The translations under genes and the position numbers were made by a program. Shown here piece by piece: positions 1 to 64,000 of a stretch of 64,000 nucleotides of DNA. Source of the stretch: Rossellomorea sp. AcN35-11 (GTDB taxonomy: Bacteria > Bacillota > Bacilli > Bacillales > Bacillaceae_B); contig CP128835.1 of assembly GCA_030388825.1 (NCBI GenBank), positions 3,280,001-3,344,000 on the forward strand. The letters are read 5' to 3'. The notes below the pieces were generated by a model. The model was given only the letters and a program-made list of their open reading frames with translations, was not told where the DNA came from and ran no database searches. Position 1 is the stretch's first letter. The number at the start of each line of letters is the position of its first letter.

Positions 1-788
1 ACGACATGATGGTTCTTCGCTCCAGATAATGCCTGAACCCTTTTTCCTTGAGAGGCAGCCTGCTGGTAAACATACTTAGCCACCGGTTGGGATCCTACAA
101 ACGAAATGGCCGCGATATCGTTATGCTCAATCAGTCCATTTACCACATCATGAGCACCATGTACAACATTTAATACGCCGTGCGGCATACCAGCATCTGT
201 AAGTAACTCTGCCAGTCTATTGGCTAAAATCGGAGTTCTCTCAGACGGTTTCAAAACGAATGTATTACCACACGCGATTGCCAGGGGAAACATCCAAAGA
301 GGTACCATCATCGGAAAATTAAAAGGAGTGATCCCCCCCACTACACCCAGTGGATAACGGAACATTTCTGAATCTATGTCTTCTGCAATCCCACTTAACG
401 TTTCACCCATCATGAGGGTAGGAGCCCCACATGCGAATTCCACGCATTCAAGCCCACGCTGCACCTCTCCATACGCCTCTTTAAAGGATTTACCATTTTC
501 CTGTACAACAAGTTTCGCCAGCTCCTCATGATTGTCAGAAAGCAGGGAATGGTATTTATATAGAATACGAGCCCGCTTTGGAACAGGAGTCTTCTTCCAG
601 GTAAGGGATGCTTCTTTCGCTGCTTTCACCGCCCTTGCGACGTCTTCTTTGGTAGAAATCGGCACTCTTGCAATTTCTTCATTCGTAGCCGGATTCAAAA
701 CTTCTAATGTTTGTGAGCTAAGGGAATCAACCCACTCACCACCAATATAATTCTTTAATACTGCCACATCTTTTTTTATGATCGTCAT
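1..788 (-). CDS. mmsA: Methylmalonate-semialdehyde dehydrogenase (acylating), 5' part, cut by window edge
   Basis: The first 262 codons of a CoA-acylating aldehyde dehydrogenase are present; the catalytic cysteine and the C-terminus lie beyond base 1. The protein begins [19 protein letters not shown], and shows the family's NPATNEEIA near residue 32, [14 protein letters not shown] near 148-161 and the GAKNH motif near 256. The start at 788 follows an AGAAGGAGG site. In this family methylmalonate or malonate semialdehyde is oxidised to propionyl- or acetyl-CoA. Lying downstream of a complete pyrimidine-degradation gene set, it would take up the semialdehyde formed from beta-aminoisobutyrate (thymine) or beta-alanine (uracil). 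That link is inference from position; the same enzyme also serves valine and inositol breakdown. A possible cre lies upstream. Confidence 0.85.
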
Positions 789-871
789 TTTAAGTTCCTC
801 CTTCTAATTAATGGATTTGCACTTGATGTATTGAACCTGTCGCATCCCTATAATTTCATTATGAAAGAAAT

Positions 872-886
872 TGGTAGTGCTTTCAT
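872..886 (-). promoter_or_regulatory. Possible CcpA cre site upstream of mmsA
   Basis: On the minus strand the site reads ATGAAAGCACTACCA. It fits the cre consensus WTGNAANCGNWNNCW except for one base of the central CG. It lies 84 bases upstream of the mmsA start, in the gap after the PucR gene. Carbon repression of mmsA is inferred only. Confidence 0.4.
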
Positions 887-933
887 TAGACAATGTGTAA
901 AAGAACCTTCCTCATTAAATGGACATTATCTTA

Positions 934-2532
934 TTAATTGATCTTCAGCTTTTTCACCGAGGTTACTGGCTGCAAATAATCATGGGCTGCCAACAGAAAT
1001 TCAATGGCCACGCGCCTATCGGAAGTCATAAAATCTTCTCCAAGTAGATCTTCAATTTTCTTCAAACGATGGTAGAGCGTTTGTCTTACAATAAATAATT
1101 GTTTGGATGTTTCCTGTTTAGAACCCTGACAGGCAAGGAAAACCTTCAACGTCTGCACTAAATTCCCATCATGGTCTCGGTCATAATCGAGGAGTGGTGA
1201 AAGGTATTCTTCAATCATTTCCCCAAGATTAACATTGTTGCTTACAATGGAGATCAATCTGTACAGATGCAATTCATCAAAGAAAATAAAGGATTTAGAA
1301 GCATCGATCTTTGACTGGAACATTAGGCTGTCTTTCGCAGTTTCATAGCTTTTATAGATATCCATTGTCTCTTCCTGGTATTTGCCTGTCGCAAAAACAG
1401 TATGTGTTGCCTCTTTAAAGAAGTCAGATTGCAGCTGCTTATTGTAGGCAGAGGTGGCTCTTGCCTTCCAATCCCCTGTCCTCCTTGTATCAAGAAGAAT
1501 GAACACGAGATTATTTCCCACTCTTTCAGGTAATACATGAAAGCCTAGCTGTTCAAAAATGCTCCTGGTTACAAGGTTAAAATAAGTCAAATCGATGGGT
1601 TCTTGTTCAATCAGCTTATTCGTCCGGCAAATACATACGACGCCTCCGTAGATTGACAGTTTTAAATCATCCAGAAATATGGAGAGTCTATCGTAAGACT
1701 GTTCTCCTTTTAGCCAGGTGGTGATCCACTTTGAATCTTCCTGTCGTTTTTGCTCATTAAAGTACAATTCTCTCATTAAAAATTGGGCCAATGCCGTTGA
1801 AGTTCTGTCTAATATGAGAAGTTCATATTCACTAAAAGGATGATCGCTTCGATAAATGCCTAGTTGTGCATATTCCTGATCAAATAAAATTACCTTGGCC
1901 GTAGCAATATGATTGTTGGACCTTCCAGGACTGATATAACTTTTTCGTATCTTCTCTTCTTCCGGAGGGCAAAGAGGCGGGTATATTTCAGCCTCCTGTT
2001 CCTTCAATTGAAAAAGGACCGGTACTGAAAGCTCCTTATGTAATACATGAAGGATTTCTCTATAATGCTTGACGCAGAGCAGCTTCTTATTTAACTCCTG
2101 TGCATAAAAATCCAGCTTTTTGATCATGTCATATTGTTGATTGATTAAAACAGAGTGTATATCCTGCGTAATACTGACAAATGGTACTTCCTTCTGGAAG
2201 ACAATGATTGGAAAATCAAATGTATCTGCACATTTCAAAACAGACATTGGTATAGTGGAAATATTGGTGTCCAGTTCAATACAAATGGCGGCTGCGTCCG
2301 TTTCGATCAGTTGTTCCAGGAGAGATAGAAAGGTCTCTTCTTCCTTCAGGGCCATCCCTGTAGTTAGAATCATCTCATGTCCATTGAGTAGATTCTTTAT
2401 GGATGTCACCTCGACAACATGAACCCACTTCACCTGTCGGCTGAGTCCATTAAGGCCGGCAATCACTTTAGCATGCTCAAAATATTTTCTGCCTAGAATA
2501 TCTTCTACCGATAAATAGTAATTACTTTTCAT
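934..2532 (-). CDS. PucR-family transcriptional regulator
   Basis: This 532-residue protein has the two-part PucR layout. The N-terminal PucR domain opens with SVEDILGRKYFEHAKVIAG and includes VKWVHVVEVTSI and GHEMILTTGMAL; the C-terminal helix-turn-helix contains TLKVFLACQGSKQETSKQL followed by FIVRQTLYHRLKKIEDLLG. I start it at the ATG at 2532 (MKSNYYLSVEDI) because an AAGGAG site precedes it; the reading frame is open further upstream to 2589. PucR proteins control purine, pyrimidine or amino-acid catabolic genes. Its place between the permease unit and mmsA, on the same strand, makes it the likely local regulator of the pyrimidine operon. Ligand and operator are not visible here. Confidence 0.85.
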   Translation of the reverse strand: MKSNYYLSVEDILGRKYFEHAKVIAGLNGLSRQVKWVHVVEVTSIKNLLNGHEMILTTGMALKEEETFLSLLEQLIETDAAAICIELDTNISTIPMSVLKCADTFDFPIIVFQKEVPFVSITQDIHSVLINQQYDMIKKLDFYAQELNKKLLCVKHYREILHVLHKELSVPVLFQLKEQEAEIYPPLCPPEEEKIRKSYISPGRSNNHIATAKVILFDQEYAQLGIYRSDHPFSEYELLILDRTSTALAQFLMRELYFNEQKRQEDSKWITTWLKGEQSYDRLSIFLDDLKLSIYGGVVCICRTNKLIEQEPIDLTYFNLVTRSIFEQLGFHVLPERVGNNLVFILLDTRRTGDWKARATSAYNKQLQSDFFKEATHTVFATGKYQEETMDIYKSYETAKDSLMFQSKIDASKSFIFFDELHLYRLISIVSNNVNLGEMIEEYLSPLLDYDRDHDGNLVQTLKVFLACQGSKQETSKQLFIVRQTLYHRLKKIEDLLGEDFMTSDRRVAIEFLLAAHDYLQPVTSVKKLKIN

Positions 2533-2612
2533 GCTTCGCTCCTTATGGTTTGCCATGGAAAAATGGAGAAAAAGGATTGGAGTGACCAATCCTTTTTTCC
2601 TTTTATTCTTAT

Positions 2613-2786
2613 TTAGGAGACCGCAAACTGAATCTCTTCATTCCACCAACTCAATAGGTCCTCATCTGAAAGTTGATGGGAAGATAAGACGGATAACACC
2701 CAATCGATTAACTCTTCAGACGTTTGCAGATTTCGAGGTAAGAGTGGAAGTTCCTTTCCCTCACACGGTTCATTCACATCACTCAT
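2613..2786 (-). CDS. Small acidic protein of unknown function (57 aa)
   Basis: I do not recognise this protein. It starts at ATG 2786 (MSDVNEPCEGKELP) after an AAAGGAGAG site, and is rich in acidic and tryptophan residues near its end (LLSWWNEEIQFAVS). It lies 21 bases after the preceding small gene and ahead of pucR, all on the same strand, so it is probably translated as part of the pyrimidine operon. No membrane segment or metal motif is seen; one cysteine is present. The strong ribosome site and tight spacing are the main evidence that it is real. Confidence 0.55.
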   Translation of the reverse strand: MSDVNEPCEGKELPLLPRNLQTSEELIDWVLSVLSSHQLSDEDLLSWWNEEIQFAVS

Positions 2787-2807
2787 CCAAGACTCTCCTT
2801 TCAACCC

Positions 2808-3011
2808 TTACTTCTCCAGCAGCAGGTTGGAAAAATATTTTCTTGCATTTGCCGTTTTCACATGGAGGGTTGCACTTCTTTTGTTTTCCTTATGCTTGAA
2901 AAGAACGAATGCACCACTCAGGTTCTCCGTGATGTTTTCAATTTTGAACCCTTTTTGAATGAGAAAATCAATTTTATCCCGCTCGTTTAAGAACTCTTGA
3001 TAATCGGACAT
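2808..3011 (-). CDS. Small protein of unknown function (67 aa)
   Basis: Unrecognised. The likely start is ATG 3011 (MSDYQEFLNERDKIDFLIQ), preceded by a GGAAAGGGTG stretch; an upstream in-frame start at 3071 would overlap the permease stop and has no better ribosome site. The residues after 30 (GAFVLFKHKENKRSATLHV) look like a compact alternating beta/alpha fold. It sits between the NCS1 permease and the next small gene, so a role in uptake or control of pyrimidine breakdown is possible but not shown. Confidence 0.55.
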   Translation of the reverse strand: MSDYQEFLNERDKIDFLIQKGFKIENITENLSGAFVLFKHKENKRSATLHVKTANARKYFSNLLLEK

Positions 3012-3070
3012 GACGACACCCTTTCCACCATTTCTTCTAATACGACCTGAAACGTTTTGTTCTGAATACA

Positions 3071-4543
3071 TTAAGAAAAACTTGTGCCGGTTGGAGATCC
3101 TTCAGTGACCATGACATCTTCTTCAACTTCAATTTCCCAGTCACGCCCTACAGACAAACCAAGATACTTCTCATCACTCGGATCCAGCAGTTCTGCCTGT
3201 TCGAATTTCTTGAACCACCAGAATTTCGCTAATACATAGTAAGAAAGGGCCCCAACCCCGAAGCCGACTAAGAAGGAGAAATTGGGAACGTAATAGGAAG
3301 CCACTCCTCCCAAGATCCATGATATGAACCCAGCCAGGTTGACTCCGTTCATATACTTAAACTGTCCTTTATCCTCATATAATGCAGGCACATTCACTCT
3401 TCGTTTCCGGATGAAATAATAGTCTGCTATCAAAATCCCCACGATTGCAGACAGAATTCCTCCCACAAAAAGAAGGACAGGGATGATGATCCCGAATAAG
3501 TTCCACGGTTGGACGATCGTACCTACGATACCGGCCGTAACGACACCTGCCCAAAATGGAAATTTAGGACCTCCCACATTAGAGAAGATCGTTGCCGCCG
3601 GTACAATATTTGCAGCAATATTCGTAGACCATTGAGCAAGGACAATCATTAGGAGCAGGATCCCTAAAATGAATCCGCTCGCTGCTTCCTGCAGAGCGAC
3701 AACAGGATCATAGTTTAAAACGGCAATGTATGATATCCCCCCGATCAGCACCATGAATGCCTGGGTAATAGGAAGGGCTACAAGATTACCAATCAATGAG
3801 CTTTTGTTTCTTTTAAACCAGTTCCGCTCATTTTTGGGGGCCTTCATGAATCGTGAGATGGACGGGATGTCAGCTGATAGCGTTGCCCAAAACCCCATAT
3901 TACTAAAGATGACCACCAGGAAGGCTGTAAATGTAGCGGCGCCCGTTACCGGACTTTCAACCCAATTCCAAATGTCTCTCCCTTGAGAAGCAGCTGACTC
4001 GGACAGGGAAGAATACATCCATACAGAAATAAGAATTATGACCGGTGCCGCCAGGTCTGCAAAACGCTCCACCGCTTTTATGCCGAGGGCTGTATTCACC
4101 AATTGCAGTACCGCAAAGATCAGGAAACAAACAAACCAGTTATCGAAACCAGATAAAATATTTAAAATACCGTTCATTGCAGTTGCCCCGAAATAGGTGT
4201 TTATGCCAAACCACATCGATGCAGCCAGACCACGTACAATTGAAGGGATATGTGTTCCAATCGTTCCAAACGGAGCCCTCATATATACCGGGAAGGAAAC
4301 TCCATGCTCAATTCCGATATCTCCCGTCAATGTAATGAACAGTCCGATGGCGAGTGACCCGATGATGGTGGCAAGCACAACAAGCGGCAAGGGTAAAGAA
4401 ACGACTCCTGCTCCACCGATGGCGAAGGTTGCAAGGACCACTACCATCCCTACCCACATAAATGAATAACCCAGCTTGGTGATTTTTCTTTCGCTTTCTT
4501 TAATCGGTAATAAATCTGGAGATTTCAAATAACTCTTTTTCAA
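3071..4543 (-). CDS. NCS1-family nucleobase/allantoin-type permease
   Basis: This is a membrane protein of about 490 residues with around twelve hydrophobic segments, typical of the nucleobase:cation symporter-1 family. Family marks include LGYSFMWVGMVVVLATFAIG near the N-terminus, VYMRAPFGTIGTHIPSIVRG near residue 90, MWFGINTYFGATAMN, and GFWATLSADIPSISRF mid-protein. It would bring uracil, thymine, hydantoin or allantoin into the cell; the neighbours favour a pyrimidine. Possible starts are TTG 4543 (AAGGGG 8 bases upstream) and GTG 4546 or 4552; I prefer TTG 4543 for its spacing. The substrate cannot be read from the sequence. Confidence 0.85.
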   Translation of the reverse strand: MKKSYLKSPDLLPIKESERKITKLGYSFMWVGMVVVLATFAIGGAGVVSLPLPLVVLATIIGSLAIGLFITLTGDIGIEHGVSFPVYMRAPFGTIGTHIPSIVRGLAASMWFGINTYFGATAMNGILNILSGFDNWFVCFLIFAVLQLVNTALGIKAVERFADLAAPVIILISVWMYSSLSESAASQGRDIWNWVESPVTGAATFTAFLVVIFSNMGFWATLSADIPSISRFMKAPKNERNWFKRNKSSLIGNLVALPITQAFMVLIGGISYIAVLNYDPVVALQEAASGFILGILLLMIVLAQWSTNIAANIVPAATIFSNVGGPKFPFWAGVVTAGIVGTIVQPWNLFGIIIPVLLFVGGILSAIVGILIADYYFIRKRRVNVPALYEDKGQFKYMNGVNLAGFISWILGGVASYYVPNFSFLVGFGVGALSYYVLAKFWWFKKFEQAELLDPSDEKYLGLSVGRDWEIEVEEDVMVTEGSPTGTSFS

Positions 4544-4602
4544 CACGAACACCCCTTATTTGTTTGCTTCGAATGGCAAATCCTTTTCTTTATAAGAGAG
4601 GC

Positions 4603-4627
4603 AAGAAGAAGGAGATACCCTTCTTCT
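4603..4627. repeat. Small inverted repeat between permease and hydantoinase genes
   Basis: AAGAAGAAGG and CCTTCTTCT form a 9-bp stem with a six-base loop in the 128-base gap. There is no T-run on the minus side, so it may be an mRNA processing or stability hairpin and not a full terminator. Confidence 0.3.
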
Positions 4628-4671
4628 GGCAGGAGTGGTTCTATTATTTGGGTGCATGGCTACCATATTTA

Positions 4672-6100
4672 CTATGACTTTGAAGATTGAAATGCTTCAC
4701 TCTCTTCATTCAGAAGAAGCTTACCGTATTTCGCTCTCTTAATATACATTCCTGTTCCAAGCTTGCCTACGAACTGTTTGTCTTTAATGACATATTTACC
4801 CCTCGATAATACTGAAACAGGTTCTCCCTTGATCTTCATACCCTCAAACGGGTTATAATCTGCTGCCATATGATGGGTTGCAGCAGAGATCACTCTTTCA
4901 GCATCTGGATCAAAAATGACCAGATCTGCATCTGAACCTACAGCTATGGTTCCTTTTTGAGGGTACAGTCCAAACAGCTTTGCACTGCGCGTAGACATGA
5001 TATCAACGAACTGGTTTAAACTTATCCGCCCTTTTTCAACTCCTTCTGAGAATAATATAGATACACGGTCCTCAATGATGGGTCCGCCATTCGGAATTTT
5101 AGTGAAATCTTCTTTGCCAAGATCCTTTTGGCCAGCAAAATCAAACGAGCATTGATCGGATCCCAATGTTTGCAACTGACCGCTCTTCAAGGCGTTCCAC
5201 AGTACTTCTTGATGCCACTTCTCACGGAGGGGCGGAGACCAAACATATTTAGCCCCTTCGAAGTTTGGACGTTCCAAATAGGTCTGATCAAGTACCAGAT
5301 ATTGAGGGCAGGTCTCTCCCCAAACATTCAACCCTTTGCTTCTGGCCGCAGAAATTTGCTCCACGGCTTCTGAGCAGGACACATGTACAACGTATAATTG
5401 AGAGTCTGCCAACCCGGTAAGTTTAGCTTCGCGCCCTGTTGCTTCCCCTTCGAGCTCAGGCGGTCTCGTCAACGCGTGAAAAATTGGTTCAGTTTTGCCT
5501 TCAGCCAATGCTTTTTCAGTTAAATACTCAATTACATCGCCATTCTCTGCATGCACCATGACGAGTGCTCCCAATTCCTTAGCGCAATCAATGTTCTGAA
5601 CAGCGTTTCATCGTCTGCCTGGAAGACGTTTTTATATGCCATAAAAACTTTGAAAGAGGTTATTCCCTCCTTATCTATTACTTCAGGTAGCTGAGAGAGG
5701 ACTTCATGATTGATTTCCCCGATCATCAGATGAAAACTGTAATCGATCACAGCCTTATCTCTGGACTTTGCATGCCAGGTATCTATGGCGTTCTGAAGCG
5801 GCTCTCCCTTATTGGTCAGGCAGAAATCTATCAGTGTCGTAGTACCTCCAAATGCTGCAGCAATGGTTCCAGTCTCAAAGTCATCTTTTGATACCGTTCC
5901 CCCGCGAATGGCATTTCCAAATGCGTATGGGGATCAATCCCTCCTGGAAAAATATATTTCCCTTTCGCATCGATGACTTCTGCATTTGAAACTTCAAATT
6001 CTTTCCCAATGGCTGCAATTTTTCCCTGTTGTATTAAAATATCCGCTTTATATGTGTCGGTAGCTGTCACAATCGTTCCATTTTGAATGATTTTATCCAT
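4672..6100 (-). CDS. Dihydropyrimidinase / D-hydantoinase, frameshifted in this assembly
   Basis: Three overlapping frames together encode a normal-length (about 475 aa) cyclic amidohydrolase that opens dihydrouracil or dihydrothymine to the N-carbamoyl-beta-amino acid. Metal ligands are visible in order: HTH in GGIDPHTHLEMP, the lysine to be carboxylated in SFKVFMAYKN, histidines in MVHAENGD and VVHVSCSE, and the aspartate in LGSDQCSF. The first break is at the C5 run 5899-5903, where AG is followed out of frame by TVSKDDFETGT; the second is near 5585-5600, between TLFRTL and AKELGALVMVHAE, where one base seems missing. Start ATG 6100 follows TGGAGG. It lies 17 bases after preA in the operon. 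Two lesions in one otherwise conserved gene fit sequencing error better than decay. Confidence 0.85.
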
Positions 6101-6117
6101 TATTTGTACCTCCAGAC

Positions 6118-7404
6118 TTATTTCACTGCATTTTCTCTAGCGCCGGATACATTTGCGACTGCAGCCTGACGCTCATTCCAGGTCATCGGCATATGACCGC
6201 TTGGAACTTCAATCATGTCGATGGCTCCATCAACCGGGCATACAATCGAGCATAAATTGCATCCTACACAATCCTCTTCCCTTACTTTAAGGTAGCTGTT
6301 TCCTTTTGGATCTTTCAGCATGTCGATGCATTGATGGGATGTATCTTCACAGGCGATATGACACTTATTACAGTTAATGCAAACATCCGGATTGATTTTG
6401 GCCACAACACTATAATTCAGATCAAGGTTACCCCAGTCTGAAAATTTCGGCACTGATTTCCCTACGATATCCTTAACAGAAGCGATCCCTTTATCATCCA
6501 GATAATTATTCAGTCCATCCAGCATATCCTCTACTATTCTAAAACCGTGATGCATGGCAGCAGTACAGACTTGGACCCCGGAAGCCCCCATGAGCATAAA
6601 TTCGACGGCATCCTGCCAATTGGATACTCCGCCCATTCCTGAAATCGGTACATTGATTCGCGGATTCCTTGCACATTCTGCAACCATGTTCAATGAAATC
6701 GGCTTCACTGCAGGTCCACAATATCCTCCATGAGCCCCTTTCCCGGCAACATGGGGTATGGTATTCCAAGAATCCAGGTCTACACCTGCTAGGCTGTTAA
6801 TGGTATTGATCATGCTGACGGCGTCTGCACCACCCCGGACAGCTGCTTCAGCAGTGACCGTAATGTCTGTGATATTCGGTGTCAGCTTTACGATTACCGG
6901 TGTCTTAGCCGCCTCCTTCGCCCAAAAGGTTTGCTTTTCGACTAATTCCGGTACTTGACCTGATGCAGATCCCATTCCCCTTTCAGCCATTCCATGGGGA
7001 CATCCGAAATTCAGCTCAAGTCCATCCACGCCTACATCTTCAACCTTCTTCACTATTTCATGCCATTTTTCCTGTTTGGGTTCTACCATCAATGATGCAA
7101 TGATGGCATGATTAGGAAAACGCTTCTTCGTCTCATATATTTCCTTTAAATTCACTTCAAGAGGTCGATCGGTTATAAGTTCGATATTGTTGAACCCGGC
7201 TACTTTTTGTCCATTAAAGCTGACAGCCGCGAATCTTGAAGATACATTAATGATCGGCTCCCCCAATGTCTTCCAAACTGCACCGCCCCAGCCTGCCTCG
7301 AAGGCTCTTTGAACCTGGTAGCCTGAGTTCGTTGGCGGAGCTGACGCCAACCAAAAAGGATTAGGTGATTTTATCCCTGCTAAATCAATACTTAAATTTG
7401 CCAT
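6118..7404 (-). CDS. preA: NAD-dependent dihydropyrimidine dehydrogenase subunit PreA
   Basis: This 428-residue protein joins a dihydroorotate-dehydrogenase-like FMN barrel to a C-terminal ferredoxin domain. The catalytic loop NFGCPHGMAERGMGSASG lies near residue 131, and two [4Fe-4S] motifs (DVCINCNKCHIACED and EDCVGCNLCSIVCPVDGA) lie near residues 338-388. With PreT it reduces uracil and thymine to the dihydro forms, the first step of the reductive pathway; the E. coli PreTA pair is the model. Start ATG 7404 is preceded by AAGGGGGGAAAG. The gene is between preT and the hydantoinase with gaps of 23 and 17 bases, so the products are probably co-translated from one mRNA. Confidence 0.93.
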   Translation of the reverse strand: MANLSIDLAGIKSPNPFWLASAPPTNSGYQVQRAFEAGWGGAVWKTLGEPIINVSSRFAAVSFNGQKVAGFNNIELITDRPLEVNLKEIYETKKRFPNHAIIASLMVEPKQEKWHEIVKKVEDVGVDGLELNFGCPHGMAERGMGSASGQVPELVEKQTFWAKEAAKTPVIVKLTPNITDITVTAEAAVRGGADAVSMINTINSLAGVDLDSWNTIPHVAGKGAHGGYCGPAVKPISLNMVAECARNPRINVPISGMGGVSNWQDAVEFMLMGASGVQVCTAAMHHGFRIVEDMLDGLNNYLDDKGIASVKDIVGKSVPKFSDWGNLDLNYSVVAKINPDVCINCNKCHIACEDTSHQCIDMLKDPKGNSYLKVREEDCVGCNLCSIVCPVDGAIDMIEVPSGHMPMTWNERQAAVANVSGARENAVK

Positions 7405-7427
7405 GACTTTCCCCCCTTAAGACAATG

Positions 7428-8784
7428 TTAATTCATTTGAACGTTAGACAATTGTTCATGTAAATGATAGGCTGCCTGCTTCCCCTGTTCTGCAGCTGTA
7501 ACGACCATCGCTTCTCCGATACCTTTACCAAAAACAATATCACCACAGGCGAAGATCTTTGGATTAGATGTTTGAAAGGTTTCCTGATTCACTTTTACTA
7601 CCCCGTCGAAATGGTCTAAACCGAATTGTTCAATCAGTGATAGATGCCTTGTCTGGCCGATTGCCTTAATGACCGCATCCACTGGCAGGGTGAATTGGGA
7701 GTCCTCTACAGGAATGGGACGCCTTCTCCCATCTCCACCTGGCTCACCTAATTCCATCTTGATGCATTCGATCCCGGTCACTTCCCCTGCATCATTTCCG
7801 ATGATTCTTTGAGGTGCCGTAAGCCAGCGGAATTCTACTCCATCCTGTTTGGCGAACTCGTATTCAAAATCATAAGCCGTCATTTCTTCCTGAGTACGGC
7901 GGTATAAAATCTTCACATTTTCCGCACCTAGGCGCACGGAACAAGTTGCTCCATCAATGGCCGTATTCCCGGCCCCTATCACTGCCACTTTTTTGCCTAC
8001 GTAGTCTTGAGTGAGTTCGCCACCCTTAGTTGCCTTGACAAATTCAATCGCGTCATGGACACCCTTTAATTGTTCCCCTTCAATATTCAGTGCGGGAACA
8101 TGGGACATCCCTGCTGCCAGGATGACAAAATCATGTGACTCCAGAATGTCATCAGCAGATATATCCTGCCCCACCTTCACACCGGTTCGGATATCGACAT
8201 TTAATTTTTTCACCTGTTCCACTTCCCAATAAGAAATGGACTGAGGCAGGCGGAAAGATACGATGCCATACGTATTTAATCCTCCAGCTTCCTTTTCCGC
8301 CTCATAAATTGTCACTTCATAACCCAAGCGTGCAAGTTCCCTTGCTGCTGACAGACCTGCTGGCCCCCCCGCCGATAATGCCTACTTTCCTTCCATTTGG
8401 CTCACCAGCTTCAAAAAGGACACTATCATTGTGTCTTGCCCAGTCAGTTGCATAACGCTGAAGGTCGCCGATCATAATGGGTTTGGTGGAATGATTCAAC
8501 ACACAAGCTCCTTCACAAAGCTCTTCAGTCGGACAGACACGTGAACAGCTTGCACCTACAGGATTTGCCGACATAATGGTCTTCGCCGATCCCTTCAAGT
8601 TCCCTGATGCGATTTTTTTAATAAATGAAGGTATATCAATGCTTGTCGGACATGCCTGAATACATGGTGCATCATAACAATACAAACAGCGGTTTGCTTC
8701 CTCCACCGCTTCCTTATTGCTTAACCCTTCATGTGCTTCAAGAAAATTCTTCTCAAGATTGAGTAATGAAAGTGTATTAGACAA
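7428..8784 (-). CDS. preT: Dihydropyrimidine dehydrogenase subunit PreT, frameshifted in this assembly
   Basis: A glutamate-synthase-small-subunit-like FAD/NAD(P) oxidoreductase of about 450 residues that passes electrons to PreA. The N-terminal cysteine domain shows ANRCLYCYDAPCIQACP and SCSRVCPTEELCEGACV; the FAD motif GRKVGIIGGG is followed by AGLSAARELARLGYEVTIY in the next frame, and the second nucleotide motif is KKVAVIGAGNTAIDGA. The break is exactly at the C7 run 8364-8370; removing one base gives IIGGGPAGLSAARELA, the family sequence. I choose TTG 8784 (MSNTLSLLNLEKNF) because AGAGGGGGAAG precedes it; the frame is open to 8841. It is second in the operon. Confidence 0.87.
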
Positions 8785-8878
8785 ACTGGCTTCCCCCTCT
8801 TCATTTCCTGTTTTTCCAACACGATCCGATTCAACACCCAAGGGCTGACAATGATGATTGATCGTCAGCCTCTATAAT

Positions 8879-9769
8879 CTAAGGAAGTAAAGCGGTCATA
8901 TCGTTATACGTTTCCGGCCTGCGGTCACGATAAAACTGCCACGTATCGCGAACTTCACGTAAAAGCTTTTTATTCATTTCTCCTATGATGACTTCATCAT
9001 GGTCTCTGCTACCAATGGAAACAAAGCTGCCTCTTGGGTCTACCAGGTAAGATTGTCCGTAAAATTCCCCCATGTTCCACGGACCTTCATACCCTACACG
9101 GTTGATCGCTCCTAAATAATATCCGTTTGCCACTGCATGAGCCGGCTGTTCAAGTTTCCATAAGTACTCAGACAACCCTGCTACTGTAGCAGATGGATTG
9201 AATACAATTTCAGCACCTTTCAATCCTAAAAGACGGGCCCCTTCAGGGAAATGACGGTCATAACAAATATAAACCCCCACTTTTGCATAAGCCGTATCAA
9301 AAACCGGATATCCAAGGTTGCCTGGTTTAAAGTAATATTTCTCCCAGAATCCGTAGCCTTCTTCCCCGACCCCGACATGTGGAATATGCTGTTTTCGATA
9401 CTTTCCAAGATAGGATCCATCTGCATCGATGACGGCTGCCGTATTATAGTAAGTAGCAATCCCTTCACGTTCATAGATTGGGAGGACGATGACGACGCCC
9501 ATCTCTTTGGCTAATGCCTGAAACTGTCTGGTTGTGGGACCGTTGGGAGTTTCTTCAGCAGAATCATACCACTTGGGATTTTGTTCTGAGCAAAAGTAAG
9601 GACCATAGAATATCTCCTGAAGGCAAATGATTTGAGCTCCTTTTTTTGCTGCATCCCTTACCAGCTCTACGTGTTTTTTAATTGCCTGCTCTTTGTGGAC
9701 ATCAACAGCTTCGCTTCCATCAACATCATGAGAAGCTTGAATAAGTCCGATTTTCACTAAATCTGACAT
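8879..9769 (-). CDS. Beta-ureidopropionase (N-carbamoyl-beta-alanine amidohydrolase), nitrilase superfamily
   Basis: This 296-residue carbon-nitrogen hydrolase has the full Glu-Lys-Cys triad: E in IICLQEIFYGPYF, K in GKYRKQHIPH and C in VGVYICYDRHFPEGAR. The family hydrolyses N-carbamoyl-beta-alanine or N-carbamoyl-beta-aminoisobutyrate to the beta-amino acid, CO2 and ammonia, the last step of reductive pyrimidine breakdown. The start ATG at 9769 (MSDLVKIGLIQ) has GGGGG eight bases upstream; an ATG six bases earlier at 9775 is too close to that site. It is the first gene of the operon, with a cre site just upstream. The exact substrate is inferred from the PreT, PreA and hydantoinase neighbours; related enzymes act on other carbamoyl compounds. 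Confidence 0.88.
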   Translation of the reverse strand: MSDLVKIGLIQASHDVDGSEAVDVHKEQAIKKHVELVRDAAKKGAQIICLQEIFYGPYFCSEQNPKWYDSAEETPNGPTTRQFQALAKEMGVVIVLPIYEREGIATYYNTAAVIDADGSYLGKYRKQHIPHVGVGEEGYGFWEKYYFKPGNLGYPVFDTAYAKVGVYICYDRHFPEGARLLGLKGAEIVFNPSATVAGLSEYLWKLEQPAHAVANGYYLGAINRVGYEGPWNMGEFYGQSYLVDPRGSFVSIGSRDHDEVIIGEMNKKLLREVRDTWQFYRDRRPETYNDMTALLP

Positions 9770-9805
9770 TTTCATTTCCCCCTACACAAATAGAATTATT
9801 AAAAT

Positions 9806-9820
9806 AGTAAGCGCTTTCAT
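9806..9820 (-). promoter_or_regulatory. CcpA cre site of the pyrimidine-degradation operon
   Basis: The minus strand reads ATGAAAGCGCTTACT, a full match to WTGNAANCGNWNNCW. It lies 37 bases before the start of the first gene, where CcpA binding would overlap or follow the promoter, so carbon-catabolite repression of the operon is likely. No clear sigma-A promoter could be picked out around it. Confidence 0.65.
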
Positions 9821-10205
9821 TATTTTTTAATTCATTTGTCCACACTCACTAGTTTTCAAAAGACGGAGTAAAAAAATCTGAATTTTAAGTATTTTCACTT
9901 AATTTTAACTTGTACTTTTACATAATGCACTATACAATCTGTAACTCTAATCCCGTAACGCATTTGTCAATATGTACATCCAAATCTCAATCATCCTTAT
10001 CTGAAAGAATGCTTGTTTCTATTAAAATAGCATATGGGAAATACGAAATTTGTAGAATGATTTGTTTTAATCTTTCAAAAATTCAGTTTTTATTCGACAA
10101 AAACTGAAAATCCATTGACGCTTTTCACAGGTTATTCCTTAAAATTAAAATTGATCGGTTTCTCATACCGATGTCGAACCGTACGATCCACATGTCACTG
10201 GTTTA
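9821..10205. other. Non-coding A+T-rich gap with one hairpin
   Basis: No convincing gene is seen between the pyrimidine operon and the repeat element at 10206. A perfect 10-bp inverted repeat, TTCAGTTTTT and AAAAACTGAA, lies at 10082-10108 with a seven-base loop. A 65-codon open frame at 9910-10107 lacks a ribosome site and recognisable sequence. Confidence 0.5.
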
Positions 10206-10368
10206 CTGCAGGAGTTTCGCCCCCCGCTCCAATGAACAGCTAGAATAGGGAGAAAACCAAATTTTGCTCAAACAAAACCAATTAAAAATCCGAACAATCA
10301 TTCGATTTTTCAATTGAATGATTGTTCGGATTGATCTTCGACTAAAACACTTCTGTGTCCCAGTCTCT
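10206..10368. repeat. Degenerate copy of a hairpin-bearing intergenic repeat
   Basis: This segment shares its parts, in the same order, with the complete element at 53544-53979: GGAGTTTC with CTCCAAT at 10210-10233, a TTTG..CAAA patch near 10262, a perfect 17-bp hairpin at 10287-10332 (AATCCGAACAATCATTC and its complement), and the end motif TGTCCCAGTCTCT at 10356-10368. The left terminal repeat is not found, so the copy looks truncated. It ends 16 bases from the cstA stop codon, and the hairpin could end that transcript. The left boundary is approximate. Confidence 0.6.
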
Positions 10369-10384
10369 ATTCTGTTGCTAATCG

Positions 10385-11833
10385 TTATGAACTGACCGAC
10401 TTCACCTCTAATGATTGTTGTCTCTTCGGGTTGTATTTTATCACTTGAAGGACAAACCAAGCCAAGACAGCCAACCAGATGATGGAACCGATCAGCATCG
10501 CTGTGGAATAAGGCAAACCAAAACCTTCTGGAGCATAAAAGATATACGAACTAACAACTCCTGTCATAAATAATGCAGGAATACTGCAGATCCAGTGAAA
10601 CCTTGCCTGCTGCAGCAAATAGATTGCAGCAGTCCACAACATGACAGTGGCAACTACCTGATTGGACCAGCCTACATATCTCCATAGGAAAGTATAGTCT
10701 ATTTGTGTAAGTAAAAATGTCGGGATTGCCACAGGGAAGACTAGGAATATTGGCGTCCATTTCCCGTCAAATTCCTTCTTCCGGAAATCTTTCATCAAAT
10801 CAGCCAGCATCATTCTTGAAGATCTCAACGCCGTATCCCCTGTTGTAATTGGAAGGACAATGACCCCCAGGACTGCCAGCACTCCACCTAAAGTACCCAA
10901 AGTCGTTTTGCTGATCTCATTGACCACTCCGGCAGGTCCTCCAGCGGCCAATGCTTCTTGAAGACCACCTGTTCCATTGAAGAATGCCATTCCTGCAGAA
11001 GCCCATATTAATGCAATGATCCCTTCGGCGACCATTGCACCATAGAATACTTTCCTGCCTTCACTTTCTCTTTTCAATGTTCTTGCTAAGATGGGACTTT
11101 GAGTGGAATGGAATCCTGAAATCGCTCCACATGATACAGTCACCATCAGCAGTGGCCAAAGGGGCAATTCATTTGGATGCAAATTTTCAAATGTTAAATT
11201 CGGTACGGGATGCTCAAAAAAGAATAAACCGATTCCGATTGATACCGCCATAAAGATCAGGATGGCTCCAAAGAACGGATAAATCCTACCAATGATCTTA
11301 TTGATCGGTAAGACAGTCGCAATAAGAAAATATGTAAAAATAATGACAAGGGATGTCATAAAATTAAGTGGTGTCACCTCTGCCATCAGCTGAGCAGGGC
11401 CCGATGTAAAAGCTGCCGCAACGAGTACCATGAGGACAATCGATAAAATGTTCATTGAAGATTGGACCGGCTTCCCCAAGTATTTTCCAACGATCGATGG
11501 AAATTGAGCGCCATTATGTCTAAGGGACAACATTCCTGAAAAGTAATCATGAACCGCTCCGGCAAACAGTGTACCAATCACAATCCATATAAATGCTACC
11601 GGTCCATACAGAGCTCCTAAAATAGCACCGAAGATCGGTCCTAACCCTGCAATGTTCAATAATTGAACCAGGCTTGCTCTCCACCAGCTCATAGGCATGT
11701 AATCCATACCGTCTTTCTTGGTGTATGCAGGTGTCACATTTGAATCATCAATACCGAAAATCTTCTCTACCACCTTTGAATAAATGAAATAGCCTGCTAC
11801 TAAAATACAGATGGATGCAAGAAATGTTAGCAT
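10385..11833 (-). CDS. CstA-family carbon starvation / pyruvate-type transporter
   Basis: This integral membrane protein of 482 residues has many hydrophobic segments and CstA-family marks: GIDDSNVTPAYTKKDGMDY near residue 30, LNIAGLGPIFGAILGALYGP, HDYFSGMLSLRHNG and GAISGFHSTQSPILARTL. It is the short Firmicute form; E. coli CstA is about 700 residues. Members take up pyruvate or peptides during starvation, and the substrate here is unknown. Start ATG 11833 lies 8 bases after AAGGGAGG; an in-frame GTG at 11836 directly precedes it. The gene stands alone and no cre was found upstream. A repeat element with a hairpin follows its stop. Confidence 0.85.
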   Translation of the reverse strand: MLTFLASICILVAGYFIYSKVVEKIFGIDDSNVTPAYTKKDGMDYMPMSWWRASLVQLLNIAGLGPIFGAILGALYGPVAFIWIVIGTLFAGAVHDYFSGMLSLRHNGAQFPSIVGKYLGKPVQSSMNILSIVLMVLVAAAFTSGPAQLMAEVTPLNFMTSLVIIFTYFLIATVLPINKIIGRIYPFFGAILIFMAVSIGIGLFFFEHPVPNLTFENLHPNELPLWPLLMVTVSCGAISGFHSTQSPILARTLKRESEGRKVFYGAMVAEGIIALIWASAGMAFFNGTGGLQEALAAGGPAGVVNEISKTTLGTLGGVLAVLGVIVLPITTGDTALRSSRMMLADLMKDFRKKEFDGKWTPIFLVFPVAIPTFLLTQIDYTFLWRYVGWSNQVVATVMLWTAAIYLLQQARFHWICSIPALFMTGVVSSYIFYAPEGFGLPYSTAMLIGSIIWLAVLAWFVLQVIKYNPKRQQSLEVKSVSS

Positions 11834-12112
11834 CACGATGTCCTCCCTTCAGTAATTGAATTTAACGTTTATTCTAATACGGGAACCGACAAATAACAAC
11901 AGAATTTTCTAAAAATATTTTTTATTCCGAATAAAACAAATTCCAATCTACTGCATCAAGCCTTGATGAACAAACAATGGAAGGGATTTCATCAACCGGG
12001 GAGAACGTTGATTTTTTATCGCCTTGACTCTCAAATGTTGTTCCTTCCAGGCTTGATCAATCCTAATAAAAAAGCGCCCCTCTTATGTGAGTCGCGCTCC
12101 AAGAAAAGCAAC

Positions 12113-12644
12113 TTATTGAACTTTTCCCTTTACAAATTCTTTATGAGCTTTAAGAAATTCTTTATTGTTCTTCTCCCTTGCAATCTCCAGAGGAGACCGT
12201 TCACTTTCTGGATGATTCTCTTGATTTCCTCCATGAGCCAGCAGTAGAGAAGCGATTTCTTCACTTCCGCCGAAGGCAGCAATATGTAAAGGGGTGTAAC
12301 CGGATGAATCAGGTTGATCTACGTTCGCTCCTTGATTTAATAAGAACTCTACCAGCTCCCTGGACGCCTTCCCAGCAATTCCGGCATGCAAGGCCGTATT
12401 AGAGGGGAATACAGGCAACTTTTGAATTTGACACAGAATGAATGTCTGCCCCAAAATTCAATAATACTTGGACAATTTCAAGTTGGCCATTATGGGCGGC
12501 AACCCCTAAAGCCGTTAGCCCCAATTCATTTTCTGCATTGCACAGATTCGTGTCATTTCTTAAAGACTTTTCTACTGCCGCCATGTCTCCTCTTTCGATG
12601 GCTGCAAAGAATTCTACAATTGATGGAGAAGTCACCCTGCTCAC
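12113..12644 (-). CDS. Ankyrin-repeat protein, frameshifted in this assembly
   Basis: Two frames together give a roughly 176-residue protein of about four ankyrin repeats. Typical repeat cores are visible: [38 protein letters not shown] and [19 protein letters not shown]. The break is near 12415-12419; removing one T (minus strand A side) gives [15 protein letters not shown] and joins the second repeat to the third. It begins with GTG 12644 after an AGAGGTG site. Such small cytosolic ankyrin proteins are common in Bacillus, and their partners are mostly unknown. No role can be given here. Confidence 0.75.
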
Positions 12645-12681
12645 CTCTTTCTTATAATTAAAAATATTCTATCAATTTAAA

Positions 12682-12729
12682 TAAAAAAAAGATAGGGAGA
12701 AATCCCAAAAAAAGGAAATCCTCCCTATC
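12682..12729 (-). terminator. Rho-independent terminator of topB
   Basis: GATAGGGAG (12691-12699) pairs with CTCCCTATC (12721-12729), and on the minus strand the stem is followed by eight T. It lies 7 bases after the topB stop. Confidence 0.8.
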
Positions 12730-12735
12730 ATTATA

Positions 12736-14904
12736 TTATTGATCCAATTTCAATTTTGCTAAAGCATCGGCCAATGCGGTATTGACTGGCTCTTCTTTTT
12801 GCTGTGTTTTCAGATATTTATTTACATCCCGTTTTGTTGCTTTACTATTCTTTTCTTTTTTTCTTCGATCATTGAAGGTTGACAGTTTTTCCCTATGCCC
12901 ACATACACACGTGAACATTTGTCCTTCACCTTCCCCTCTTAAGTCCAGGCGTTTATGGCAGTTCGGACAGCGTGCATTCGTTTTTTTACTGATATGTTTC
13001 CGGTGACCGCATTCCCGGTCTTGACAGACCAATTTCTTGCCATGCTTGTTTTTAATCTCCAGCATTAGATTTCCACAGTCGGGACATTTCGTACCCGTTA
13101 GATTGTCATGGGAAAATTTCTTTGTGGAATTCTTAATTTCACTGACAGATTTCTTTGTGTAATCCTTGATTTCTTTCAAAAATGCAGTTTTATTAAGGGT
13201 GCCGTTTGCGATTTGCTCTAGCTTTTGCTCCCATTCTGCTGTAAGGGTCGGTGATTGTAATTCTTCAGGCGCTAAATCCAATAACTGCTTCCCTTTTGAA
13301 GTGATGTGAATTTCTTTTCCTCTTGACTCGATAACCCCTGAATTATAGAGTTTTTCGATGATATCTGCTCTTGTCGCGACTGTTCCGAGACCTCCCGCTT
13401 CGTGTATCGTTTCAAGAAGTTCTTTACTGCTTTCTTTCATGAACCTTTTTGGGTTCTCCATGGCAGATAAGAGGCTTCCCTCGTTGAAGCGGTCCGGGGG
13501 GCTTGTATGGCCTTCTGTTTCTTTCACAGACAGGATATGATACGTATCCCCTTTTTCCATTTTTGCTACTAGTTGATCTTTCTCTGAATCAAAGTCATAT
13601 ACTTCTTTCCAGCCCATTTCGACTATCCGCTTCCCTTTCGTTTGAAACATTTCCTTACCCAAAGATGCTTCTACAGTGGTTTGTTCATACTGATAAGGAG
13701 GAAAGAAAACGGCCAGGAATCGTTTGACGATCAAATCATAGATTTTCCCTTCACGGTCTTGTAAACGTTGCAGTTGTGGTGTCTCTTCCGTTGGAATGAT
13801 GGCATGGTGATCCGTCACCTTTTGATCATCTACATAAGCTTTAGATAGCTTTACTGAGCCTTGTAATGCAGTATGGGCCATCTTACGATAAGGCTGTACA
13901 TTCACAGCTTTTAACCTGTCACTCAGTGTCGCGACCATATCACTGGATAAATGTTTACTGTCTGTTCTAGGATAAGTTATCAACTTGTGCTGCTCGTACA
14001 ATTTCTGCATAACGGACAGAGTTTCTTTGGCAGAAAAGCCAAAGAACTTATGAGCATCCCTTTGAAGTTCAGTCAGATCATATAAAGAAGGGGCAAAATT
14101 TTTCTTTAATGATTTTTTAACGGACTGTATCGTAAGTTCATCTTTATCTTTCAAAGATTCCATAACCTTCTTGATTTCTTCTTTAGAAAAAGTCTTCGTA
14201 GCACTATTCTTCTTATTGGTCCAAATAAACCCACCACGCTCTGTTACGGCATGAATACCATAAAAAGGCTGTGGTTTGAAGTTTCTGATCTCTTCTTCCC
14301 TTTGAGCAATGATGCTTAAAGTGGGGGTTTGTACACGTCCGCATGATAGCTGTGCATTATGTTTTGTTGTCAAAGCCCTGGTGGCATTCATCCCCACATA
14401 CCAATCTGCCTCAGACCTTGACTGGGCGGCAGCATAAAGATTTTCGTATTTTTTTGCATCTTCCAGTCTACTGAACCCATCTTTAATTGCTTTGTCTGTA
14501 ACGGATGAAATCCATAACCGCTTCAATGGTTTGTTTACTCTCGCTTTCTCGATGATCCAGCGGGCAACAAGCTCCCCTTCCCTTCCTGCATCTGTTGCAA
14601 TGACGATTTCTTTTACATCGGGACGGTTCATTTGTGTTTTGACTGCATTAAACTGCTTACCTGTTTTTTTAATGACTACCAGATTCAGGGATGGAGGAAG
14701 CATAGGCAGGTCCTCAAGGTTCCATGACTTATATCTTTCATCATACCTTTCAGGCTCCGCTAATGTTACAAGATGTCCAAGGGCCCAGGTGACAATATAT
14801 TCGCTTCCTTCTAAATATCCGTTTCCTTTTTTTGTACAATGGAGAACTCTGGCAATATCTCTTCCTACAGAAGGCTTTTCTGCCAGAACTAATATCTTTT
14901 TCAT
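12736..14904 (-). CDS. topB: DNA topoisomerase III (type IA)
   Basis: This 722-residue type IA topoisomerase relaxes or decatenates DNA by single-strand passage. The TOPRIM domain shows LAEKPSVGRDIARVL at the start and VIATDAGREGELVARWI near residue 100; the active-site tyrosine is in HKLITYPRTDSKHLSS near residue 310. The C-terminus has cysteine pairs of zinc-ribbon type (CPDCGNLM, CQDRECGH, CPNCHKRL, CVCGHRE). I start it at ATG 14904 (MKKILVLAEKPSV) after GAAAGGA; a start six codons earlier is possible. The gene is monocistronic, with its own terminator. Confidence 0.95.
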   Translation of the reverse strand: MKKILVLAEKPSVGRDIARVLHCTKKGNGYLEGSEYIVTWALGHLVTLAEPERYDERYKSWNLEDLPMLPPSLNLVVIKKTGKQFNAVKTQMNRPDVKEIVIATDAGREGELVARWIIEKARVNKPLKRLWISSVTDKAIKDGFSRLEDAKKYENLYAAAQSRSEADWYVGMNATRALTTKHNAQLSCGRVQTPTLSIIAQREEEIRNFKPQPFYGIHAVTERGGFIWTNKKNSATKTFSKEEIKKVMESLKDKDELTIQSVKKSLKKNFAPSLYDLTELQRDAHKFFGFSAKETLSVMQKLYEQHKLITYPRTDSKHLSSDMVATLSDRLKAVNVQPYRKMAHTALQGSVKLSKAYVDDQKVTDHHAIIPTEETPQLQRLQDREGKIYDLIVKRFLAVFFPPYQYEQTTVEASLGKEMFQTKGKRIVEMGWKEVYDFDSEKDQLVAKMEKGDTYHILSVKETEGHTSPPDRFNEGSLLSAMENPKRFMKESSKELLETIHEAGGLGTVATRADIIEKLYNSGVIESRGKEIHITSKGKQLLDLAPEELQSPTLTAEWEQKLEQIANGTLNKTAFLKEIKDYTKKSVSEIKNSTKKFSHDNLTGTKCPDCGNLMLEIKNKHGKKLVCQDRECGHRKHISKKTNARCPNCHKRLDLRGEGEGQMFTCVCGHREKLSTFNDRRKKEKNSKATKRDVNKYLKTQQKEEPVNTALADALAKLKLDQ

Positions 14905-15054
14905 AAAAAAAAATCCTTTCAATACTGGGTGTTTTGTTTTTTATCCATTCTATTTTAACATACAATAAAATGATTAGTGCTTATGAGTTCACGTTTCTAA
15001 GGGGTTATACTATACTTATGACTAGTTGATTTTTCATAAAGGAGCTATTGGACA

Positions 15055-16044
15055 TTGCAGCATGACTTACATAAAAGGTCCTTTCTTCCCAGAGAAGCTT
15101 GGGGCATTATCATCATTGTATTAATCAGTTTATTATCTAAAGGTTTAGGATCACTCTTCCCTCTCGTCGGCAGTATGCTGTTTGCCATATTAATCGGAGT
15201 CCTTCTCCAAAATACCGTCAGCATTCCATCCACATTTAATCCTGGTATACATTTCACCCTTAAAACCCTCTTGAAAGTGGCGATTGTATTTCTAGGGGTG
15301 GGGTTGAGCTTATTTGATATCCTTCATATCGGACAAAGTGCATTATGGGTCATATTTCTTTCGGTTTCCTTGGGGATCACTGTGACGTATTTCGTGGGTA
15401 AATGGCTTGGAGTCGATAGACGACTGAGCTTATTGATCGGGATCGGCACAAGCATTTGCGGTGCCACTGCCATTTCAGCTGTTAAAGGAATTGTCGGGGC
15501 CAGGGAAAATGAAACTGCGTATGCATTATCGACCATTGTATTCTTTAATCTGATAGCTTTTATCACTTACCCTTTCATTGGCCACCTCCTCAATATGACT
15601 GAATTATCGTTCGGTATTTGGGCGGGGACATCTGTGCATGACACATCATCAGCCGTGGCAGTAGGATATGCATTTGGGGATGAAGCAGGAGATGTTGCCA
15701 CTACGGTCAAGCTCGCACGCACATTATTTTTGATCCCTGTTATGTTTTGTTTACCCTTTATCCTAAGAAGCGGAACTGATGGTGAATCGCAATACTTAAA
15801 GGCATTCCCTTGGTTTGTTTTCTTATTTTTGGGGGTCTCCGTACTCCATACTATTGGATGGATTCCAGTTATGATCGAAACGTACATGAAAACCATTTCC
15901 AAATTCTTGATCATCATGGTGATGGCGGCTGTCGGTCTGCAAGTGAGAATACGAGACCTTGTCAGGTTGGGGTTCAAACCTATACTGACGGGTCTGATTG
16001 CATCCCTTACCTGTGCTGTCATAAGTTTATACCTTATTCTCTGA
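15055..16044 (+). CDS. YeiH/YadS-family membrane protein (UPF0324, putative sulfate-type exporter)
   Basis: This 329-residue, strongly hydrophobic protein has about ten membrane segments and the family marks IGIGTSICGATAISAV near residue 130 and IWAGTSVHDTSSAVAVGYAFG near residue 190. PF03601 members are often annotated as putative sulfate exporters, with thin experimental support. The start is TTG 15055, with AAAGGAGC about 10 bases upstream and no better candidate. It is the only plus-strand gene in this part of the window and is divergent from topB, sharing a 150-base upstream gap. Confidence 0.8.
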   Translation: MQHDLHKRSFLPREAWGIIIIVLISLLSKGLGSLFPLVGSMLFAILIGVLLQNTVSIPSTFNPGIHFTLKTLLKVAIVFLGVGLSLFDILHIGQSALWVIFLSVSLGITVTYFVGKWLGVDRRLSLLIGIGTSICGATAISAVKGIVGARENETAYALSTIVFFNLIAFITYPFIGHLLNMTELSFGIWAGTSVHDTSSAVAVGYAFGDEAGDVATTVKLARTLFLIPVMFCLPFILRSGTDGESQYLKAFPWFVFLFLGVSVLHTIGWIPVMIETYMKTISKFLIIMVMAAVGLQVRIRDLVRLGFKPILTGLIASLTCAVISLYLIL

Positions 16045-16072
16045 TTCCTTCCCTTTGCTGGGTTCTACAAAT

Positions 16073-16099
16073 AAAAAAAGAGCATCTTTCTAGATGCTC
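16073..16099. terminator. Hairpin between the YeiH-family gene and cotE
   Basis: GAGCATCT and AGATGCTC form an 8-bp stem with a four-base loop. Only the minus-strand side has a T-run (seven T), so it could back up the cotE terminator or act weakly for the convergent gene. Confidence 0.5.
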
Positions 16100-16151
16100 C
16101 TTGTACTGATTCCCATCCCTTATGCACTAATTGTTTTAAACCAAGAAGAAG

Positions 16152-16180
16152 AAAAAACTAGGAAGAGGCCGTCTTCCTAG
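16152..16180 (-). terminator. Terminator of cotE
   Basis: CTAGGAAGA and TCTTCCTAG pair across a short loop, and six T follow on the minus strand. The stem begins 7 bases after the cotE stop. Confidence 0.8.
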
Positions 16181-16186
16181 TAAACG

Positions 16187-16723
16187 TTATTCTTCGTCTC
16201 CTTCTAAGAAGTCTGGATCTAACTCTTCGAATTCTTCATCATCCAAGTCACAATCCCAGTCTTCATCGTCACAACCTTCAGGATTTACAAGGACACATAC
16301 TTTTGTTTCTCCTATAACTTCCACTAGGAATTCACGTTCGACGTGAACAATGATCTTGTTACCGTTTGGTGAAATAACCGCTTCGCAGCAATTCGGCTGT
16401 TGCAGCACTCTGGCACATACTTCAATATCATCTAAGCAATCAGGGTCACGGTATTTCAGCTTAATGCAATCTGTATACTCTACTCTTTCTGTAACAACAG
16501 CTGTCTTACTGTTGTCATTATAAGAGTACCATACGTTAATATCGTACGAACCGTGAACTTCCACCTTCTTACCTACCTTATGTGCTTCATACTGATGATT
16601 GATGATCCAGCAGCCTAAAATGCTCGATGGATTATGCGGCGGGCAAATCGTATGATGAGACTGTGTAAATTTTCGTCCCTTCGCTACGACCGCTTTAGTA
16701 ATAATCTCTCTATATTCTGCCAT
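16187..16723 (-). CDS. cotE: Outer spore coat morphogenetic protein CotE
   Basis: This 178-residue protein matches CotE: the N-terminal [18 protein letters not shown], the central [18 protein letters not shown] near residue 22, and the strongly acidic tail ([20 protein letters not shown]). CotE surrounds the forespore in the mother cell and is the base on which the outer coat assembles; the acidic tail binds other coat proteins. Start ATG 16723 follows GAGGAGG; the frame is open a little further upstream. Two candidate sporulation promoters lie upstream. As in B. subtilis it follows miaB and ricA, but the mutS-mutL genes usually found after it are absent here. Confidence 0.97.
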
Positions 16724-16753
16724 TCGAGCGAACCTCCTCATTCATTTTCAATT

Positions 16754-16781
16754 CATCTTATGCGACTAACTAGGTGTTTGT
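16754..16781 (-). promoter_or_regulatory. Sigma-K-like promoter of cotE
   Basis: On the minus strand AC at 16781-16780 is followed after 17 bases by CATAAGATG, one base off CATANNNTA. B. subtilis cotE is known to have a second, sigma-K-dependent promoter. Confidence 0.6.
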
Positions 16782-16825
16782 GCGATTAAATTTAATTACA
16801 TAATGGGATTGTTGCGAGATAATGT

Positions 16826-16853
16826 ATTGTATGCGAATACCTATTGAATGTTC
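16826..16853 (-). promoter_or_regulatory. Sigma-E-like promoter of cotE
   Basis: The minus strand has GAACATT, a 13-base spacer and CATACAAT, close to the sigma-E consensus (KMATATT, about 14 bases, CATACAMT). Together with the nearer sigma-K-like site it mirrors the P1/P2 pair of B. subtilis cotE. Confidence 0.6.
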
Positions 16854-16960
16854 CCTGAAGCACCGGTACACCGGATAGAAAATGATGATGTGATTTTCTT
16901 TTCCTTTATGACGATAATTAGCAATTGACGGAAGTATAGAATAGGTTTTTCCCCATACAA

Positions 16961-17002
16961 AAAGGTCCCTGATGAAAGGATATCCTTTCATCAGGGACCT
17001 TT
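16961..17002 (-). terminator. Perfect 42-bp palindrome, terminator of the miaB-ricA unit
   Basis: Bases 16961-17002 are a perfect palindrome centred on GGATATCC. On the minus strand the stem ends in five T. It lies 33 bases after the ricA stop, between it and the cotE promoters. Confidence 0.8.
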
Positions 17003-17035
17003 ACTATTTATGGACCAGACTCGAACCTTCTTATA

Positions 17036-17467
17036 TTAAGAACAGCTGCCAGGTGTTGAATTTTTCACCTGTGATCCGGTTTCCCCACGGAGTAAGTCTC
17101 CGCCTGTGGTTTCAATAATATGATCAGTCACATTATTGGAAATAACAGATGCTACGATTTGCAGGAGATCATTCACATCGGTTTGAGACTCCTTGAATTG
17201 TTGAACAACCGGAATGGCATCGATTTCCTTTTCCAGGTTCTCAATCTTTGCTTCGACCATTTTCAGCGCTTCTGTTTTTCCGTAATGTTGGAAGTTGACC
17301 GCTTGTTTTTGCAAGCTTTTAATACTTGCGATCATTTCCCGTACTTTTTGATTTTCATGAATCTGAGCTTCTGCGCGTTTGAAGAAATCCACTTCCTCTG
17401 TTTCAGCAATCATTGTTGCAAGCTCTTCTGCCCTCTTCATAATATCGTCTTTTGTATACTTTGCCAT
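17036..17467 (-). CDS. ricA: RicA (YmcA), regulator of RNase Y and development
   Basis: This 143-residue, mostly helical protein of the YlbF/YmcA (Com_YlbF) family has the same length as B. subtilis YmcA. Marks are MAKYTKDDIMKRAEELATMI at the start, KSLQKQAVNFQHYGKTEAL mid-protein and the C-terminal cysteine in NSTPGSCS. In B. subtilis RicA forms the RicAFT complex with YlbF and YaaT, which carries Fe-S clusters and aids RNase Y-dependent mRNA processing, sporulation, competence and biofilm formation. It begins one base after the miaB stop, so the two genes form one transcript. RNase Y (rny) is also in this window, at 42.4-44.0 kb. Confidence 0.93.
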   Translation of the reverse strand: MAKYTKDDIMKRAEELATMIAETEEVDFFKRAEAQIHENQKVREMIASIKSLQKQAVNFQHYGKTEALKMVEAKIENLEKEIDAIPVVQQFKESQTDVNDLLQIVASVISNNVTDHIIETTGGDLLRGETGSQVKNSTPGSCS

Positions 17468-17468
17468 A

Positions 17469-19039
17469 TTACTTCACCTCTACCACTTCTTGAAATTCTG
17501 TACCAATCCGGCCTTCTTCGATCATTTCCCCATCTAATGACCATGACTTGGCATCTGTTATCTTTACTTTCACTATTTTGCCAATTGCTGTTTTAGGAGC
17601 CTTAAAGTTTACAAGCTTACTGCGTCTGGTGTAACCGGCAAGGATATCGGGATTCTTCTTACTTTCCCCATCCACCAGCACCTCTACGACCTGTCCGGTA
17701 TATTTCTTCATCGCTTCAGCAGAGTATTCTTTTACGACATCATTCAATCGTTGAAGTCGCTCTTTTTTTCACTTCCATCGGTACATTATCATTCATCTTT
17801 GCAGCAGGAGTACCTTCCCTTGGGGAGTAGATGTATGTGTAAGCCGATTCAAAGCCTACTTCTCTGTATAACGACAGTGTTTCTTCGAATTGCTCATCGG
17901 TTTCGTTTGTTTGGATAACCAACGATGATGTCTGTTGTAAGAGCGACATCCGGCATTGCTCTTTTGATTTTACGTACTAATTCTAAAAATTGCTCCCGGG
18001 TATATTTACGGGCCATGATCTTCAGGACATCTGTGGAACCTGATTGAACCGGTAAATGAATATGTTCAACCAAATTGCCTTTCTTTGAAAGAACTTCGAT
18101 TAAATGGTCATCAAAATCTCTTGGATGACTCGTTGTGAACCTGATGCGTGGGATATCCACTTTCCTTAGATCATCCATTAAATCACCTAAACCATACTCC
18201 AGGTCTTCAATATCTTTCCCGTATGCATTGACATTTTGTCCAAGTAGAGTGATTTCCTGATATCCTTGAGAAGCCAGGTGCCGAACCTCCTGAATAATTT
18301 CTTCGGGACGGCGGCTTCGCTCTTTGCCACGTGTATATGGAACGATACAGTACGTACAGAATTTGTCACATCCATACATAATGTTGACCCATGCTTTGAT
18401 GTTTCCACGGCGGACCTTCGGAAGGTTCTCTATGACATCCCCTTCTTTTGACCATACCTCTACCACCATTGCTTTCGACATATAGGCATCAGAAAGTATG
18501 TTTGGAAGACGGTGAATATTATGAGTCCCAAAAATCATATCGACCTGCTGATAAGTTTTCAAAATCTTATTAACTACTGATTCTTCCTGGGACATGCATC
18601 CACATACACCTATTAAAAGCTCAGGCTTTTCTCTCTTTAAATGTTTTAGGTGCCCAAGTTCCCCGAATACCTTATTTTCAGCGTTTTCACGAATGGCGCA
18701 TGTATTCAGGAGGATGACATCAGCATCATCAGTGGAATTCGTCGCTTCATAGCCAAGTGCCATGAAAATCCCAGCCATTACCTCCGTATCATGTTCATTC
18801 ATTTGACAGCCATACGTTCTTATATAGAACTTCTTACCATTGCCTAAACCCCTAAATCGCTCATCAATGGTAAAGTCATTATGATATTTTATTTCTTCTT
18901 TCCCACGCTTTTTGGCATCTTTTAACGACGGTGGGATATAGACACTTTCAAAGTACTTACTGTAATCCTTCTCGGATTTTTGGTCCGATGGAGTGACAGA
19001 CTTCGATTGTTGTCCATATTTTCGTTGTTCTTCGTTCAT
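17469..19039 (-). CDS. miaB: tRNA-2-methylthio-N6-dimethylallyladenosine synthase MiaB, frameshifted in this assembly
   Basis: Three frames together give a full-length MiaB of about 520 residues. The MTTase domain opens with [17 protein letters not shown], the radical-SAM triad is in [17 protein letters not shown], and the TRAM domain is at the end ([19 protein letters not shown]). MiaB methylthiolates i6A37 in tRNA. The first break is a tandem GTTTGTTT at 17905-17912: dropping four bases restores [19 protein letters not shown]. The second is the T7 run 17763-17769: dropping one base restores [16 protein letters not shown]. Start ATG 19039 follows GAAAGGGG; an upstream in-frame start is possible. 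An essential-type modifying enzyme with two simple lesions points to sequence error. Confidence 0.9.
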
Positions 19040-19233
19040 GAAAAATCCCCTTTCTACCTCTATAACCAAACCGTTTATCTTCTATTATAAATTCGGCAGA
19101 ATGAACAATAAAACACTCTTGCACATTATAACAGTATAAAGGTTTTTAAGGATACATACAATAGAGGCGCTTAATTGATGGAATTTGTTTTACACATTCT
19201 CTATACGTGGATAAATGGGCTTCCATCCAAGTA

Positions 19234-19261
19234 ACTTACAATGCAAATGGTGCATAACGTA
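19234..19261 (+). promoter_or_regulatory. Sigma-K-like promoter of the first coiled-coil gene
   Basis: AC at 19234-19235, a 17-base spacer and CATAACGTA (19253-19261) match the sigma-K consensus (AC, 16-17 bases, CATANNNTA). The site lies 32 bases before the proposed start codon. The rest of the miaB-facing gap (19040-19233) shows no gene. Confidence 0.6.
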
Positions 19262-19293
19262 AAGTAAGACAAATACCCAGGGAGGAGATTCAA

Positions 19294-20529
19294 ATAGCAA
19301 AGAATGAACTAGAAACCCCTATGTATCACATTGAAAACCAAGAAAGATTATACTTCCATTCAAAAATAGATGAATTAAACCAACTCATAAAAAAACTACA
19401 AGAAAGTTATCTGTATGCTGAGGTCCAGCATTATAAAGAACTCGTCCATTCCAAACGACAGCAAATAGAGCATTTAAACAAAGAAATAGAAGTAAACCGG
19501 GTTTCTGAGGAAGAACTTCTCAAGGATCGAAATAGATTTAAAGAATGGAAAGAGAAGCTTGAGCATCAAGTAAATGACCTTCATCACCAACTGCTCACCA
19601 AAGATCAAATCGTACAAGAGAAGGTTGGGACGATTCATGAAATTGAACAGAAACTGCTGCAAACTGAAACGGAACGAAAAAGCCTTGAACTGTCTTTATC
19701 CAAGCTGGACAAAGAAAGCGAATCCGTCCGTCATCAGCTTCACCAGAAGGAAGAACTCCTTGATGAGAAGATCATGTCGATTCATCAACTTGAAAAATTA
19801 CTCCTTCAATCCGAAAATGAACTCAAGAGCCTCTCGCTTTCCATGTCCAAGTTGCAGGAAAGTCATGACAAGTCAACCTCAGAAAACAATACATTAATGA
19901 ATGAAAATCAAACCCTGCTTCAATCAAACCAATCCTTAAATACGAAGGTCCAAAGTCAACAACAGCATATTAATGATTTGAATGCTGCATTATCTCATTC
20001 TGAAGATACGAAAAAAGAAATGTTTTATAACCTGATAACTAAAACAGAAGAGTTAGAAAAACTATTGTCCGAGAGAAAGCATACTCTTGATTCATTACAG
20101 TTTGCAAAAGATCAATTGGTTGAAGCAGAAAAACAGAAAATGCTATATATAAAAACATTCATCAGCGAATATCAAAAGCACTTTGAAGAGAATGAGTGGT
20201 GGTTTTCCAGCCAATTTGCCGATATTGATCTACGGTCAAAACAACAGGAAGAGAGGATTGATGCAATAGAACAGGGGCAAGAACTTCACTTTCTGCATCA
20301 GAATGAAGCCCTGATAGAGAAATTTCAAGAAGTCGAAGAGCGGTTTATAGAATTTATTGAAGAAGTAGATTTGATCCGTGACCATAATTCCAGAATGACC
20401 CATAATCTATTTGAACTTAAACGTATGGTAGAAAATCAGAAGCGAAGTCAAACACATATTATCAAACCCCGTTTGAAAGCTTCTTCAGATAAGATGGTCA
20501 CACGAAGTGATGAAAATACAAGGGAATGA
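19294..20529 (+). CDS. Long coiled-coil protein 1, likely spore-associated; unusual ATA start
   Basis: Unrecognised. The protein of about 411 residues is almost wholly charged heptad coiled coil without signal peptide or membrane segment. A 49-residue unit is repeated in tandem (bases 19585-19731 and 19732-19878); both copies begin HQL and contain EK..IH..E..LLQ. Forty-nine is seven heptads, so the register is kept. GGAGGAG at 19281-19287 is spaced six bases before ATA 19294, in frame with the first ATG (19321), which itself has no ribosome site. I therefore place the start at 19294, read as MAKNELETPMYHIEN. Either ATA is used or a base was miscalled for ATG. The sigma-K-like promoter suggests mother-cell expression late in sporulation. 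Confidence 0.7.
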   Translation: MAKNELETPMYHIENQERLYFHSKIDELNQLIKKLQESYLYAEVQHYKELVHSKRQQIEHLNKEIEVNRVSEEELLKDRNRFKEWKEKLEHQVNDLHHQLLTKDQIVQEKVGTIHEIEQKLLQTETERKSLELSLSKLDKESESVRHQLHQKEELLDEKIMSIHQLEKLLLQSENELKSLSLSMSKLQESHDKSTSENNTLMNENQTLLQSNQSLNTKVQSQQQHINDLNAALSHSEDTKKEMFYNLITKTEELEKLLSERKHTLDSLQFAKDQLVEAEKQKMLYIKTFISEYQKHFEENEWWFSSQFADIDLRSKQQEERIDAIEQGQELHFLHQNEALIEKFQEVEERFIEFIEEVDLIRDHNSRMTHNLFELKRMVENQKRSQTHIIKPRLKASSDKMVTRSDENTRE

Positions 20530-20542
20530 CTTATCATAAAAG

Positions 20543-20576
20543 AAAGTTGCCCGGGAGATCCCATGGCAACTTTTCT
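20543..20576. terminator. Bidirectional terminator between convergent genes
   Basis: AAAGTTGCC (20543) and GGCAACTTT (20565) form the stem; T follow on the plus side and a mixed T/C run on the minus side. It serves the coiled-coil gene and the convergent orphan gene, which ends at 20583. Confidence 0.75.
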
Positions 20577-20582
20577 CTATGA

Positions 20583-21788
20583 CTAAAAGGTAATCCTGAT
20601 TGTATTGTTGGCATTAAGCTGAAGCCCTTGTTCTTCAAATAAAACAAATCCCAGTATAGTAGACGTTTCCTGTTCCTCAAGGTTTTCCAGCGTAAATTGC
20701 ATCCCTTCTACCATAATTGATTCACCAGGTGGAATGGTGGATTCCTGAATGGTCTCAATCCAATACTCACCCGTTTCATAAGCCTTTTCCAGCCAGTCTT
20801 CCCCCATATACTTCCATCCCTCTGCGCCATTTTGGCCTTGAATGGAAAAAATATCACTCATTTCAGGGGGAAGGATCTGCCCTCCAATTTCAATCTTATC
20901 AGGAGGGTTCATCCGCAGGCAGATTTTTGGATTCAATAACTCAGTGTTTCCCGTATTCTTAATAAACAAGTCGGCTTTAATAGAATATCGTTCCAGTTTA
21001 CGGTTAGGCAGGACAATATAATCAAAATATATTTCAGCAGAAGATTTCTTCGCCTCTGCTTCCCGTATTTTTCGTTTCGCTTTTTGTTTTTTGATTTCCT
21101 CGTATTCTTTATCATCAATTTGGGTTTTCCTAGCCGGTTTCTTCAGCTGTCCCCTGTTTTTTCCCGAATCCTCAACAGCTTCACCTGCTGTTTTTAATAA
21201 ATGTAGAACATTCAAATCAAGTAAGGTGGGTTTCTGGTTCCCAAGCAATACTTTCAACACACAGTTGGTTAAAATCGCAGGGGATTCATTCAGTAAGAAT
21301 TCTTCATCTTTACACTGGATGGAACATCTAAGGTGGGGAATCGAATGGCTCTCAGGCAATAGATAATACCCATTAAATTGCAGTTCTTTCTTATGGATTG
21401 AGAGAATTTTTTTTACATTGATGGGATTCAGCTTTTCATTATATCCAAATGAAACAAACCGTTTATCATTTTTCGTTTTACCCGAGACTAATTCAATCAA
21501 TAGATCCCCATCACTGAGCCCTTCTGAATTATCCAAAAATGCAATATCTATTCCATAATGAATTAATACCTCTTTGACTTTTTTATTAATCTCTTCATTT
21601 ATGCTTTCATTCGATGTGTTCACTGATAGCCATACTTTCTTTCCGTGTAGGGAACTATTCACTTCCACCGTTTGTTCTTCTTTGTTCCAATGATAATGAT
21701 ATTGGTTCTCCACACAAAAAAACTGGATGGCTGATAAACAATAATCGGGAACTGATCCCCAATCCTGATCATTGATCTTTAATTTCAT
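20583..21788 (-). CDS. Orphan two-part protein of unknown function (401 aa)
   Basis: I do not recognise a family. The N-terminal half (about residues 1-185) alternates beta and alpha, with DGDLLIELVSGKTKNDKRF near 95. A highly charged linker (KKQKAKRKIREAEAKKSSAEI) follows near 235, and the C-terminal half looks like a beta-sandwich that may bind a partner (NTGNTELLNPKICLRMNPP; TIPPGESIMVEGMQFTLEN). There is no signal peptide. The start ATG 21788 has GGTGG upstream. A sigma-K-type -10 lies on its strand, and the gene faces a glycosyltransferase driven by a sigma-K-like promoter, so a spore-surface role is possible. The N-terminal half might be a degenerate enzyme domain, but no catalytic residues can be named. 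Confidence 0.65.
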   Translation of the reverse strand: MKLKINDQDWGSVPDYCLSAIQFFCVENQYHYHWNKEEQTVEVNSSLHGKKVWLSVNTSNESINEEINKKVKEVLIHYGIDIAFLDNSEGLSDGDLLIELVSGKTKNDKRFVSFGYNEKLNPINVKKILSIHKKELQFNGYYLLPESHSIPHLRCSIQCKDEEFLLNESPAILTNCVLKVLLGNQKPTLLDLNVLHLLKTAGEAVEDSGKNRGQLKKPARKTQIDDKEYEEIKKQKAKRKIREAEAKKSSAEIYFDYIVLPNRKLERYSIKADLFIKNTGNTELLNPKICLRMNPPDKIEIGGQILPPEMSDIFSIQGQNGAEGWKYMGEDWLEKAYETGEYWIETIQESTIPPGESIMVEGMQFTLENLEEQETSTILGFVLFEEQGLQLNANNTIRITF

Positions 21789-21826
21789 TTACTGGCTCAC
21801 CACCCCTGGTTCTTAGTCGGTCTTTT

Positions 21827-21835
21827 TATCTTATG
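21827..21835 (-). promoter_or_regulatory. Sigma-K-type -10 element of the 401-aa orphan gene
   Basis: The minus strand reads CATAAGATA, a full match to CATANNNTA, 39 bases before the start. The expected AC at 16-17 bases upstream is not present, so the call rests on the -10 alone. Confidence 0.35.
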
Positions 21836-21887
21836 ATTCATGTCGACTATCTATGATGCAATCTCATAAGCTTGAATTCCAAAAAAC

Positions 21888-21914
21888 ACCAACAGAAATT
21901 ATTGACATAAGATA
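21888..21914 (+). promoter_or_regulatory. Sigma-K-like promoter of the first family-2 glycosyltransferase
   Basis: AC at 21888-21889, a 16-base spacer and CATAAGATA (21906-21914) fit the sigma-K consensus, 36 bases before the GTG start. Confidence 0.55.
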
Positions 21915-21950
21915 AATGGATGAATATTTATGTGAAGGAGAGAAAATGAC

Positions 21951-22832
21951 GTGGGAATGGATCATACGAAGGTATCTATCATCTTTCCTGTGAAAAATGA
22001 AGGTGTAAACGTTAAGAACACATTGACTTCACTTTTTTCCACAAATACTTCTATTGACTACGAAGTGATTATAGTTGACGATGCTTCTGAAGATCGGTGT
22101 TGTGATTTCATAGAAAAATCTCATTTTAAGAACAAAGTCAAGTTAATTAAAACGGAAGGAGTCGGTCCCTCGGTTGCACGTAATATAGGGGCAGAAAACG
22201 CTGCATCTGACTATTTACTGTTTTGTGATGCTCATTTATCTTTCGAGCCATTCTGGATAGATAAATTGTTGACACCTCTCAGATTGAATATGTCAGATGT
22301 TGTTTGTCCTGCCATCGCTTCAATGGACGACCCGAAGATTGTAGGATATGGACAGACGTTAAACAGCAGCTTACGAATACAATGGCATAAGAAAAAGCCA
22401 ATGTTATTCAACACCGCAGTCATTCCAGGAGGGTGTTTCTTAATCAAACGAGATGCCTTTTTTAAAGTGGGTGGATTCGAAACAGGATTTAGGACCTGGG
22501 GACATGAGGATGTAGAATTATCGATTAAACTTTGGTTGTTCGGTTATAGATGCAGCTGTGAGCCATCCGTGACGATCAAACATTTATTCAGGAAGTCTCA
22601 CCCTTATAAGGTAGATTATGATGGAGTGTATTATAACTTATTGCGAATGGCGTACCTTCATTTCAATGAAGCTAGAATTAAAAAAACGAAGGATTTAATC
22701 GTTCACAGGAGTGCCAAAAAAATTGACCGCCTTGTTCTTAAGGATGGTGTGGAGCAAAGAAGAAATAAATATTTAAAAAGCAGGGCTTTTAATGATGAGT
22801 GGTATTTCAAACATTTTAATATTCCTTTTTGA
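21951..22832 (+). CDS. Family-2 glycosyltransferase
   Basis: This 293-residue protein has a GT-A fold sequence. The N-terminus VSIIFPVKNEGVNVKNTLT is typical; EVIIVDDASED carries the nucleotide-binding aspartates, YLLFCDAHL stands for the DXD-type motif, and GGFETGFRTWGHEDVELSI near residue 175 is the acceptor-side motif shared with polypeptide GalNAc transferases and galactosyltransferases. It is soluble and acts in the cytosol. The GTG start 21951 lies 8 bases after GAAGGAGAG; ATG 21957 is an alternative. A sigma-K-like promoter and coiled-coil neighbours suggest that it glycosylates a spore-surface protein or polymer; donor and acceptor are unknown. Confidence 0.82.
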   Translation: MGMDHTKVSIIFPVKNEGVNVKNTLTSLFSTNTSIDYEVIIVDDASEDRCCDFIEKSHFKNKVKLIKTEGVGPSVARNIGAENAASDYLLFCDAHLSFEPFWIDKLLTPLRLNMSDVVCPAIASMDDPKIVGYGQTLNSSLRIQWHKKKPMLFNTAVIPGGCFLIKRDAFFKVGGFETGFRTWGHEDVELSIKLWLFGYRCSCEPSVTIKHLFRKSHPYKVDYDGVYYNLLRMAYLHFNEARIKKTKDLIVHRSAKKIDRLVLKDGVEQRRNKYLKSRAFNDEWYFKHFNIPF

Positions 22833-22837
22833 TTACG

Positions 22838-22873
22838 AAAACCATTTCTTTTTATCTAAAGAAATGGTTTTTT
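22838..22873 (+). terminator. Terminator after the first family-2 glycosyltransferase
   Basis: AAAACCATTTCTT (22838-22850) pairs with AAGAAATGGTTTT (22859-22871) and runs into T. It begins 6 bases after the stop. Confidence 0.8.
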
Positions 22874-23013
22874 ATATCATAGTGTTCGGAAAAACCTAGA
22901 TGATATTTTATACTTAGGAACCTTATAAATGTTTGTCCAAGCAACTTATTTTTTTTTGCATATTATATGAATGAAAGGTGCAAGATGTGATATCAATTCG
23001 AAGGGAGAAGTTA

Positions 23014-23130
23014 TTGGTGATGGTAAAAATGGGAAGATTACTAGAGAATAGCATTTCATCTCAGATACTTTCATGTTCTCTTCTATTAGATAAACATTAT
23101 GTATCATTAAGCTGCTGTCAGCCTATGTGA
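23014..23130 (+). CDS. Possible 38-aa cysteine-containing peptide
   Basis: A short frame begins at TTG 23014, GTG 23017 or ATG 23020 after AAGGGAGAAG, and ends in SLSCCQPM. It precedes the second glycosyltransferase gene and follows a CATATTATA sequence (22959-22967) that fits a sigma-K -10 without a proper -35. The peptide is unrecognised; the ribosome site is the main support. It could instead be part of an untranslated leader. Confidence 0.35.
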   Translation: MVMVKMGRLLENSISSQILSCSLLLDKHYVSLSCCQPM

Positions 23131-23216
23131 AACCAAAACATTATGCAGATACATTTAACATGAAAATTCATATAGTGAATACTCTATTCTTTCCCGTTGA
23201 AAGGAGGTGCTTAAAG

Positions 23217-23909
23217 ATGATTTACTTTTCAATCATCATCCCTTTTCACTCAAATGACCCTTATCGAAACAAAGCTTTAAATGTAGTTAAATATTACTAC
23301 AAAACGTTGTTTCCTAACACAGATATTATTATTGCTACTGATGGAAATGATCCTTACTCCAAGTCCACCGCAATAAATAATGCAGTAAAGAAAGTTAATT
23401 CTAAATTCATTGCCATTATAGATGCAGATATAATTTGCCCGAAGAATACTATACTATCAGGTTTAAAACTTCTTCCATACTTCCCGCTTGTCCTTCCATA
23501 TAACAGTGTGTTTGATTTGTCCCGTTCCATGTCTGAAGGAATATATAACAAACCAAAGTATTCTCTAAACACTTCCATGTTACATGGTAAACTTAGACAC
23601 AATAAAAATTCGATCCCTGTGGGGGGAATTAATTTAATTGATAAAGCATGCTTTATGAAGGTTAAAGGTTTTGATGAACGTTTTAAAGGATGGGGTGGAG
23701 AGGACGATGCATTTGTTGCGGTATGCGATACAATTTGTGGTCCTCATAAAAGACTAACCGGTGGCATTTATCATTTATGGCATCCATCTAAGAAAGCTGA
23801 AACAAACCCATACTATTCAAAAAACCATAAAATGGTTACGGAATACTTTAAAGCCTATAATAAAAAAGAAGAAATGATGAAAGTCCTTTCAAAAAGGAAG
23901 GGGATTTAA
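23217..23909 (+). CDS. Family-2 glycosyltransferase, galactosyltransferase-like
   Basis: This 230-residue GT-A protein starts at ATG 23217 (MIYFSIIIPFHSNDPYRNK), directly after a strong AAAGGAGGTG site; the frame is open upstream to 23127 but without that support. It contains FIAIIDADIICP (DXD-type motif, near residue 73) and KGFDERFKGWGGEDDAFVA near residue 155, the galactosyltransferase-like acceptor motif. It resembles the protein at 21951 in plan but not closely in sequence. It is soluble, and is probably part of the same surface-glycan function; the sugar is unknown. Confidence 0.82.
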   Translation: MIYFSIIIPFHSNDPYRNKALNVVKYYYKTLFPNTDIIIATDGNDPYSKSTAINNAVKKVNSKFIAIIDADIICPKNTILSGLKLLPYFPLVLPYNSVFDLSRSMSEGIYNKPKYSLNTSMLHGKLRHNKNSIPVGGINLIDKACFMKVKGFDERFKGWGGEDDAFVAVCDTICGPHKRLTGGIYHLWHPSKKAETNPYYSKNHKMVTEYFKAYNKKEEMMKVLSKRKGI

Positions 23910-23964
23910 GGATCCTACACTAGATGAACGTTACTGACTCTTCTTATGTTGAAAATTTTACTAT

Positions 23965-24002
23965 AAAAAAAAGAGTTCTGCCAAATGTCAGAACTCTTTT
24001 TT
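23965..24002. terminator. Bidirectional terminator between glycosyltransferase and JAMM gene
   Basis: AAAAAAGAGTTCTG pairs with CAGAACTCTTTTTT around CCAAATGT. T-runs are present on both strands, and the genes on either side converge. Confidence 0.85.
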
Positions 24003-24012
24003 ATGGAGTGAT

Positions 24013-24550
24013 TCATCCATAAAATTCAATATTAACTTCCTTCACATTACCATTTGTAATTTTAAAGCATTTAATATCTGCCTTCACCTTTCCTATTGCT
24101 ATTATGAAATAGTAAACATGTTGACTAGGGGCATACATAATATCATCCGTGGAAGGGACTGCTTTTCCATAAGGATGAGAATGATAAACCCCTACTAGTT
24201 CTTCTTTATTTTTTTTCAGCTCACGCATTATTCTATTTTGATCATCGATATCAATGGCAAACGTATAAGGAGAAGGATTTGTGTTTTTGGCCGGCCACAC
24301 ATTTTTACATACCTTCTTATGACCAGAAATAAATCCGCATGCCTCATTTGGAAGTTCCTTTTTACATTCTCCTACGAGTAGATGTCTTAATTTATTTGAA
24401 ATATAAACTTTTTCTTTAGGCGTTACACCCGCATCCCTTAAATCTAAACTTCGTTCGTTTCGCTTCCATTTTCTTTTTTTGTTCTTTTCTGATCCCAATG
24501 GGTACGCTTTTTTGCTGTTTGTAAATTTTATTTAGGTCATTAGATTGCAT
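24013..24550 (-). CDS. JAMM/MPN-domain metalloprotease-like protein, frameshifted in this assembly
   Basis: The protein of about 179 residues has a complete JAMM zinc motif in its C-terminal part: the glutamate in LPNEACGFISG, then VGVYHSHPYGKAVPSTDDI (HSHP, with the S and D that follow). Such proteins remove C-terminal extensions from ubiquitin-like or sulfur-carrier proteins, or act as other isopeptidases. Its gene reads from ATG 24550 (MQSNDLNKIYKQQ), after AAAGGGGGG, into the frame carrying the motif only if one base is dropped from the T7 run 24474-24480; this gives EQKRKWKRNERSLDLRDAG. The coiled-coil gene at 24571 ends 20 bases upstream, so the two form an operon. The target is unknown; no ubiquitin-like gene is seen nearby. 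Confidence 0.75.
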
Positions 24551-24570
24551 CTTTTTCCCCCCTTTCAAAT

Positions 24571-25737
24571 TCATCGCATGTATTTACTCGGATTAAACAT
24601 GGTCCGTTTTGTTTCAGACGCCATGGGAATCGTTCCGTACTCTTCAAATTGAGGGTTTCCTTGATCTGCTTTTTTATTTTGGTGTTTCATTTTTTTATAG
24701 AGATCATTTTTTTTATTTGACTGTGATTTTAGGTTTTGACGAAGCATAGTCAGTTCTTTTTCAAGCTCCGCTTCCCGCTGGCTTTTTCCCTCTCCCTTTC
24801 CAGTATCTTTTTCAGTCATTAACTTCAATTGTTTTTCAAGATCTGATTCTCTTTGTCTAAATTCATCAATTTGATTCCTTAATGCATGAAGTTCTTCCTC
24901 ATAGTGCTCCTCAATTTTCTTTAGCTCTTCATGCAGAGCACTCATTTTCTGTAAATAATTCTGAGTGGTTTCATCTCTTTCATTGCTCTTAAGCAATGAT
25001 TCCTTTACTTCATTAATATGATCAGAGTACGATTCTAATTGTTCTTCAATTAGATTGAGTTTTTTCATTAATTCAGGATGATGAGATTCTTGTTTCCCCC
25101 ATAAAAAACTCCACATTTTCGTATACCACCTTTCATTTTTCCGCTTCATATATTCCTTCTGTTTCTTTCTTACCCACGCCAATTCAGTTTTCAAGGTATT
25201 AGGATATACCCCAACCTTCATGGACCTGTTGTTCTCCGATATAAAGTGCTCATTGGCTTCAATCAACAAAGAAATTACATCATTTTTAACACGGTCAAGA
25301 ATGGATTTCTTTTGACTATGAATGTTTTCATAAATCACCCTTATTTCTGGAATGGCTGTGGGGAGAAAAAGCTCATCAACTTCCCGTAATTCATGTGCAG
25401 CTATGCTTTCATTTTGGTCTGAATAAAAGATTTCATCATTATATGATTCAGATTCCTCTGAAACGTGCCCATGCTTTCGTTTAAGTTCCAATTCACTATG
25501 TCCAAGTAAATGTTCAATTTGTTCTGTCAACATTTGAATAGTTTGATGATTCTCTGCAATCTCTAATTGATACACCTTTTGTTTTGCTCTTTCCCGGGAC
25601 AATTCCTCTGACACATTCTTCATTCGCCTTGAATAATGACTATAGAGAGATTCAAGTTCTTCAGATAGCAAATGAATCTCATTCACGACTTTCGGATAAG
25701 CTGTCATGTCTATCGCTTCATTCTCCTCCACTATCAC
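24571..25737 (-). CDS. Long coiled-coil protein 2, likely spore-associated
   Basis: Unrecognised. The 388-residue protein is heavily charged and predicted as coiled coil over most of its length, except for a central stretch near residues 150-215 with tryptophans (ERWYTKMWSFLWGKQESHH). The tail ends TKRTMFNPSKYMR. No signal peptide is seen. I keep the GTG start at 25737; ATG 25707 (MTAYPKVVNEIHLL) is an alternative after GGAGGAG at a rather long distance. A sigma-K-like promoter lies 31 bases upstream of the GTG and the JAMM gene follows, so expression in the mother cell and a place in the spore surface are inferred. Confidence 0.75.
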   Translation of the reverse strand: MIVEENEAIDMTAYPKVVNEIHLLSEELESLYSHYSRRMKNVSEELSRERAKQKVYQLEIAENHQTIQMLTEQIEHLLGHSELELKRKHGHVSEESESYNDEIFYSDQNESIAAHELREVDELFLPTAIPEIRVIYENIHSQKKSILDRVKNDVISLLIEANEHFISENNRSMKVGVYPNTLKTELAWVRKKQKEYMKRKNERWYTKMWSFLWGKQESHHPELMKKLNLIEEQLESYSDHINEVKESLLKSNERDETTQNYLQKMSALHEELKKIEEHYEEELHALRNQIDEFRQRESDLEKQLKLMTEKDTGKGEGKSQREAELEKELTMLRQNLKSQSNKKNDLYKKMKHQNKKADQGNPQFEEYGTIPMASETKRTMFNPSKYMR

Positions 25738-25767
25738 CCATATACACCCCCATAGATTTCTTTGTTT

Positions 25768-25795
25768 TATCTTATGTATTGTTTGTTTTACATGT
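25768..25795 (-). promoter_or_regulatory. Sigma-K-like promoter of the coiled-coil 2 / JAMM operon
   Basis: On the minus strand AC (25795-25794), a 17-base spacer and CATAAGATA (25776-25768) match the sigma-K consensus. Confidence 0.6.
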
Positions 25796-25796
25796 T

Positions 25797-25824
25797 AAAA
25801 AGGGAGAGAGATCCCTCTCTCCCT
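25797..25824 (-). terminator. Terminator of the TP-rich cysteine protein gene
   Basis: AGGGAGAGAG and its complement CTCTCTCCCT form a long stem around ATCC, followed by T on the minus strand. It begins 8 bases after the stop of the gene at 25832. Confidence 0.8.
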
Positions 25825-25831
25825 CAATCAA

Positions 25832-27016
25832 CTAACTATCCAACCCGCCAAGCAGGTCTGCAAATGTATCACACTCACCAATTTCTACTAATGCTTCAAC
25901 TGCTCCACTATCGAAGATAATAACATTAGCTGAGTTTCTCAAGATTAAGCGGAAGCCTTCTGTGATAGGACCCAAAAATCCTGTGAAAATCTGTAATTCG
26001 TAGAACAATTGTTCAGGTACTCCATCAAAGTTGCGGATACCTTCTCCTACAACCGTCAATGCGTCATCTCCGCATGTTACGCTATCGATGGATGATGGAT
26101 CAAAATTAAAGCTGAAGTCAGGTTGGAATCCTGTTCCTGGCGGAGTTGGTGTAGGACCTACTTCAGTATCAGTGAAGGAGTATGACCATGAGCTATCAGC
26201 AAGTGAACACTCTTGACAGATTTCAGCTCTAAGAGTAGATAGTCCGGTTACTTCGTCTGCAGTTCCACCGGAGCCAAATGTTGCCGTTGTATCTTCATTT
26301 CTGGCAAGGGCCGTCGCCTGGCATTCACAGTTATCAACCGGGAATAATCCTGGGCATTGACGAGGGAATTGCAGTAAGCTCAAATCACATTTAAGTCTGT
26401 CTTCTGGTACTGGAATATTGTTTGGACGAGGGAAACAGAATTTAGCCAGTACTTCGAGTTTAACTGGATATTCTACTTGAACATCTTTACATAGAACGAC
26501 TCTCAATGGAATCATTGGTCCAAATGGATCCGGTCCCATTAATACACCGCCAGATGACGCAATTACTTGTGTCGCTCTGATGTTTAAGTTGTCGTTAGTG
26601 ATTCCTGTCGGTACGCAAAGCATTATTTCATCCGTAAATTGGGTACGGACAGTGAAAGAACACTCAGCTACCCCATCGATTAGGATCGTCACTTCCACAG
26701 GTACTGTCCACACGATCAGAACTTTTCCAGGATTTCCATTTTCAATGATGGTACCTGTTACACTGACGTCAGATGGATCTACCGGAGCCGTTTGCACCTC
26801 TACTCTCTGACCTGCCGCCAGTGCCGCACTGACTGCTTCACGACAAGCTTCATCAGGAATAAAGTTCTTGTTTTCGTACCTGTTTGCAAAGAATACCCAA
26901 TCATATACTTTGTCTACTCGGATACATTCTGGAGCCAAGTCGTTTGGATCCAAAGGAATACCTGTTGGCGTTGGTGTCGGAGTCTGGGAACCCCTAATTT
27001 GTTTACGCTTCTTCAA
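25832..27016 (-). CDS. TP-rich, cysteine-bearing putative spore-surface protein (394 aa)
   Basis: I cannot name a family. After a basic start (MKKRKQIRGS) come TPTPTPTG and then CIRVDKVYDWVFFANRYEN, a phrase I associate loosely with Bacillus spore-surface proteins. The rest is mainly beta-type and acidic, with about a dozen cysteines, several in a central cluster (CPGLFPVDNCECQ; AEICQECSLADSSWSY), and a second proline/threonine linker (GPTPTPPGTG) near residue 290. No typical signal peptide is present, as expected for coat proteins made in the mother cell. Disulfide cross-linking of coat or exosporium is plausible. A near-perfect sigma-K promoter precedes it. The GAAGGAAGGA leader supplies the ribosome site. 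Confidence 0.7.
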   Translation of the reverse strand: MKKRKQIRGSQTPTPTPTGIPLDPNDLAPECIRVDKVYDWVFFANRYENKNFIPDEACREAVSAALAAGQRVEVQTAPVDPSDVSVTGTIIENGNPGKVLIVWTVPVEVTILIDGVAECSFTVRTQFTDEIMLCVPTGITNDNLNIRATQVIASSGGVLMGPDPFGPMIPLRVVLCKDVQVEYPVKLEVLAKFCFPRPNNIPVPEDRLKCDLSLLQFPRQCPGLFPVDNCECQATALARNEDTTATFGSGGTADEVTGLSTLRAEICQECSLADSSWSYSFTDTEVGPTPTPPGTGFQPDFSFNFDPSSIDSVTCGDDALTVVGEGIRNFDGVPEQLFYELQIFTGFLGPITEGFRLILRNSANVIIFDSGAVEALVEIGECDTFADLLGGLDS

Positions 27017-27062
27017 AAAAATCCTTCCTTCCTTAAATGAATATTAGATTTCTATCACACTA

Positions 27063-27089
27063 TATCCTATGGACTTGGAAGAAAATGGT
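27063..27089 (-). promoter_or_regulatory. Sigma-K-like promoter of the TP-rich protein gene
   Basis: The minus strand has AC (27089-27088), a 16-base spacer and CATAGGATA (27071-27063), a full match to the sigma-K elements and spacing, 46 bases before the start codon. Confidence 0.65.
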
Positions 27090-27454
27090 ATAGATAAAAT
27101 ACCTATTTTTTCCAAATAATTCCCGTAATAAATAATAGACACACTAATAGTCGTTTTAAACGATAAAAAAATAGGCTTATCATATAGACATTTGCCAGTA
27201 CTCCAATATTCAAGTCGGCATATCATATACCATAAGGAAAGGGGGAATATATTTTACCAAACAATTTGCTCCACCTTAAATGTGAAATCAAGTCACCATT
27301 ATAAAAATGACATTCATATAAAGTACTTTAGAAACAAGTTTCATTAAGGTTACGCTTACTCTTTAAATGAATATGACGAACGTAAACGCTTTTCTTATCA
27401 TTGCAATGATATTCATTATAAATATAAAAGCCATGTAAACACTGGGAGGTTTTC
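27090..27454. other. Non-coding gap between divergent surface genes
   Basis: No gene is seen. The gap holds a 16-bp palindrome, TATCATTGCAATGATA, at 27396-27411, and A+T-rich sequence in which I could not place a convincing promoter for the plus-strand gene. Confidence 0.5.
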
Positions 27455-27514
27455 ATGGCTTATTTCAATGGACACGTAGCGTTCATCCATCTGATCACAT
27501 ATACATATAAGTAA
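27455..27514 (+). CDS. Possible 19-aa leader peptide
   Basis: ATG 27455 follows GGGAGG at a normal distance and opens a 19-codon frame (MAYFNGHVAFIHLITYTYK) ending 23 bases before the next gene. It could be a leader peptide or a small coat peptide; length and lack of known relatives leave this open. Confidence 0.35.
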   Translation: MAYFNGHVAFIHLITYTYK

Positions 27515-27537
27515 AACAGCAGAAGGAGTCTGTCGAC

Positions 27538-28540
27538 ATGAGACAACTTTCCCCCATCCAGCTGCAGCAGCAGATCATCCATTATAAATCTGAGTTGGAA
27601 AAGTACAAAAGAAAATGTGAAACATTGGAGGACGAATACCTCGCCAAGAAATATACAGCTCTCAAAAAAGAAAATCGTCAATTACAATCCTATATAGATA
27701 CCCGAAATCAGGAACTTACTAGCAAGGAAACCGAAATGAAACAAGAAACATTAAAATATCACTTACTGCTCTCATCACAGGAAAAGGAAATGAAAAAGCT
27801 CCGTTCTTCTTTCAACCAGCTTAAAGAACAACTACAAAAACATACTCTTCAAGTAAGGCATTCAACAAAACAAAATGAATATTTACTTCAAAGAAAAGAG
27901 GCGCAGCAAGGAGAGATTCTCTCATTACAGGAAGAGAACAGTTATCTCAGAGATGAGAATGATTGTTTATGGAGAAGGATAAAAATGTCAGAGAAACAAT
28001 TATATAGAGAAGAAATCGACTCTTGGCAACTTGAAGAACTTCTGAAGGATTTCAAAGAGAAGTTGGATTACAGGACTCAATGTTTCGAAATGGATATTAC
28101 ATTTGCCGATGATGAAAAAAACCGACTCAAGGACATTAATCAATTATTAGAAACGCAGCTGTACTTAACAGAAATCGAATTATACGAAACTCACAAACTC
28201 CAGAAAGAATACGATCTCTACTATAAAAACATCATCCATTTTCAAAAACAAAAACTTTCTGAAGCAGATCAACGCCAAAAGAAGAAGGAATCGTTTCTCC
28301 AACTAAAAGAGAAGGAAATAAAAGAACTACAGCAAGATAAAACAGAATATATCACTGCCCTCAAAAGCGTAAGGGGAAAGCATCCGACAAATGAAAGGGG
28401 AAGTCGTTGCAATCGATAAAGAACCACCCTCTGCAAAAGATACCCTAACAAAATATGAGAATTCCATCCATCACCTTCAATATACGAATGCATTGTTGCT
28501 CCAGGAAATCAATAAAATAAAAAACAAACCGGGTCCCTAA
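27538..28540 (+). CDS. Long coiled-coil protein 3, frameshifted near its end
   Basis: Unrecognised. A charged coiled-coil protein of about 333 residues starts at ATG 27538 (MRQLSPIQLQQQIIHYKS) after AGAAGGAG. As read it stops at 28419, but dropping one G from the G4 run 28373-28376 gives VRESIRQMKGEVVAID and carries the coiled coil on to a stop at 28540. The terminator hairpin begins within the last codons of the extended frame, which supports the longer version. It is like the proteins at 19294 and 24571 in plan (long, soluble, charged heptads) without obvious close sequence identity. A structural role on the spore surface is inferred from company only. Confidence 0.7.
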
Positions 28541-28558
28541 ATAGAAACCGGTTTGTTT
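28522..28558 (+). terminator. Terminator overlapping the end of coiled-coil gene 3
   Basis: AAACAAACCGG (28522-28532) pairs with CCGGTTTGTTT (28548-28558). The stop codon of the frame-corrected gene lies in the loop. Confidence 0.8.
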
Positions 28559-28982
28559 CTATTATATATATTCCTTCACCAGATACACAAAATACATTTT
28601 CTCCTTAGTTGCTATAAACGTGACCTTTTTAAAATAGTGCATGAAACTCCACATCCAATGCTAGTCCAATATCATTATTCTACGTATTAGTTTATCAATG
28701 TTGAAACACTTCAACATTGATTTATCTGAGCCTCTTTATTCAAGGTTGAATAAGTTCGACGTTGGTCATTTTTGTGCTTGAATTCATCAATAATATGACA
28801 GATTAAATACAAAGAGTTTAAAAACGCTGTGATGATTTATTCCTTCCTTCATTGTTAATCATTTATCATTCGCTTTTCTGCATTATTATATTTTACATAT
28901 TTTTACATATATAGGTACCCATCCACTCAATCTATTTATCTTGTACATATGCTTATAGAGTAGAAAAAATATAAAGGTGATG
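28559..28982. other. Non-coding A+T-rich gap upstream of the glycan operon
   Basis: No gene is seen. Short imperfect repeats of GTTGAA and TTCAAC occur at 28698-28760. Promoter-like strings (CATATGCTTA at 28946, TACATAT twice) are present, but none has a convincing partner at the right spacing. Confidence 0.45.
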
Positions 28983-28988
28983 ATGATT

Positions 28989-30266
28989 ATGAAACTGTGT
29001 GTTATGGGACTTGGGTATATTGGCTTACCCACTGCGGTTATGTTTGCACAGCATGGATTAGATGTCGTTGGGGTGGATATTAATGAAAATGTAATAAATC
29101 AATTAAAGAATAGAAGCCTCCACATTGAAGAACCCGGCTTAAAGGATCGCTTCCACTCTGTTATGAATTCAGGGAAGTTGACCGTATCAACCGTCCCAAC
29201 TGAAGCGGATGTATATATTATTGCTGTCCCTACTCCTATTACAAAAGACAAAGAAGCTGATTTATCTTATGTGATCAGTGCTACAGAAGCAATACTACCT
29301 TTCCTAAAAAAGGACAACCTAATTATTCTCGAATCAACTGTACCCCCAAGAACTACTGAGGATATTCTTCTGCCTATACTTTCCCAAACCGGCTATAAAG
29401 TTGGAATAGATTTACTCGTTTCCCATTCTCCAGAAAGAGTGCTTCCAGGAAGATTATTTGAGGAATTGATTGAAAATGATCGCATCGTTGGTGGAATAAA
29501 TGAAGAATCCTGCCTGAAAACCGTATTCCTCTATAAAAAATTTGTAAAAGGAAATATTTATATGACGGATGCAAAGACGGCAGAGATGGTCAAACTTATT
29601 GAGAATACGTATCGTGATGTAAATATTGCATTAGCGAACGAATTGGCTGTAATTGGAGAACAGCTGGACATCAATATTTGGGATGCGATTAAACTTGCCA
29701 ATTATCATCCAAGGGTGAATATTCACTTCCCTGGGCCTGGAGTTGGCGGTCATTGTATTGCAGTGGATCCATGGTTTATTGTTGAAAAATCTCCAGAAAC
29801 ATCCAAATTAATTCATTTATCAAGAACAATAAATGAAACTGCCCCCTCCAGAATAGTAAATATTATTGAACAAACAGTAAAAGACATTGACGATCCTATA
29901 ATCACCCTGTGCGGGCTTGCCTACAAAGGCAATATTGACGATGTTCGAGAAAGCCCTTCACTTGTCATCATGTCTGAACTAATAAAGAAAGGATACAAGC
30001 TTAAATTACATGATCCTCTAGTCAAAGAGAATTTCGCCAACAAATACGTTCATTTTGAGGATGCCATTGATAACACGGATTGCCTGGTTTTTTTAACCAG
30101 ACATGATGGATATTTAAAATTGAATTTAATTGATTACAAAGAAAAGTTCAATCATAGGAATGTTGTTGATACTATCAACTTGTTGAATCATGAAATGTTA
30201 CAAAATGAAGGATTTGACACTTACTTAGTTGGATATAACAATCTTGAAAAGGAGAAAAAGCAATGA
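28989..30266 (+). CDS. UDP-sugar 6-dehydrogenase (UDP-ManNAc / UDP-glucose dehydrogenase family)
   Basis: This protein of 425 residues has the three-domain plan of the nucleotide-sugar dehydrogenases: the NAD motif MGLGYIGLPTAVMFAQHG at the N-terminus, SHSPERVLPGRLFEEL mid-protein, the catalytic cysteine in FPGPGVGGHCIAVDPWF near residue 255, and the C-terminal LAYKGNIDDVRESPS. The GRLFEEL and GGHCIAVDPWF versions resemble UDP-N-acetylmannosamine dehydrogenase (WecC type) more than UDP-glucose dehydrogenase, so the product may be UDP-ManNAcA. I start at ATG 28989 (MKLCVMGLG) after AAAGGTG; ATG 28980, 28983 and GTG 28977 are also in frame. First gene of a tightly coupled operon; its uronate would feed the following glycosyltransferases. 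Confidence 0.9.
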   Translation: MKLCVMGLGYIGLPTAVMFAQHGLDVVGVDINENVINQLKNRSLHIEEPGLKDRFHSVMNSGKLTVSTVPTEADVYIIAVPTPITKDKEADLSYVISATEAILPFLKKDNLIILESTVPPRTTEDILLPILSQTGYKVGIDLLVSHSPERVLPGRLFEELIENDRIVGGINEESCLKTVFLYKKFVKGNIYMTDAKTAEMVKLIENTYRDVNIALANELAVIGEQLDINIWDAIKLANYHPRVNIHFPGPGVGGHCIAVDPWFIVEKSPETSKLIHLSRTINETAPSRIVNIIEQTVKDIDDPIITLCGLAYKGNIDDVRESPSLVIMSELIKKGYKLKLHDPLVKENFANKYVHFEDAIDNTDCLVFLTRHDGYLKLNLIDYKEKFNHRNVVDTINLLNHEMLQNEGFDTYLVGYNNLEKEKKQ

Positions 30267-31858
30267 TTCCATTTTCAAATGTAAAAGTGGCGTGTATTTT
30301 AGACGAATTTTCCTATGAATGTTTTAGGCATGAATGTAAATTCATAAAAGTATATCCTGAAAATTGGCAATCGACACTTATCAGAGAAAAACCAGATATA
30401 TTATTCGTAGAATCTGCTTGGCAAGGAAACGAGTCTAGGTGGCAATATAAAGTTGGAAATTACCAGAATAATGACTTGAGCGACTTAAAATTGTTAACCC
30501 AATGGTGCAAATCACATAATATTCCTACTGTATTCTGGAATAAAGAAGATCCTGTCCATTTTAACTTTTTTATTAAAGCCGCTAAATTGTTTGATTATGT
30601 CTACACTACAGATGAAAATTGTGTTGAAAAGTATAAAACATATTTAGGTCATAACAGGGTACAAACTTTGACATTTGCGGCTCAACCAAAATTACACAAT
30701 CCAATACGTGTCAATGGTTTTAAAGAAAAGAACATTATGTTTGCAGGTAGTTATTATGGGAAGCAGCACCCAGAACGAAATCAAGATGTTCATCTACTTT
30801 TAGATGTTGCTTCAATATATGGGTTAGATATATATGATAGGAATTACAATAAAAATTCTGTATTTAAATTCCCGCAAAAGTATAAGCGTTATATCAGGGG
30901 TTCACTTGAATATCAACAACTCGTTAATCATTGCAAAAAATATAAAATATGCTTAAATGTTAATTCTGTAAAAAATTCAAACACAATGTGTTCCAGAAGA
31001 CTTTTTGAACTACTGGCATCTGGAGTTTCGGTTGTAAGTACAAATTCGAATGCAATTCAAAGCATGTTTAGTAATTTAATTTCAGTAGTTGCCAACAAAA
31101 CTGATGCAAATTTTATTATATCAAGCATTTTAAATAGAGAAGATTGGAGGAAAATAAGAGAAGTTAAAGGTATCAGGTTAATTTACGATCACCACACCTA
31201 CACACACAGAATATATAATATATTAAAAAGTTGTAAGATACCTGTAGAGAACCCGTTCTTTAAAGATATATTAGTGTTAGGATATGCAGATACACTTAAA
31301 AAAGTCGAATTACTTCTTTCTTCATTTAACAAGCAAAATTATAGAAATAAAAAATTGATCATCTTTATAGAAAACTCACTGCCATTGGATAGGTTCAATA
31401 ACATTCATCATAAGGATTATATTGAATTTATCAAAATTACTAACACAAACATTAAATTATCTGATTATTGTAAAGGGAGTACCTTTGCTGCGTTATTCTA
31501 TCCAACGAATTATTATGGACCTCATTATTTAAAAGATTTATATAATGGGGCAATTTACTCTGAAGCATCAATTGTTGGTAAAGCAGGTTATTATCAAAGG
31601 AGATCTACTGGAAATATTGCTTTACTAAATAAAGATGAGCACTTTGTATACAATAAAAATATATTAAATACAGGAAGTATAATAAAACATGAATTCATTG
31701 AAACTTCTCAATTGACTCTGACAGACTTATTAAATCTCAAAAGTTTCAGGAATAAAATTGTAGATCAAATATGCTTTTCTATAGATCCATACAATTTCAT
31801 TAATAGTGAAAAAGACATCAACAACGAGTATCAAATAATTGATAAAGTGAAAGTTTAA
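30263..31858 (+). CDS. CgeB-like glycosyltransferase (group 1)
   Basis: This 531-residue protein overlaps the dehydrogenase gene by the ATGA junction. Its N-terminal half fits the DUF3880/CgeB type: LDEFSYECFRHECKFI, then LFVESAWQGNESRWQYKVGN near residue 50, and TVFWNKEDPVHFNFFI near 95. The GT-B end is CSRRLFELLASGVSVVSTNS near residue 245. The last 180 residues form an extra domain (ILVLGYADTLKKVELLLSSF). CgeB proteins are spore-maturation glycosyltransferases acting on the outermost spore layer in B. subtilis, and this is the strongest link of the operon to sporulation. The sugar is unknown. Base composition is clearly A+T-richer than in the flanking core genes. Confidence 0.8.
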   Translation: MIPFSNVKVACILDEFSYECFRHECKFIKVYPENWQSTLIREKPDILFVESAWQGNESRWQYKVGNYQNNDLSDLKLLTQWCKSHNIPTVFWNKEDPVHFNFFIKAAKLFDYVYTTDENCVEKYKTYLGHNRVQTLTFAAQPKLHNPIRVNGFKEKNIMFAGSYYGKQHPERNQDVHLLLDVASIYGLDIYDRNYNKNSVFKFPQKYKRYIRGSLEYQQLVNHCKKYKICLNVNSVKNSNTMCSRRLFELLASGVSVVSTNSNAIQSMFSNLISVVANKTDANFIISSILNREDWRKIREVKGIRLIYDHHTYTHRIYNILKSCKIPVENPFFKDILVLGYADTLKKVELLLSSFNKQNYRNKKLIIFIENSLPLDRFNNIHHKDYIEFIKITNTNIKLSDYCKGSTFAALFYPTNYYGPHYLKDLYNGAIYSEASIVGKAGYYQRRSTGNIALLNKDEHFVYNKNILNTGSIIKHEFIETSQLTLTDLLNLKSFRNKIVDQICFSIDPYNFINSEKDINNEYQIIDKVKV

Positions 31859-31871
31859 AGAGGTGGTGACT

Positions 31872-33008
31872 TTGAATAGAATGAGGAAAATAGCGATATA
31901 TGCAGAAATAGATTTAAATATTATAGATGGGTCCTCCATTTGGTTAGTATCCTTAGCTGAAATGCTACTACAAGATAATAACAATTCCGTTAAAGTAATA
32001 GTATATAAATCAATTAAAAATAAACAATTGATAAATCCTTTGTTGAAATACAAAAATTTCCATATGGTAGACAATCACCCTACAGGTAAATTAACCCAAA
32101 TAGGTGCACTTCAGCAAATAGATTTACTATTTAGTAAAGAGAAATTTGACTTGTTAATTGTAAGAGGGTTCAATTTCTCAAAATTTTTAGTGAGTAATTC
32201 TAACGATCTAATAAGAAACAAGGTTTGGTTTTACTTTACAGATTTCCCTACGTCGCAGTCAAATAAAGACGATATAGAACAATTTAAGCGGATTCTTAAG
32301 TTTTCCAACAAGATTCTATGTCAAACAAATGAACTGTTACAATATTACAAACAAAAATTGAATACCAATGATAACAATTTCCTTTTACTCCCACCTTTAC
32401 TCCCTAAAATTCATACAACTTCAAACACTTCAATTCTTATTAACAATCAAATAATATATGCCGGAAAGTTATCCCCATATTGGATGATGCCAAATATGAT
32501 TTTTGCTTTCAACAAAATTAAAGACCCTAAATTGAAATTTTTAATAATCGGAAATAAATTTCATAATCACCCGTATAAAGAAAATTATAAGGAAATGGTA
32601 AAAAAAGCATTTAGTTCGAACACAAATATTAAATGGATTGAGAGTGCCTCTCGAGAAGAAGTATTTAGAAACATTAAAGAGAGTTATATCGGTATTTCAT
32701 GGAGAGATTCTTCTTTAGATCATTCAATGGAGATATCCACTAAAGTATTGGAATATGGTTTGTTTCATAAACCAGTTATATTAAATCGAACTAAACTTCA
32801 TGAAAATTTATTTGGTACTGATTATCCATTGTACGCCAATTCTGAACTTGAATTCATAAAAAAAATCAAATTAGCATTTGACAATAAAGATATATATAAT
32901 CTTGTTGCTGAGCGCATCCATCAAGTAAGTTTAAGACACACATTTGATTCCGTTTATCAAAAAATTCTGCCTCACATAAAAGGATCTTCAAGAGGTGAAA
33001 ATCAATGA
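31872..33008 (+). CDS. Group-1 (GT-B) glycosyltransferase
   Basis: This protein of 378 residues has weak N-terminal similarity and a recognisable GT-B C-terminal half: IIYAGKLSPYWMMPNMIFAF near residue 196, then a nucleotide-sugar region ending in DHSMEISTKVLEYGLFHKPV, where the conserved glutamate of group-1 enzymes sits near residue 290. The start is ambiguous (GTG 31863, GTG 31866, TTG 31872); AGAGGTGG is best spaced for TTG 31872. It follows the CgeB-like gene directly and overlaps the next by ATGA. A+T-rich; acceptor unknown. Confidence 0.75.
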   Translation: MNRMRKIAIYAEIDLNIIDGSSIWLVSLAEMLLQDNNNSVKVIVYKSIKNKQLINPLLKYKNFHMVDNHPTGKLTQIGALQQIDLLFSKEKFDLLIVRGFNFSKFLVSNSNDLIRNKVWFYFTDFPTSQSNKDDIEQFKRILKFSNKILCQTNELLQYYKQKLNTNDNNFLLLPPLLPKIHTTSNTSILINNQIIYAGKLSPYWMMPNMIFAFNKIKDPKLKFLIIGNKFHNHPYKENYKEMVKKAFSSNTNIKWIESASREEVFRNIKESYIGISWRDSSLDHSMEISTKVLEYGLFHKPVILNRTKLHENLFGTDYPLYANSELEFIKKIKLAFDNKDIYNLVAERIHQVSLRHTFDSVYQKILPHIKGSSRGENQ

Positions 33009-34006
33009 TCAAATTGTTAATAGCTGGCCATGACTTAAAATTCACAAAAGAAATTATCGATTACTTTAACAATCACCCCCGATTTGAACTCAAGATTGAT
33101 AAATGGAGTGGACACGAGAAACATGATATCAAAAAAAGTACTCAGTTACTTCAATGGGCAGATATCATCTTTTGTGAATGGGGTCTAGGTAATTCTGTAT
33201 GGTACTCTCAACATAAACTCCAAAAGCAACTATTGATTATTAGAATGTTAGGACAAGAAAGAATGTCTCAACTTACCCAAAAGATACTGTGGGAAAGAGT
33301 CGATAAAGTGATCTATGTGTCTTCACATTTAAGAAAAATAATCGAATCAAAGAATAAGATACCTTCTAATTTAGGTAAAGTAATTCCCAATGTAGTAGAC
33401 ACTAGCAAATTTACAAACAAGAAAATCAATAGTTCAATATACAATATAGGAATTATCGGATTCGTACCCAAACTAAAGAGATTAGACATAGCTTTAAATA
33501 TTTTTGAAGAGCTATGGAAATATGATGCAAGGTACAAATTATTTATAAAAGGGAAACAGCCAATGGAATATAATTGGTTATGGAGAAATAACCAAGAAAG
33601 AAAATATTATGAAGATATTTTTAAAAGGATTAAAATATCTCCTTGGAGAAATAGTGTTTTTTTTGATGGATGGGACAATGATGTACCTTCATGGTTAAAT
33701 AAGATTGGCTATATTCTATCCACAAGTGATTTTGAAAGCTTTCATTTATCAGTTTCAGAAGGCATGGCCTCGGGTGCAGTACCTGTTATAAGAAACTGGG
33801 AAGGTGCATCAAACATATACCCTACTCAGTTTATTTATAACAATATTCATGAGGCAGTAGCGTTGATTAAAAATCAAAGTTCTCATAAAAATGTAGAACA
33901 AATTCTTATGCAACATGTTAAGAATAACTTTGACAAAAACATGATTGTTACTATGATAGAAGACATCTTCACAAAACTCTTTTTAGAGAGGAAGTCTAAC
34001 ACATGA
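33005..34006 (+). CDS. Group-1 (GT-B) glycosyltransferase
   Basis: This 333-residue protein overlaps both neighbours by four bases. Marks of the GT4/GT1 clan are KVIYVSSHLRKIIESKNKIP and VIPNVVDTSKF in the middle, YNIGIIGFVPKLKRLDIAL near residue 145, and SDFESFHLSVSEGMASGAVPV near residue 240 with the conserved E in a typical context. It probably adds a sugar to the same polymer or glycoprotein as the neighbouring enzymes. Substrate cannot be deduced; the base composition is as A+T-rich as the rest of the operon. Confidence 0.8.
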   Translation: MIKLLIAGHDLKFTKEIIDYFNNHPRFELKIDKWSGHEKHDIKKSTQLLQWADIIFCEWGLGNSVWYSQHKLQKQLLIIRMLGQERMSQLTQKILWERVDKVIYVSSHLRKIIESKNKIPSNLGKVIPNVVDTSKFTNKKINSSIYNIGIIGFVPKLKRLDIALNIFEELWKYDARYKLFIKGKQPMEYNWLWRNNQERKYYEDIFKRIKISPWRNSVFFDGWDNDVPSWLNKIGYILSTSDFESFHLSVSEGMASGAVPVIRNWEGASNIYPTQFIYNNIHEAVALIKNQSSHKNVEQILMQHVKNNFDKNMIVTMIEDIFTKLFLERKSNT

Positions 34007-35691
34007 GTGAAGGAAGAATTCTTTATAGTTGGCCAGAGGATAAGCAAAAAATAGTTCAGTTTTATAAAGATAAAAAAACAAATTTGCAAATGAAAAAATT
34101 ACAAGATTTGCTTATAAAACCTTTAAATAAGAATAATTATATGTACTCAAGCGAAAATATACTAAAGGGAAATTTCAGCTTCCCTTCCTATGGAACAATA
34201 AATTTCACTAATGGTATTGACTGGGAAAACAAAAGTAAACGATCCAGATCGTTTCTAAGACAATTACATGGACATTTCTTTTTAACAGATTTGATTGCCT
34301 CTTTTACTAAACTCGGAAAAAAGGAATATATCACCTATGGATTTACAATTATTAAAGATTGGATCAGTAAAAATCCTAAACCCATTCCTAAACATAAAAT
34401 GGCATGGAGCGATGAAGTAACTGCTAGAAGATTAGTTATTTGGATCCATTTTTTTGATTGTGCCAGGTGTTTACTAAGCGAAAAGGAAATATCTTTTTTT
34501 TACGAGAACATCTTATTGCATGTTAACTTATTACGAACAGAATCTTTTCATACGACAAATACAAATCATGGTATGTTTCAAGATGAAAGCTTATTAGTCT
34601 TTAGTGAATATTTTAATAATATAAAAGAAAGTAATGAAATAAAAAAGTTAGCAATAAAAAGATTAACAAATTATTTTAATTATATCATTTCCAGTGAAGG
34701 TGTCCATTTAGAACATTCTCCTAGCTACCATCAGGTTATTGCCAATGCCGTATTGCGGTACGCTAAATTTTTCGAAAATAGCCTCGATCATCATTTCTTT
34801 TCTCAAAAATACGATTCACTAGCTGACTATGCCACATATATCATTAAACCTGACGGAAGATGGCCATTAATAGGAGATACATTCTTTAAAGATATTCCCT
34901 CTTCTCATCTTTGGCCACATAACAAATATTATTTATATGCTATTAGTAAAGGACTTAAAGGACTACCTCCACCCTATATAGATAAAGTTTTTCCTCAATC
35001 TGGATATGCAGTGTTTAGAGATGAATGGAAAAAAGGTAGTGGTGGAACTTATTTATTATTTTATGCGGCTTACTATACTAGCTATCATAAGCATTGTGAT
35101 GATTTGTCAATTTGGCTTTACTCAGATGGTGACATTCTTGTTGAAAGTGGACCAAATGGGTATGATTATGAAGACCCTTTCACAAAATATGCTTATTCAT
35201 CATTTTCTCATAATACTTTAATTGTGGATGATACAAGCCTTCCAAGAGTGGACAATAAATTTAATCATGTGAAAATTCAGCAATATAAAATTGGAAAAGA
35301 TTATTCAGAAGTGAAAGGTATAAACAGACGATATGCCGGTGTAGTTCATGAAAGGACAATAAAATATCAAAAAAGTCAGAAATTCATTAAAGTACATGAT
35401 AAAATTATATCAACAAAAATGCACAATTATAAAGTTTTATGGCATTTTGCACCTGATATCGATGTGCAACACAATTCTAATGAAGTTATTTGTTTTAGAA
35501 ATAGTAGAAAAGTAATGAAACTCTCTATTCATTCAAAAAGCAATATTAAAACTCGACTGTTAAGAGGCTCGAAGGACCCCGTACTAGGATGGTTTATTGG
35601 TCAAGATGCAAAAAAAACACCTATCAATACATTAATCATTGAGACAAATGATATTAATTCAGAAATCATTAGTAACCTTCAACTATATTAA
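34003..35691 (+). CDS. Heparinase II/III-like polysaccharide lyase or hydrolase
   Basis: This 562-residue protein has the heparinase II/III plan: an alpha/alpha toroid (WSDEVTARRLVIWIHFFDCA near residue 128; TTNTNHGMFQDESLLVFSEY near 185; EGVHLEHSPSYHQVI near 235) and a beta-sandwich (YTSYHKHCDDLSIWLYSDGD and FSHNTLIVDD). The conserved Asn-His, Tyr and His residues are visible. Family members cleave uronic-acid polymers, in keeping with the UDP-uronate gene heading the operon. No signal peptide is present, so it may act in the cytosol or mother cell, or leave at lysis. Proteins of this kind next to glycosyltransferases may trim or turn over the polymer; this is inference. Confidence 0.85.
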   Translation: MSEGRILYSWPEDKQKIVQFYKDKKTNLQMKKLQDLLIKPLNKNNYMYSSENILKGNFSFPSYGTINFTNGIDWENKSKRSRSFLRQLHGHFFLTDLIASFTKLGKKEYITYGFTIIKDWISKNPKPIPKHKMAWSDEVTARRLVIWIHFFDCARCLLSEKEISFFYENILLHVNLLRTESFHTTNTNHGMFQDESLLVFSEYFNNIKESNEIKKLAIKRLTNYFNYIISSEGVHLEHSPSYHQVIANAVLRYAKFFENSLDHHFFSQKYDSLADYATYIIKPDGRWPLIGDTFFKDIPSSHLWPHNKYYLYAISKGLKGLPPPYIDKVFPQSGYAVFRDEWKKGSGGTYLLFYAAYYTSYHKHCDDLSIWLYSDGDILVESGPNGYDYEDPFTKYAYSSFSHNTLIVDDTSLPRVDNKFNHVKIQQYKIGKDYSEVKGINRRYAGVVHERTIKYQKSQKFIKVHDKIISTKMHNYKVLWHFAPDIDVQHNSNEVICFRNSRKVMKLSIHSKSNIKTRLLRGSKDPVLGWFIGQDAKKTPINTLIIETNDINSEIISNLQLY

Positions 35692-35751
35692 TTGATGAAA
35701 AACTTTAGAGATGACTGCACACCTGTAAAAAAATGTCCTAAGCGGATTGTG

Positions 35752-35784
35752 AATGACCCCTATATTGAGAAGGGGTCATTTTTT
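35752..35784 (+). terminator. Terminator of the glycan operon
   Basis: AATGACCCCT (35752) and AGGGGTCATT (35771) pair, followed by six T. It lies about 60 bases after the lyase gene. Confidence 0.85.
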
Positions 35785-35817
35785 CAATTCCCGCTAATGA
35801 TGATTATATCTGTATTC

Positions 35818-35940
35818 TTATTTCAATGTGTTTTTTAAAAAAGTTGTTACGTTTTTTTCTACATCCACCTCTCGTTCTTCTAGTGTTAGAGTTTTAGAAG
35901 ATGGACGACCAGTTTTTCCTACTCCATTGCCCTTTGATTA
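35818..35940 (-). pseudogene. Possible remnant of a transposase OrfA or HTH protein
   Basis: A stop-free minus-strand stretch of 40 codons reads GKTGRPSSKTLTLEEREVD and EKNVTTFLKNTL. This resembles the linker and leucine-zipper end of IS3-type OrfA proteins (GRPS...LT.EE). It has no start, no partner OrfB and no terminal repeats. The rest of the 35785-36246 gap holds nothing I can call. Confidence 0.25.
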
Positions 35941-36246
35941 AAAGCCACTCATACCCAGTTTTTATCAACTTCTCTCCATTAGTTTAAGCACTTTTCGAAT
36001 TGAACATTTCTTAGATTTAAGCCAAGCTCAATATTGGTTTTGAAGGGACTGTTAGCTAATAGTCAGATACTCTTTTAAAACTGGGTAGCAAGAAATAGAG
36101 CTCTGGTAATCCCAATAAAAGTTGTGAGTAGCTTATAATACCTTTTTTGTAAAAAGTATAGACCTTTTTAATGATAATCAATTTTCCGGTGAAATTTATG
36201 AATCATTATTATTATTAACGGGTTATTCTTTCAAAAACTTGAAAAA

Positions 36247-36288
36247 ACCCAAATATGGGGACCTTTAATCATTGTCCTATATTCGGGT
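36247..36288 (-). terminator. Terminator of the methyltransferase gene
   Basis: ACCCAAATATGGGGAC and GTCCTATATTCGGGT form an imperfect 15-bp stem; six T follow on the minus strand. Confidence 0.65.
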
Positions 36289-36322
36289 GAAGCTAAAAAA
36301 AATTTGTTAATTGGCTTTTAAA

Positions 36323-37024
36323 CTATGTTTCTTTGCTATCATTCAGCTTTTTTTGATAATTTAATTGATCAAGAAGTTTTCTTTCTTTTTTAAAAAATCC
36401 CTTTTCTATTTCTTCTACTAATTTTATTGGAATGCTAACATCAACATATTCTTCTACTTCTATTTTCCTTTCACAAATAAGACCAATCCAACTTTCAATC
36501 ATTTCAACTTTTTGTATATTCATATATGGGTAAAGTTCTTTGTACAATTCTGCCAAGTATAAAGTTCTTAAATGTCCTGGATGTTCATTGATTCCAAAAG
36601 GGATTGTTACAATCACTCTACCACCATTACTTAGCATTTTATATACTTTTTTAATGATTAATGATGACTCTTCAAAATGTTCTAAAATCTCTGTTAATAA
36701 TATACAGTTAAATTTTCTATTAACATCATAATGAAGATAATTTGCATGGATTAATTCCACTTTCTCTCTTGTTGATTGTTTTTCTTTACTCAATTCTTTT
36801 TGTGCATATTGAATTGCTTCTTTTTCTATATCAACCGCTGTAACATGTATACCTTTTCTAGCTAATAATATATCAATAATCCCTTGACTGCATCCCACAT
36901 CTAAAACTTTTTCGCCAACAACATGATTTAAGATCCAATTTATTCTTTTTATTGTTTTAGATTTCATATATTCTCCCATTTCACCATAATATGCTTCATT
37001 AACTCTATCAAGATTATTTTTCAT
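36323..37024 (-). CDS. Class I SAM-dependent methyltransferase
   Basis: This 233-residue protein has the Rossmann-type methyltransferase motifs: KVLDVGCSQGIIDILLARKG (motif I, near residue 38), VTAVDIEKEAI (motif II), CILLTEILEHFEE (motif IV, near 107) and LSNGGRVIVTIPFG (motif V/VI). Such enzymes often modify sugars, lipids or quinones. It lies beside the glycan operon on the opposite strand and is likewise A+T-rich, so it may methylate the polymer or its carrier; this is only a guess from position. It starts at ATG 37024 with AAAAAGATG upstream, a weak ribosome site. Confidence 0.8.
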   Translation of the reverse strand: MKNNLDRVNEAYYGEMGEYMKSKTIKRINWILNHVVGEKVLDVGCSQGIIDILLARKGIHVTAVDIEKEAIQYAQKELSKEKQSTREKVELIHANYLHYDVNRKFNCILLTEILEHFEESSLIIKKVYKMLSNGGRVIVTIPFGINEHPGHLRTLYLAELYKELYPYMNIQKVEMIESWIGLICERKIEVEEYVDVSIPIKLVEEIEKGFFKKERKLLDQLNYQKKLNDSKET

Positions 37025-37106
37025 CTTTTTCCCCCCACAGAATATTCTTTTATATTTATTATATGTAAAACATCATTCCTTGATTGGACAGTTTAATCTC
37101 GATAAT

Positions 37107-37149
37107 AAAAAAGAGAGATTAAGCGCAAATGCACCTAATCTCTCTTTTT
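37107..37149 (-). terminator. Terminator of korAB
   Basis: AAAAAGAGAGATTA and TAATCTCTCTTTTT pair around a short loop, with T on the minus side, 13 bases after the korB stop. Confidence 0.85.
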
Positions 37150-37162
37150 GAAAAAGCTATTA

Positions 37163-38029
37163 TTACATAAATTCCTTCACCAATTCATCAAATTTACGTT
37201 CATCTAATCTTAAATCGTGAGTACTCAGGGGTTCTTCGGAATACCCAGCCACAAGCTCCTGGTATGAAGGCTGTTCTTTGTTTTGATAAATCAATCCCGT
37301 CACCAGTCCATCCTTTTCCATGAGGGTATTCATTGCCTGCTCCCGATTAGATGGGTCATATCCTTCCACATCAGCAAGCTTTGTAAGATTCTCTTTGAAC
37401 CAATCGTACGTATTGATTTTATTATAGGTTACACAAGGGCTGAACACATTAATCAATGAAAACCCTTTATGATTAAGTCCCGCTTCGATTAATGCTGTCA
37501 ATTCCTTTAAGTCAGACGAGAAGCTTTGGGCAACAAAGGTGGCACCCGCCGTAAGGGCCATTTCCATCGGTGCCAGTGCAGGCTCGATGCTCCCCTGAGG
37601 CGTTGATTTTGTCTTGAATCCAGTTGAAGAACGTGGAGATGTCTGTCCTTTTGTCAGTCCATAAATTTGGTTATCCATAACGATGTACGTCACATTTACA
37701 TTACGGCGAATCGCGTGGATCGTATGTCCAAGTCCGATGGCAAATCCATCTCCATCCCCACCTGAAGCGATGACAGTTAAATCCTTATTGGCCATTTTTA
37801 ATCCTTGGGCGATAGGAAGAGAACGTCCATGAATCCCATGAAAACCGTATGAGTTAATGTAACCTGAAATACGTCCTGAGCAACCGATACCTGAAACGAC
37901 TGCCAATTGTTCAGGATTCAGTCCTACATTTGCAGATGCTCGTTGAATCGCTGCCTGTACAGAGAAGTCACCACATCCAGGACACCAGTTGGGTTTAACA
38001 TTATTTCTGAAATCTTTAAAGGTAGCCAT
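37163..38029 (-). CDS. korB: 2-oxoglutarate (2-oxoacid):ferredoxin oxidoreductase, beta subunit
   Basis: This 288-residue protein binds thiamine diphosphate and one [4Fe-4S] cluster. The cluster cysteines are in WCPGCGDFSVQ, GIGCSGRISGYIN and FSPCVTYNK; the ThDP/Mg motif is SGGDGDGFAIGLGH near residue 90. With KorA it oxidises 2-oxoglutarate or a related 2-oxoacid to the acyl-CoA, reducing ferredoxin. The start ATG 38029 lies 3 bases after the korA stop, showing translational coupling. In many Bacilli korAB is the neighbour of miaB; here a block of about 18 kb lies between. Confidence 0.92.
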   Translation of the reverse strand: MATFKDFRNNVKPNWCPGCGDFSVQAAIQRASANVGLNPEQLAVVSGIGCSGRISGYINSYGFHGIHGRSLPIAQGLKMANKDLTVIASGGDGDGFAIGLGHTIHAIRRNVNVTYIVMDNQIYGLTKGQTSPRSSTGFKTKSTPQGSIEPALAPMEMALTAGATFVAQSFSSDLKELTALIEAGLNHKGFSLINVFSPCVTYNKINTYDWFKENLTKLADVEGYDPSNREQAMNTLMEKDGLVTGLIYQNKEQPSYQELVAGYSEEPLSTHDLRLDERKFDELVKEFM

Positions 38030-38032
38030 GGA

Positions 38033-39775
38033 TCAGATCAACTCCTTACATCTAGTATGAATTTCATTTGGTAAGTATGGTGTTCCATCATACTTTGTCA
38101 TTTTCGTGATTTTGTTCCCATACCCGACATTCATTTTTATAATATCAGCCAATTGTCCTGTTGCATTATGCTCAATCACGACCACTTTCTTCGCTGATTG
38201 CATAAGTGGCTCCAGATCCTCCGACGGGAAGGGGTGTAGTAAGCGAACATGAGCGTGGTTTACTTTCAGCCCATCTGCTTCAAGACGTACCATTGCTTCC
38301 TCTATCACTCCACGTGTTGAGTTAAAACCGACCAATAATAAATCGGCATCCTCGTGGGGTGCATGAGTGTGAATAGGATTGTTAAAGCGGAGATTCTCCA
38401 CTTTTCGCATCCGTTTATCCATCTGAGCTTGTCTATTCGCAGGAGATTCTGAAGGTTTACCTGTTTCATCATGTTCTACTCCGGTAACATGGTGAATCCC
38501 GTTCTTCATTCCAGGAATGACACGTGGAGATACCCCATCTTCTGTTACTTCAAAACGCTTAAAATATTTCTTCGCCTCTAATTCATTTAAGTCGGATTCA
38601 TTGCCGACAAGCTTGCCTCTGCGAATTTCCACTTTACTGTAATCGAGAGGTTCAACGGTTTGCTTTCCTAGGGAAAGTTGAAGGTCAGAAAGGATGATGA
38701 CTGGACATTGATACTCTTCAGCGAGGTTAAACGCCTCCACCGTATCATAGAATGCTTCCTGTACAGTACTTGGAGCCAGGACGATCTTTGGTATTTCTCC
38801 GTGGGTACCGTAAATCATGGCCATTAAATCGGACTGTTCCTGTTTCGTTGGTAGTCCCGTTGACGGTCCCCCACGTTGTGTATCCACTACTACTAAAGGC
38901 TGTTCTGTCATACCGGATAAGCCGATTGCTTCCATCATAAGAGAAAGACCTGGTCCCGCAGATGCAGTGAATGAACGGATTCCACCATAGTTTGCACCGA
39001 TCGCCATCGTTGCGGCTGCAATCTCATCTTCTGTTTGGATAACCGTTCCACCAACCATCGGAAGCTTCTTAATGAGGTATTCCATGATTTCTGACGCAGG
39101 TGTAATTGGATATGCTGCCATCAAACGAACTCCCCCAGCCAGTGCTCCGAGTGCAATCGCATCGTTTCCGATCATAAACATGCGCTTATTTCCATCTGCT
39201 TCTTTCAATTGTAATGAACCAACCTTGCTTCCCAGTTCAGCTTTCATCTTTTGGAATCCTTGCCTGATGGCTTCCATGTTTTTCTCTACTACGGTCTCAC
39301 CTTTACGGCCGAAAATCTCCTCCACGACTTCCTTAAAAACGTCAGGATCCAGGTTTAGAACGGCACATGTCGCACCGACGGCCACCATATTCTTCATCAA
39401 CGACGTCCCCAATTCTGTAGCTAACTGAGTGAAAGGTATGATATAGAGAGATGCATCCGTATCTTCAGGTTTCTCAGGCTTAAACTTTTCATCTGCAATA
39501 ATGACTCCATCACTATGTAATTCTTTATAATTCACATCAATGGTTTCCTGATCAAAGGCGATAAGGATATCGAGGTCGTCTGCAATCGCACGCACTTGTG
39601 TCGTGCTGACCCGAATCTTATTATTTGTATGGCCTCCCTTAATTCGAGAGGAGAAATGACGGTACCCGTATAAGTAATACCCAAGGCGATTGAGAGCCAT
39701 AGAGAAAATTTCACCCGTACTCTCTATCCCTTCACCCTGCTGGCCGCCAACTTTCCATGAAAGTTGTTCCTTCAT
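38033..39775 (-). CDS. korA: 2-oxoglutarate (2-oxoacid):ferredoxin oxidoreductase, alpha subunit
   Basis: This 580-residue protein is a fusion of the gamma domain (WKVGGQQGEGIESTGEIFS, GGHTNNKIRVS near the N-terminus) and the alpha, pyrimidine-binding domain (ALAGGVRLMAAYPITPASEI near 215; SAGPGLSLMMEAIGLSGMTE near 275; VDTQRGGPSTGLPTKQEQSD). The C-terminal transketolase-like part ends with YLPNEIHTRCKELI. It works as a heterodimer pair with KorB in the cytosol. The start is ATG 39775, with AAGGGGTG upstream. The 2-oxoglutarate preference follows from common Bacillus annotation; the sequence alone does not decide between 2-oxoacids. Confidence 0.92.
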   Translation of the reverse strand: MKEQLSWKVGGQQGEGIESTGEIFSMALNRLGYYLYGYRHFSSRIKGGHTNNKIRVSTTQVRAIADDLDILIAFDQETIDVNYKELHSDGVIIADEKFKPEKPEDTDASLYIIPFTQLATELGTSLMKNMVAVGATCAVLNLDPDVFKEVVEEIFGRKGETVVEKNMEAIRQGFQKMKAELGSKVGSLQLKEADGNKRMFMIGNDAIALGALAGGVRLMAAYPITPASEIMEYLIKKLPMVGGTVIQTEDEIAAATMAIGANYGGIRSFTASAGPGLSLMMEAIGLSGMTEQPLVVVDTQRGGPSTGLPTKQEQSDLMAMIYGTHGEIPKIVLAPSTVQEAFYDTVEAFNLAEEYQCPVIILSDLQLSLGKQTVEPLDYSKVEIRRGKLVGNESDLNELEAKKYFKRFEVTEDGVSPRVIPGMKNGIHHVTGVEHDETGKPSESPANRQAQMDKRMRKVENLRFNNPIHTHAPHEDADLLLVGFNSTRGVIEEAMVRLEADGLKVNHAHVRLLHPFPSEDLEPLMQSAKKVVVIEHNATGQLADIIKMNVGYGNKITKMTKYDGTPYLPNEIHTRCKELI

Positions 39776-39971
39776 TTATTACACCCCTTCATTCAATTTT
39801 GCAACATCTATAAGATCAGCAAATTCTATTTTTTCGAACACTTCAATTCTACTAAGGTTTGTCACCGTATTTACGGTTTACGTTCACTCTATCAGTTTAT
39901 CACTTTTCTATTTAATTCACTACCGGAATGAATAATTTATGAAATTGAAAACACTTTCTTGTTGAAACATA

Positions 39972-40005
39972 CAGGCCATCAAAGATGGGTCTCTTTGATG
40001 GCCTG
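39972..40005. terminator. Hairpin after the dipeptidase gene
   Basis: CAGGCCATCAAAGA and TCTTTGATGGCCTG form a perfect 14-bp stem 8 bases after the stop. The minus-side T-run is poor, so termination may be partial. Confidence 0.6.
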
Positions 40006-40013
40006 GTCCGTGA

Positions 40014-40941
40014 TCAGCCTGTTAACCTTTCTGCGAAGTTATTGAAAAGGAATTTTTTCACCTGACTCTCACTATAGTATCGTTGAAGGGCATTGATCAG
40101 ATTGTCATATTGATGAAATGAGGATAGTCCCTGCACGGTTTCGGATATCCCATCGAAATCTGAGCCGAAGCCAATGTGATTTTCTCCCCCGAGGCTGCAT
40201 ACATGCTCTACATGTCTGATAACATCTGTCACAACCGCATGTCCCTTTTTATTTAAAAATGGAGGGACAAACGTAATCCCCATCACACTATCCTTTTTGA
40301 TCATCGCTTGAATTTGGTCATTCTTCAAATTACGTGGGTGTGGACATATGGAGTACGCATTGGAATGTGAAGCTATCGGATATTCAGCACATTCCATTGT
40401 ATCCCAGAACGCTTTTTCACTAAGGTGGGAAACATCGGTCCATACCTTATTCTGATTTAAAAAGGATACGACCTCATGCCCAAAATGAGTCAAGCCTCCC
40501 CCCCTTGGCTCTAACGCACCGTCTGCTGCTGCATTGGCCCAATTCCACGTTAAACCTACAGAACGGACTCCAAGTCTGTAAAGGATTTCGAGCTTCGTGA
40601 GATCCTCTTCAATAGCCTCAGTACCTTCCAATGTAAGCATGGCACCAATTTCATCATGGGCAAGCCTATCGACTTCATGTTTGGAGGTTACATGCCTTAG
40701 CTTGGGATTTGGTTTCAATATCTCATTATGAAAAAGGTTCACCATTTCCAACGCCGCTTGAAAACGCTGCCTGCCCCGCTTTCAGATGTGATGGAATATA
40801 GATGGCGAACAATTGGACCCTGCTTCTCTTCTCAATTAGCATTGGATATGTAATATGTAATGAATGCTGAGATTGAAATGCCGCCTGCCCGGGTTTCAGG
40901 TATAACTTCATCAGCACGTCGCAGTGTGCATCAAATATCAT
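40014..40941 (-). CDS. Membrane-dipeptidase-family (M19) Zn dipeptidase, frameshifted in this assembly
   Basis: Two frames give a 308-residue renal-dipeptidase-like enzyme that cleaves dipeptides, including D-residue dipeptides in some members. Zinc ligands are visible: HCD in IFDAHCDVLMK, E in AMLTLEGTEAIEE, H in WTDVSHLSEKAFWD and in IASHSNAYSICPHPRNL, and D in HIGFGSDFDGI. The break is at the A4 run 40761-40764: dropping one base gives AGQAAFQAALEMVNLFHNE. The start is ATG 40941. A dipeptidase in this place, next to spoVS and korA, is common in Bacillus. Despite the family name no membrane anchor is seen. Confidence 0.85.
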
Positions 40942-41000
40942 GTTTCCTCATCCTCTCATCTGTCAGTTCCTGCTACTTATCATACTATGGAATAATATAA

Positions 41001-41038
41001 AGGCTGTCCACTAAAGTACCCACTTTAATGAACAGCCT
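41001..41038 (-). terminator. Terminator of spoVS
   Basis: AGGCTGTCCACTAAAGT pairs, with two mismatches, with ACTTTAATGAACAGCCT, 8 bases after the spoVS stop on the minus strand. Confidence 0.65.
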
Positions 41039-41046
41039 ATAATATA

Positions 41047-41307
41047 TTATCTTGGTTCCACAATTAACTTTATCGCCGTCCGCTCTTCTCCATCAATCAA
41101 AATATCTGTAAATGCCGGGATGCATATCAAATCTAAACCACTAGGAGCAACAAAGCCTCTGGCAATGGCGACTGCTTTGACTGCCTGATTTAAAGCACCA
41201 GCGCCAATAGCCTGGATCTCAGCTCCTCCTCTCTCACGAAGAACACCGGCAAGTGCACCAGCTACAGAATTAGGATTAGATTTTGCTGAAACTTTTAATA
41301 TTTCCAT
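41047..41307 (-). CDS. spoVS: Stage V sporulation protein S
   Basis: The 86-residue protein is SpoVS over its full length, with MEILKVSAKSNPNSVAGALAG at the start and GFVAPSGLDLICIPAFTDI in the centre. SpoVS has an Alba-like fold and is needed for coat assembly and engulfment timing in B. subtilis. A GGAGG-type site precedes ATG 41307. As usual it lies after rny and ymdB on the same strand. Confidence 0.98.
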   Translation of the reverse strand: MEILKVSAKSNPNSVAGALAGVLRERGGAEIQAIGAGALNQAVKAVAIARGFVAPSGLDLICIPAFTDILIDGEERTAIKLIVEPR

Positions 41308-41444
41308 TCCTTTTCCTCCTTGTCATTTCCCCCATACCGTATGTCCGTGGTAAAGAACAAACTTGGTATAAATGATTCCACTGATACTATATTCAGGAAA
41401 TGGACAAATCATTCCGGTCACACCGAAAAAAGGAATGAAAACAT

Positions 41445-42248
41445 TTAATATTCTGCCATAAATGGATGGTCTTCGTTGATTAATATCCGTTCTATTTTTT
41501 TCGCTTTACCCGTTTTTTGATCAATATCAATTAAACAGGCACTCAATATCTTCCTGCCCGTCTTTGGAACTTCAAACCGAACAGGCAGACTTGTCTGGAA
41601 TCTTTTTAAAACAGACTCCTTACTCATTCCAAGCACTTCATCATAAGGACCTGTCATACCGACATCACACATAAATGCTGTTCCATTGGGAAGGATTCGG
41701 TTATCAGCTGTTTGAACATGGGTATGGGTTCCTACTACGGCAGATACACGCCCATCCAGGAACCATCCGACTGCCTGCTTTTCACTTGTTGCCTCTGCAT
41801 GAAAATCAACAAAGATAATGGATGTTCTCTTTTTGGCTTCGTCAACAAGCTCATCAAGTGCTTTAAACGGGTCATCCAGAGGAGGCATGAAGGTTCTTCC
41901 CTGGGCGTTGATGACCGCTACTTCTTTACCGTACACTTCCCCAAATACTAGTCCGGTGCCAGGGGTTCCTTCAGGAAAATTAGCCGGTCTCACCAACTGT
42001 TTAGATGATTCTATAAAATTGAAAATGTCTTTATTGTCCCAAGCATGATTCCCTAAAGTCACCATATTGGCGCCATCTTGTATAAATTGTTTATATATTT
42101 TCTCTGTGATTCCCCTGCCTGATGCTGCATTTTCCCCGTTCACAATGGTAAAATCCGGTGAATGCTTCTTCTTTAACTTCGGAAGGTATTCTGTAATCAT
42201 TTCTCGGCCCAGTGAACCGACTACGTCTCCAACAAATAATATTTTCAT
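41445..42248 (-). CDS. ymdB: YmdB-type 2',3'-cyclic nucleotide phosphodiesterase
   Basis: This 267-residue calcineurin-like phosphodiesterase has the metal-site motifs FVGDVVGSLGREM, VNGENAASGRG, TLGNHAWDNKD, VDFHAEATSEKQA and VVGTHTHVQTADN in order. In B. subtilis YmdB is needed for the switch between motility and biofilm and for late colony development. The gene follows rny on the same strand, 167 bases apart, with a terminator between. The start ATG 42248 has GAAGGGAC upstream. Confidence 0.93.
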   Translation of the reverse strand: MKILFVGDVVGSLGREMITEYLPKLKKKHSPDFTIVNGENAASGRGITEKIYKQFIQDGANMVTLGNHAWDNKDIFNFIESSKQLVRPANFPEGTPGTGLVFGEVYGKEVAVINAQGRTFMPPLDDPFKALDELVDEAKKRTSIIFVDFHAEATSEKQAVGWFLDGRVSAVVGTHTHVQTADNRILPNGTAFMCDVGMTGPYDEVLGMSKESVLKRFQTSLPVRFEVPKTGRKILSACLIDIDQKTGKAKKIERILINEDHPFMAEY

Positions 42249-42366
42249 GAAAAATAAATGTCCCTTCTCTATATGTATTGAGTCATGTAGTTATTGTATC
42301 ACAAATAAGTTGCCGTCTATTCATCCCTATAGAATTCACTATATGAATCTTAAGGATATAAACCAT

Positions 42367-42412
42367 AAAAAAAAGCTGACTCAAAAAGGGAATATCCCCT
42401 TCTCGAGTCAAC
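42367..42412 (-). terminator. Terminator between rny and ymdB
   Basis: GCTGACTC (from 42375) and GAGTCAAC (to 42412) frame a longer stem that includes AAGGGGA and TCCCCTT; eight T follow on the minus strand. It may be partial, since ymdB is usually co-transcribed. Confidence 0.75.
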
Positions 42413-42415
42413 CTC

Positions 42416-43979
42416 TTATTTCGCGTATTCGACAGCCCTTGTTTCACGTATGACCGTTACTTTAATATGGCCCGGGTAATCAAGCTCATCTTCAATTCGT
42501 TTACGGATATCCCTTGCTAATCGGTGAGATTCCAAATCGTCAATGGCTTCAGGTCTTACCATGATTCGCACTTCACGTCCTGCCTGGATCGCAAAGGACT
42601 TCTCAACGCCTTCATAAGACTCTGAAATTTCTTCGAGCTTCTCTAGGCGACGGATATAGTTCTCAAGCGTCTCGCTTCTTGCCCCCTGGTCGAGCAGCTG
42701 AAAGTGCATCTGCTGCTGCAACAAGAACCGCAATGATGGAGGTTGGCTCTGTATCTCCATGGTGAGAAGCAATACTGTTAATGACCACCGGGTGTTCTTT
42801 ATACTTCGTGGCCAGTTCAACACCAATTTCAACATGACTTCCTTCTACTTCATGGTCAATCGCTTTACCGATATCATGAAGTAATCCGGCACGTTTAGCC
42901 AGTCTTTCGTCTTCACCAAGCTCAGCTGCCAGTAATCCCCTGAAAGATATGCCACTTCCATTGAGTGTTTCAATACGTTTTGACCGTAACTGGTACGATA
43001 CTTCAAACGGCCAAGGATTTTAATTAAATCCGGGTGAAGCCCATGAACGCCAACTTCGAATGTGGTTTGTTCTCCAATTTCACGGATGTATTCATCCACT
43101 TCACGTCTGGATTTATCTACCATCTCTTCAATACGTGCAGGGTGGATACGTCCATCCTGTACTAATTTCTCTAATGCAATTCGAGCCGTTTCTCTACGAA
43201 TCGGATCAAAACCAGAAAGAATAACCGCTTCAGGAGTATCATCAATGATCAAATCGATTCCTGTAAGTGTTTCCAGCGTACGAATGTTACGTCCTTCTCG
43301 CCCAATAATTCGACCTTTCATCTCATCATTCGGTAGATTCACAACACTAACTGTCGTTTCAGCCACATGTTCGGCAGCACAACGTTGTATAGCCAGTGAA
43401 AGGACTTCTTTCGCTTTCTTATCGGCGTCTTCCTTTCGCCCGTGTTTCATGCTCTCTGACCATAATAGCGATATCATGGGAGAGTTCATTTTCAACGCGG
43501 TCGAGAATGATCCCTTTCGCTTCGTCACGAGTTAAGCTCGAGATACGTTCTAGCTCGGTTTGCTGTGATCGTACCATCTCGTCCACTTTGCTTTCCATCT
43601 CTTCAATATGTTGTTGTCTTTCGTTAAGAGTCCCCTCTTTTCTCTCAAGTAAAGCTTCACGCTTATCCAGCGTTTCATCTTTTCGATCGAGGTTTTCCTC
43701 TTTTTGCATTAAACGATTTTCTTGTTTTTGCAATTCATTTCTTCGTTCACGAAGTTCATTTTCCATTTCTGTGCGAAGTTTATGATTTTCGTCCTTTGCT
43801 TCTAAAAGTGCTTCTTTCTTCAGAGCATCCGCCTCGCGCCTTGCATCTTCTAAAATCTGCTCTGCTGAACCTTTAGCACCAGCAATCTTTGCTTCAGCAA
43901 TGGACTTACGAATTAAGTATCCAACAACTACACCGACGATTAGGCCAAGCAAAATGAAGATGATTGTAATAGGTTGCAT
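42416..43979 (-). CDS. rny: Ribonuclease Y, frameshifted three times in this assembly
   Basis: Four frames together cover the whole of RNase Y (about 520 aa): an N-terminal membrane anchor ([20 protein letters not shown]), a long coiled coil, the KH domain ([19 protein letters not shown] near residue 210) and the HD domain ([13 protein letters not shown], now out of frame). RNase Y starts decay and processing of many mRNAs at the membrane. The breaks are at 43434-43436 (drop one base to give [13 protein letters not shown]), 42937-42940 (C4 run; [11 protein letters not shown]) and 42683-42687 (C5 run; [14 protein letters not shown]). A near-essential gene with three single-run lesions is best explained by consensus error. 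RicA, its partner, is at 17.0 kb. Confidence 0.93.
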
Positions 43980-44368
43980 TATTTCACCTCCTCTTGCTAT
44001 GAACTGTCATCATGTCTTTTACATGTCGGCTTGTACATTGCTCATTTGAACAAAATATACAGCGCTAGGCTTTCAAATATTCATTCGAAAAATTTGTAAA
44101 ATATACATGTTAATTTTAAATCTCTGAAAATTTATTGTCAAGGGGTAGAGCCTTCTATCACTAGATTTCTCAAGGGTTTTTTTCCATTCGACTATAAGTG
44201 ACGCTGTCATAGAGGGATTATGGGTGCTAAAAACATCCAAATCATTTGTTTCAACTATTCTATCTGTTTCCTTAGAAGACTGTAAATCTTGACCTGGTCT
44301 CTTTTATTGAAACGATTTTGGGAATGTTACTATTTTCTACCATATCATTGGTAAACATACATAATAAA
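43980..44368. other. Non-coding gap between rny and recA
   Basis: No gene is seen; pbpX, found here in B. subtilis, is absent. The rny ribosome site (GAGGAGGTG) is at its left end. The remaining sequence has no clear hairpin or promoter I could support. Confidence 0.5.
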
Positions 44369-44396
44369 GAGAAGCAAACGAAGACGTCTGCTTCTC
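44369..44396 (-). terminator. Terminator of recA
   Basis: GAGAAGCAAACG pairs with CGTCTGCTTCTC (one G-U) around AAGA, with TTTATT following on the minus strand, 11 bases after the recA stop. Confidence 0.8.
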
Positions 44397-44407
44397 CTCC
44401 ATATTAA

Positions 44408-45445
44408 TCAGTCTTCCAATAGGCTTAATTCACCTTGATCGTCCGTTTCAGCACGCCCAGTATCCAATCCATAGTGTTCACGGATCTTCAGCATGATTTC
44501 TGTGCGGATTTCCGGATTTTCTTTAAGGAAAATCTTTGCATTTTCACGTCCTTGACCTAAACGTTCTTCATTATAAGAGTACCAGGCTCCACTCTTCTGG
44601 ACAATGTCCAGCTCAGATCCAAGGTCGACGATTTCACCTTCTTTGGAAATCCCTTCTCCATACATGATATCCACTTCGGCTACACGGAACGGTGGAGCGA
44701 CTTTATTCTTTACGACCTTGATCTTTGTTTTGTTCCCTACCATTTCATTACCCTGTTTGAGGGTCTCAGCACGACGGACTTCTAGACGTACAGAAGAATA
44801 GAATTTCAGTGCACGACCACCAGGCGTTGTCTCAGGATTTCCGAACATGACTCCGACCTTCTCACGGATCTGGTTAATAAAAATCGCAATGGTCTTTGAC
44901 TTGTTGATCGCACCAGAAAGCTTACGAAGGGCCTGTGACATTAAACGAGCTTGAAGACCTACGTGGGCATCACCCATCTCCCCCTCGATTTCGGCTTTTG
45001 GTACCAGGGCAGCAACAGAGTCAATGACGATAGCATCCACTGCTCCGCTCCGTACTAAAGCTTCTGCAATCTCCAGTGCCTGCTCACCCGTATCTGGTTG
45101 AGAAAGTAATAATTCATCTATGTTTACTCCAAGCTTTTGAGCATATTCGGGATCAAGTGCGTGCTCTGCGTCGATGAATGCCGCTTGACCTCCTTGAGCC
45201 TGAACCTCTGCAATCGCGTGAAGCGCCACTGTTGTTTTACCTGATGATTCGGGACCATATACCTCGATGATTCTTCCACGAGGATACCCGCCAACTCCAA
45301 GAGCTGCATCCAATGCCAATGAACCACTTGGGCATGTAACAACTTTTCTATCAGTCTGCTCCCCAAGTTTCATGATTGAGCCTTTACCAAACTGCTTTTC
45401 TATTTGTTTTAACGCCATATCTAAGGCTGCTTTACGATCGCTCAC
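44408..45445 (-). CDS. recA: Recombinase RecA
   Basis: This 345-residue protein is RecA. Walker A is in [19 protein letters not shown] near residue 64, Walker B in [20 protein letters not shown], and the loop-2 region in [20 protein letters not shown]. It forms the strand-exchange filament and drives LexA self-cleavage. The start is GTG 45445 ([19 protein letters not shown]) after AAAGGAGGA; the frame is open much further upstream but that part is not RecA. A LexA box and a sigma-A promoter lie upstream, so SOS control is expected. Confidence 0.99.
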
Positions 45446-45517
45446 AAATCTTCCTCCTTTGAATATAGAACTTGTAATCGACAACTTATAATCTTGTCTC
45501 AAATCCAACCTATCTAT

Positions 45518-45546
45518 ACTATAAACGTTTTTATTATAGAAAACAA
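45518..45546 (-). promoter_or_regulatory. Sigma-A promoter of recA
   Basis: On the minus strand TTGTTT (45546-45541), a 17-base spacer and TATAGT (45523-45518) form a good vegetative promoter about 70 bases before the start. Confidence 0.65.
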
Positions 45547-45555
45547 GAAAAAAAT

Positions 45556-45569
45556 CGAACATTCATTCG
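45556..45569 (-). promoter_or_regulatory. LexA (DinR) SOS box of recA
   Basis: The minus strand reads CGAATGAATGTTCG, 13 of 14 matches to the Bacillus SOS box CGAACRNRYGTTYG. It lies 9 bases upstream of the -35 element. Confidence 0.8.
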
Positions 45570-45705
45570 GTTTTTTTCGATAGCTGGTAAGTATTGAATC
45601 GGATAGGTATGTATGAAATGATCAGTTTCTAAACATGTTGAATGACAGAACTCATCCAAATACGTCAAAAAGCTGCCCCCCTGTGGAAGACAGCCGTTCC
45701 ATGAC

Positions 45706-46941
45706 CTAACTTAATTCCTTGATCAAATAGTACCATCCATACTTTGCTGTTCTCAAACGGTTGCCATTCCGCCCTCCGCCGAGATTCAGTTGAAAAGCCC
45801 TGGTCGGCCTGCCTTTAAAGGATAAACCGATCCAAACAGTCCCAGCGGGATGACCTCCGTGTGGCTCAGGACCTGCTACCCCTGTGAAGCTGATCCCGAT
45901 GTCTGTAGAAAAAAGCTCCCTTACATTATCAGCGAGTTCCAGAGCACATTGCTCGCTTACGGATGAATATTGCTTCAAGGTATCAGCCTTGACAGATAAA
46001 ATCTTCTTCTTAATCTCATCCTGGTAACAAATCACCCCACCATTCAGCACCTCTGATGCACCGGGAATAGATGTTAATTGAGCCTGAAATAATCCTCCTG
46101 TTAAGCTCTCAGCACATGATATGGTGTGGGATTTTTCCTTCAATAGTCTAAGTCCCACTTCTACGATTGAAGCTTGATCATAGCCATAAAAGTACTCACC
46201 TACAATGTTCAGGATCTCCCTTTCTGTCGAATCCAATAAAGCCATGGCCGTCTCCCTTGACTCGTGCTTAGCCGTCAGCCTCAAAGTCACTTCCCCGTCA
46301 CTTGCAAGAGGGGCAATGGTAGGATTGGTCTGCTTATCAAGCAAATCCTCTAACTCCGTTTCAAGCTGCGCTTCTCCTATTCCAAAGAAACGGAGGACCC
46401 TCGAAAGGATGACTTCTTTCTTCTTCATCAAGGAGAGAATCGCCTGTTTTCCATATTTACTGAACATCGGCCTCATTTCTGAAGGAGGTCCCGGCAGAAG
46501 CATATAAGCTTTAGTATCCCTTTTCAATAACATCCCGGGAGCCATACCGTGTTCATTCTTCAGTACTTCTGAACCCGCTAGAATAAGAGCCTGCTTTTCA
46601 TTATTGGGTGTCATTTCACGATCGACCTTTAAAAAATAATCTTTTATCGATTTCAATGCATCTTCGTCCATGCTTAGGGTCGTGCCTAATGCATCCGCAA
46701 TGGTTTCTTTTGTCAAATCATCTTTCGTGGGTCCGAGCCCTCCTGTAAATATCAACAGATCTGCTCTTTCTCTTGCTACCTGGATGGCATGTTTCAAACG
46801 GACCGGGTTATCTCCGACGCTTGTATGGTAATAGACATTTACACCCACTTCAGCCAGTTGCTCTGAAATGAATTGAGCATTCGAATTGACGATTTGACCT
46901 AATAGCAATTCAGATCCAACTGCGATAATTTCTGCGTTCAT
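45706..46941 (-). CDS. cinA: Competence/damage-inducible protein CinA
   Basis: This 411-residue protein has the two CinA domains: the MoCF-like N-terminus ([39 protein letters not shown] near residue 72; [12 protein letters not shown]) and the C-terminal nicotinamide-mononucleotide deamidase-like domain ([40 protein letters not shown]). It is co-regulated with recA and competence in Bacillus. I start at ATG 46941 (MNAEIIAVG) after GGGGGAG; another ATG directly precedes it. As is usual it lies between pgsA and recA on one strand. Confidence 0.93.
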
Positions 46942-47013
46942 CATGATCTCCCCCTATAGCTGATGTAAAGAAGGGGATGACCCTGTAAGAATCAATCCCC
47001 TTCTTTGTATATG

Positions 47014-47592
47014 TTATTTTGAATTTACAAATGCTTTTTTGTTATGTTTGAAATAATCCCAACCGGACCAAATGGTAAAGAACATAGCTACCCATAGAGC
47101 AATGGTCGCAAATGGAAGGTTGATTAATTCGAAAATGGCGTTATGCAAAAGCAGGGCTGAAATGGCAATGATCTGTGCCCATGTCTTGATCTTTCCTAAT
47201 TGCCCCGCTGCAACCACTTCCCCTTCTCCTGCCAACACCAGACGGAGACCTGTTACGGCAAACTCTCGGCTGATGATGATGATGACAATCCACGACGGAG
47301 CAAGACCAAGCTCAACGAGGACAATCAATGCTGCAGAAACGAGCAACTTATCCGCTAATGGATCTAGGAATTTCCCTAGGTTCGTAACGAGGTCAAGCTT
47401 TCGTGCATAGTATCCATCGACCCAATCAGTCGTTGCGGCAATGATGAAGATTAAAGCCCCGACAAAATGCTTAACCGGCATTTCTGCCCCAAGAAATATC
47501 ATGTCGCCCCAATTTAATGGTGCCAGCATGATGATAAGAAATAATGGTATTAAAAATATCCTGGAAACTGTTATCTTATTAGGTAAATTCAC
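47014..47592 (-). CDS. pgsA: CDP-diacylglycerol-glycerol-3-phosphate 3-phosphatidyltransferase
   Basis: This 192-residue membrane enzyme makes phosphatidylglycerolphosphate, the committed step to phosphatidylglycerol. It has the CDP-alcohol phosphotransferase signature DWVDGYYARKLDLVTNLGKF followed by LDPLADKLL near residue 57. The start is GTG 47592 (MNLPNKITVSRIFLIPLF) after GGAGGTAG; the open frame further upstream is not family sequence. It sits in the conserved order rodZ-pgsA-cinA-recA. Confidence 0.96.
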   Translation of the reverse strand: MNLPNKITVSRIFLIPLFLIIMLAPLNWGDMIFLGAEMPVKHFVGALIFIIAATTDWVDGYYARKLDLVTNLGKFLDPLADKLLVSAALIVLVELGLAPSWIVIIIISREFAVTGLRLVLAGEGEVVAAGQLGKIKTWAQIIAISALLLHNAIFELINLPFATIALWVAMFFTIWSGWDYFKHNKKAFVNSK

Positions 47593-47672
47593 CTTTCTAC
47601 CTCCAATGCTCATAAACGTTATCCTGCTAGTATGTAAGAATGAAGGAGTTATGAACACTCCTTCATTCTTCA

Positions 47673-48578
47673 CTATTGTGTTGCTTCCCGTTCGTAGTTG
47701 ATGACGATATCCTGCCTTACTACCTCTGTAGGAGACACTTTATACTCCAGCATTTTTCCATTCACTGAAATATCTGTATTCGCAGCATTTCCGATGACCA
47801 GATAAGCTACCTTCTCCTTGGAAAAGTCAAATTCCTTTTCATTCCCCTCCTTCAGAAGGCCCTCAAACAATAAATCATCCTCAGTGTTGTAAACCCCGAT
47901 CCACGTGTCGCCCTTAGCCGATAATCGGAGCTTGAAGTCGTCTGTATTTTTAAGCTCATAAGTGGTTTTCTTGCCTTCTGTATTAACTGCATCCAGTGAC
48001 TGTTCCGACTTTGGTTCCTCTTCGTCAGCCTCATCTTCTTCTTGAGCAGGAGCATCTTCTTCTGTTTCAGCTTGATCATCGCCTACATCTGCAGGCTTCT
48101 CCTTTTCAGCCTTTTCATTTTCATCTACAGCCACTTGCTCCTGGTTCTCAGAAGGTTGCGTCTCAGGAGCCTTGTCTCCCACTTTCCCCTGCCAAAAAAC
48201 CCATACAACTACCAATGCACCAATGACAAACAATGCGATAAGAAGCTTTGGAACGAAGTCAAATACCTTGCCGGAACTTTCTGATACAGACTTCCTGGAC
48301 TGTACCCTTGAAAGGGAAACAGGTATTTCATCATCGTATGTAGTCGGAATATCATCCTTATATTCCTCAAAGATCACTTCAGATGGAAGACCAACCGCTT
48401 CACAATACTGTTTAATAAATGCCCGCACATAGAACTTCCCAGGCATCGCATCATACGAGCCTTCCTCAATCCCGACCAAATAACGCTTTTGAATTTTGGT
48501 TATTTTCTGCAGGTCATCCAGGCTATAGCCTTTAGCTTCCCGCGCTTCCTTTAAACGAATTCCTAATTCCGTCACCAA
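47673..48578 (-). CDS. rodZ: Cell-shape protein RodZ (YmfM)
   Basis: This 301-residue protein has the RodZ plan: an N-terminal HTH_25 domain (LGIRLKEAREAKGYSLDDLQ through about residue 75), one membrane segment (LLIALFVIGALVVVWVFW near 112), an acidic linker of about 60 residues rich in Glu, Asp and Gln, and a C-terminal beta domain (DUF4115; KGDTWIGVYNTEDDLLFEG). RodZ binds MreB at the membrane and helps keep rod shape. The start ATG 48578 has GGAAGGTG upstream, and the stop is about 80 bases before pgsA. Confidence 0.93.
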   Translation of the reverse strand: MVTELGIRLKEAREAKGYSLDDLQKITKIQKRYLVGIEEGSYDAMPGKFYVRAFIKQYCEAVGLPSEVIFEEYKDDIPTTYDDEIPVSLSRVQSRKSVSESSGKVFDFVPKLLIALFVIGALVVVWVFWQGKVGDKAPETQPSENQEQVAVDENEKAEKEKPADVGDDQAETEEDAPAQEEDEADEEEPKSEQSLDAVNTEGKKTTYELKNTDDFKLRLSAKGDTWIGVYNTEDDLLFEGLLKEGNEKEFDFSKEKVAYLVIGNAANTDISVNGKMLEYKVSPTEVVRQDIVINYEREATQ

Positions 48579-48594
48579 TTAACACCTTCCAATA

Positions 48595-49386
48595 TTAAAA
48601 ATCAAAACCTCCAAAATCGGAATTTTGAAATAGATTATTTTGTTCTACCAATTCATATGTAATCTCTTCATCAGGATCGTTTCTCAGTTCAATGATATAA
48701 TCAAAATCTTCAAGTGAATATTCAGAGTTTTGAACGAAAATATCAGGATGTTCAATCACTTTCACTGCAGGTAATCTCATAATTTCTCTTACAAGCTGCC
48801 AGTGCTTCTCACTTGCCCGGCGAGTTGAAACGATTCCATCGATAATAAAAAGATTTTCAGATGAGTATTCATCTTCAATCAGCTTGCTTCTTATCGTTTG
48901 CTTCAATAGTGTAGAAGAGACAAAAAGCCATTTCTTATTTGCACATACACTAGAAGCCACGATGGATTCCGTCTTCCCCACACGGGGCATCCCTCTGATC
49001 CCAACAAGTTTATGTCCCTCTTGCTTAAATAGCTCTGCTAAAAAATCGACTAATAAACCAAGTTCATCACGGACAAACCGAAACGTTTTCTTATCATCGG
49101 CGTCACGTTGAATATACCGCCCGTGACGGACCGCAAGCCGGTCCCTTAATTTTGGTTCCCGGAGCTTTGTCACATTGATTGTATCCATCGTTTGCAGGAT
49201 GGATTCAAGTCTCATGATCTGTTCATCATTATTGGCAAGGAGAAGCATTCCCCTTCTTCCTTCATCGACTCCATTTATCGTCACAATATTTATAGAAAGC
49301 ATTCCTAATAACGAGGAAATATCACCTAAGAGGCCAGGACGATTTTTTTGGATTTCATACTCTAAATACCATTCTTTGCGTTCCAT
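48595..49386 (-). CDS. ymfK: YmfK family protein (DUF3388)
   Basis: This 263-residue protein fits YmfK: an N-terminal ACT-like part (WYLEYEIQKNRPGLLGDISS, NIVTINGVDEGRRGM) followed by a P-loop-like segment (KLVGIRGMPRVGKTESIVA near residue 125) and a C-terminal ATPase-like region (LFIIDGIVSTRRASEKHW). The function is unknown. The visible GMPRVGKTES suggests nucleotide binding. It is conserved between ymfJ and rodZ in Bacillus, as here, and its start at 49386 follows GGAGGTAACC. Confidence 0.85.
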   Translation of the reverse strand: MERKEWYLEYEIQKNRPGLLGDISSLLGMLSINIVTINGVDEGRRGMLLLANNDEQIMRLESILQTMDTINVTKLREPKLRDRLAVRHGRYIQRDADDKKTFRFVRDELGLLVDFLAELFKQEGHKLVGIRGMPRVGKTESIVASSVCANKKWLFVSSTLLKQTIRSKLIEDEYSSENLFIIDGIVSTRRASEKHWQLVREIMRLPAVKVIEHPDIFVQNSEYSLEDFDYIIELRNDPDEEITYELVEQNNLFQNSDFGGFDF

Positions 49387-49639
49387 TGGTTACCTCCATG
49401 ACATGTGTGACATTTCAATTCGATAGAAATTGACACATTTCGTAAAGTCATAAAAACATCTAGGTATTATAATAAATGATTTTCCAATAATAGAAAAGCA
49501 AAACCTACATAAATATGTACAATTTCTCATTTTAACATAAAGGAACTGGTTTTATTGATCACTATAAGCATTGATCACATAATAAAAGAAGTAAATACAG
49601 CCCTAAATATGAGAAAAAGGAGAGGAAAAATCCCTCTCC

Positions 49640-49897
49640 TTAACGAGTACCGTTGTTGTTTACAAGTTTAACCATCATGTTTGCGATGGCATGTTGCTCT
49701 TCAGGAGAAGCGACAGACCATAAATCAGCTAACACTTTTTCCTGATCGTTTTTTGCTTCAACTTGATTCGCCAGATAATCACCAATTTGATAGGCTAAAT
49801 CAGAAATCGTTTCGTTCTCCATCCCACCATGTTGAGCTTGGTGAAGGCGGTCGCCTAAGAAGTTTTTCCAATCAGACCAGTTATCTAATACAGACAT
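49640..49897 (-). CDS. ymfJ: YmfJ family protein (DUF3243)
   Basis: This 85-residue protein (MSVLDNWSDWKNFLGDRLHQ at the start, HAIANMMVKLVNNNGTR at the end) is a full-length DUF3243 member. The fold is helical and cytosolic, with unknown function. The start ATG 49897 has an AAAGGAGG site. The gene lies in its usual place between ymfI and ymfK. Confidence 0.9.
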   Translation of the reverse strand: MSVLDNWSDWKNFLGDRLHQAQHGGMENETISDLAYQIGDYLANQVEAKNDQEKVLADLWSVASPEEQHAIANMMVKLVNNNGTR

Positions 49898-49986
49898 TTG
49901 TCATGACCTCCTTTATTGAAATACAACCTTAGTTTGTATCCCGGAGGAAAAATTATTCGCCTTTATCTTTTGGCTGAAAAACTTTT

Positions 49987-50703
49987 TCAAGTATGCCATC
50001 CCCCATTGACTGCGAGGGTTTGACCTGTTATATAAGAGGCTTTAGGAGAGGTGAGGAAATGAATCGTGTCAGCTATTTCATCCGCCTGAGCCAGTCGCCC
50101 CATTGGAATTTCCTCTTGAAGGGCATCTATCTCCCCTTCAGTGAACGAACTCATCATGGCAGTATCAACTGCACCCGGAGCGATGGCATTGACCCTTACA
50201 CCACTTGGCGCCACTTCCTTGCTCAATGATTTCACGAAAGCAAGTTGAGCACCTTTAACCGTAGAGTATACGACCTCACAAGCTCCCCCTATCTGTCCCC
50301 ATATGGAGCTTACCATAACAATATTCCCTTTACGCTCCATCAACTTCGACAGCAACTTTTGCACAAGGAGCAAGGGACTTTTCACATGAACGTTCATCAT
50401 ATAGTCCATCTCTTCTTCTTTCAAGTCCTGGAATAGCCCCCAACTCGAGTTTCCACTGCTATATACAATGGCATCAAGTTGAAAGATATTGCTCACAAGA
50501 CTCTCTACTTCTTCAGGATAAGCAAGATTTGCCCGTATGGGGACGACCTCCACACCATACTTTTCCACCTGACGTACCAATTCTATCATTGCAGTCTCAT
50601 TTGAATGATAATGCAAATATAAATTCCATCCATCTTCCGCCAACCTTAATGCCGTACTGCTTCCGATCCCACCTGAAGCCCCAGTTATTAAAGCATATTT
50701 CAT
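49987..50703 (-). CDS. ymfI: Short-chain dehydrogenase/reductase YmfI
   Basis: This 238-residue SDR has TGASGGIGSSTALRLA (NAD(P) motif), the active Ser in VMVSSIWGQIGG, Y and K in VVYSTVKGAQLAFVKSLS, and the tail GQTLAVNGGWHT. It is FabG-like, but its substrate is not known. The start is ATG 50703 (MKYALITGASG), after GAGGTG; an ATG three codons earlier has poorer spacing. Position between ymfH and ymfJ matches other Bacilli. Confidence 0.9.
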   Translation of the reverse strand: MKYALITGASGGIGSSTALRLAEDGWNLYLHYHSNETAMIELVRQVEKYGVEVVPIRANLAYPEEVESLVSNIFQLDAIVYSSGNSSWGLFQDLKEEEMDYMMNVHVKSPLLLVQKLLSKLMERKGNIVMVSSIWGQIGGACEVVYSTVKGAQLAFVKSLSKEVAPSGVRVNAIAPGAVDTAMMSSFTEGEIDALQEEIPMGRLAQADEIADTIHFLTSPKASYITGQTLAVNGGWHT

Positions 50704-50767
50704 TTGTATCACCTCGAGAATTCATCGACATAAAGAGAGGAACTACCATCCGGCAGTTCCCTCTGTT

Positions 50768-52060
50768 TTATGCTTTAGGTACTACTTGACAAACCGTGAA
50801 TCGTTCTTCACTTATAATCGTGTTCACTACTGTTTGTATGTCATTATATGTTAATGATTCAAGAGTAGGGACAACTTCAAAGAGATCCATTTCGTTAAAA
50901 GCATATCGGGTAAATTGGTTCGCAATATACTCAGGAGAATTAATGGCCCGTAAAAACGCTCCAATCTTCTTTTTCTTCGTTCTCTCTAAGTCCTCTTCTT
51001 TAAAGAGTGACTCTTGTTTTGCTTTGAGCAGTAATGATTGCACCTTCTCAGCCAACTCATCGGGCCTTTCTGTATCTCCACCTACCGTCAGGAATCCGAA
51101 CCCGTTTTCCTGTGTAAAGTCATAATGGAAAGTTTCATCGATCAAACCATCGTTGTATAGTTCAGAGTAGTGTGAAGAGCTTTTACCGAACAACATATCG
51201 AGAAAAACATTCATTGAAAGCTCTTGTCTAAGCATTTCCCGTCCCTGTTGTTTTGGTTCGGGTGCTTTAAGGCCCACCAGGCATTTAGGGCTTTGAACGT
51301 TCATCTTGAGGACCTTTTTCTGCTCTGCCACAGTTTCAGGTTCATCTTCAAATTTACGTTTGATTTCAGGCATTTTCTCATAATCCTTCTTCTCTTGATT
51401 AGAACGTATTTGATCCATGATTTGATCGGGATCTACAGATCCCACTATAAAGAGAAGCATATTGCTTGGATGGTAGAATGTGTTATAGCACTGATACAGC
51501 ATATCCTTGGTGATCGGTGTGATGGACTCGATCGTTCCTGCGATATCAATCTTTACAGGGTGGTTATTGTACATATTCTGTATTACCCCGAAGTACAAAC
51601 GCCAATCAGGGTTATCATCATACATGGTGATTTCCTGTCCAATGATTCCTTTTTCTTTTTCAACCGTCTTTTCTGTAAAGTATGGGTCCTGAACAAAGTC
51701 AATTAGGGTTTCCAGATTTCTTTCCACGTTGGTTGTACTTGAGAAAAGATAGGCCGTTCGCGTAAAGGATGTGAAGGCATTGGCAGACGCTCCCTGGCGG
51801 CTGAATTGCTGAAATACATCCCCGTCTTCTTTTTCAAATAATTTATGTTCCAAGAAATGAGCGATCCCGTCTGGCACTTTGACGTATTCTTCTTCGTCTA
51901 AAGGAACAAAATGATTGTCTATGCTTCCGTATTTCGTTGTAAACGTAGCATAGGTCTTGTTGAACCCTTTTTTCGGGAGAATATAGACATCCAGTCCATT
52001 CGACATCTTTTCATAATACAGGTTTTCTTGTAGTTGATCGAAGGAAATCTTCTTCATCAT
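50768..52060 (-). CDS. ymfH: M16-family zinc peptidase YmfH (active-type subunit)
   Basis: This 430-residue protein has the inverted zinc motif HXXEH in DGIAHFLEHKLFEKEDGDV near residue 70, with the third glutamate about 75 residues further on. The C-terminal M16 half follows. It pairs in Bacillus with the inactive partner YmfF, as other two-subunit M16 peptidases do. The ymfF gene ends where ymfH begins (one-base overlap), so they are translated together. The substrate is unknown. Confidence 0.9.
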   Translation of the reverse strand: MMKKISFDQLQENLYYEKMSNGLDVYILPKKGFNKTYATFTTKYGSIDNHFVPLDEEEYVKVPDGIAHFLEHKLFEKEDGDVFQQFSRQGASANAFTSFTRTAYLFSSTTNVERNLETLIDFVQDPYFTEKTVEKEKGIIGQEITMYDDNPDWRLYFGVIQNMYNNHPVKIDIAGTIESITPITKDMLYQCYNTFYHPSNMLLFIVGSVDPDQIMDQIRSNQEKKDYEKMPEIKRKFEDEPETVAEQKKVLKMNVQSPKCLVGLKAPEPKQQGREMLRQELSMNVFLDMLFGKSSSHYSELYNDGLIDETFHYDFTQENGFGFLTVGGDTERPDELAEKVQSLLLKAKQESLFKEEDLERTKKKKIGAFLRAINSPEYIANQFTRYAFNEMDLFEVVPTLESLTYNDIQTVVNTIISEERFTVCQVVPKA

Positions 52061-53338
52061 TATCCCTCCATTCCTGTTAAAAAGTAGATGGTATCAAGCT
52101 CGACTTTTTGGGCTGCTTTGACGATATCTTCCTTCGTCGTTTTTTCGATTTCATTCAGCCAGTGTGATAAATCAATCTCTTCATGGGCGACAGCGTTGTG
52201 ATAGAGGATCTCAACCAGCCCACGGGACGTATCAATGGTTTCAAGCAGCTGATTGCGGATGACCGCTTTCGTTTGGTCTATTTCTCCTTCTGTAAAGTCC
52301 CCATCTTTCATTGCCTTAAGCTGCTCATTGATGATGCCTACTGCCTGATCATACTTTTCGAATTCAATTCCGGACATGACCATCAATAAGCCTTTATGGC
52401 TTTCCAGTCTACTTGCCGCATAATAAGCCAGGCTCGCTTTTTCTCTAACATTAATGAATAATTTGGAGTGGGAAAAACCGCCGAAAATGCCATTGAAAAC
52501 CTGCAGGGCAAAGTAGTCACGATCACCGTATTTCGTATGAGTACGGTAGCCCATATTGAGCTTTCCTTGCTTGACGTCTTGCTTCTCTTTCACGACATGT
52601 TCTTTTTCTTTCCTCTTCACCTCTGACGAATCCACTTCCTGGGGAGTACGTTCATTCAAATGAAGGAGCCGGTCGCACAGCATTTCAACCTCTCGGACAT
52701 CTACATCTCCAATTACATATAGATCAAATTGGTCTTCACTCATGACTTTCTTGTAATAATCATATAAACTCTTGGCCGTAATAGCGTCCACTTCTTCACT
52801 AACTCCATTTACATGAAGGGCGAACCTTTCTCCTTTACACATCTCCTCGACCAGACGAGAATTCGCATATCGCATTTTATCATCATATACTGCTTGGATT
52901 CTCACCTTTTGGTTCCGTTTTTCTTTAGAGACCGTTTTCTCATCGAATCCGTTTTGTTCATCAACATGAGGATTTTGCAGTACATCTGCCAAAAATTCAA
53001 TCCCTTTTTGAAGCAGGGGCTCAGAGTCCTTTAAAAACTTTTCGTTGGCGATTTCAACAGACATGCTGACAATGTGGTACTCTCCTTTTTTTCCCTAAAT
53101 CCACGAAAAAGTTCGCGCCATATAACTCATCCAAGTAAGACCTTAAATCCGTTGTACTCGGATAAGTATTCGTGCTGCTTTGCATGACATGAGGGAGCAA
53201 CCCTCGTAGTGTCACAGTTTCATGATCCAAAGGAGCTTTCATTTTCAAGATCAGGCTGTTCGTTTTATACTTATCTGTCTGAACGATATGTAGCGTGTAT
53301 CCATGCTTCTTTTTCACTACTTCATTTATGGCTGTCAT
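52060..53338 (-). CDS. ymfF: M16-family protein YmfF (inactive-type subunit), frameshifted in this assembly
   Basis: Two frames give a protein of about 425 residues of the M16 family. The N-terminal part at the place of the zinc motif reads LRGLLPHVMQSSTNTYPST and lacks HXXEH, as expected for the non-catalytic partner. The C-terminal part has GGFSHSKLFINVREKASLAYY near residue 290. The break is at the T7 run 53086-53092: dropping one base joins VDLGKKGEYHIVSM to SVEIANEKF. Start ATG 53338 follows AAGGAGGACGG. The gene overlaps ymfH by one base. Confidence 0.88.
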
Positions 53339-53543
53339 CGTACCGTCCTCCTTGGTTCCATACTTCCGTCAATTTTTGTATTCAAAAAAGTTATAAACAC
53401 CTTTATTGTACGGTATTTATGTATAACTATACATGTAGTGAGATATTGATTTCAAGCATCTTCCTCTATTGGAAAATTACCCATAGAGTAAACTAATATA
53501 TGCATGTGGAGTTTTCATTATGACAGGGAAAGAATAAAGTAAA

Positions 53544-53979
53544 AAGAGACTGGGACAAAACTATAACAACCTCGCTTAAACACGAACCATTTCAGTGATG
53601 CTTCTTTATGCCGCTAATGATTTCCGTGCAAGACTCCGCTTTCCCCCGGGCAGCCCGTGAGTCTCCTCGGCAAGCCGCCGGGAAGGAAAGCAGAAGGGCT
53701 TCCTCCGAGAGGCTTTTGGCATAAGGAGAAACGGCCCTGAAGGTGTCCTTTGCCTACTTGGACGGTTTGACTTATGACATGTGCCCTTAAGCCCCGCAGC
53801 TGGACAGGTCTCACATAAGCTACCCCGAAGGAGTTTCCGTTTTGCACTCCAATCAACCTCTGGATAGCATTGAAATCTTAGGTATATTTGAGCAATCAAA
53901 AAACCCGAGCTATTTTACCTATTCTCAGGCATAATAGTTCGGGTTTTGTTTGGTATAAATCCTTTTGTCCCAGTCTCTT
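53544..53979. repeat. 436-bp intergenic element with perfect 17-bp terminal inverted repeats
   Basis: AAGAGACTGGGACAAAA at 53544-53560 recurs as its exact complement at 53963-53979. Inside are G+C-rich blocks of CTCCGCTTTCC and GGAAGGAAAGC type, GGAGTTTCC...CACTCCAAT at 53829-53853, and near the right end a hairpin (AACCCGAGCTATT at 53902, AATAGTTCGGGTT at 53933). It has no transposase, so it is MITE-like; similar GAGACTGGGACA repeats are common in Bacillus intergenic DNA. The right end lies 16 bases from the nupQ stop. Open frames inside it are chance products. Confidence 0.8.
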
Positions 53980-53995
53980 CGTTATAATATCGACA

Positions 53996-54955
53996 TTATC
54001 GATTCCCTTTGATGTACGGTGTTCCAAGCGCTTTAGGCGCATCTGCACGTCCGATGAAGCCGGTAAGTGCCAGGATGGTTAATACGTAAGGGGCGATTAA
54101 CAGGTATACACTTGGAATGTTTTCAAATAAAGGGATGCTTGACCCGATGATGCTTAAGCTTTGGGCGAATCCAAAGAATAACGCTGCACCCATGGCTCCC
54201 AGTGGGTGCCATTTACCGAAAATCAAGGCGGCTAAGGCCATGAACCCCTGTCCACTGATCGTAGCATGACTAAAGTCAGAGGAAATCGATTGAGCATAAA
54301 CTCCGCCTCCGACCCCAGCGAAAGCACCTGAAATGATAACGCCGATATAGCGCATTTTCGTCACGTTAATTCCCATGGTGTCAGCTGCCATCGGGTGTTC
54401 ACCTACGGAACGGAGTCTTAACCCAAATGGAGTCTTGAACATGATGAACCAAACAATGATTGATACAAGGATCGCAACAAATGGCGGCCAGTATGTGTTG
54501 GAAAAGAAAATATCTCCAATCACCGGAATTTTATGAAGGAATGGAACATCCACTTTTCCGAATCCTTCAGAAATGATATCCGTTTGACCTTTACCGTATA
54601 TGCGTTTAACCAGGAAAAGCGTTAAGCCGATGGCAAGTAAGTTGATGGCTACACCCGAAACAACCTGGTCCGCTCTGAATGAAATGGAAGCAACGGCATG
54701 GAGAACAGCCAAGAGACCTCCCATTAACATGGCAATCAAAAGAGCTACCCAAGGAGTCGCGGAGCCAAACGTATCTGCAAATGCAATATTGAAAACGATA
54801 CTTGAGAAGGCACCAATCACCATTAACCCTTCAAGACCGATATTTACCACTCCAGAACGTTCAGAGAACGCTCCGCCTAAAGCAGTGAAAATAAGTGGTG
54901 ACGCCCACAATAATGTTGAAGGAATAAGGATTGTTAAGATATCGATAAAGCCCAC
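53996..54955 (-). CDS. nupQ: Nucleoside ABC importer permease (NupQ type)
   Basis: This 319-residue BPD_transp_2 permease has about eight membrane segments and the family marks GGAFSERSGVVNIGLEGLM near residue 28 and GLRLRSVGEHPMAADTMGIN near residue 177. It forms the membrane channel with NupP in a guanosine/nucleoside importer. The stop of nupP abuts its start (54955/54956), a sign of translational coupling. It is the last gene of the operon, and a repeat element with a hairpin follows the stop. Confidence 0.9.
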   Translation of the reverse strand: MGFIDILTILIPSTLLWASPLIFTALGGAFSERSGVVNIGLEGLMVIGAFSSIVFNIAFADTFGSATPWVALLIAMLMGGLLAVLHAVASISFRADQVVSGVAINLLAIGLTLFLVKRIYGKGQTDIISEGFGKVDVPFLHKIPVIGDIFFSNTYWPPFVAILVSIIVWFIMFKTPFGLRLRSVGEHPMAADTMGINVTKMRYIGVIISGAFAGVGGGVYAQSISSDFSHATISGQGFMALAALIFGKWHPLGAMGAALFFGFAQSLSIIGSSIPLFENIPSVYLLIAPYVLTILALTGFIGRADAPKALGTPYIKGNR

Positions 54956-56005
54956 TTATTTCACCCCCTTTTTACTAAAACGTTGAATGAGATAACGAAT
55001 CATATAACCTGATGCTACGAAGAAAATAATAAGGGCGATGATGATATCCACCAATTCATTTGGAATACCTGCTTCAAGAGGCATATTTAGGGCTCCCACT
55101 TTCAGGCCTCCGAACAACAATGCTGCGAATACCACACCGATCGCCACGTTACCTCCTAATAGAGCTACAGCGATTCCGTCGAAACCAACCCCTGTAAATC
55201 CTCCTTTAATAGAGGCATAACCAAAGGTCCCTAATCCTTCCATTGCGCCGGCAAGTCCCGCAAACGCTCCTGAGATGACCATGGAGAGAATAATGTTTCC
55301 GTTCACGTTCATCCCCGCATACTGGGAAGCATGCTGATTGAAGCCTACGGAACGCAGTTCATATCCACGAGTTGTTTTCTCTAATAAGAACCACATGATG
55401 AATACACAGGCCAGGGCTATAAAAATACCCCAATGAAGTCTTGAGTAATCCGTTAAAGCTTCAAAGAAAGGTGACTTAAGTGAAGACGTCTCAGCTATAT
55501 AGTCTGTACGATCTTTACGTTCTGTCAATACATCACGGATAATGGCATTCGTGACGTGAAGCGCAATATAGTTCATCATGATCGTTACAATAACTTCATG
55601 TACACGATATCTTGCTTTAAGCAAACCTGGAATGAATCCCCATAAAGCACCAGCCAGTGCAGCTGCGATAACTGCAAGGGGCAGGTGAATGATCTTTGGC
55701 AGATCTTCGAAAGCAACCCCTACCCAGACCGCAGCCAGCCAACCTACAATCAGTTGTCCCTCAACCCCGATATTGAATAATCCGGTCCTGAATGCAAAGG
55801 CTACCGCCAAGCCCGCTAAGATGTATGGCGTCACTTGACGTACCGTTTCACCTACATAATAAATCTCTCCGAATACCCCTTGCCAAAGTGCAGAGTATCC
55901 TGCAATCGGATCATAACCACTGACCAGCATGATGACGGTTCCCACAATAATACCTAAAAGGACCGAAATGACCGGGATTAAAATATTTGTTAAACGATTA
56001 GACAT
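54956..56005 (-). CDS. nupP: Nucleoside ABC importer permease (NupP type)
   Basis: This 349-residue permease of the BPD_transp_2 family has about ten membrane segments and FAFRTGLFNIGVEGQLIVG near residue 68 and GYELRSVGFNQHASQYAGMN near residue 215. I start at ATG 56005 (MSNRLTNILIPVISV), after GGGGGAG; the start overlaps the end of nupO by eight bases. It pairs with NupQ to form the importer channel. Confidence 0.9.
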   Translation of the reverse strand: MSNRLTNILIPVISVLLGIIVGTVIMLVSGYDPIAGYSALWQGVFGEIYYVGETVRQVTPYILAGLAVAFAFRTGLFNIGVEGQLIVGWLAAVWVGVAFEDLPKIIHLPLAVIAAALAGALWGFIPGLLKARYRVHEVIVTIMMNYIALHVTNAIIRDVLTERKDRTDYIAETSSLKSPFFEALTDYSRLHWGIFIALACVFIMWFLLEKTTRGYELRSVGFNQHASQYAGMNVNGNIILSMVISGAFAGLAGAMEGLGTFGYASIKGGFTGVGFDGIAVALLGGNVAIGVVFAALLFGGLKVGALNMPLEAGIPNELVDIIIALIIFFVASGYMIRYLIQRFSKKGVK

Positions 56006-57534
56006 GTGAGTTCTCCCCCGCTTCCTTCCTCTTCGAACCAGCCATGAGCAGTCCAAGTTCCTGTTCCGTTGTTTCTTTAGGATTCACTATGGCTACAATT
56101 TGCCCTTCATAGATAACGGCGATCCGATCACTGACATTCATGATTTCATCCAATTCAAATGAAAGTAATAGAACCGCTTTTCCGTTATCCCGTTGTTCGA
56201 TCAGGCGTTTGTGAATAAACTCAATCGCTCCTACATCCAGGCCGCGAGTCGGTTGCGCCGCAATCAGAAGATCGGGATCGCGGTCCACTTCCCTTCCGAT
56301 GATCGCCTTTTGCTGGTTACCTCCGGATAGAGCCCTGGCAAGAGTAAATTCTGAAGGTGTTCTAACATCAAACTCTTTAATCAGTTTTCTCGCTTGGTTG
56401 TAAATGTTTTTATAGCTTAATACCCCTTTATTGGAATAGGGCTTTTGGTAATAGGTTTGTAGAACCATATTTTCTCCAATCGGAAAATCCAATACCAGTC
56501 CATGCTTATGTCGATCCTGGGGAATATGTCCTACGCCTGTTTCATAAATCTTACGGGGCTTCATATTGACTATGTCTTTCCCGTTCAATTTAATAGATCC
56601 ACTATCGACTTTGTGTAACCCTGTGATGGCTTCTATCAACTCACTTTGTCCGTTCCCATCGACTCCTGCTATTCCTAGTATCTCCCCTGCTTTGACTTCC
56701 AGGTTCAACCCCTTCACAACCGGAACATTGCGGTGGTCTTTTACATTCAATTCACGAATCTCAAGAACATTGTCTGAAGGAGTTGCATCCTTCTTCTCAG
56801 TCTTGAAGGTCACTTCCCGTCCAACCATGAGGCTTGCAAGATGGTTCGGGTCTGTATCTGAAACTTGTACTGTCCCGATTCCCTTCCCTTTCCTGATAAC
56901 GGTTACATTATCACACACTTCCATGATTTCTTTTAGTTTGTGTGTGATTAGAATAATAGACTTGCCTTCTTGAATGAGCGTTTTCATAATTTGGATCAGC
57001 TCTTTGATTTCTTGAGGAGTCAGTACCGCTGTCGGTTCGTCAAAGATCAGGATTTCCGCACCGCGATAAAGCGTTTTCAGGATTTCCACACGCTGCTTGC
57101 ATGCCAACAGATATGTCAGAAATCTTGGCAGAAGGGTCAACTTTCAAACCATATCTTTCTGATATATCAAGAATATCCTTCTCTGCCTTTTTAATATCAA
57201 CTGTTGCACCTGACTTCGGTTCTCGACCGAGAATAATATTCTCAGTAACCGTAAAAGTATCAACAAGCATAAAATGCTGGTGAACCATTCCGATCCCTAA
57301 ATCATTGGCAATGTTTGGATTCGTGATGTTTACTTTCTTTCCTTTAACACGAATTTCTCCTTGTTCAGGCTGATAAAGTCCAAACAATACATTCATCAGT
57401 GTTGATTTACCTGCTCCGTTTTCACCAAGAAGCGCATGAATTTCACCTTTTTTGAGCTGGAGGGTAATATTATCATTTGCTACGATGCCGGGAAATTCTT
57501 TGCGAATATTCAGCATCTCAATTACATAATCCAT
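55998..57534 (-). CDS. nupO: Nucleoside ABC importer ATPase (NupO type), frameshifted in this assembly
   Basis: Two frames give a protein of about 510 residues with two ABC domains. The first has Walker A in HALLGENGAGKSTLMNVLFG; the second has the degenerate Walker A GVDGNGQSELIEAITGL near residue 290 and the signature ALSGGNQQKAIIGREV near 400. The break is near 57091-57103, where DISVGMQ must join QRVEILKTLYRGAEI; dropping one base restores it and keeps the first signature region. The protein drives uptake of purine nucleosides with NupN, NupP and NupQ. Confidence 0.9.
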
Positions 57535-57580
57535 TGCTGATCACTCCTTGCATAGGCTAGGGATATTTATCTAGTAGTTA

Positions 57581-57591
57581 GAGGTCAGACC
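57581..57591. promoter_or_regulatory. Possible second GntR operator half-site between nupN and nupO
   Basis: AGGTCAGACCT at 57582-57592 shares AGACCT with the palindrome upstream of ymfC. It lies 45 bases before the nupO start. This may be chance. Confidence 0.25.
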
Positions 57592-57701
57592 TTAACAGGC
57601 TAGAAAAAAAAGGGTTTCCCCGTTTTAAAACTCTAAATGAAAGATAGAAATAATTTCTATGCTTCAATTAGATTTTTAATTATTGTGAATTTTCTTTTTA
57701 A

Positions 57702-57746
57702 AAAAGGGATAAGAGACCGGCTTGCATTGGCCCCATTATCCCTTTT
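57702..57746 (-). terminator. Hairpin after nupN
   Basis: AAAAGGGATAA (57702-57712) and TTATCCCTTTT (57736-57746) pair around a G+C-rich loop, with T following on the minus strand. It probably lowers nupOPQ transcription relative to nupN, as is common for genes of binding lipoproteins. Confidence 0.75.
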
Positions 57747-57749
57747 CAA

Positions 57750-58847
57750 TTAGTTAGCTGAGAATGATTTTGCTGCATCAAGAGATTCTGGAACAGTGAT
57801 TTCCCCGCTCTTGATTTTTTCTTTCCATTCGTCAACCTTCGTCATTACCTCGTCTTTGTTAGAAAGCTCTTCGTTAAGTTCTGCTAATCCAACGCCCTCT
57901 TCGTTAAGACCGTAAGAGATAACTTCTCCACCAGGGAAGTTGCCTTCTTTTGCTTTATTAGCAAGATCCAATACGGCATTATCAACACGTTTTAATGAAG
58001 ACGTTAAGATGATGTTGTGATCTCCGACTTTACCTTCTGCGGATTGATCAGAGTCAACTCCGATTGCCCATAGTTCACGAGAAGGGTCTTTTTCTTTTAA
58101 ATCGCGTGCTTCTTTAAATAATCCATTTCCAGTTCCACCAGCTGCATGGAAGATAACATCTACATCTTGAGAGTACATTTTAGATGCGATTGTTTGACCA
58201 AGTTCAGCTTTGTCGAAAGCTCCTGCATAATCTGCTACGATTTCAGCATCTGGATTAACGGATTTTACACCAGCGATGAATCCAGAGTGGAAACGCTCGA
58301 TTACAGGGATTTCCATACCGCCAAGGAAACCGATTTTGTTCGTTTTCGTTGTTAATCCAGCAACCACTCCCGCAAGGAATGAACCTTCCTGCTCTTTAAA
58401 CGTGATGCTTGCAACGTTTGGTTGATCTACAACAGCATCAACGATTGAAAAGTGAGAATCTTTTTGTTGTTGTGCAATATCATTGATCGCACCTTCCATA
58501 AGGAAGCCGATACCATATACTAAGTCAAAGTCTTGACGAGCTAATGTGTTTAAGTTCGTAGCATAGTCAGCATCAGATTGTGATTGCAAGTAGTCATAAC
58601 CATTCTTACCTTTTTCTAAGCCGTGCTCTTCACCGAAAGCTTTTAAACCTTCCCAAGCTGATTGGTTGAAAGATTTGTCATCTACTCCACCAACATCCGT
58701 AACCATTGCTACTGTAAATTGATCTTCTTTCTTGCTACCTTCACCACTAGATGCACCTTCTTTGTCCTCGCTTGTTCCACAAGCACCTAATAATGTACCA
58801 GCAGCTAGAACAAATGACAACGCTAAACCAAATTTACGTTTTTTCAC
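57750..58847 (-). CDS. nupN: Nucleoside-binding lipoprotein, BMP family (NupN type)
   Basis: This 365-residue substrate-binding lipoprotein has a basic N-terminus and the lipobox LLGAC near residue 20 ([18 protein letters not shown]). BMP-family marks are [19 protein letters not shown] near residue 47, [19 protein letters not shown] and [13 protein letters not shown]. It presents purine nucleosides to NupPQ on the outside of the membrane. The start ATG 58847 has AGGGGGT upstream. The gene lies 50 bases after ymfC, and the other importer genes follow. Confidence 0.92.
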
Positions 58848-58897
58848 CTAGAGTACCCCCTATTAATGTAATAAATTAGTAGTAAGATGGATTGATA

Positions 58898-59624
58898 TTA
58901 TACTCGTTTACGTAATACCTGGAAGCTAAATTTGTCTGATCGGAAATAGTTTACTGAATACAGAATCGGCTCATCGTTTTCATCGAAATGCATTTGTTTC
59001 AAGACGAGTAAGGCCGTTTCAGGATCGCAATTTAGAATAGGGGAGATTTTATCGTGATATCCCATCGGTTCAATTTGTGCCACAGCATGTGTAATTCTCT
59101 TATTCTCTCGTTTTTCCAAAACGGTGAATATCGAATTATCCTCATGCGTGAAATTCCTTGGCATGATTCTTTCCGGAATTTTATCCACACAATATACAAC
59201 CGGTTCCCCGTTTGCAGTACGAACCCTCTCAATCAGGATCACGTCGTCCTCTTCATCGCAAGTAAACCTCTTCACATCATCCTCAGTAGCTTCTTGAGTT
59301 GTCGAGCTTAAGAAAATGGTCCCTGGCTCCATACCAGCCTGCTTAATCATGTTCGTTACACTGTTCAGCTGCTCAATACCAGAAGTAAAGAGCGGTTTAG
59401 CGTTTACAAATGTACCTACTCCATGACGTCTTACTATGACACTTTCTTCCTCAAGAATTCTGAGAGCTTCCCTTAGAGTAGCCCTGCTCACACCCAGTTG
59501 TTTGGAGAGATCAAATTCAGAAGGGAGTTTTTCTTTTTCTTTGTACACTCCTGCTTCTATGTCTTTCTTCAAACGGTCAATCACTTGTAAGTATAAATGT
59601 CGATTGTCTGTCTTTATTGTCACT
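58898..59624 (-). CDS. ymfC: GntR-family regulator YmfC
   Basis: This 241-residue protein has the GntR winged helix ([21 protein letters not shown] near residue 34, RHGVGTFVN after it) and a C-terminal UTRA domain ([36 protein letters not shown]). I start at GTG 59624 ([15 protein letters not shown]) with GGTGGTGG upstream. It heads the importer operon, so it probably controls nupNOPQ and itself; a palindrome lies just upstream. The effector may be a nucleoside or a derivative. Confidence 0.88.
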
Positions 59625-59650
59625 GGAACCACCACCAAATTTTCTCAAGA

Positions 59651-59666
59651 CATCAGACCTCTGATG
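59651..59666. promoter_or_regulatory. Likely GntR operator upstream of ymfC
   Basis: CATCAGACCTCTGATG has 7-bp inverted arms around CC, and lies 26 bases before the ymfC start, where a regulator would block the promoter or early transcript. Confidence 0.5.
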
Positions 59667-59995
59667 TATATCTTTCCTACTAATCGAAAATACTATAACA
59701 CTTTTCTATTAATAAATAAATAGCATTGTGTGATTTTGTCGAAAAAAAAGACTAGAATGACAATTAAAAATCTTTTTTTGCATTTTAATGGTAATTTTTG
59801 TGCGAGTAAAAGGTTTTCATGGAGTATTTTTACAATTAATTTACAACGGTGAAGGTTTAAATAACAATATTTACATTCCCGAGACAAAAGCATGACAAAT
59901 GTAAGCGTTTTTAATAGTATAACATAATAGTGGATAAACTAGAATGTATTCCTTATGTACAATTCATTTTTACGTGTGAACCTCCATTTCCAAAT
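59667..59995. other. Non-coding A+T-rich gap between spoIIIE and ymfC
   Basis: No gene is seen. The ymfC promoter should lie here, but no single sigma-A pair stands out. A TGTAAGCGTTTT segment near 59898 is only weakly cre-like. Confidence 0.4.
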
Positions 59996-60045
59996 AAAAA
60001 AGGTGTGTCAGCCCCATTCTTTTGAATTAGGGTGACACACCTTTT
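59996..60045 (-). terminator. Terminator of spoIIIE
   Basis: AAAAAGGTGTGTCA and TGACACACCTTTT form a strong stem with T on the minus side, ending 2 bases after the spoIIIE stop. Confidence 0.85.
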
Positions 60046-60046
60046 A

Positions 60047-62411
60047 TTAAGAGCTCTGTTCTTCTGAAGGCTTTCCGATTAAGACGGTTCTTGGCTTACT
60101 TCCCTCATAGGGGCCGACAACCCCCCTTACTTCCATTTCATCGATCAGACGGGCTGCTCTTGTATACCCGATTCTAAATCTCCTTTGAAGCATGGATACA
60201 GATGCTGTCTGCATTTCAGCGATCAACTGCACCGCATCATCATATAACTCATCTTCTGCTTCGCCTGTTTTCTCATCTTCTTGTATTTCATCTGGAATCA
60301 TTTCTTCCTGATATTGCGCTTTTTGCTGAGAAATGACGAAATCCACGATTTCTTCTACTTCTTCATCAGATAAGAAAGCGCCTTGAACTCTCGTGGGCTT
60401 CGAAGCTCCGACAGGCATGAAGAGCATGTCTCCTCTTCCCAGGAGTTTTTCTGCCCCGCCCGAGTCCAGAATGGTTCTTGAATCGGTTTGGGATGAAACA
60501 GCGAAGGCAATTCTGGACGGAATATTTGCTTTAATGACACCCGTAATGACATCCACTGACGGACGCTGAGTTGCAATGATTAAATGAATCCCCGCTGCAC
60601 GTGCCATCTGTGCTAGTCTCGTGATGGCGTCTTCTACATCGCCGGAAGCGACCATCATTAAATCCGCCAACTCATCCACTATGACCACAATGTAAGGTAA
60701 GAGAGGCTGCTTTTCTTCATTCTCTATGTTCTGTTTCTTTACATACTCATTGTACCCTTCAATATTTCTTGTTCCTGTGTGAGAGAACAATTCGTATCGG
60801 CGTTCCATTTCGCTTACGACCTTTTTTAAGGCCTGAGAAGCTTTTTTGGCATCCGTTACAACAGGTGCCAATAGATGGGGAACTCCATTGTATACATTTA
60901 ACTCGACCATTTTGGGATCGATCATCATCAGTTTCACTTCATGTGGCTTTGCCCTCATCAAAATGCTTGTGATGATCCCATTGATACATACACTTTTTCC
61001 GCTTCCTGTAGCGCCGGCCACCAGCAGATGAGGCATTTTATTCAATTCTGCCAGTACCGCTTCACCCGTGATGTCCCGTCCTAATCCAATTTGAAGCTTG
61101 GAATCCGGTTTATTTTGTTCCTTTGCTTCAAGGACCTCCCTAAGGGATACCATTGCTACCTCTGAATTCGGGACTTCAATACCGATAGCCGACTTCCCGG
61201 GAATCGGAGCTTCAATTCGGATATCCTTGGCGGCAAGAGCCAACGCCAAATCATCACTCAGGTTTACGATCCGGCTGACTTTCACCCCAACATCAGGGTG
61301 AACTTCATATTTGGTGACTGCAGGACCTAAATGAACCTGCGTTACTTTTGCCTTGACCCCAAAGCTTTGGAAAGTTCGTTCGAGCTTCGCTGCATTGGCA
61401 TGTATCAACTGATACTCATTACTTTGATCGGTTTTTCTGGGGCTCTTTAACAAAGAGATGGAAGGGAGTTTATAATCCTTATTTTCCACTTCCGTAAACG
61501 TTATAGGCGGGGCTTTATCCTCTTCGCCTTCTTCATCCGGTTTATCCTGACCACCTAAGCCTTCTTTCTCACCATTCATTTCTCCATGTGAAGAATGTGG
61601 ATCCTCTTTAGCCTGATCCCCTCCATAAGCCCTTTCCGCGAAGTTTGAGATCAGTGGTTCCCTCGTCTCTTCTTCATGGGAATGGACCGGCTCCATCGCT
61701 TCCTTCTGTATGGCAGCAGTTTCTTTCTTTTTCTTTTCTTTCACTTCTTTCTTCTTTGATTGCTCTTCTTTCCAATCCGTCATGTCCTGTTTAAAGGCAG
61801 ACCATTGTCCACTTAAGAAAGCACCGAAGCGCTTCCCGGCTCTACCCAGTACATCCCCGATGGATTTGCCCGTCACTAGAATAATGCCGATTAAGATGAA
61901 TGTCGCACTTACAATCCTTGCCCCGGGCGAATCAAAGAGAAAATAAGAAACGGCAAATAAAACGCTCCCTATCATTCCCCCCTCCAAGATCAGATGTACT
62001 TGTTTCACCGCCTACATCCATCCAATATAAATCCCATGTATTCAGGATGACGCTGGGATTTTCAAAAGAACCTTCATTTGAGAGCAAGTCAAATAGTTTC
62101 ACATGACTCAGCAGTAAAAAACTCGCGATGATGATGTATATCCCCACCAATCTGCGGCTGAATAACATGGGGACCTCTCTCTTAATCATGAGATATCCTG
62201 CTGAATAAAGCATCCATAAGAGAGCAACCATATACCATTCACCCAGAAAGAATCGATAGAAATATACCAACGCCTTCCCCACGGCGCCAAGCTCGATGAT
62301 GGAAATCAAACTGAGGGCTGCCAGTATCATTCCTGTGATTTCATACTTAATGGTCTGTTTTAAGGTTGAACTCGTAGAGGAACGTTTTTTTCTTCTTTTC
62401 CGTTTTGCCAA
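60047..62411 (-). CDS. spoIIIE: DNA translocase SpoIIIE/FtsK, frameshifted in this assembly
   Basis: Two frames give a translocase of about 787 residues: four membrane segments in the first 180 residues, an acidic linker, the FtsK alpha/beta ATPase (Walker A in [19 protein letters not shown]; Walker B in [18 protein letters not shown]) and the C-terminal gamma winged helix ([19 protein letters not shown]). It pumps the chromosome into the forespore. The break is at the C6 run 61977-61982: dropping one base joins SDLGGG to [12 protein letters not shown]. The start is TTG 62411 ([11 protein letters not shown]), with AAAAGGA upstream; a start codon miscall cannot be excluded. Confidence 0.93.
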
Positions 62412-62602
62412 TCCTTTTCACCTAAATTCTATTGAAGTCTTTCTTCATATGTACCCAAAGATGAAGAAAGGGCTGATCCTTTGGGGCAATATATGTGCCT
62501 AAGGTGTCAGACCCTTCCCGTTAACTTAATGTATCATTATGTTTTGTTTCTTCCAGTAATATTATAGCATAACCACTATTTCGGGAAAATCCTCTTTCTC
62601 TC

Positions 62603-62809
62603 TTAATTGTTGATAAATTCCCCTGGGCATATCTGATCATCAAGATAATGAGCTGGATCGCTGCTCATCACCCTTACAATTCGATATCGGTTTTCTTCTT
62701 GCTGTACTAAAACAGGAACACCTTGATATTCCATCATCATTTGGCCGCTGAAAACACTTGCATCTGTCGGGAATACAAAGTCATTTGGAACCATCGTGTA
62801 AAGAATCAT
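62603..62809 (-). CDS. YlzJ-like protein
   Basis: This 68-residue protein ([42 protein letters not shown]) fits the YlzJ-like family found after tepA in Bacillus. Function unknown. Its start overlaps the tepA stop by four bases, so they are translationally coupled. The 191-base gap to spoIIIE shows no strong hairpin. Confidence 0.85.
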
Positions 62810-63564
62810 TGCACTAATCCCTCTTGTTGATCCGATTGTTTTTTGATTTCAATCAGCTCGTTAATTTTTTTTATGGCCGTTCCTATGCCGCCGATACCGT
62901 CTATCAGTCCGTATGAGACAGCATCATCACCAACTACATTCGTTCCAATGTCCCTTGTGAGGTTACCTTTTGCAAACATCAAGTCTTTGAAGTCCTCTTC
63001 TGAAATATTGCTGTGCTTTGTCACGAAACTGACCACTCTCTCCTGCATTTTATCTAAGTATTCGAAAGTCTGGGGTACCCCAATTACTAATCCTGTCAAG
63101 CGAACAGGGTGAATGGTCATTGTTGCTGTACTGGCAATATAGGAGAAATCGCATGAAACCGCAATCGGCACGCCTATGCTATGCCCGCCTCCGAGTACAA
63201 CGGAAACGGTAGGTTTAGATAAGGAAGCAATCATTTCAGAGATCGCCAACCCAGCTTCCACATCCCCTCCCACTGTATTTAAGATCACGACCAAACCCTC
63301 TATTTTAGAGTTTTGTTCAATTGCGACAAGTTGAGGTATAACATGTTCATACTTTGTCGTTTTATTTTGAGGGGGGAGCTGCATATGCCCCTCGATTTGA
63401 CCGACAATGGTCAAGCAATGAATATTGGAATCCTGTGAGAGTTGAGGTACGTTGGTCTGTCCTAATTGCTGAATTTTTTCCATTAATCCTGATGGTTTAT
63501 CTTTATTATCATCCTGCCCCTTGTTGGGCTGATCCTGTTGCATTCCCTCGTGATTTTCTGCCAT
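62806..63564 (-). CDS. tepA: ClpP-class protease TepA (translocation-enhancing protein)
   Basis: This 252-residue protein has the ClpP/crotonase fold: [20 protein letters not shown] near residue 90, the candidate catalytic Ser in [19 protein letters not shown] near 122, and His in [13 protein letters not shown]. TepA has been linked with protein translocation and spore small-protein degradation in B. subtilis. The N-terminal 40 residues are rich in Gln, Asn and Asp. I start at ATG 63564 ([10 protein letters not shown]) after AAAAGGAGATG. It overlaps the YlzJ gene by four bases. Confidence 0.9.
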
Positions 63565-63683
63565 ATGAAAACATCTCCTTTTCATTCCATTCTCTTTTTA
63601 TTATTTTAATATGGGTGTGTTTTCATACTTTATACTTTATGTTCACGGGATTTTCGTTCGCAACCATTGTTTGAAGATGATCT

Positions 63684-63722
63684 AAAAAAAGAGGCTATTT
63701 GTCATATTTCACAAATAGCCTC
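63684..63722 (-). terminator. Terminator of the RNase J gene
   Basis: GAGGCTATTTGT (63691-63702) and ACAAATAGCCTC (63711-63722) form a perfect stem with seven T on the minus side, just after the RNase J stop. Confidence 0.88.
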
Positions 63723-63727
63723 CCTTT

Positions 63728-64000
63728 TTACACTTCCATGATGATCGGTAATATCATCGGTCTTCTTCTTGTCTTATTGAATAAATAGGAATTAAGCTGA
63801 TCCCGGATATCTTGTTTGATGGTTGTCCATTCAAAAGACCCTCTTTGCAAATAGGTATGCACCACATCCGTCACAATACCGCCGGCCCCTTGAATTAATT
63901 CCTCTGATTCTCTCACATAGACGAAGCCCCGGGAAATGATTTCAGGTCCTGACACAATGGATTTGGACTTCCGGTTGATGGTTACAACCACTGTAAAGAC
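63728..64000 (-). CDS. rnjB: Ribonuclease J (RNase J2 by position), C-terminal part cut by window edge
   Basis: Ninety codons of an RNase J C-terminus are seen: SKSIVSGPEIISRGFVYVRE, then IRDQLNSYLFNKTRRRPMI and the end PIIMEV. The catalytic metallo-beta-lactamase part lies beyond the window. In B. subtilis rnjB (RNase J2) lies before tepA and spoIIIE, as here, hence the symbol; J1 (rnjA) is at another locus. RNase J1/J2 carries out 5'-to-3' and endonucleolytic RNA decay. Confidence 0.85.
   Translation of the reverse strand, partial: VFTVVVTINRKSKSIVSGPEIISRGFVYVRESEELIQGAGGIVTDVVHTYLQRGSFEWTTIKQDIRDQLNSYLFNKTRRRPMILPIIMEV

What the first reader, a model, noticed from the sequence alone, without database searches (positions are those of the whole stretch)
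19234..28558. Sigma-K-linked spore-surface gene island with three long coiled-coil proteins
Five genes in 9 kb have CATANNNTA -10 elements close upstream (19253, 21906, 25768, 27063, and 21827 on -10 only); four of these also have AC at the 16-17 base spacing expected for sigma-K. The genes encode coiled-coil proteins (19294, 24571), a TP-rich cysteine protein (25832), a family-2 glycosyltransferase (21951) and an orphan protein (20583). A third coiled-coil gene, a second glycosyltransferase and a JAMM protease lie between them. CATANNNTA is not rare in A+T-rich DNA, so single matches mean little; the repetition with correct spacing at gene fronts is what counts. I infer a mother-cell coat or exosporium layer, possibly not described before.
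Basis: partly seen in the sequence, partly recalled or inferred. Interest (0 to 1): 0.8.

Follow-up and report, generated by a model that had tools for sequence, protein, structure and literature searches.

The report
Spore outer-layer assembly gene island
This stretch of a Bacillus-like bacterium's chromosome looks like a conserved kit for building the outermost layer of its spores, and one protease gene in it seems to lack a normal start signal, which would be unusual if confirmed.

Summary
Observation confirmed. The interval has 6 spaced AC-N16/17-CATANNNTA sites against 0.48 expected; 0 of 1000 shuffles reached 6. Four of 8 gene fronts carry one, as do 0 of 25 hand-picked other fronts in the window. 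In Rossellomorea relatives the sites stay fixed before diverging genes: cc2 19/20, bmq 20/24, cc1 15/19, gt293 15/20, neighbouring cotE 14/16; korB, ymcA, miaB and topB give 0.

The "TP-rich cysteine protein" belongs to the BMQ_0737 family, known from the outermost Priestia megaterium spore layers. The "orphan" is its genomic partner: 116 of 299 genomes hold both, within 3 kb in 99 of 110 with listed positions. It is modelled as an amidase-like domain without invariant histidines plus an Ig-like domain. cc2 and cc3 keep end motifs across genera. A sugar cassette extends the island to about 37 kb.

New: the JAMM protease overlaps a conserved 44-codon ORF in the +1 frame and often has no ordinary start codon. 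Recoding or non-canonical coupled initiation is implied, not shown.

Verdict: a real spore-surface module around a known protein, with partners I found undescribed.

The parts
16187..16741 (-). cotE, outer spore coat protein gene, two genes away from the island
   Evidence: Pfam PF10628 CotE, 291.6 bits
16825..16851 (-). sigma-K-type site before cotE (CATACAATA, AC at 16)
   Evidence: kept in 14 of 16 genomes
19234..19261 (+). sigma-K-type site before cc1 (AC-N17-CATAACGTA)
   Evidence: spaced site in 15 of 19 genomes, -10 at -37 to -41 in 17 of 19
19294..20529 (+). cc1, coiled-coil protein; likely begins at an ATA codon 6 nt after GGAGGAG
   Evidence: no Pfam match; ATA, ATT or ATC at this place in 18 orthologues
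20583..21788 (-). partner protein ('orphan'): amidase-like fold without invariant histidines (about 46-185) plus Ig-like domain (about 243-401)
   Evidence: alignment; model; structure comparison; co-occurrence with BMQ
21827..21835 (-). -10-like element CATAAGATA before the partner gene, no AC at 16/17
   Evidence: CATANNNTA at -43 to -48 in 15 of 20 genomes
21888..21914 (+). sigma-K-type site before gt293 (AC-N16-CATAAGATA)
   Evidence: 15 of 20 genomes
21951..22832 (+). gt293, family-2 glycosyltransferase
   Evidence: Pfam PF00535, 93.4 bits
23127..23909 (+). gt260, second glycosyltransferase (ATG at 23218 after a ribosome site is a likelier start)
   Evidence: Pfam PF02709, 39 bits; sequence
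24013..24498 (-). JAMM/JAB metalloprotease-like ORF; conserved domain about 24013-24390; the listed TTG start lies inside the 44-codon ORF and has no ribosome site
   Evidence: Pfam PF14464, 67.2 bits; JAMM motif in 24 of 24
24416..24550 (-). conserved 44-aa micro-ORF ending FKGCGCNA*, overlapping JAMM, which is in the +1 frame
24571..25737 (-). cc2, coiled-coil protein with conserved C-terminal FNPxKY tail
   Evidence: tail kept in several genera; no Pfam match
25768..25795 (-). sigma-K-type site before cc2, micro-ORF and JAMM (AC-N17-CATAAGATA)
   Evidence: 19 of 20 genomes
25832..27016 (-). bmq, BMQ_0737-family morphogenetic spore coat protein (TTG start)
   Evidence: NCBIfam NF052457, 77.5 bits, cut-off 71
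27063..27089 (-). sigma-K-type site before bmq (AC-N16-CATAGGATA)
   Evidence: 20 of 24 genomes
27200..27227 (+). conserved sigma-K-type site about 300 bp before cc3 (AC-N17-CATATCATA)
   Evidence: alignment
27428..27461 (+). conserved hairpin with loop CTGGGA and matching changes in both arms
   Evidence: one copy in this genome
27538..28419 (+). cc3, coiled-coil protein with conserved N-terminal motif QxIIHYKSEL; ORF ends early, tail in another frame to about 28541
28977..35691 (+). sugar cassette: nucleotide-sugar dehydrogenase, three glycosyltransferase-like proteins (one CgeB-like by eye), heparinase II/III-like protein
   Evidence: homologous genes beside bmq in L097
36323..37024 (-). 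methyltransferase, probably part of the cassette
   Evidence: Pfam PF13847, 56.7 bits; homologue in L097

Best explanation
The interval is the main part of a mother-cell gene module that builds the outermost proteinaceous layer of the spore and decorates it with sugars, in the genus Rossellomorea.

Supported by computation: (1) late mother-cell promoters of the sigma-K type, conserved; (2) a BMQ_0737-family shell protein; (3) a partner protein that travels with BMQ_0737 across the order; (4) coiled-coil proteins whose rods diverge while end motifs stay fixed (cc2, cc3); (5) a glycosylation cassette.

Inferred: BMQ_0737-type protein forms the sheet. The partner, an amidase-like fold with no invariant histidine joined to an Ig-like domain, binds rather than cuts, and couples the sheet to glycan or to inner coat. 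cc2 (FNPxKY tail) and cc3 (QxIIHYKSEL head) are spacer rods docked by their ends. The JAMM protein trims or matures one of these parts, at low dose, because its translation depends on a short upstream ORF. The confidence is for a sigma-K-driven outer spore-layer module; the individual roles are less certain.
For: Sigma-K sites. BMQ rows of the loci: 24 of 38 spaced against 26 of 406 other ORFs; my recount without same-genus rows (7) and duplicated genomes (2) is 21 of 29. sigK intact. BMQ_0737 family above cut-off, and 207.5 bits for a distant homologue. Outermost location of BMQ_0737 in P. megaterium (PMC4656864 passages). Partner and BMQ in the same 116 of 299 genomes, 16 partner only, 8 BMQ only, Fisher p about 3e-54 ignoring ancestry; within 3 kb in 99 of 110. 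Fold of partner. End motifs. Order miaB-[cc1, partner, gt293 ... JAMM, cc2, bmq]-korB in 17 of 20 joined relatives. Variable sugar genes in between.
Against: No expression, proteome or microscopy data for any Rossellomorea. cc3 and the sugar cassette have no clear sigma-K site of their own. The partner's -10 lacks the spaced AC in 19 of 20. The bmq model is poor (pLDDT 55.7), so no lattice can be argued from structure. JAMM is not constant: 6 of 24 chosen BMQ or partner genomes had no match and 2 more only a weak one. Eight of 35 genomes of the genus lack bmq. In P. megaterium the exosporium needs other, plasmid-borne genes too (PMC4674009 passages). The roles of partner, rods and JAMM are inference.
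Confidence: 0.72

Rival explanations
1. The genes form a vegetative surface-polysaccharide or capsule locus; the sigma-K-like sites are A+T-rich coincidences.
For: Half of the wider locus is sugar genes; CATANNNTA alone is only mildly enriched.
Against: Sites conserved in position and spacing while genes diverge; 0 hits in front of korB, ymcA, miaB and topB; BMQ_0737 family match; similar gene sets in other genera.
Confidence: 0.06
2. A real spore module, but an inner or middle coat layer rather than the outermost shell or exosporium.
For: [quoted passage not shown] megaterium (PMC4656864 passages); the partner's amidase-like fold is shared with the cortex enzyme CwlD.
Against: BMQ_0737 itself is reported among the outermost proteins; glycosyltransferases fit a surface.
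Confidence: 0.18
3. For the JAMM gene: translation by reinitiation at a GTG or a non-standard codon (GTA, ACG, ATT or similar) coupled to the micro-ORF, not by frameshifting.
For: A GTG in the JAMM frame with AAAGG 5-7 bases upstream occurs at the matching place in L175, L176, L206 and L207 and in G018 and G002; no conserved codon before the micro-ORF stop; three genera have a same-frame stop instead of a frame change; cc1 of the same island also seems to use non-AUG starts.
Against: The -1 frame was never seen among the roughly 17 genera with an intact pair; 12 of 21 intact loci have no ATG, GTG or TTG from -60 to -15 of the domain.
Confidence: 0.5

Closest known systems
BMQ_0737 of Priestia (Bacillus) megaterium QM B1551 and NCBIfam NF052457
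   Same: Family match above cut-off; outer spore layer (PMC4656864 passages)
   Different: The family match covers residues 31-226 of 394; the C-terminal part is extra. The passages that I saw do not mention the partner, coiled-coil, micro-ORF or JAMM genes
Bacillus subtilis sigma-K regulon (consensus and cotE P2: PMC517825 passages), crust genes and CgeB (recalled)
   Same: Late mother-cell promoters, cotE control, glycosyltransferases
   Different: None of the structural proteins here matches a named crust protein in the family scans
B. cereus-group exosporium proteins (BclA, BxpB/ExsF; PMC4674009 passages)
   Same: Outer shell as the presumed product; glycosylation of BclA is recalled
   Different: No BclA- or BxpB-like match in the Pfam and NCBIfam scans of ten proteins of this region
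Amidase_3 cell-wall hydrolases such as AmiC2, Rv3717, CwlD (family name recalled)
   Different: No invariant histidine in that domain in 18 orthologues; no Pfam amidase match
RF2 (prfB) +1 frameshift genes (recalled)
   Same: Downstream frame is +1 to a short upstream ORF
   Different: Codon before the stop is not conserved; no product shown

Membership tests
BMQ_0737 family (NF052457) | Profile score over the curated cut-off of 71 bits | tested here: met
   77.5 bits, residues 31-226
BMQ_0737 family (NF052457) | Needed for integrity of outermost spore layers | not testable with these tools
   Reported for P. megaterium (title of the 2014 paper in the reference list of PMC4656864; paper itself not held)
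Sigma-K regulon | AC and CATANNNTA at the right spacing close before the gene, conserved: cotE, cc1, gt293, cc2, bmq | tested here: met
Sigma-K regulon | Spaced site before the partner gene, cc3 and sugar cassette | tested here: not met
   1 of 20 and 1 of 17 spaced; variable cassette of relatives 11 of 164 ORFs, as in the flanks (13 of 194)
Sigma-K regulon | Transcription lost without sigK | not testable with these tools
   sigK gene itself present
Amidase_3 peptidoglycan amidases | Fold | tested here: met
Amidase_3 peptidoglycan amidases | Conserved zinc-binding histidines | tested here: not met
   No invariant or 90% conserved His in the domain among 18 sequences; ligand positions were not superposed
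JAMM/JAB metalloproteases | E and H-S/T-H-x7-S-x2-D motif | tested here: met
   24 of 24; Pfam PF14464
Programmed +1 frameshift genes | Downstream coding frame constantly +1 to an upstream ORF, with a switch of coding constraint at its stop | tested here: inconclusive
   +1 in about 14 genera and a switch in Rossellomorea, but 3 genera have a same-frame stop, and L189 beside BMQ shows no micro-ORF
Programmed +1 frameshift genes | Conserved slippery site | tested here: not met
   Codon before the stop varies
Programmed +1 frameshift genes | Fusion product detected | not testable with these tools
   Needs mass spectrometry or tagging

The most novel reading that the evidence does not exclude
A spore-specific JAMM protease is made only by recoding (a +1 frameshift in about 14 genera, stop readthrough in about 3) at the end of a conserved 40-60-codon basic, cysteine-tailed micro-ORF. 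The cell would thus make much small coat protein and a little micro-protein-protease fusion, which matures the BMQ_0737 shell whose partner is an inactive amidase-like adaptor.
Probability: 0.3. Interest if true: 0.82.

Novelty: new variant of a known kind. Interest (0 to 1): 0.64.

Why it matters
Outer spore layers outside B. subtilis and the B. cereus group are poorly known (recalled). Here a known protein, BMQ_0737, gains recurrent genomic partners: a pseudo-amidase/Ig protein in most genomes that have it, and in part of them docked coiled-coil rods, a micro-ORF and a JAMM protease. That turns one phenotype into a testable assembly pathway. If the JAMM gene is recoded, sporulation would have a conserved case of recoding, and one that gene finders would misannotate. 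The apparent non-AUG start of cc1 points the same way.

Tried and rejected
BMQ structure: model too poor to search (pLDDT 55.7); not searched. Rfam on 18900-29100: two hits only, both below their gathering scores, one preQ1-II-like (26.6 bits against 47), taken as chance. The bmq-cc3 intergenic element was checked as a genomic repeat and rejected: one copy in this genome. The JAMM TTG start at 24498 was judged unlikely: up to the micro-ORF stop substitutions fall mainly on third positions of the micro-ORF frame (50-67% by window, 90% in the core), and right after it mainly on third positions of the JAMM frame (46-67%, 21 genomes including the window, three divergent ones left out beforehand, pairs over 45% different dropped per window). 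A conserved slippery codon was sought and not found. Sigma-K control of the variable sugar genes one by one was not found. L192 (G051) was first counted as a same-frame case; its JAMM match has three internal stops, so it looks decayed and is now left out.

Paper searches: CATANNNTA with sporulation, BMQ_0736/0738, Priestia megaterium with spore coat, exosporium and morphogenetic, non-AUG start with AUA and sporulation, Mov34 with spore coat gave none. BMQ_0737 gave two papers, of which I saw passages. Rossellomorea with exosporium gave one endolysin paper, ribosomal frameshift with spore coat one copper paper, cgeB and spore crust two papers; these four were seen as listings only. 'Undescribed' rests on these searches of an open-access library alone.
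Full report
Setting. The window lies in a 4.8-Mb genome (G000; listed as 99.99% complete with 9.23% contamination). Named loci with the closest bmq genes are Rossellomorea species and unassigned Bacillus strains. Around the finding the order is topB, a YeiH-like gene, cotE, ymcA, miaB, the island, then korB (topB, miaB and korB named from recall).

Observation. Every cited -10 element is present. The interval has 6 AC-N16/17-CATANNNTA sites against a shuffled mean of 0.48, and none of 1000 shuffles reached 6. Four of 8 gene fronts have one (shuffled mean 0.034); 0 of 25 hand-picked other gene fronts do; the window outside 16-36 kb has no spaced site. A published sigma-K motif from 58 promoters has a -35 and a -10 element with a 14-16 base gap, the logo of mapped promoters is called very similar, and cotE P2 is placed under sigma-K (PMC517825, passages).

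Footprint. I compared upstream regions in relatives. Counts include the window; hits starting beyond query residue 60, covering under 30% of the query, or with under 200 bases of sequence were dropped. Spaced sites within 300 bp: cotE 14 of 16, cc1 15 of 19, gt293 15 of 20, cc2 19 of 20, bmq 20 of 24. The partner gene keeps a -10 at -43 to -48 in 15 of 20, but a spaced AC in 1 of 20. cc3 has 1 of 17, gt260 0 of 5, JAMM 0 of 24, the dehydrogenase 1 of 3. Controls: korB 0 of 20, ymcA 0 of 18, miaB 0 of 18, topB 0 of 13; yeiH 0 of 7 spaced but 7 of 7 for a bare -10. The coding sequences meanwhile fall as low as 27-33% identity for the coiled-coil proteins. In the loci, BMQ genes have a spaced site in 24 of 38 rows against 26 of 406 other ORFs. 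Seven of the 38 rows are of the same genus and two genomes occur twice; my recount without these is 21 of 29. Partner and cc3-like genes there have few: 4 of 32 and 2 of 22. The test used 22 of 36 and the unchanged background.

The shell protein. The gene at 25832 matches NF052457, BMQ_0737 family morphogenetic spore coat protein, over its cut-off. In P. megaterium, BMQ_0737-GFP lies in the outer set of proteins and is reached by antibodies (PMC4656864, passages). In the genus 27 of 35 genomes have a match: 25 at 78% identity or more, 2 at 37-38%; 8 have none.

The coiled-coil proteins. cc3 has a conserved head, QxIIHYKSEL, found by an iterated profile in coiled-coil genes beside BMQ in several genera, and again at the N-terminus of short partner proteins. 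cc2 ends in FNPxKY across genera. Between the ends the sequences drift, though parts of cc1 and cc2 stay at about 60%. I infer rods with docking ends. cc1 gave no tblastn hit at 1e-3 in the ten other-genus loci. In this window cc3's conserved tail lies in another frame.

Micro-ORF and JAMM. Between cc2 and JAMM lies a 44-codon ORF with a good ribosome site (24550-24416). It ends in KGCGC plus one to a few residues in 23 of 24 genomes; the other (G035) ends in DCCK. JAMM follows in the +1 frame, overlapping. In 21 genomes substitutions sit mainly on third positions of the micro-ORF frame up to its stop (50-67% by window, 90% in the core) and then on third positions of the JAMM frame (46-67%). 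Read by eye, the same +1 relation appears in about 14 genera. Three others (L179, L182, L183) have the micro-ORF in the same frame as JAMM with one stop between; L192 does too, but its JAMM has three internal stops and looks decayed. None has the -1 frame. With equal chances and independence, no -1 in 18 would have probability 0.0007 (L192 included); shared ancestry weakens this. Of 22 loci with a micro-ORF (window), 13 have no ATG, GTG or TTG from -60 to -15 of the domain (12 of 21 without L192), while all 21 more distant JAMM genes examined do. L189 lies beside BMQ, shows no recognisable micro-ORF and no such start either; it is outside these counts. Against frameshifting: the codon before the stop varies, and L175, L176, L206, L207, G018 and G002 have a GTG behind AAAGG in the right place. 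I therefore leave recoding and coupled, partly non-canonical initiation both open.

cc1 start. Eighteen orthologues with a clear ribosome site have ATA (13), ATT (3) or ATC (2) at the expected start, and four of them (G034, G026, G018, G002) lack the downstream ATG; one divergent orthologue (G008) and one fragment (G011) are not counted (G026 read from the alignment). Against this: G018 and G002 have an in-frame ATG 6 bases upstream touching the ribosome site, and G010 one 15 bases upstream.

Cassette. In relatives the stretch between gt293 and JAMM is 8-14 kb and holds mostly sugar genes, named by eye; here most of it sits between cc3 and korB (28977-37024). L097 carries homologues of the dehydrogenase, CgeB-like, heparinase-like, methyltransferase and glycosyltransferase genes beside BMQ and JAMM, so the cassette probably belongs to the module.

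Mechanism. Shown: conservation of promoters, families, folds and order. Inferred: late mother-cell synthesis, a BMQ sheet, the partner as adaptor, rods as spacers, sugars as coating, JAMM as low-dose maturation protease. Family membership of bmq is met; the partner shares the amidase fold but is not filed as an amidase.

Noticed in passing
window 24416-24550 and 24013-24498: Conserved micro-ORF overlapping JAMM in the +1 frame, JAMM without an ordinary start codon; possible recoding
   Followed up: yes
window 19294: cc1 seems to start at ATA; ATA, ATT or ATC at this place in 18 orthologues after a strong ribosome site
   Followed up: partly
window 27200-27461: Conserved sigma-K-like site, palindrome TATCATTGCAATGATA and hairpin with matching arm changes between bmq and cc3; small RNA or cc3 leader
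   Followed up: partly
window 28391-28541: Conserved cc3 tail lies in another frame than the cc3 ORF, so this copy looks frameshifted
   Followed up: partly
G034:C4:403647, G027:C1:1016820 and others: A BMQ_0737-like stretch also lies inside open frames of about 2,080-2,570 codons in 18 of the 35 genomes of the genus
   Followed up: no
relatives G031, G007, G020: Some cassettes hold genes that look like ATP sulfurylase, APS kinase, CysQ and sulfotransferases (named by eye), suggesting sulfated spore glycan
   Followed up: no
window 17469-17747 and 17894-19069: miaB appears as two ORFs in the window (main part and TRAM domain); whether it is one frame in relatives was not checked
   Followed up: no
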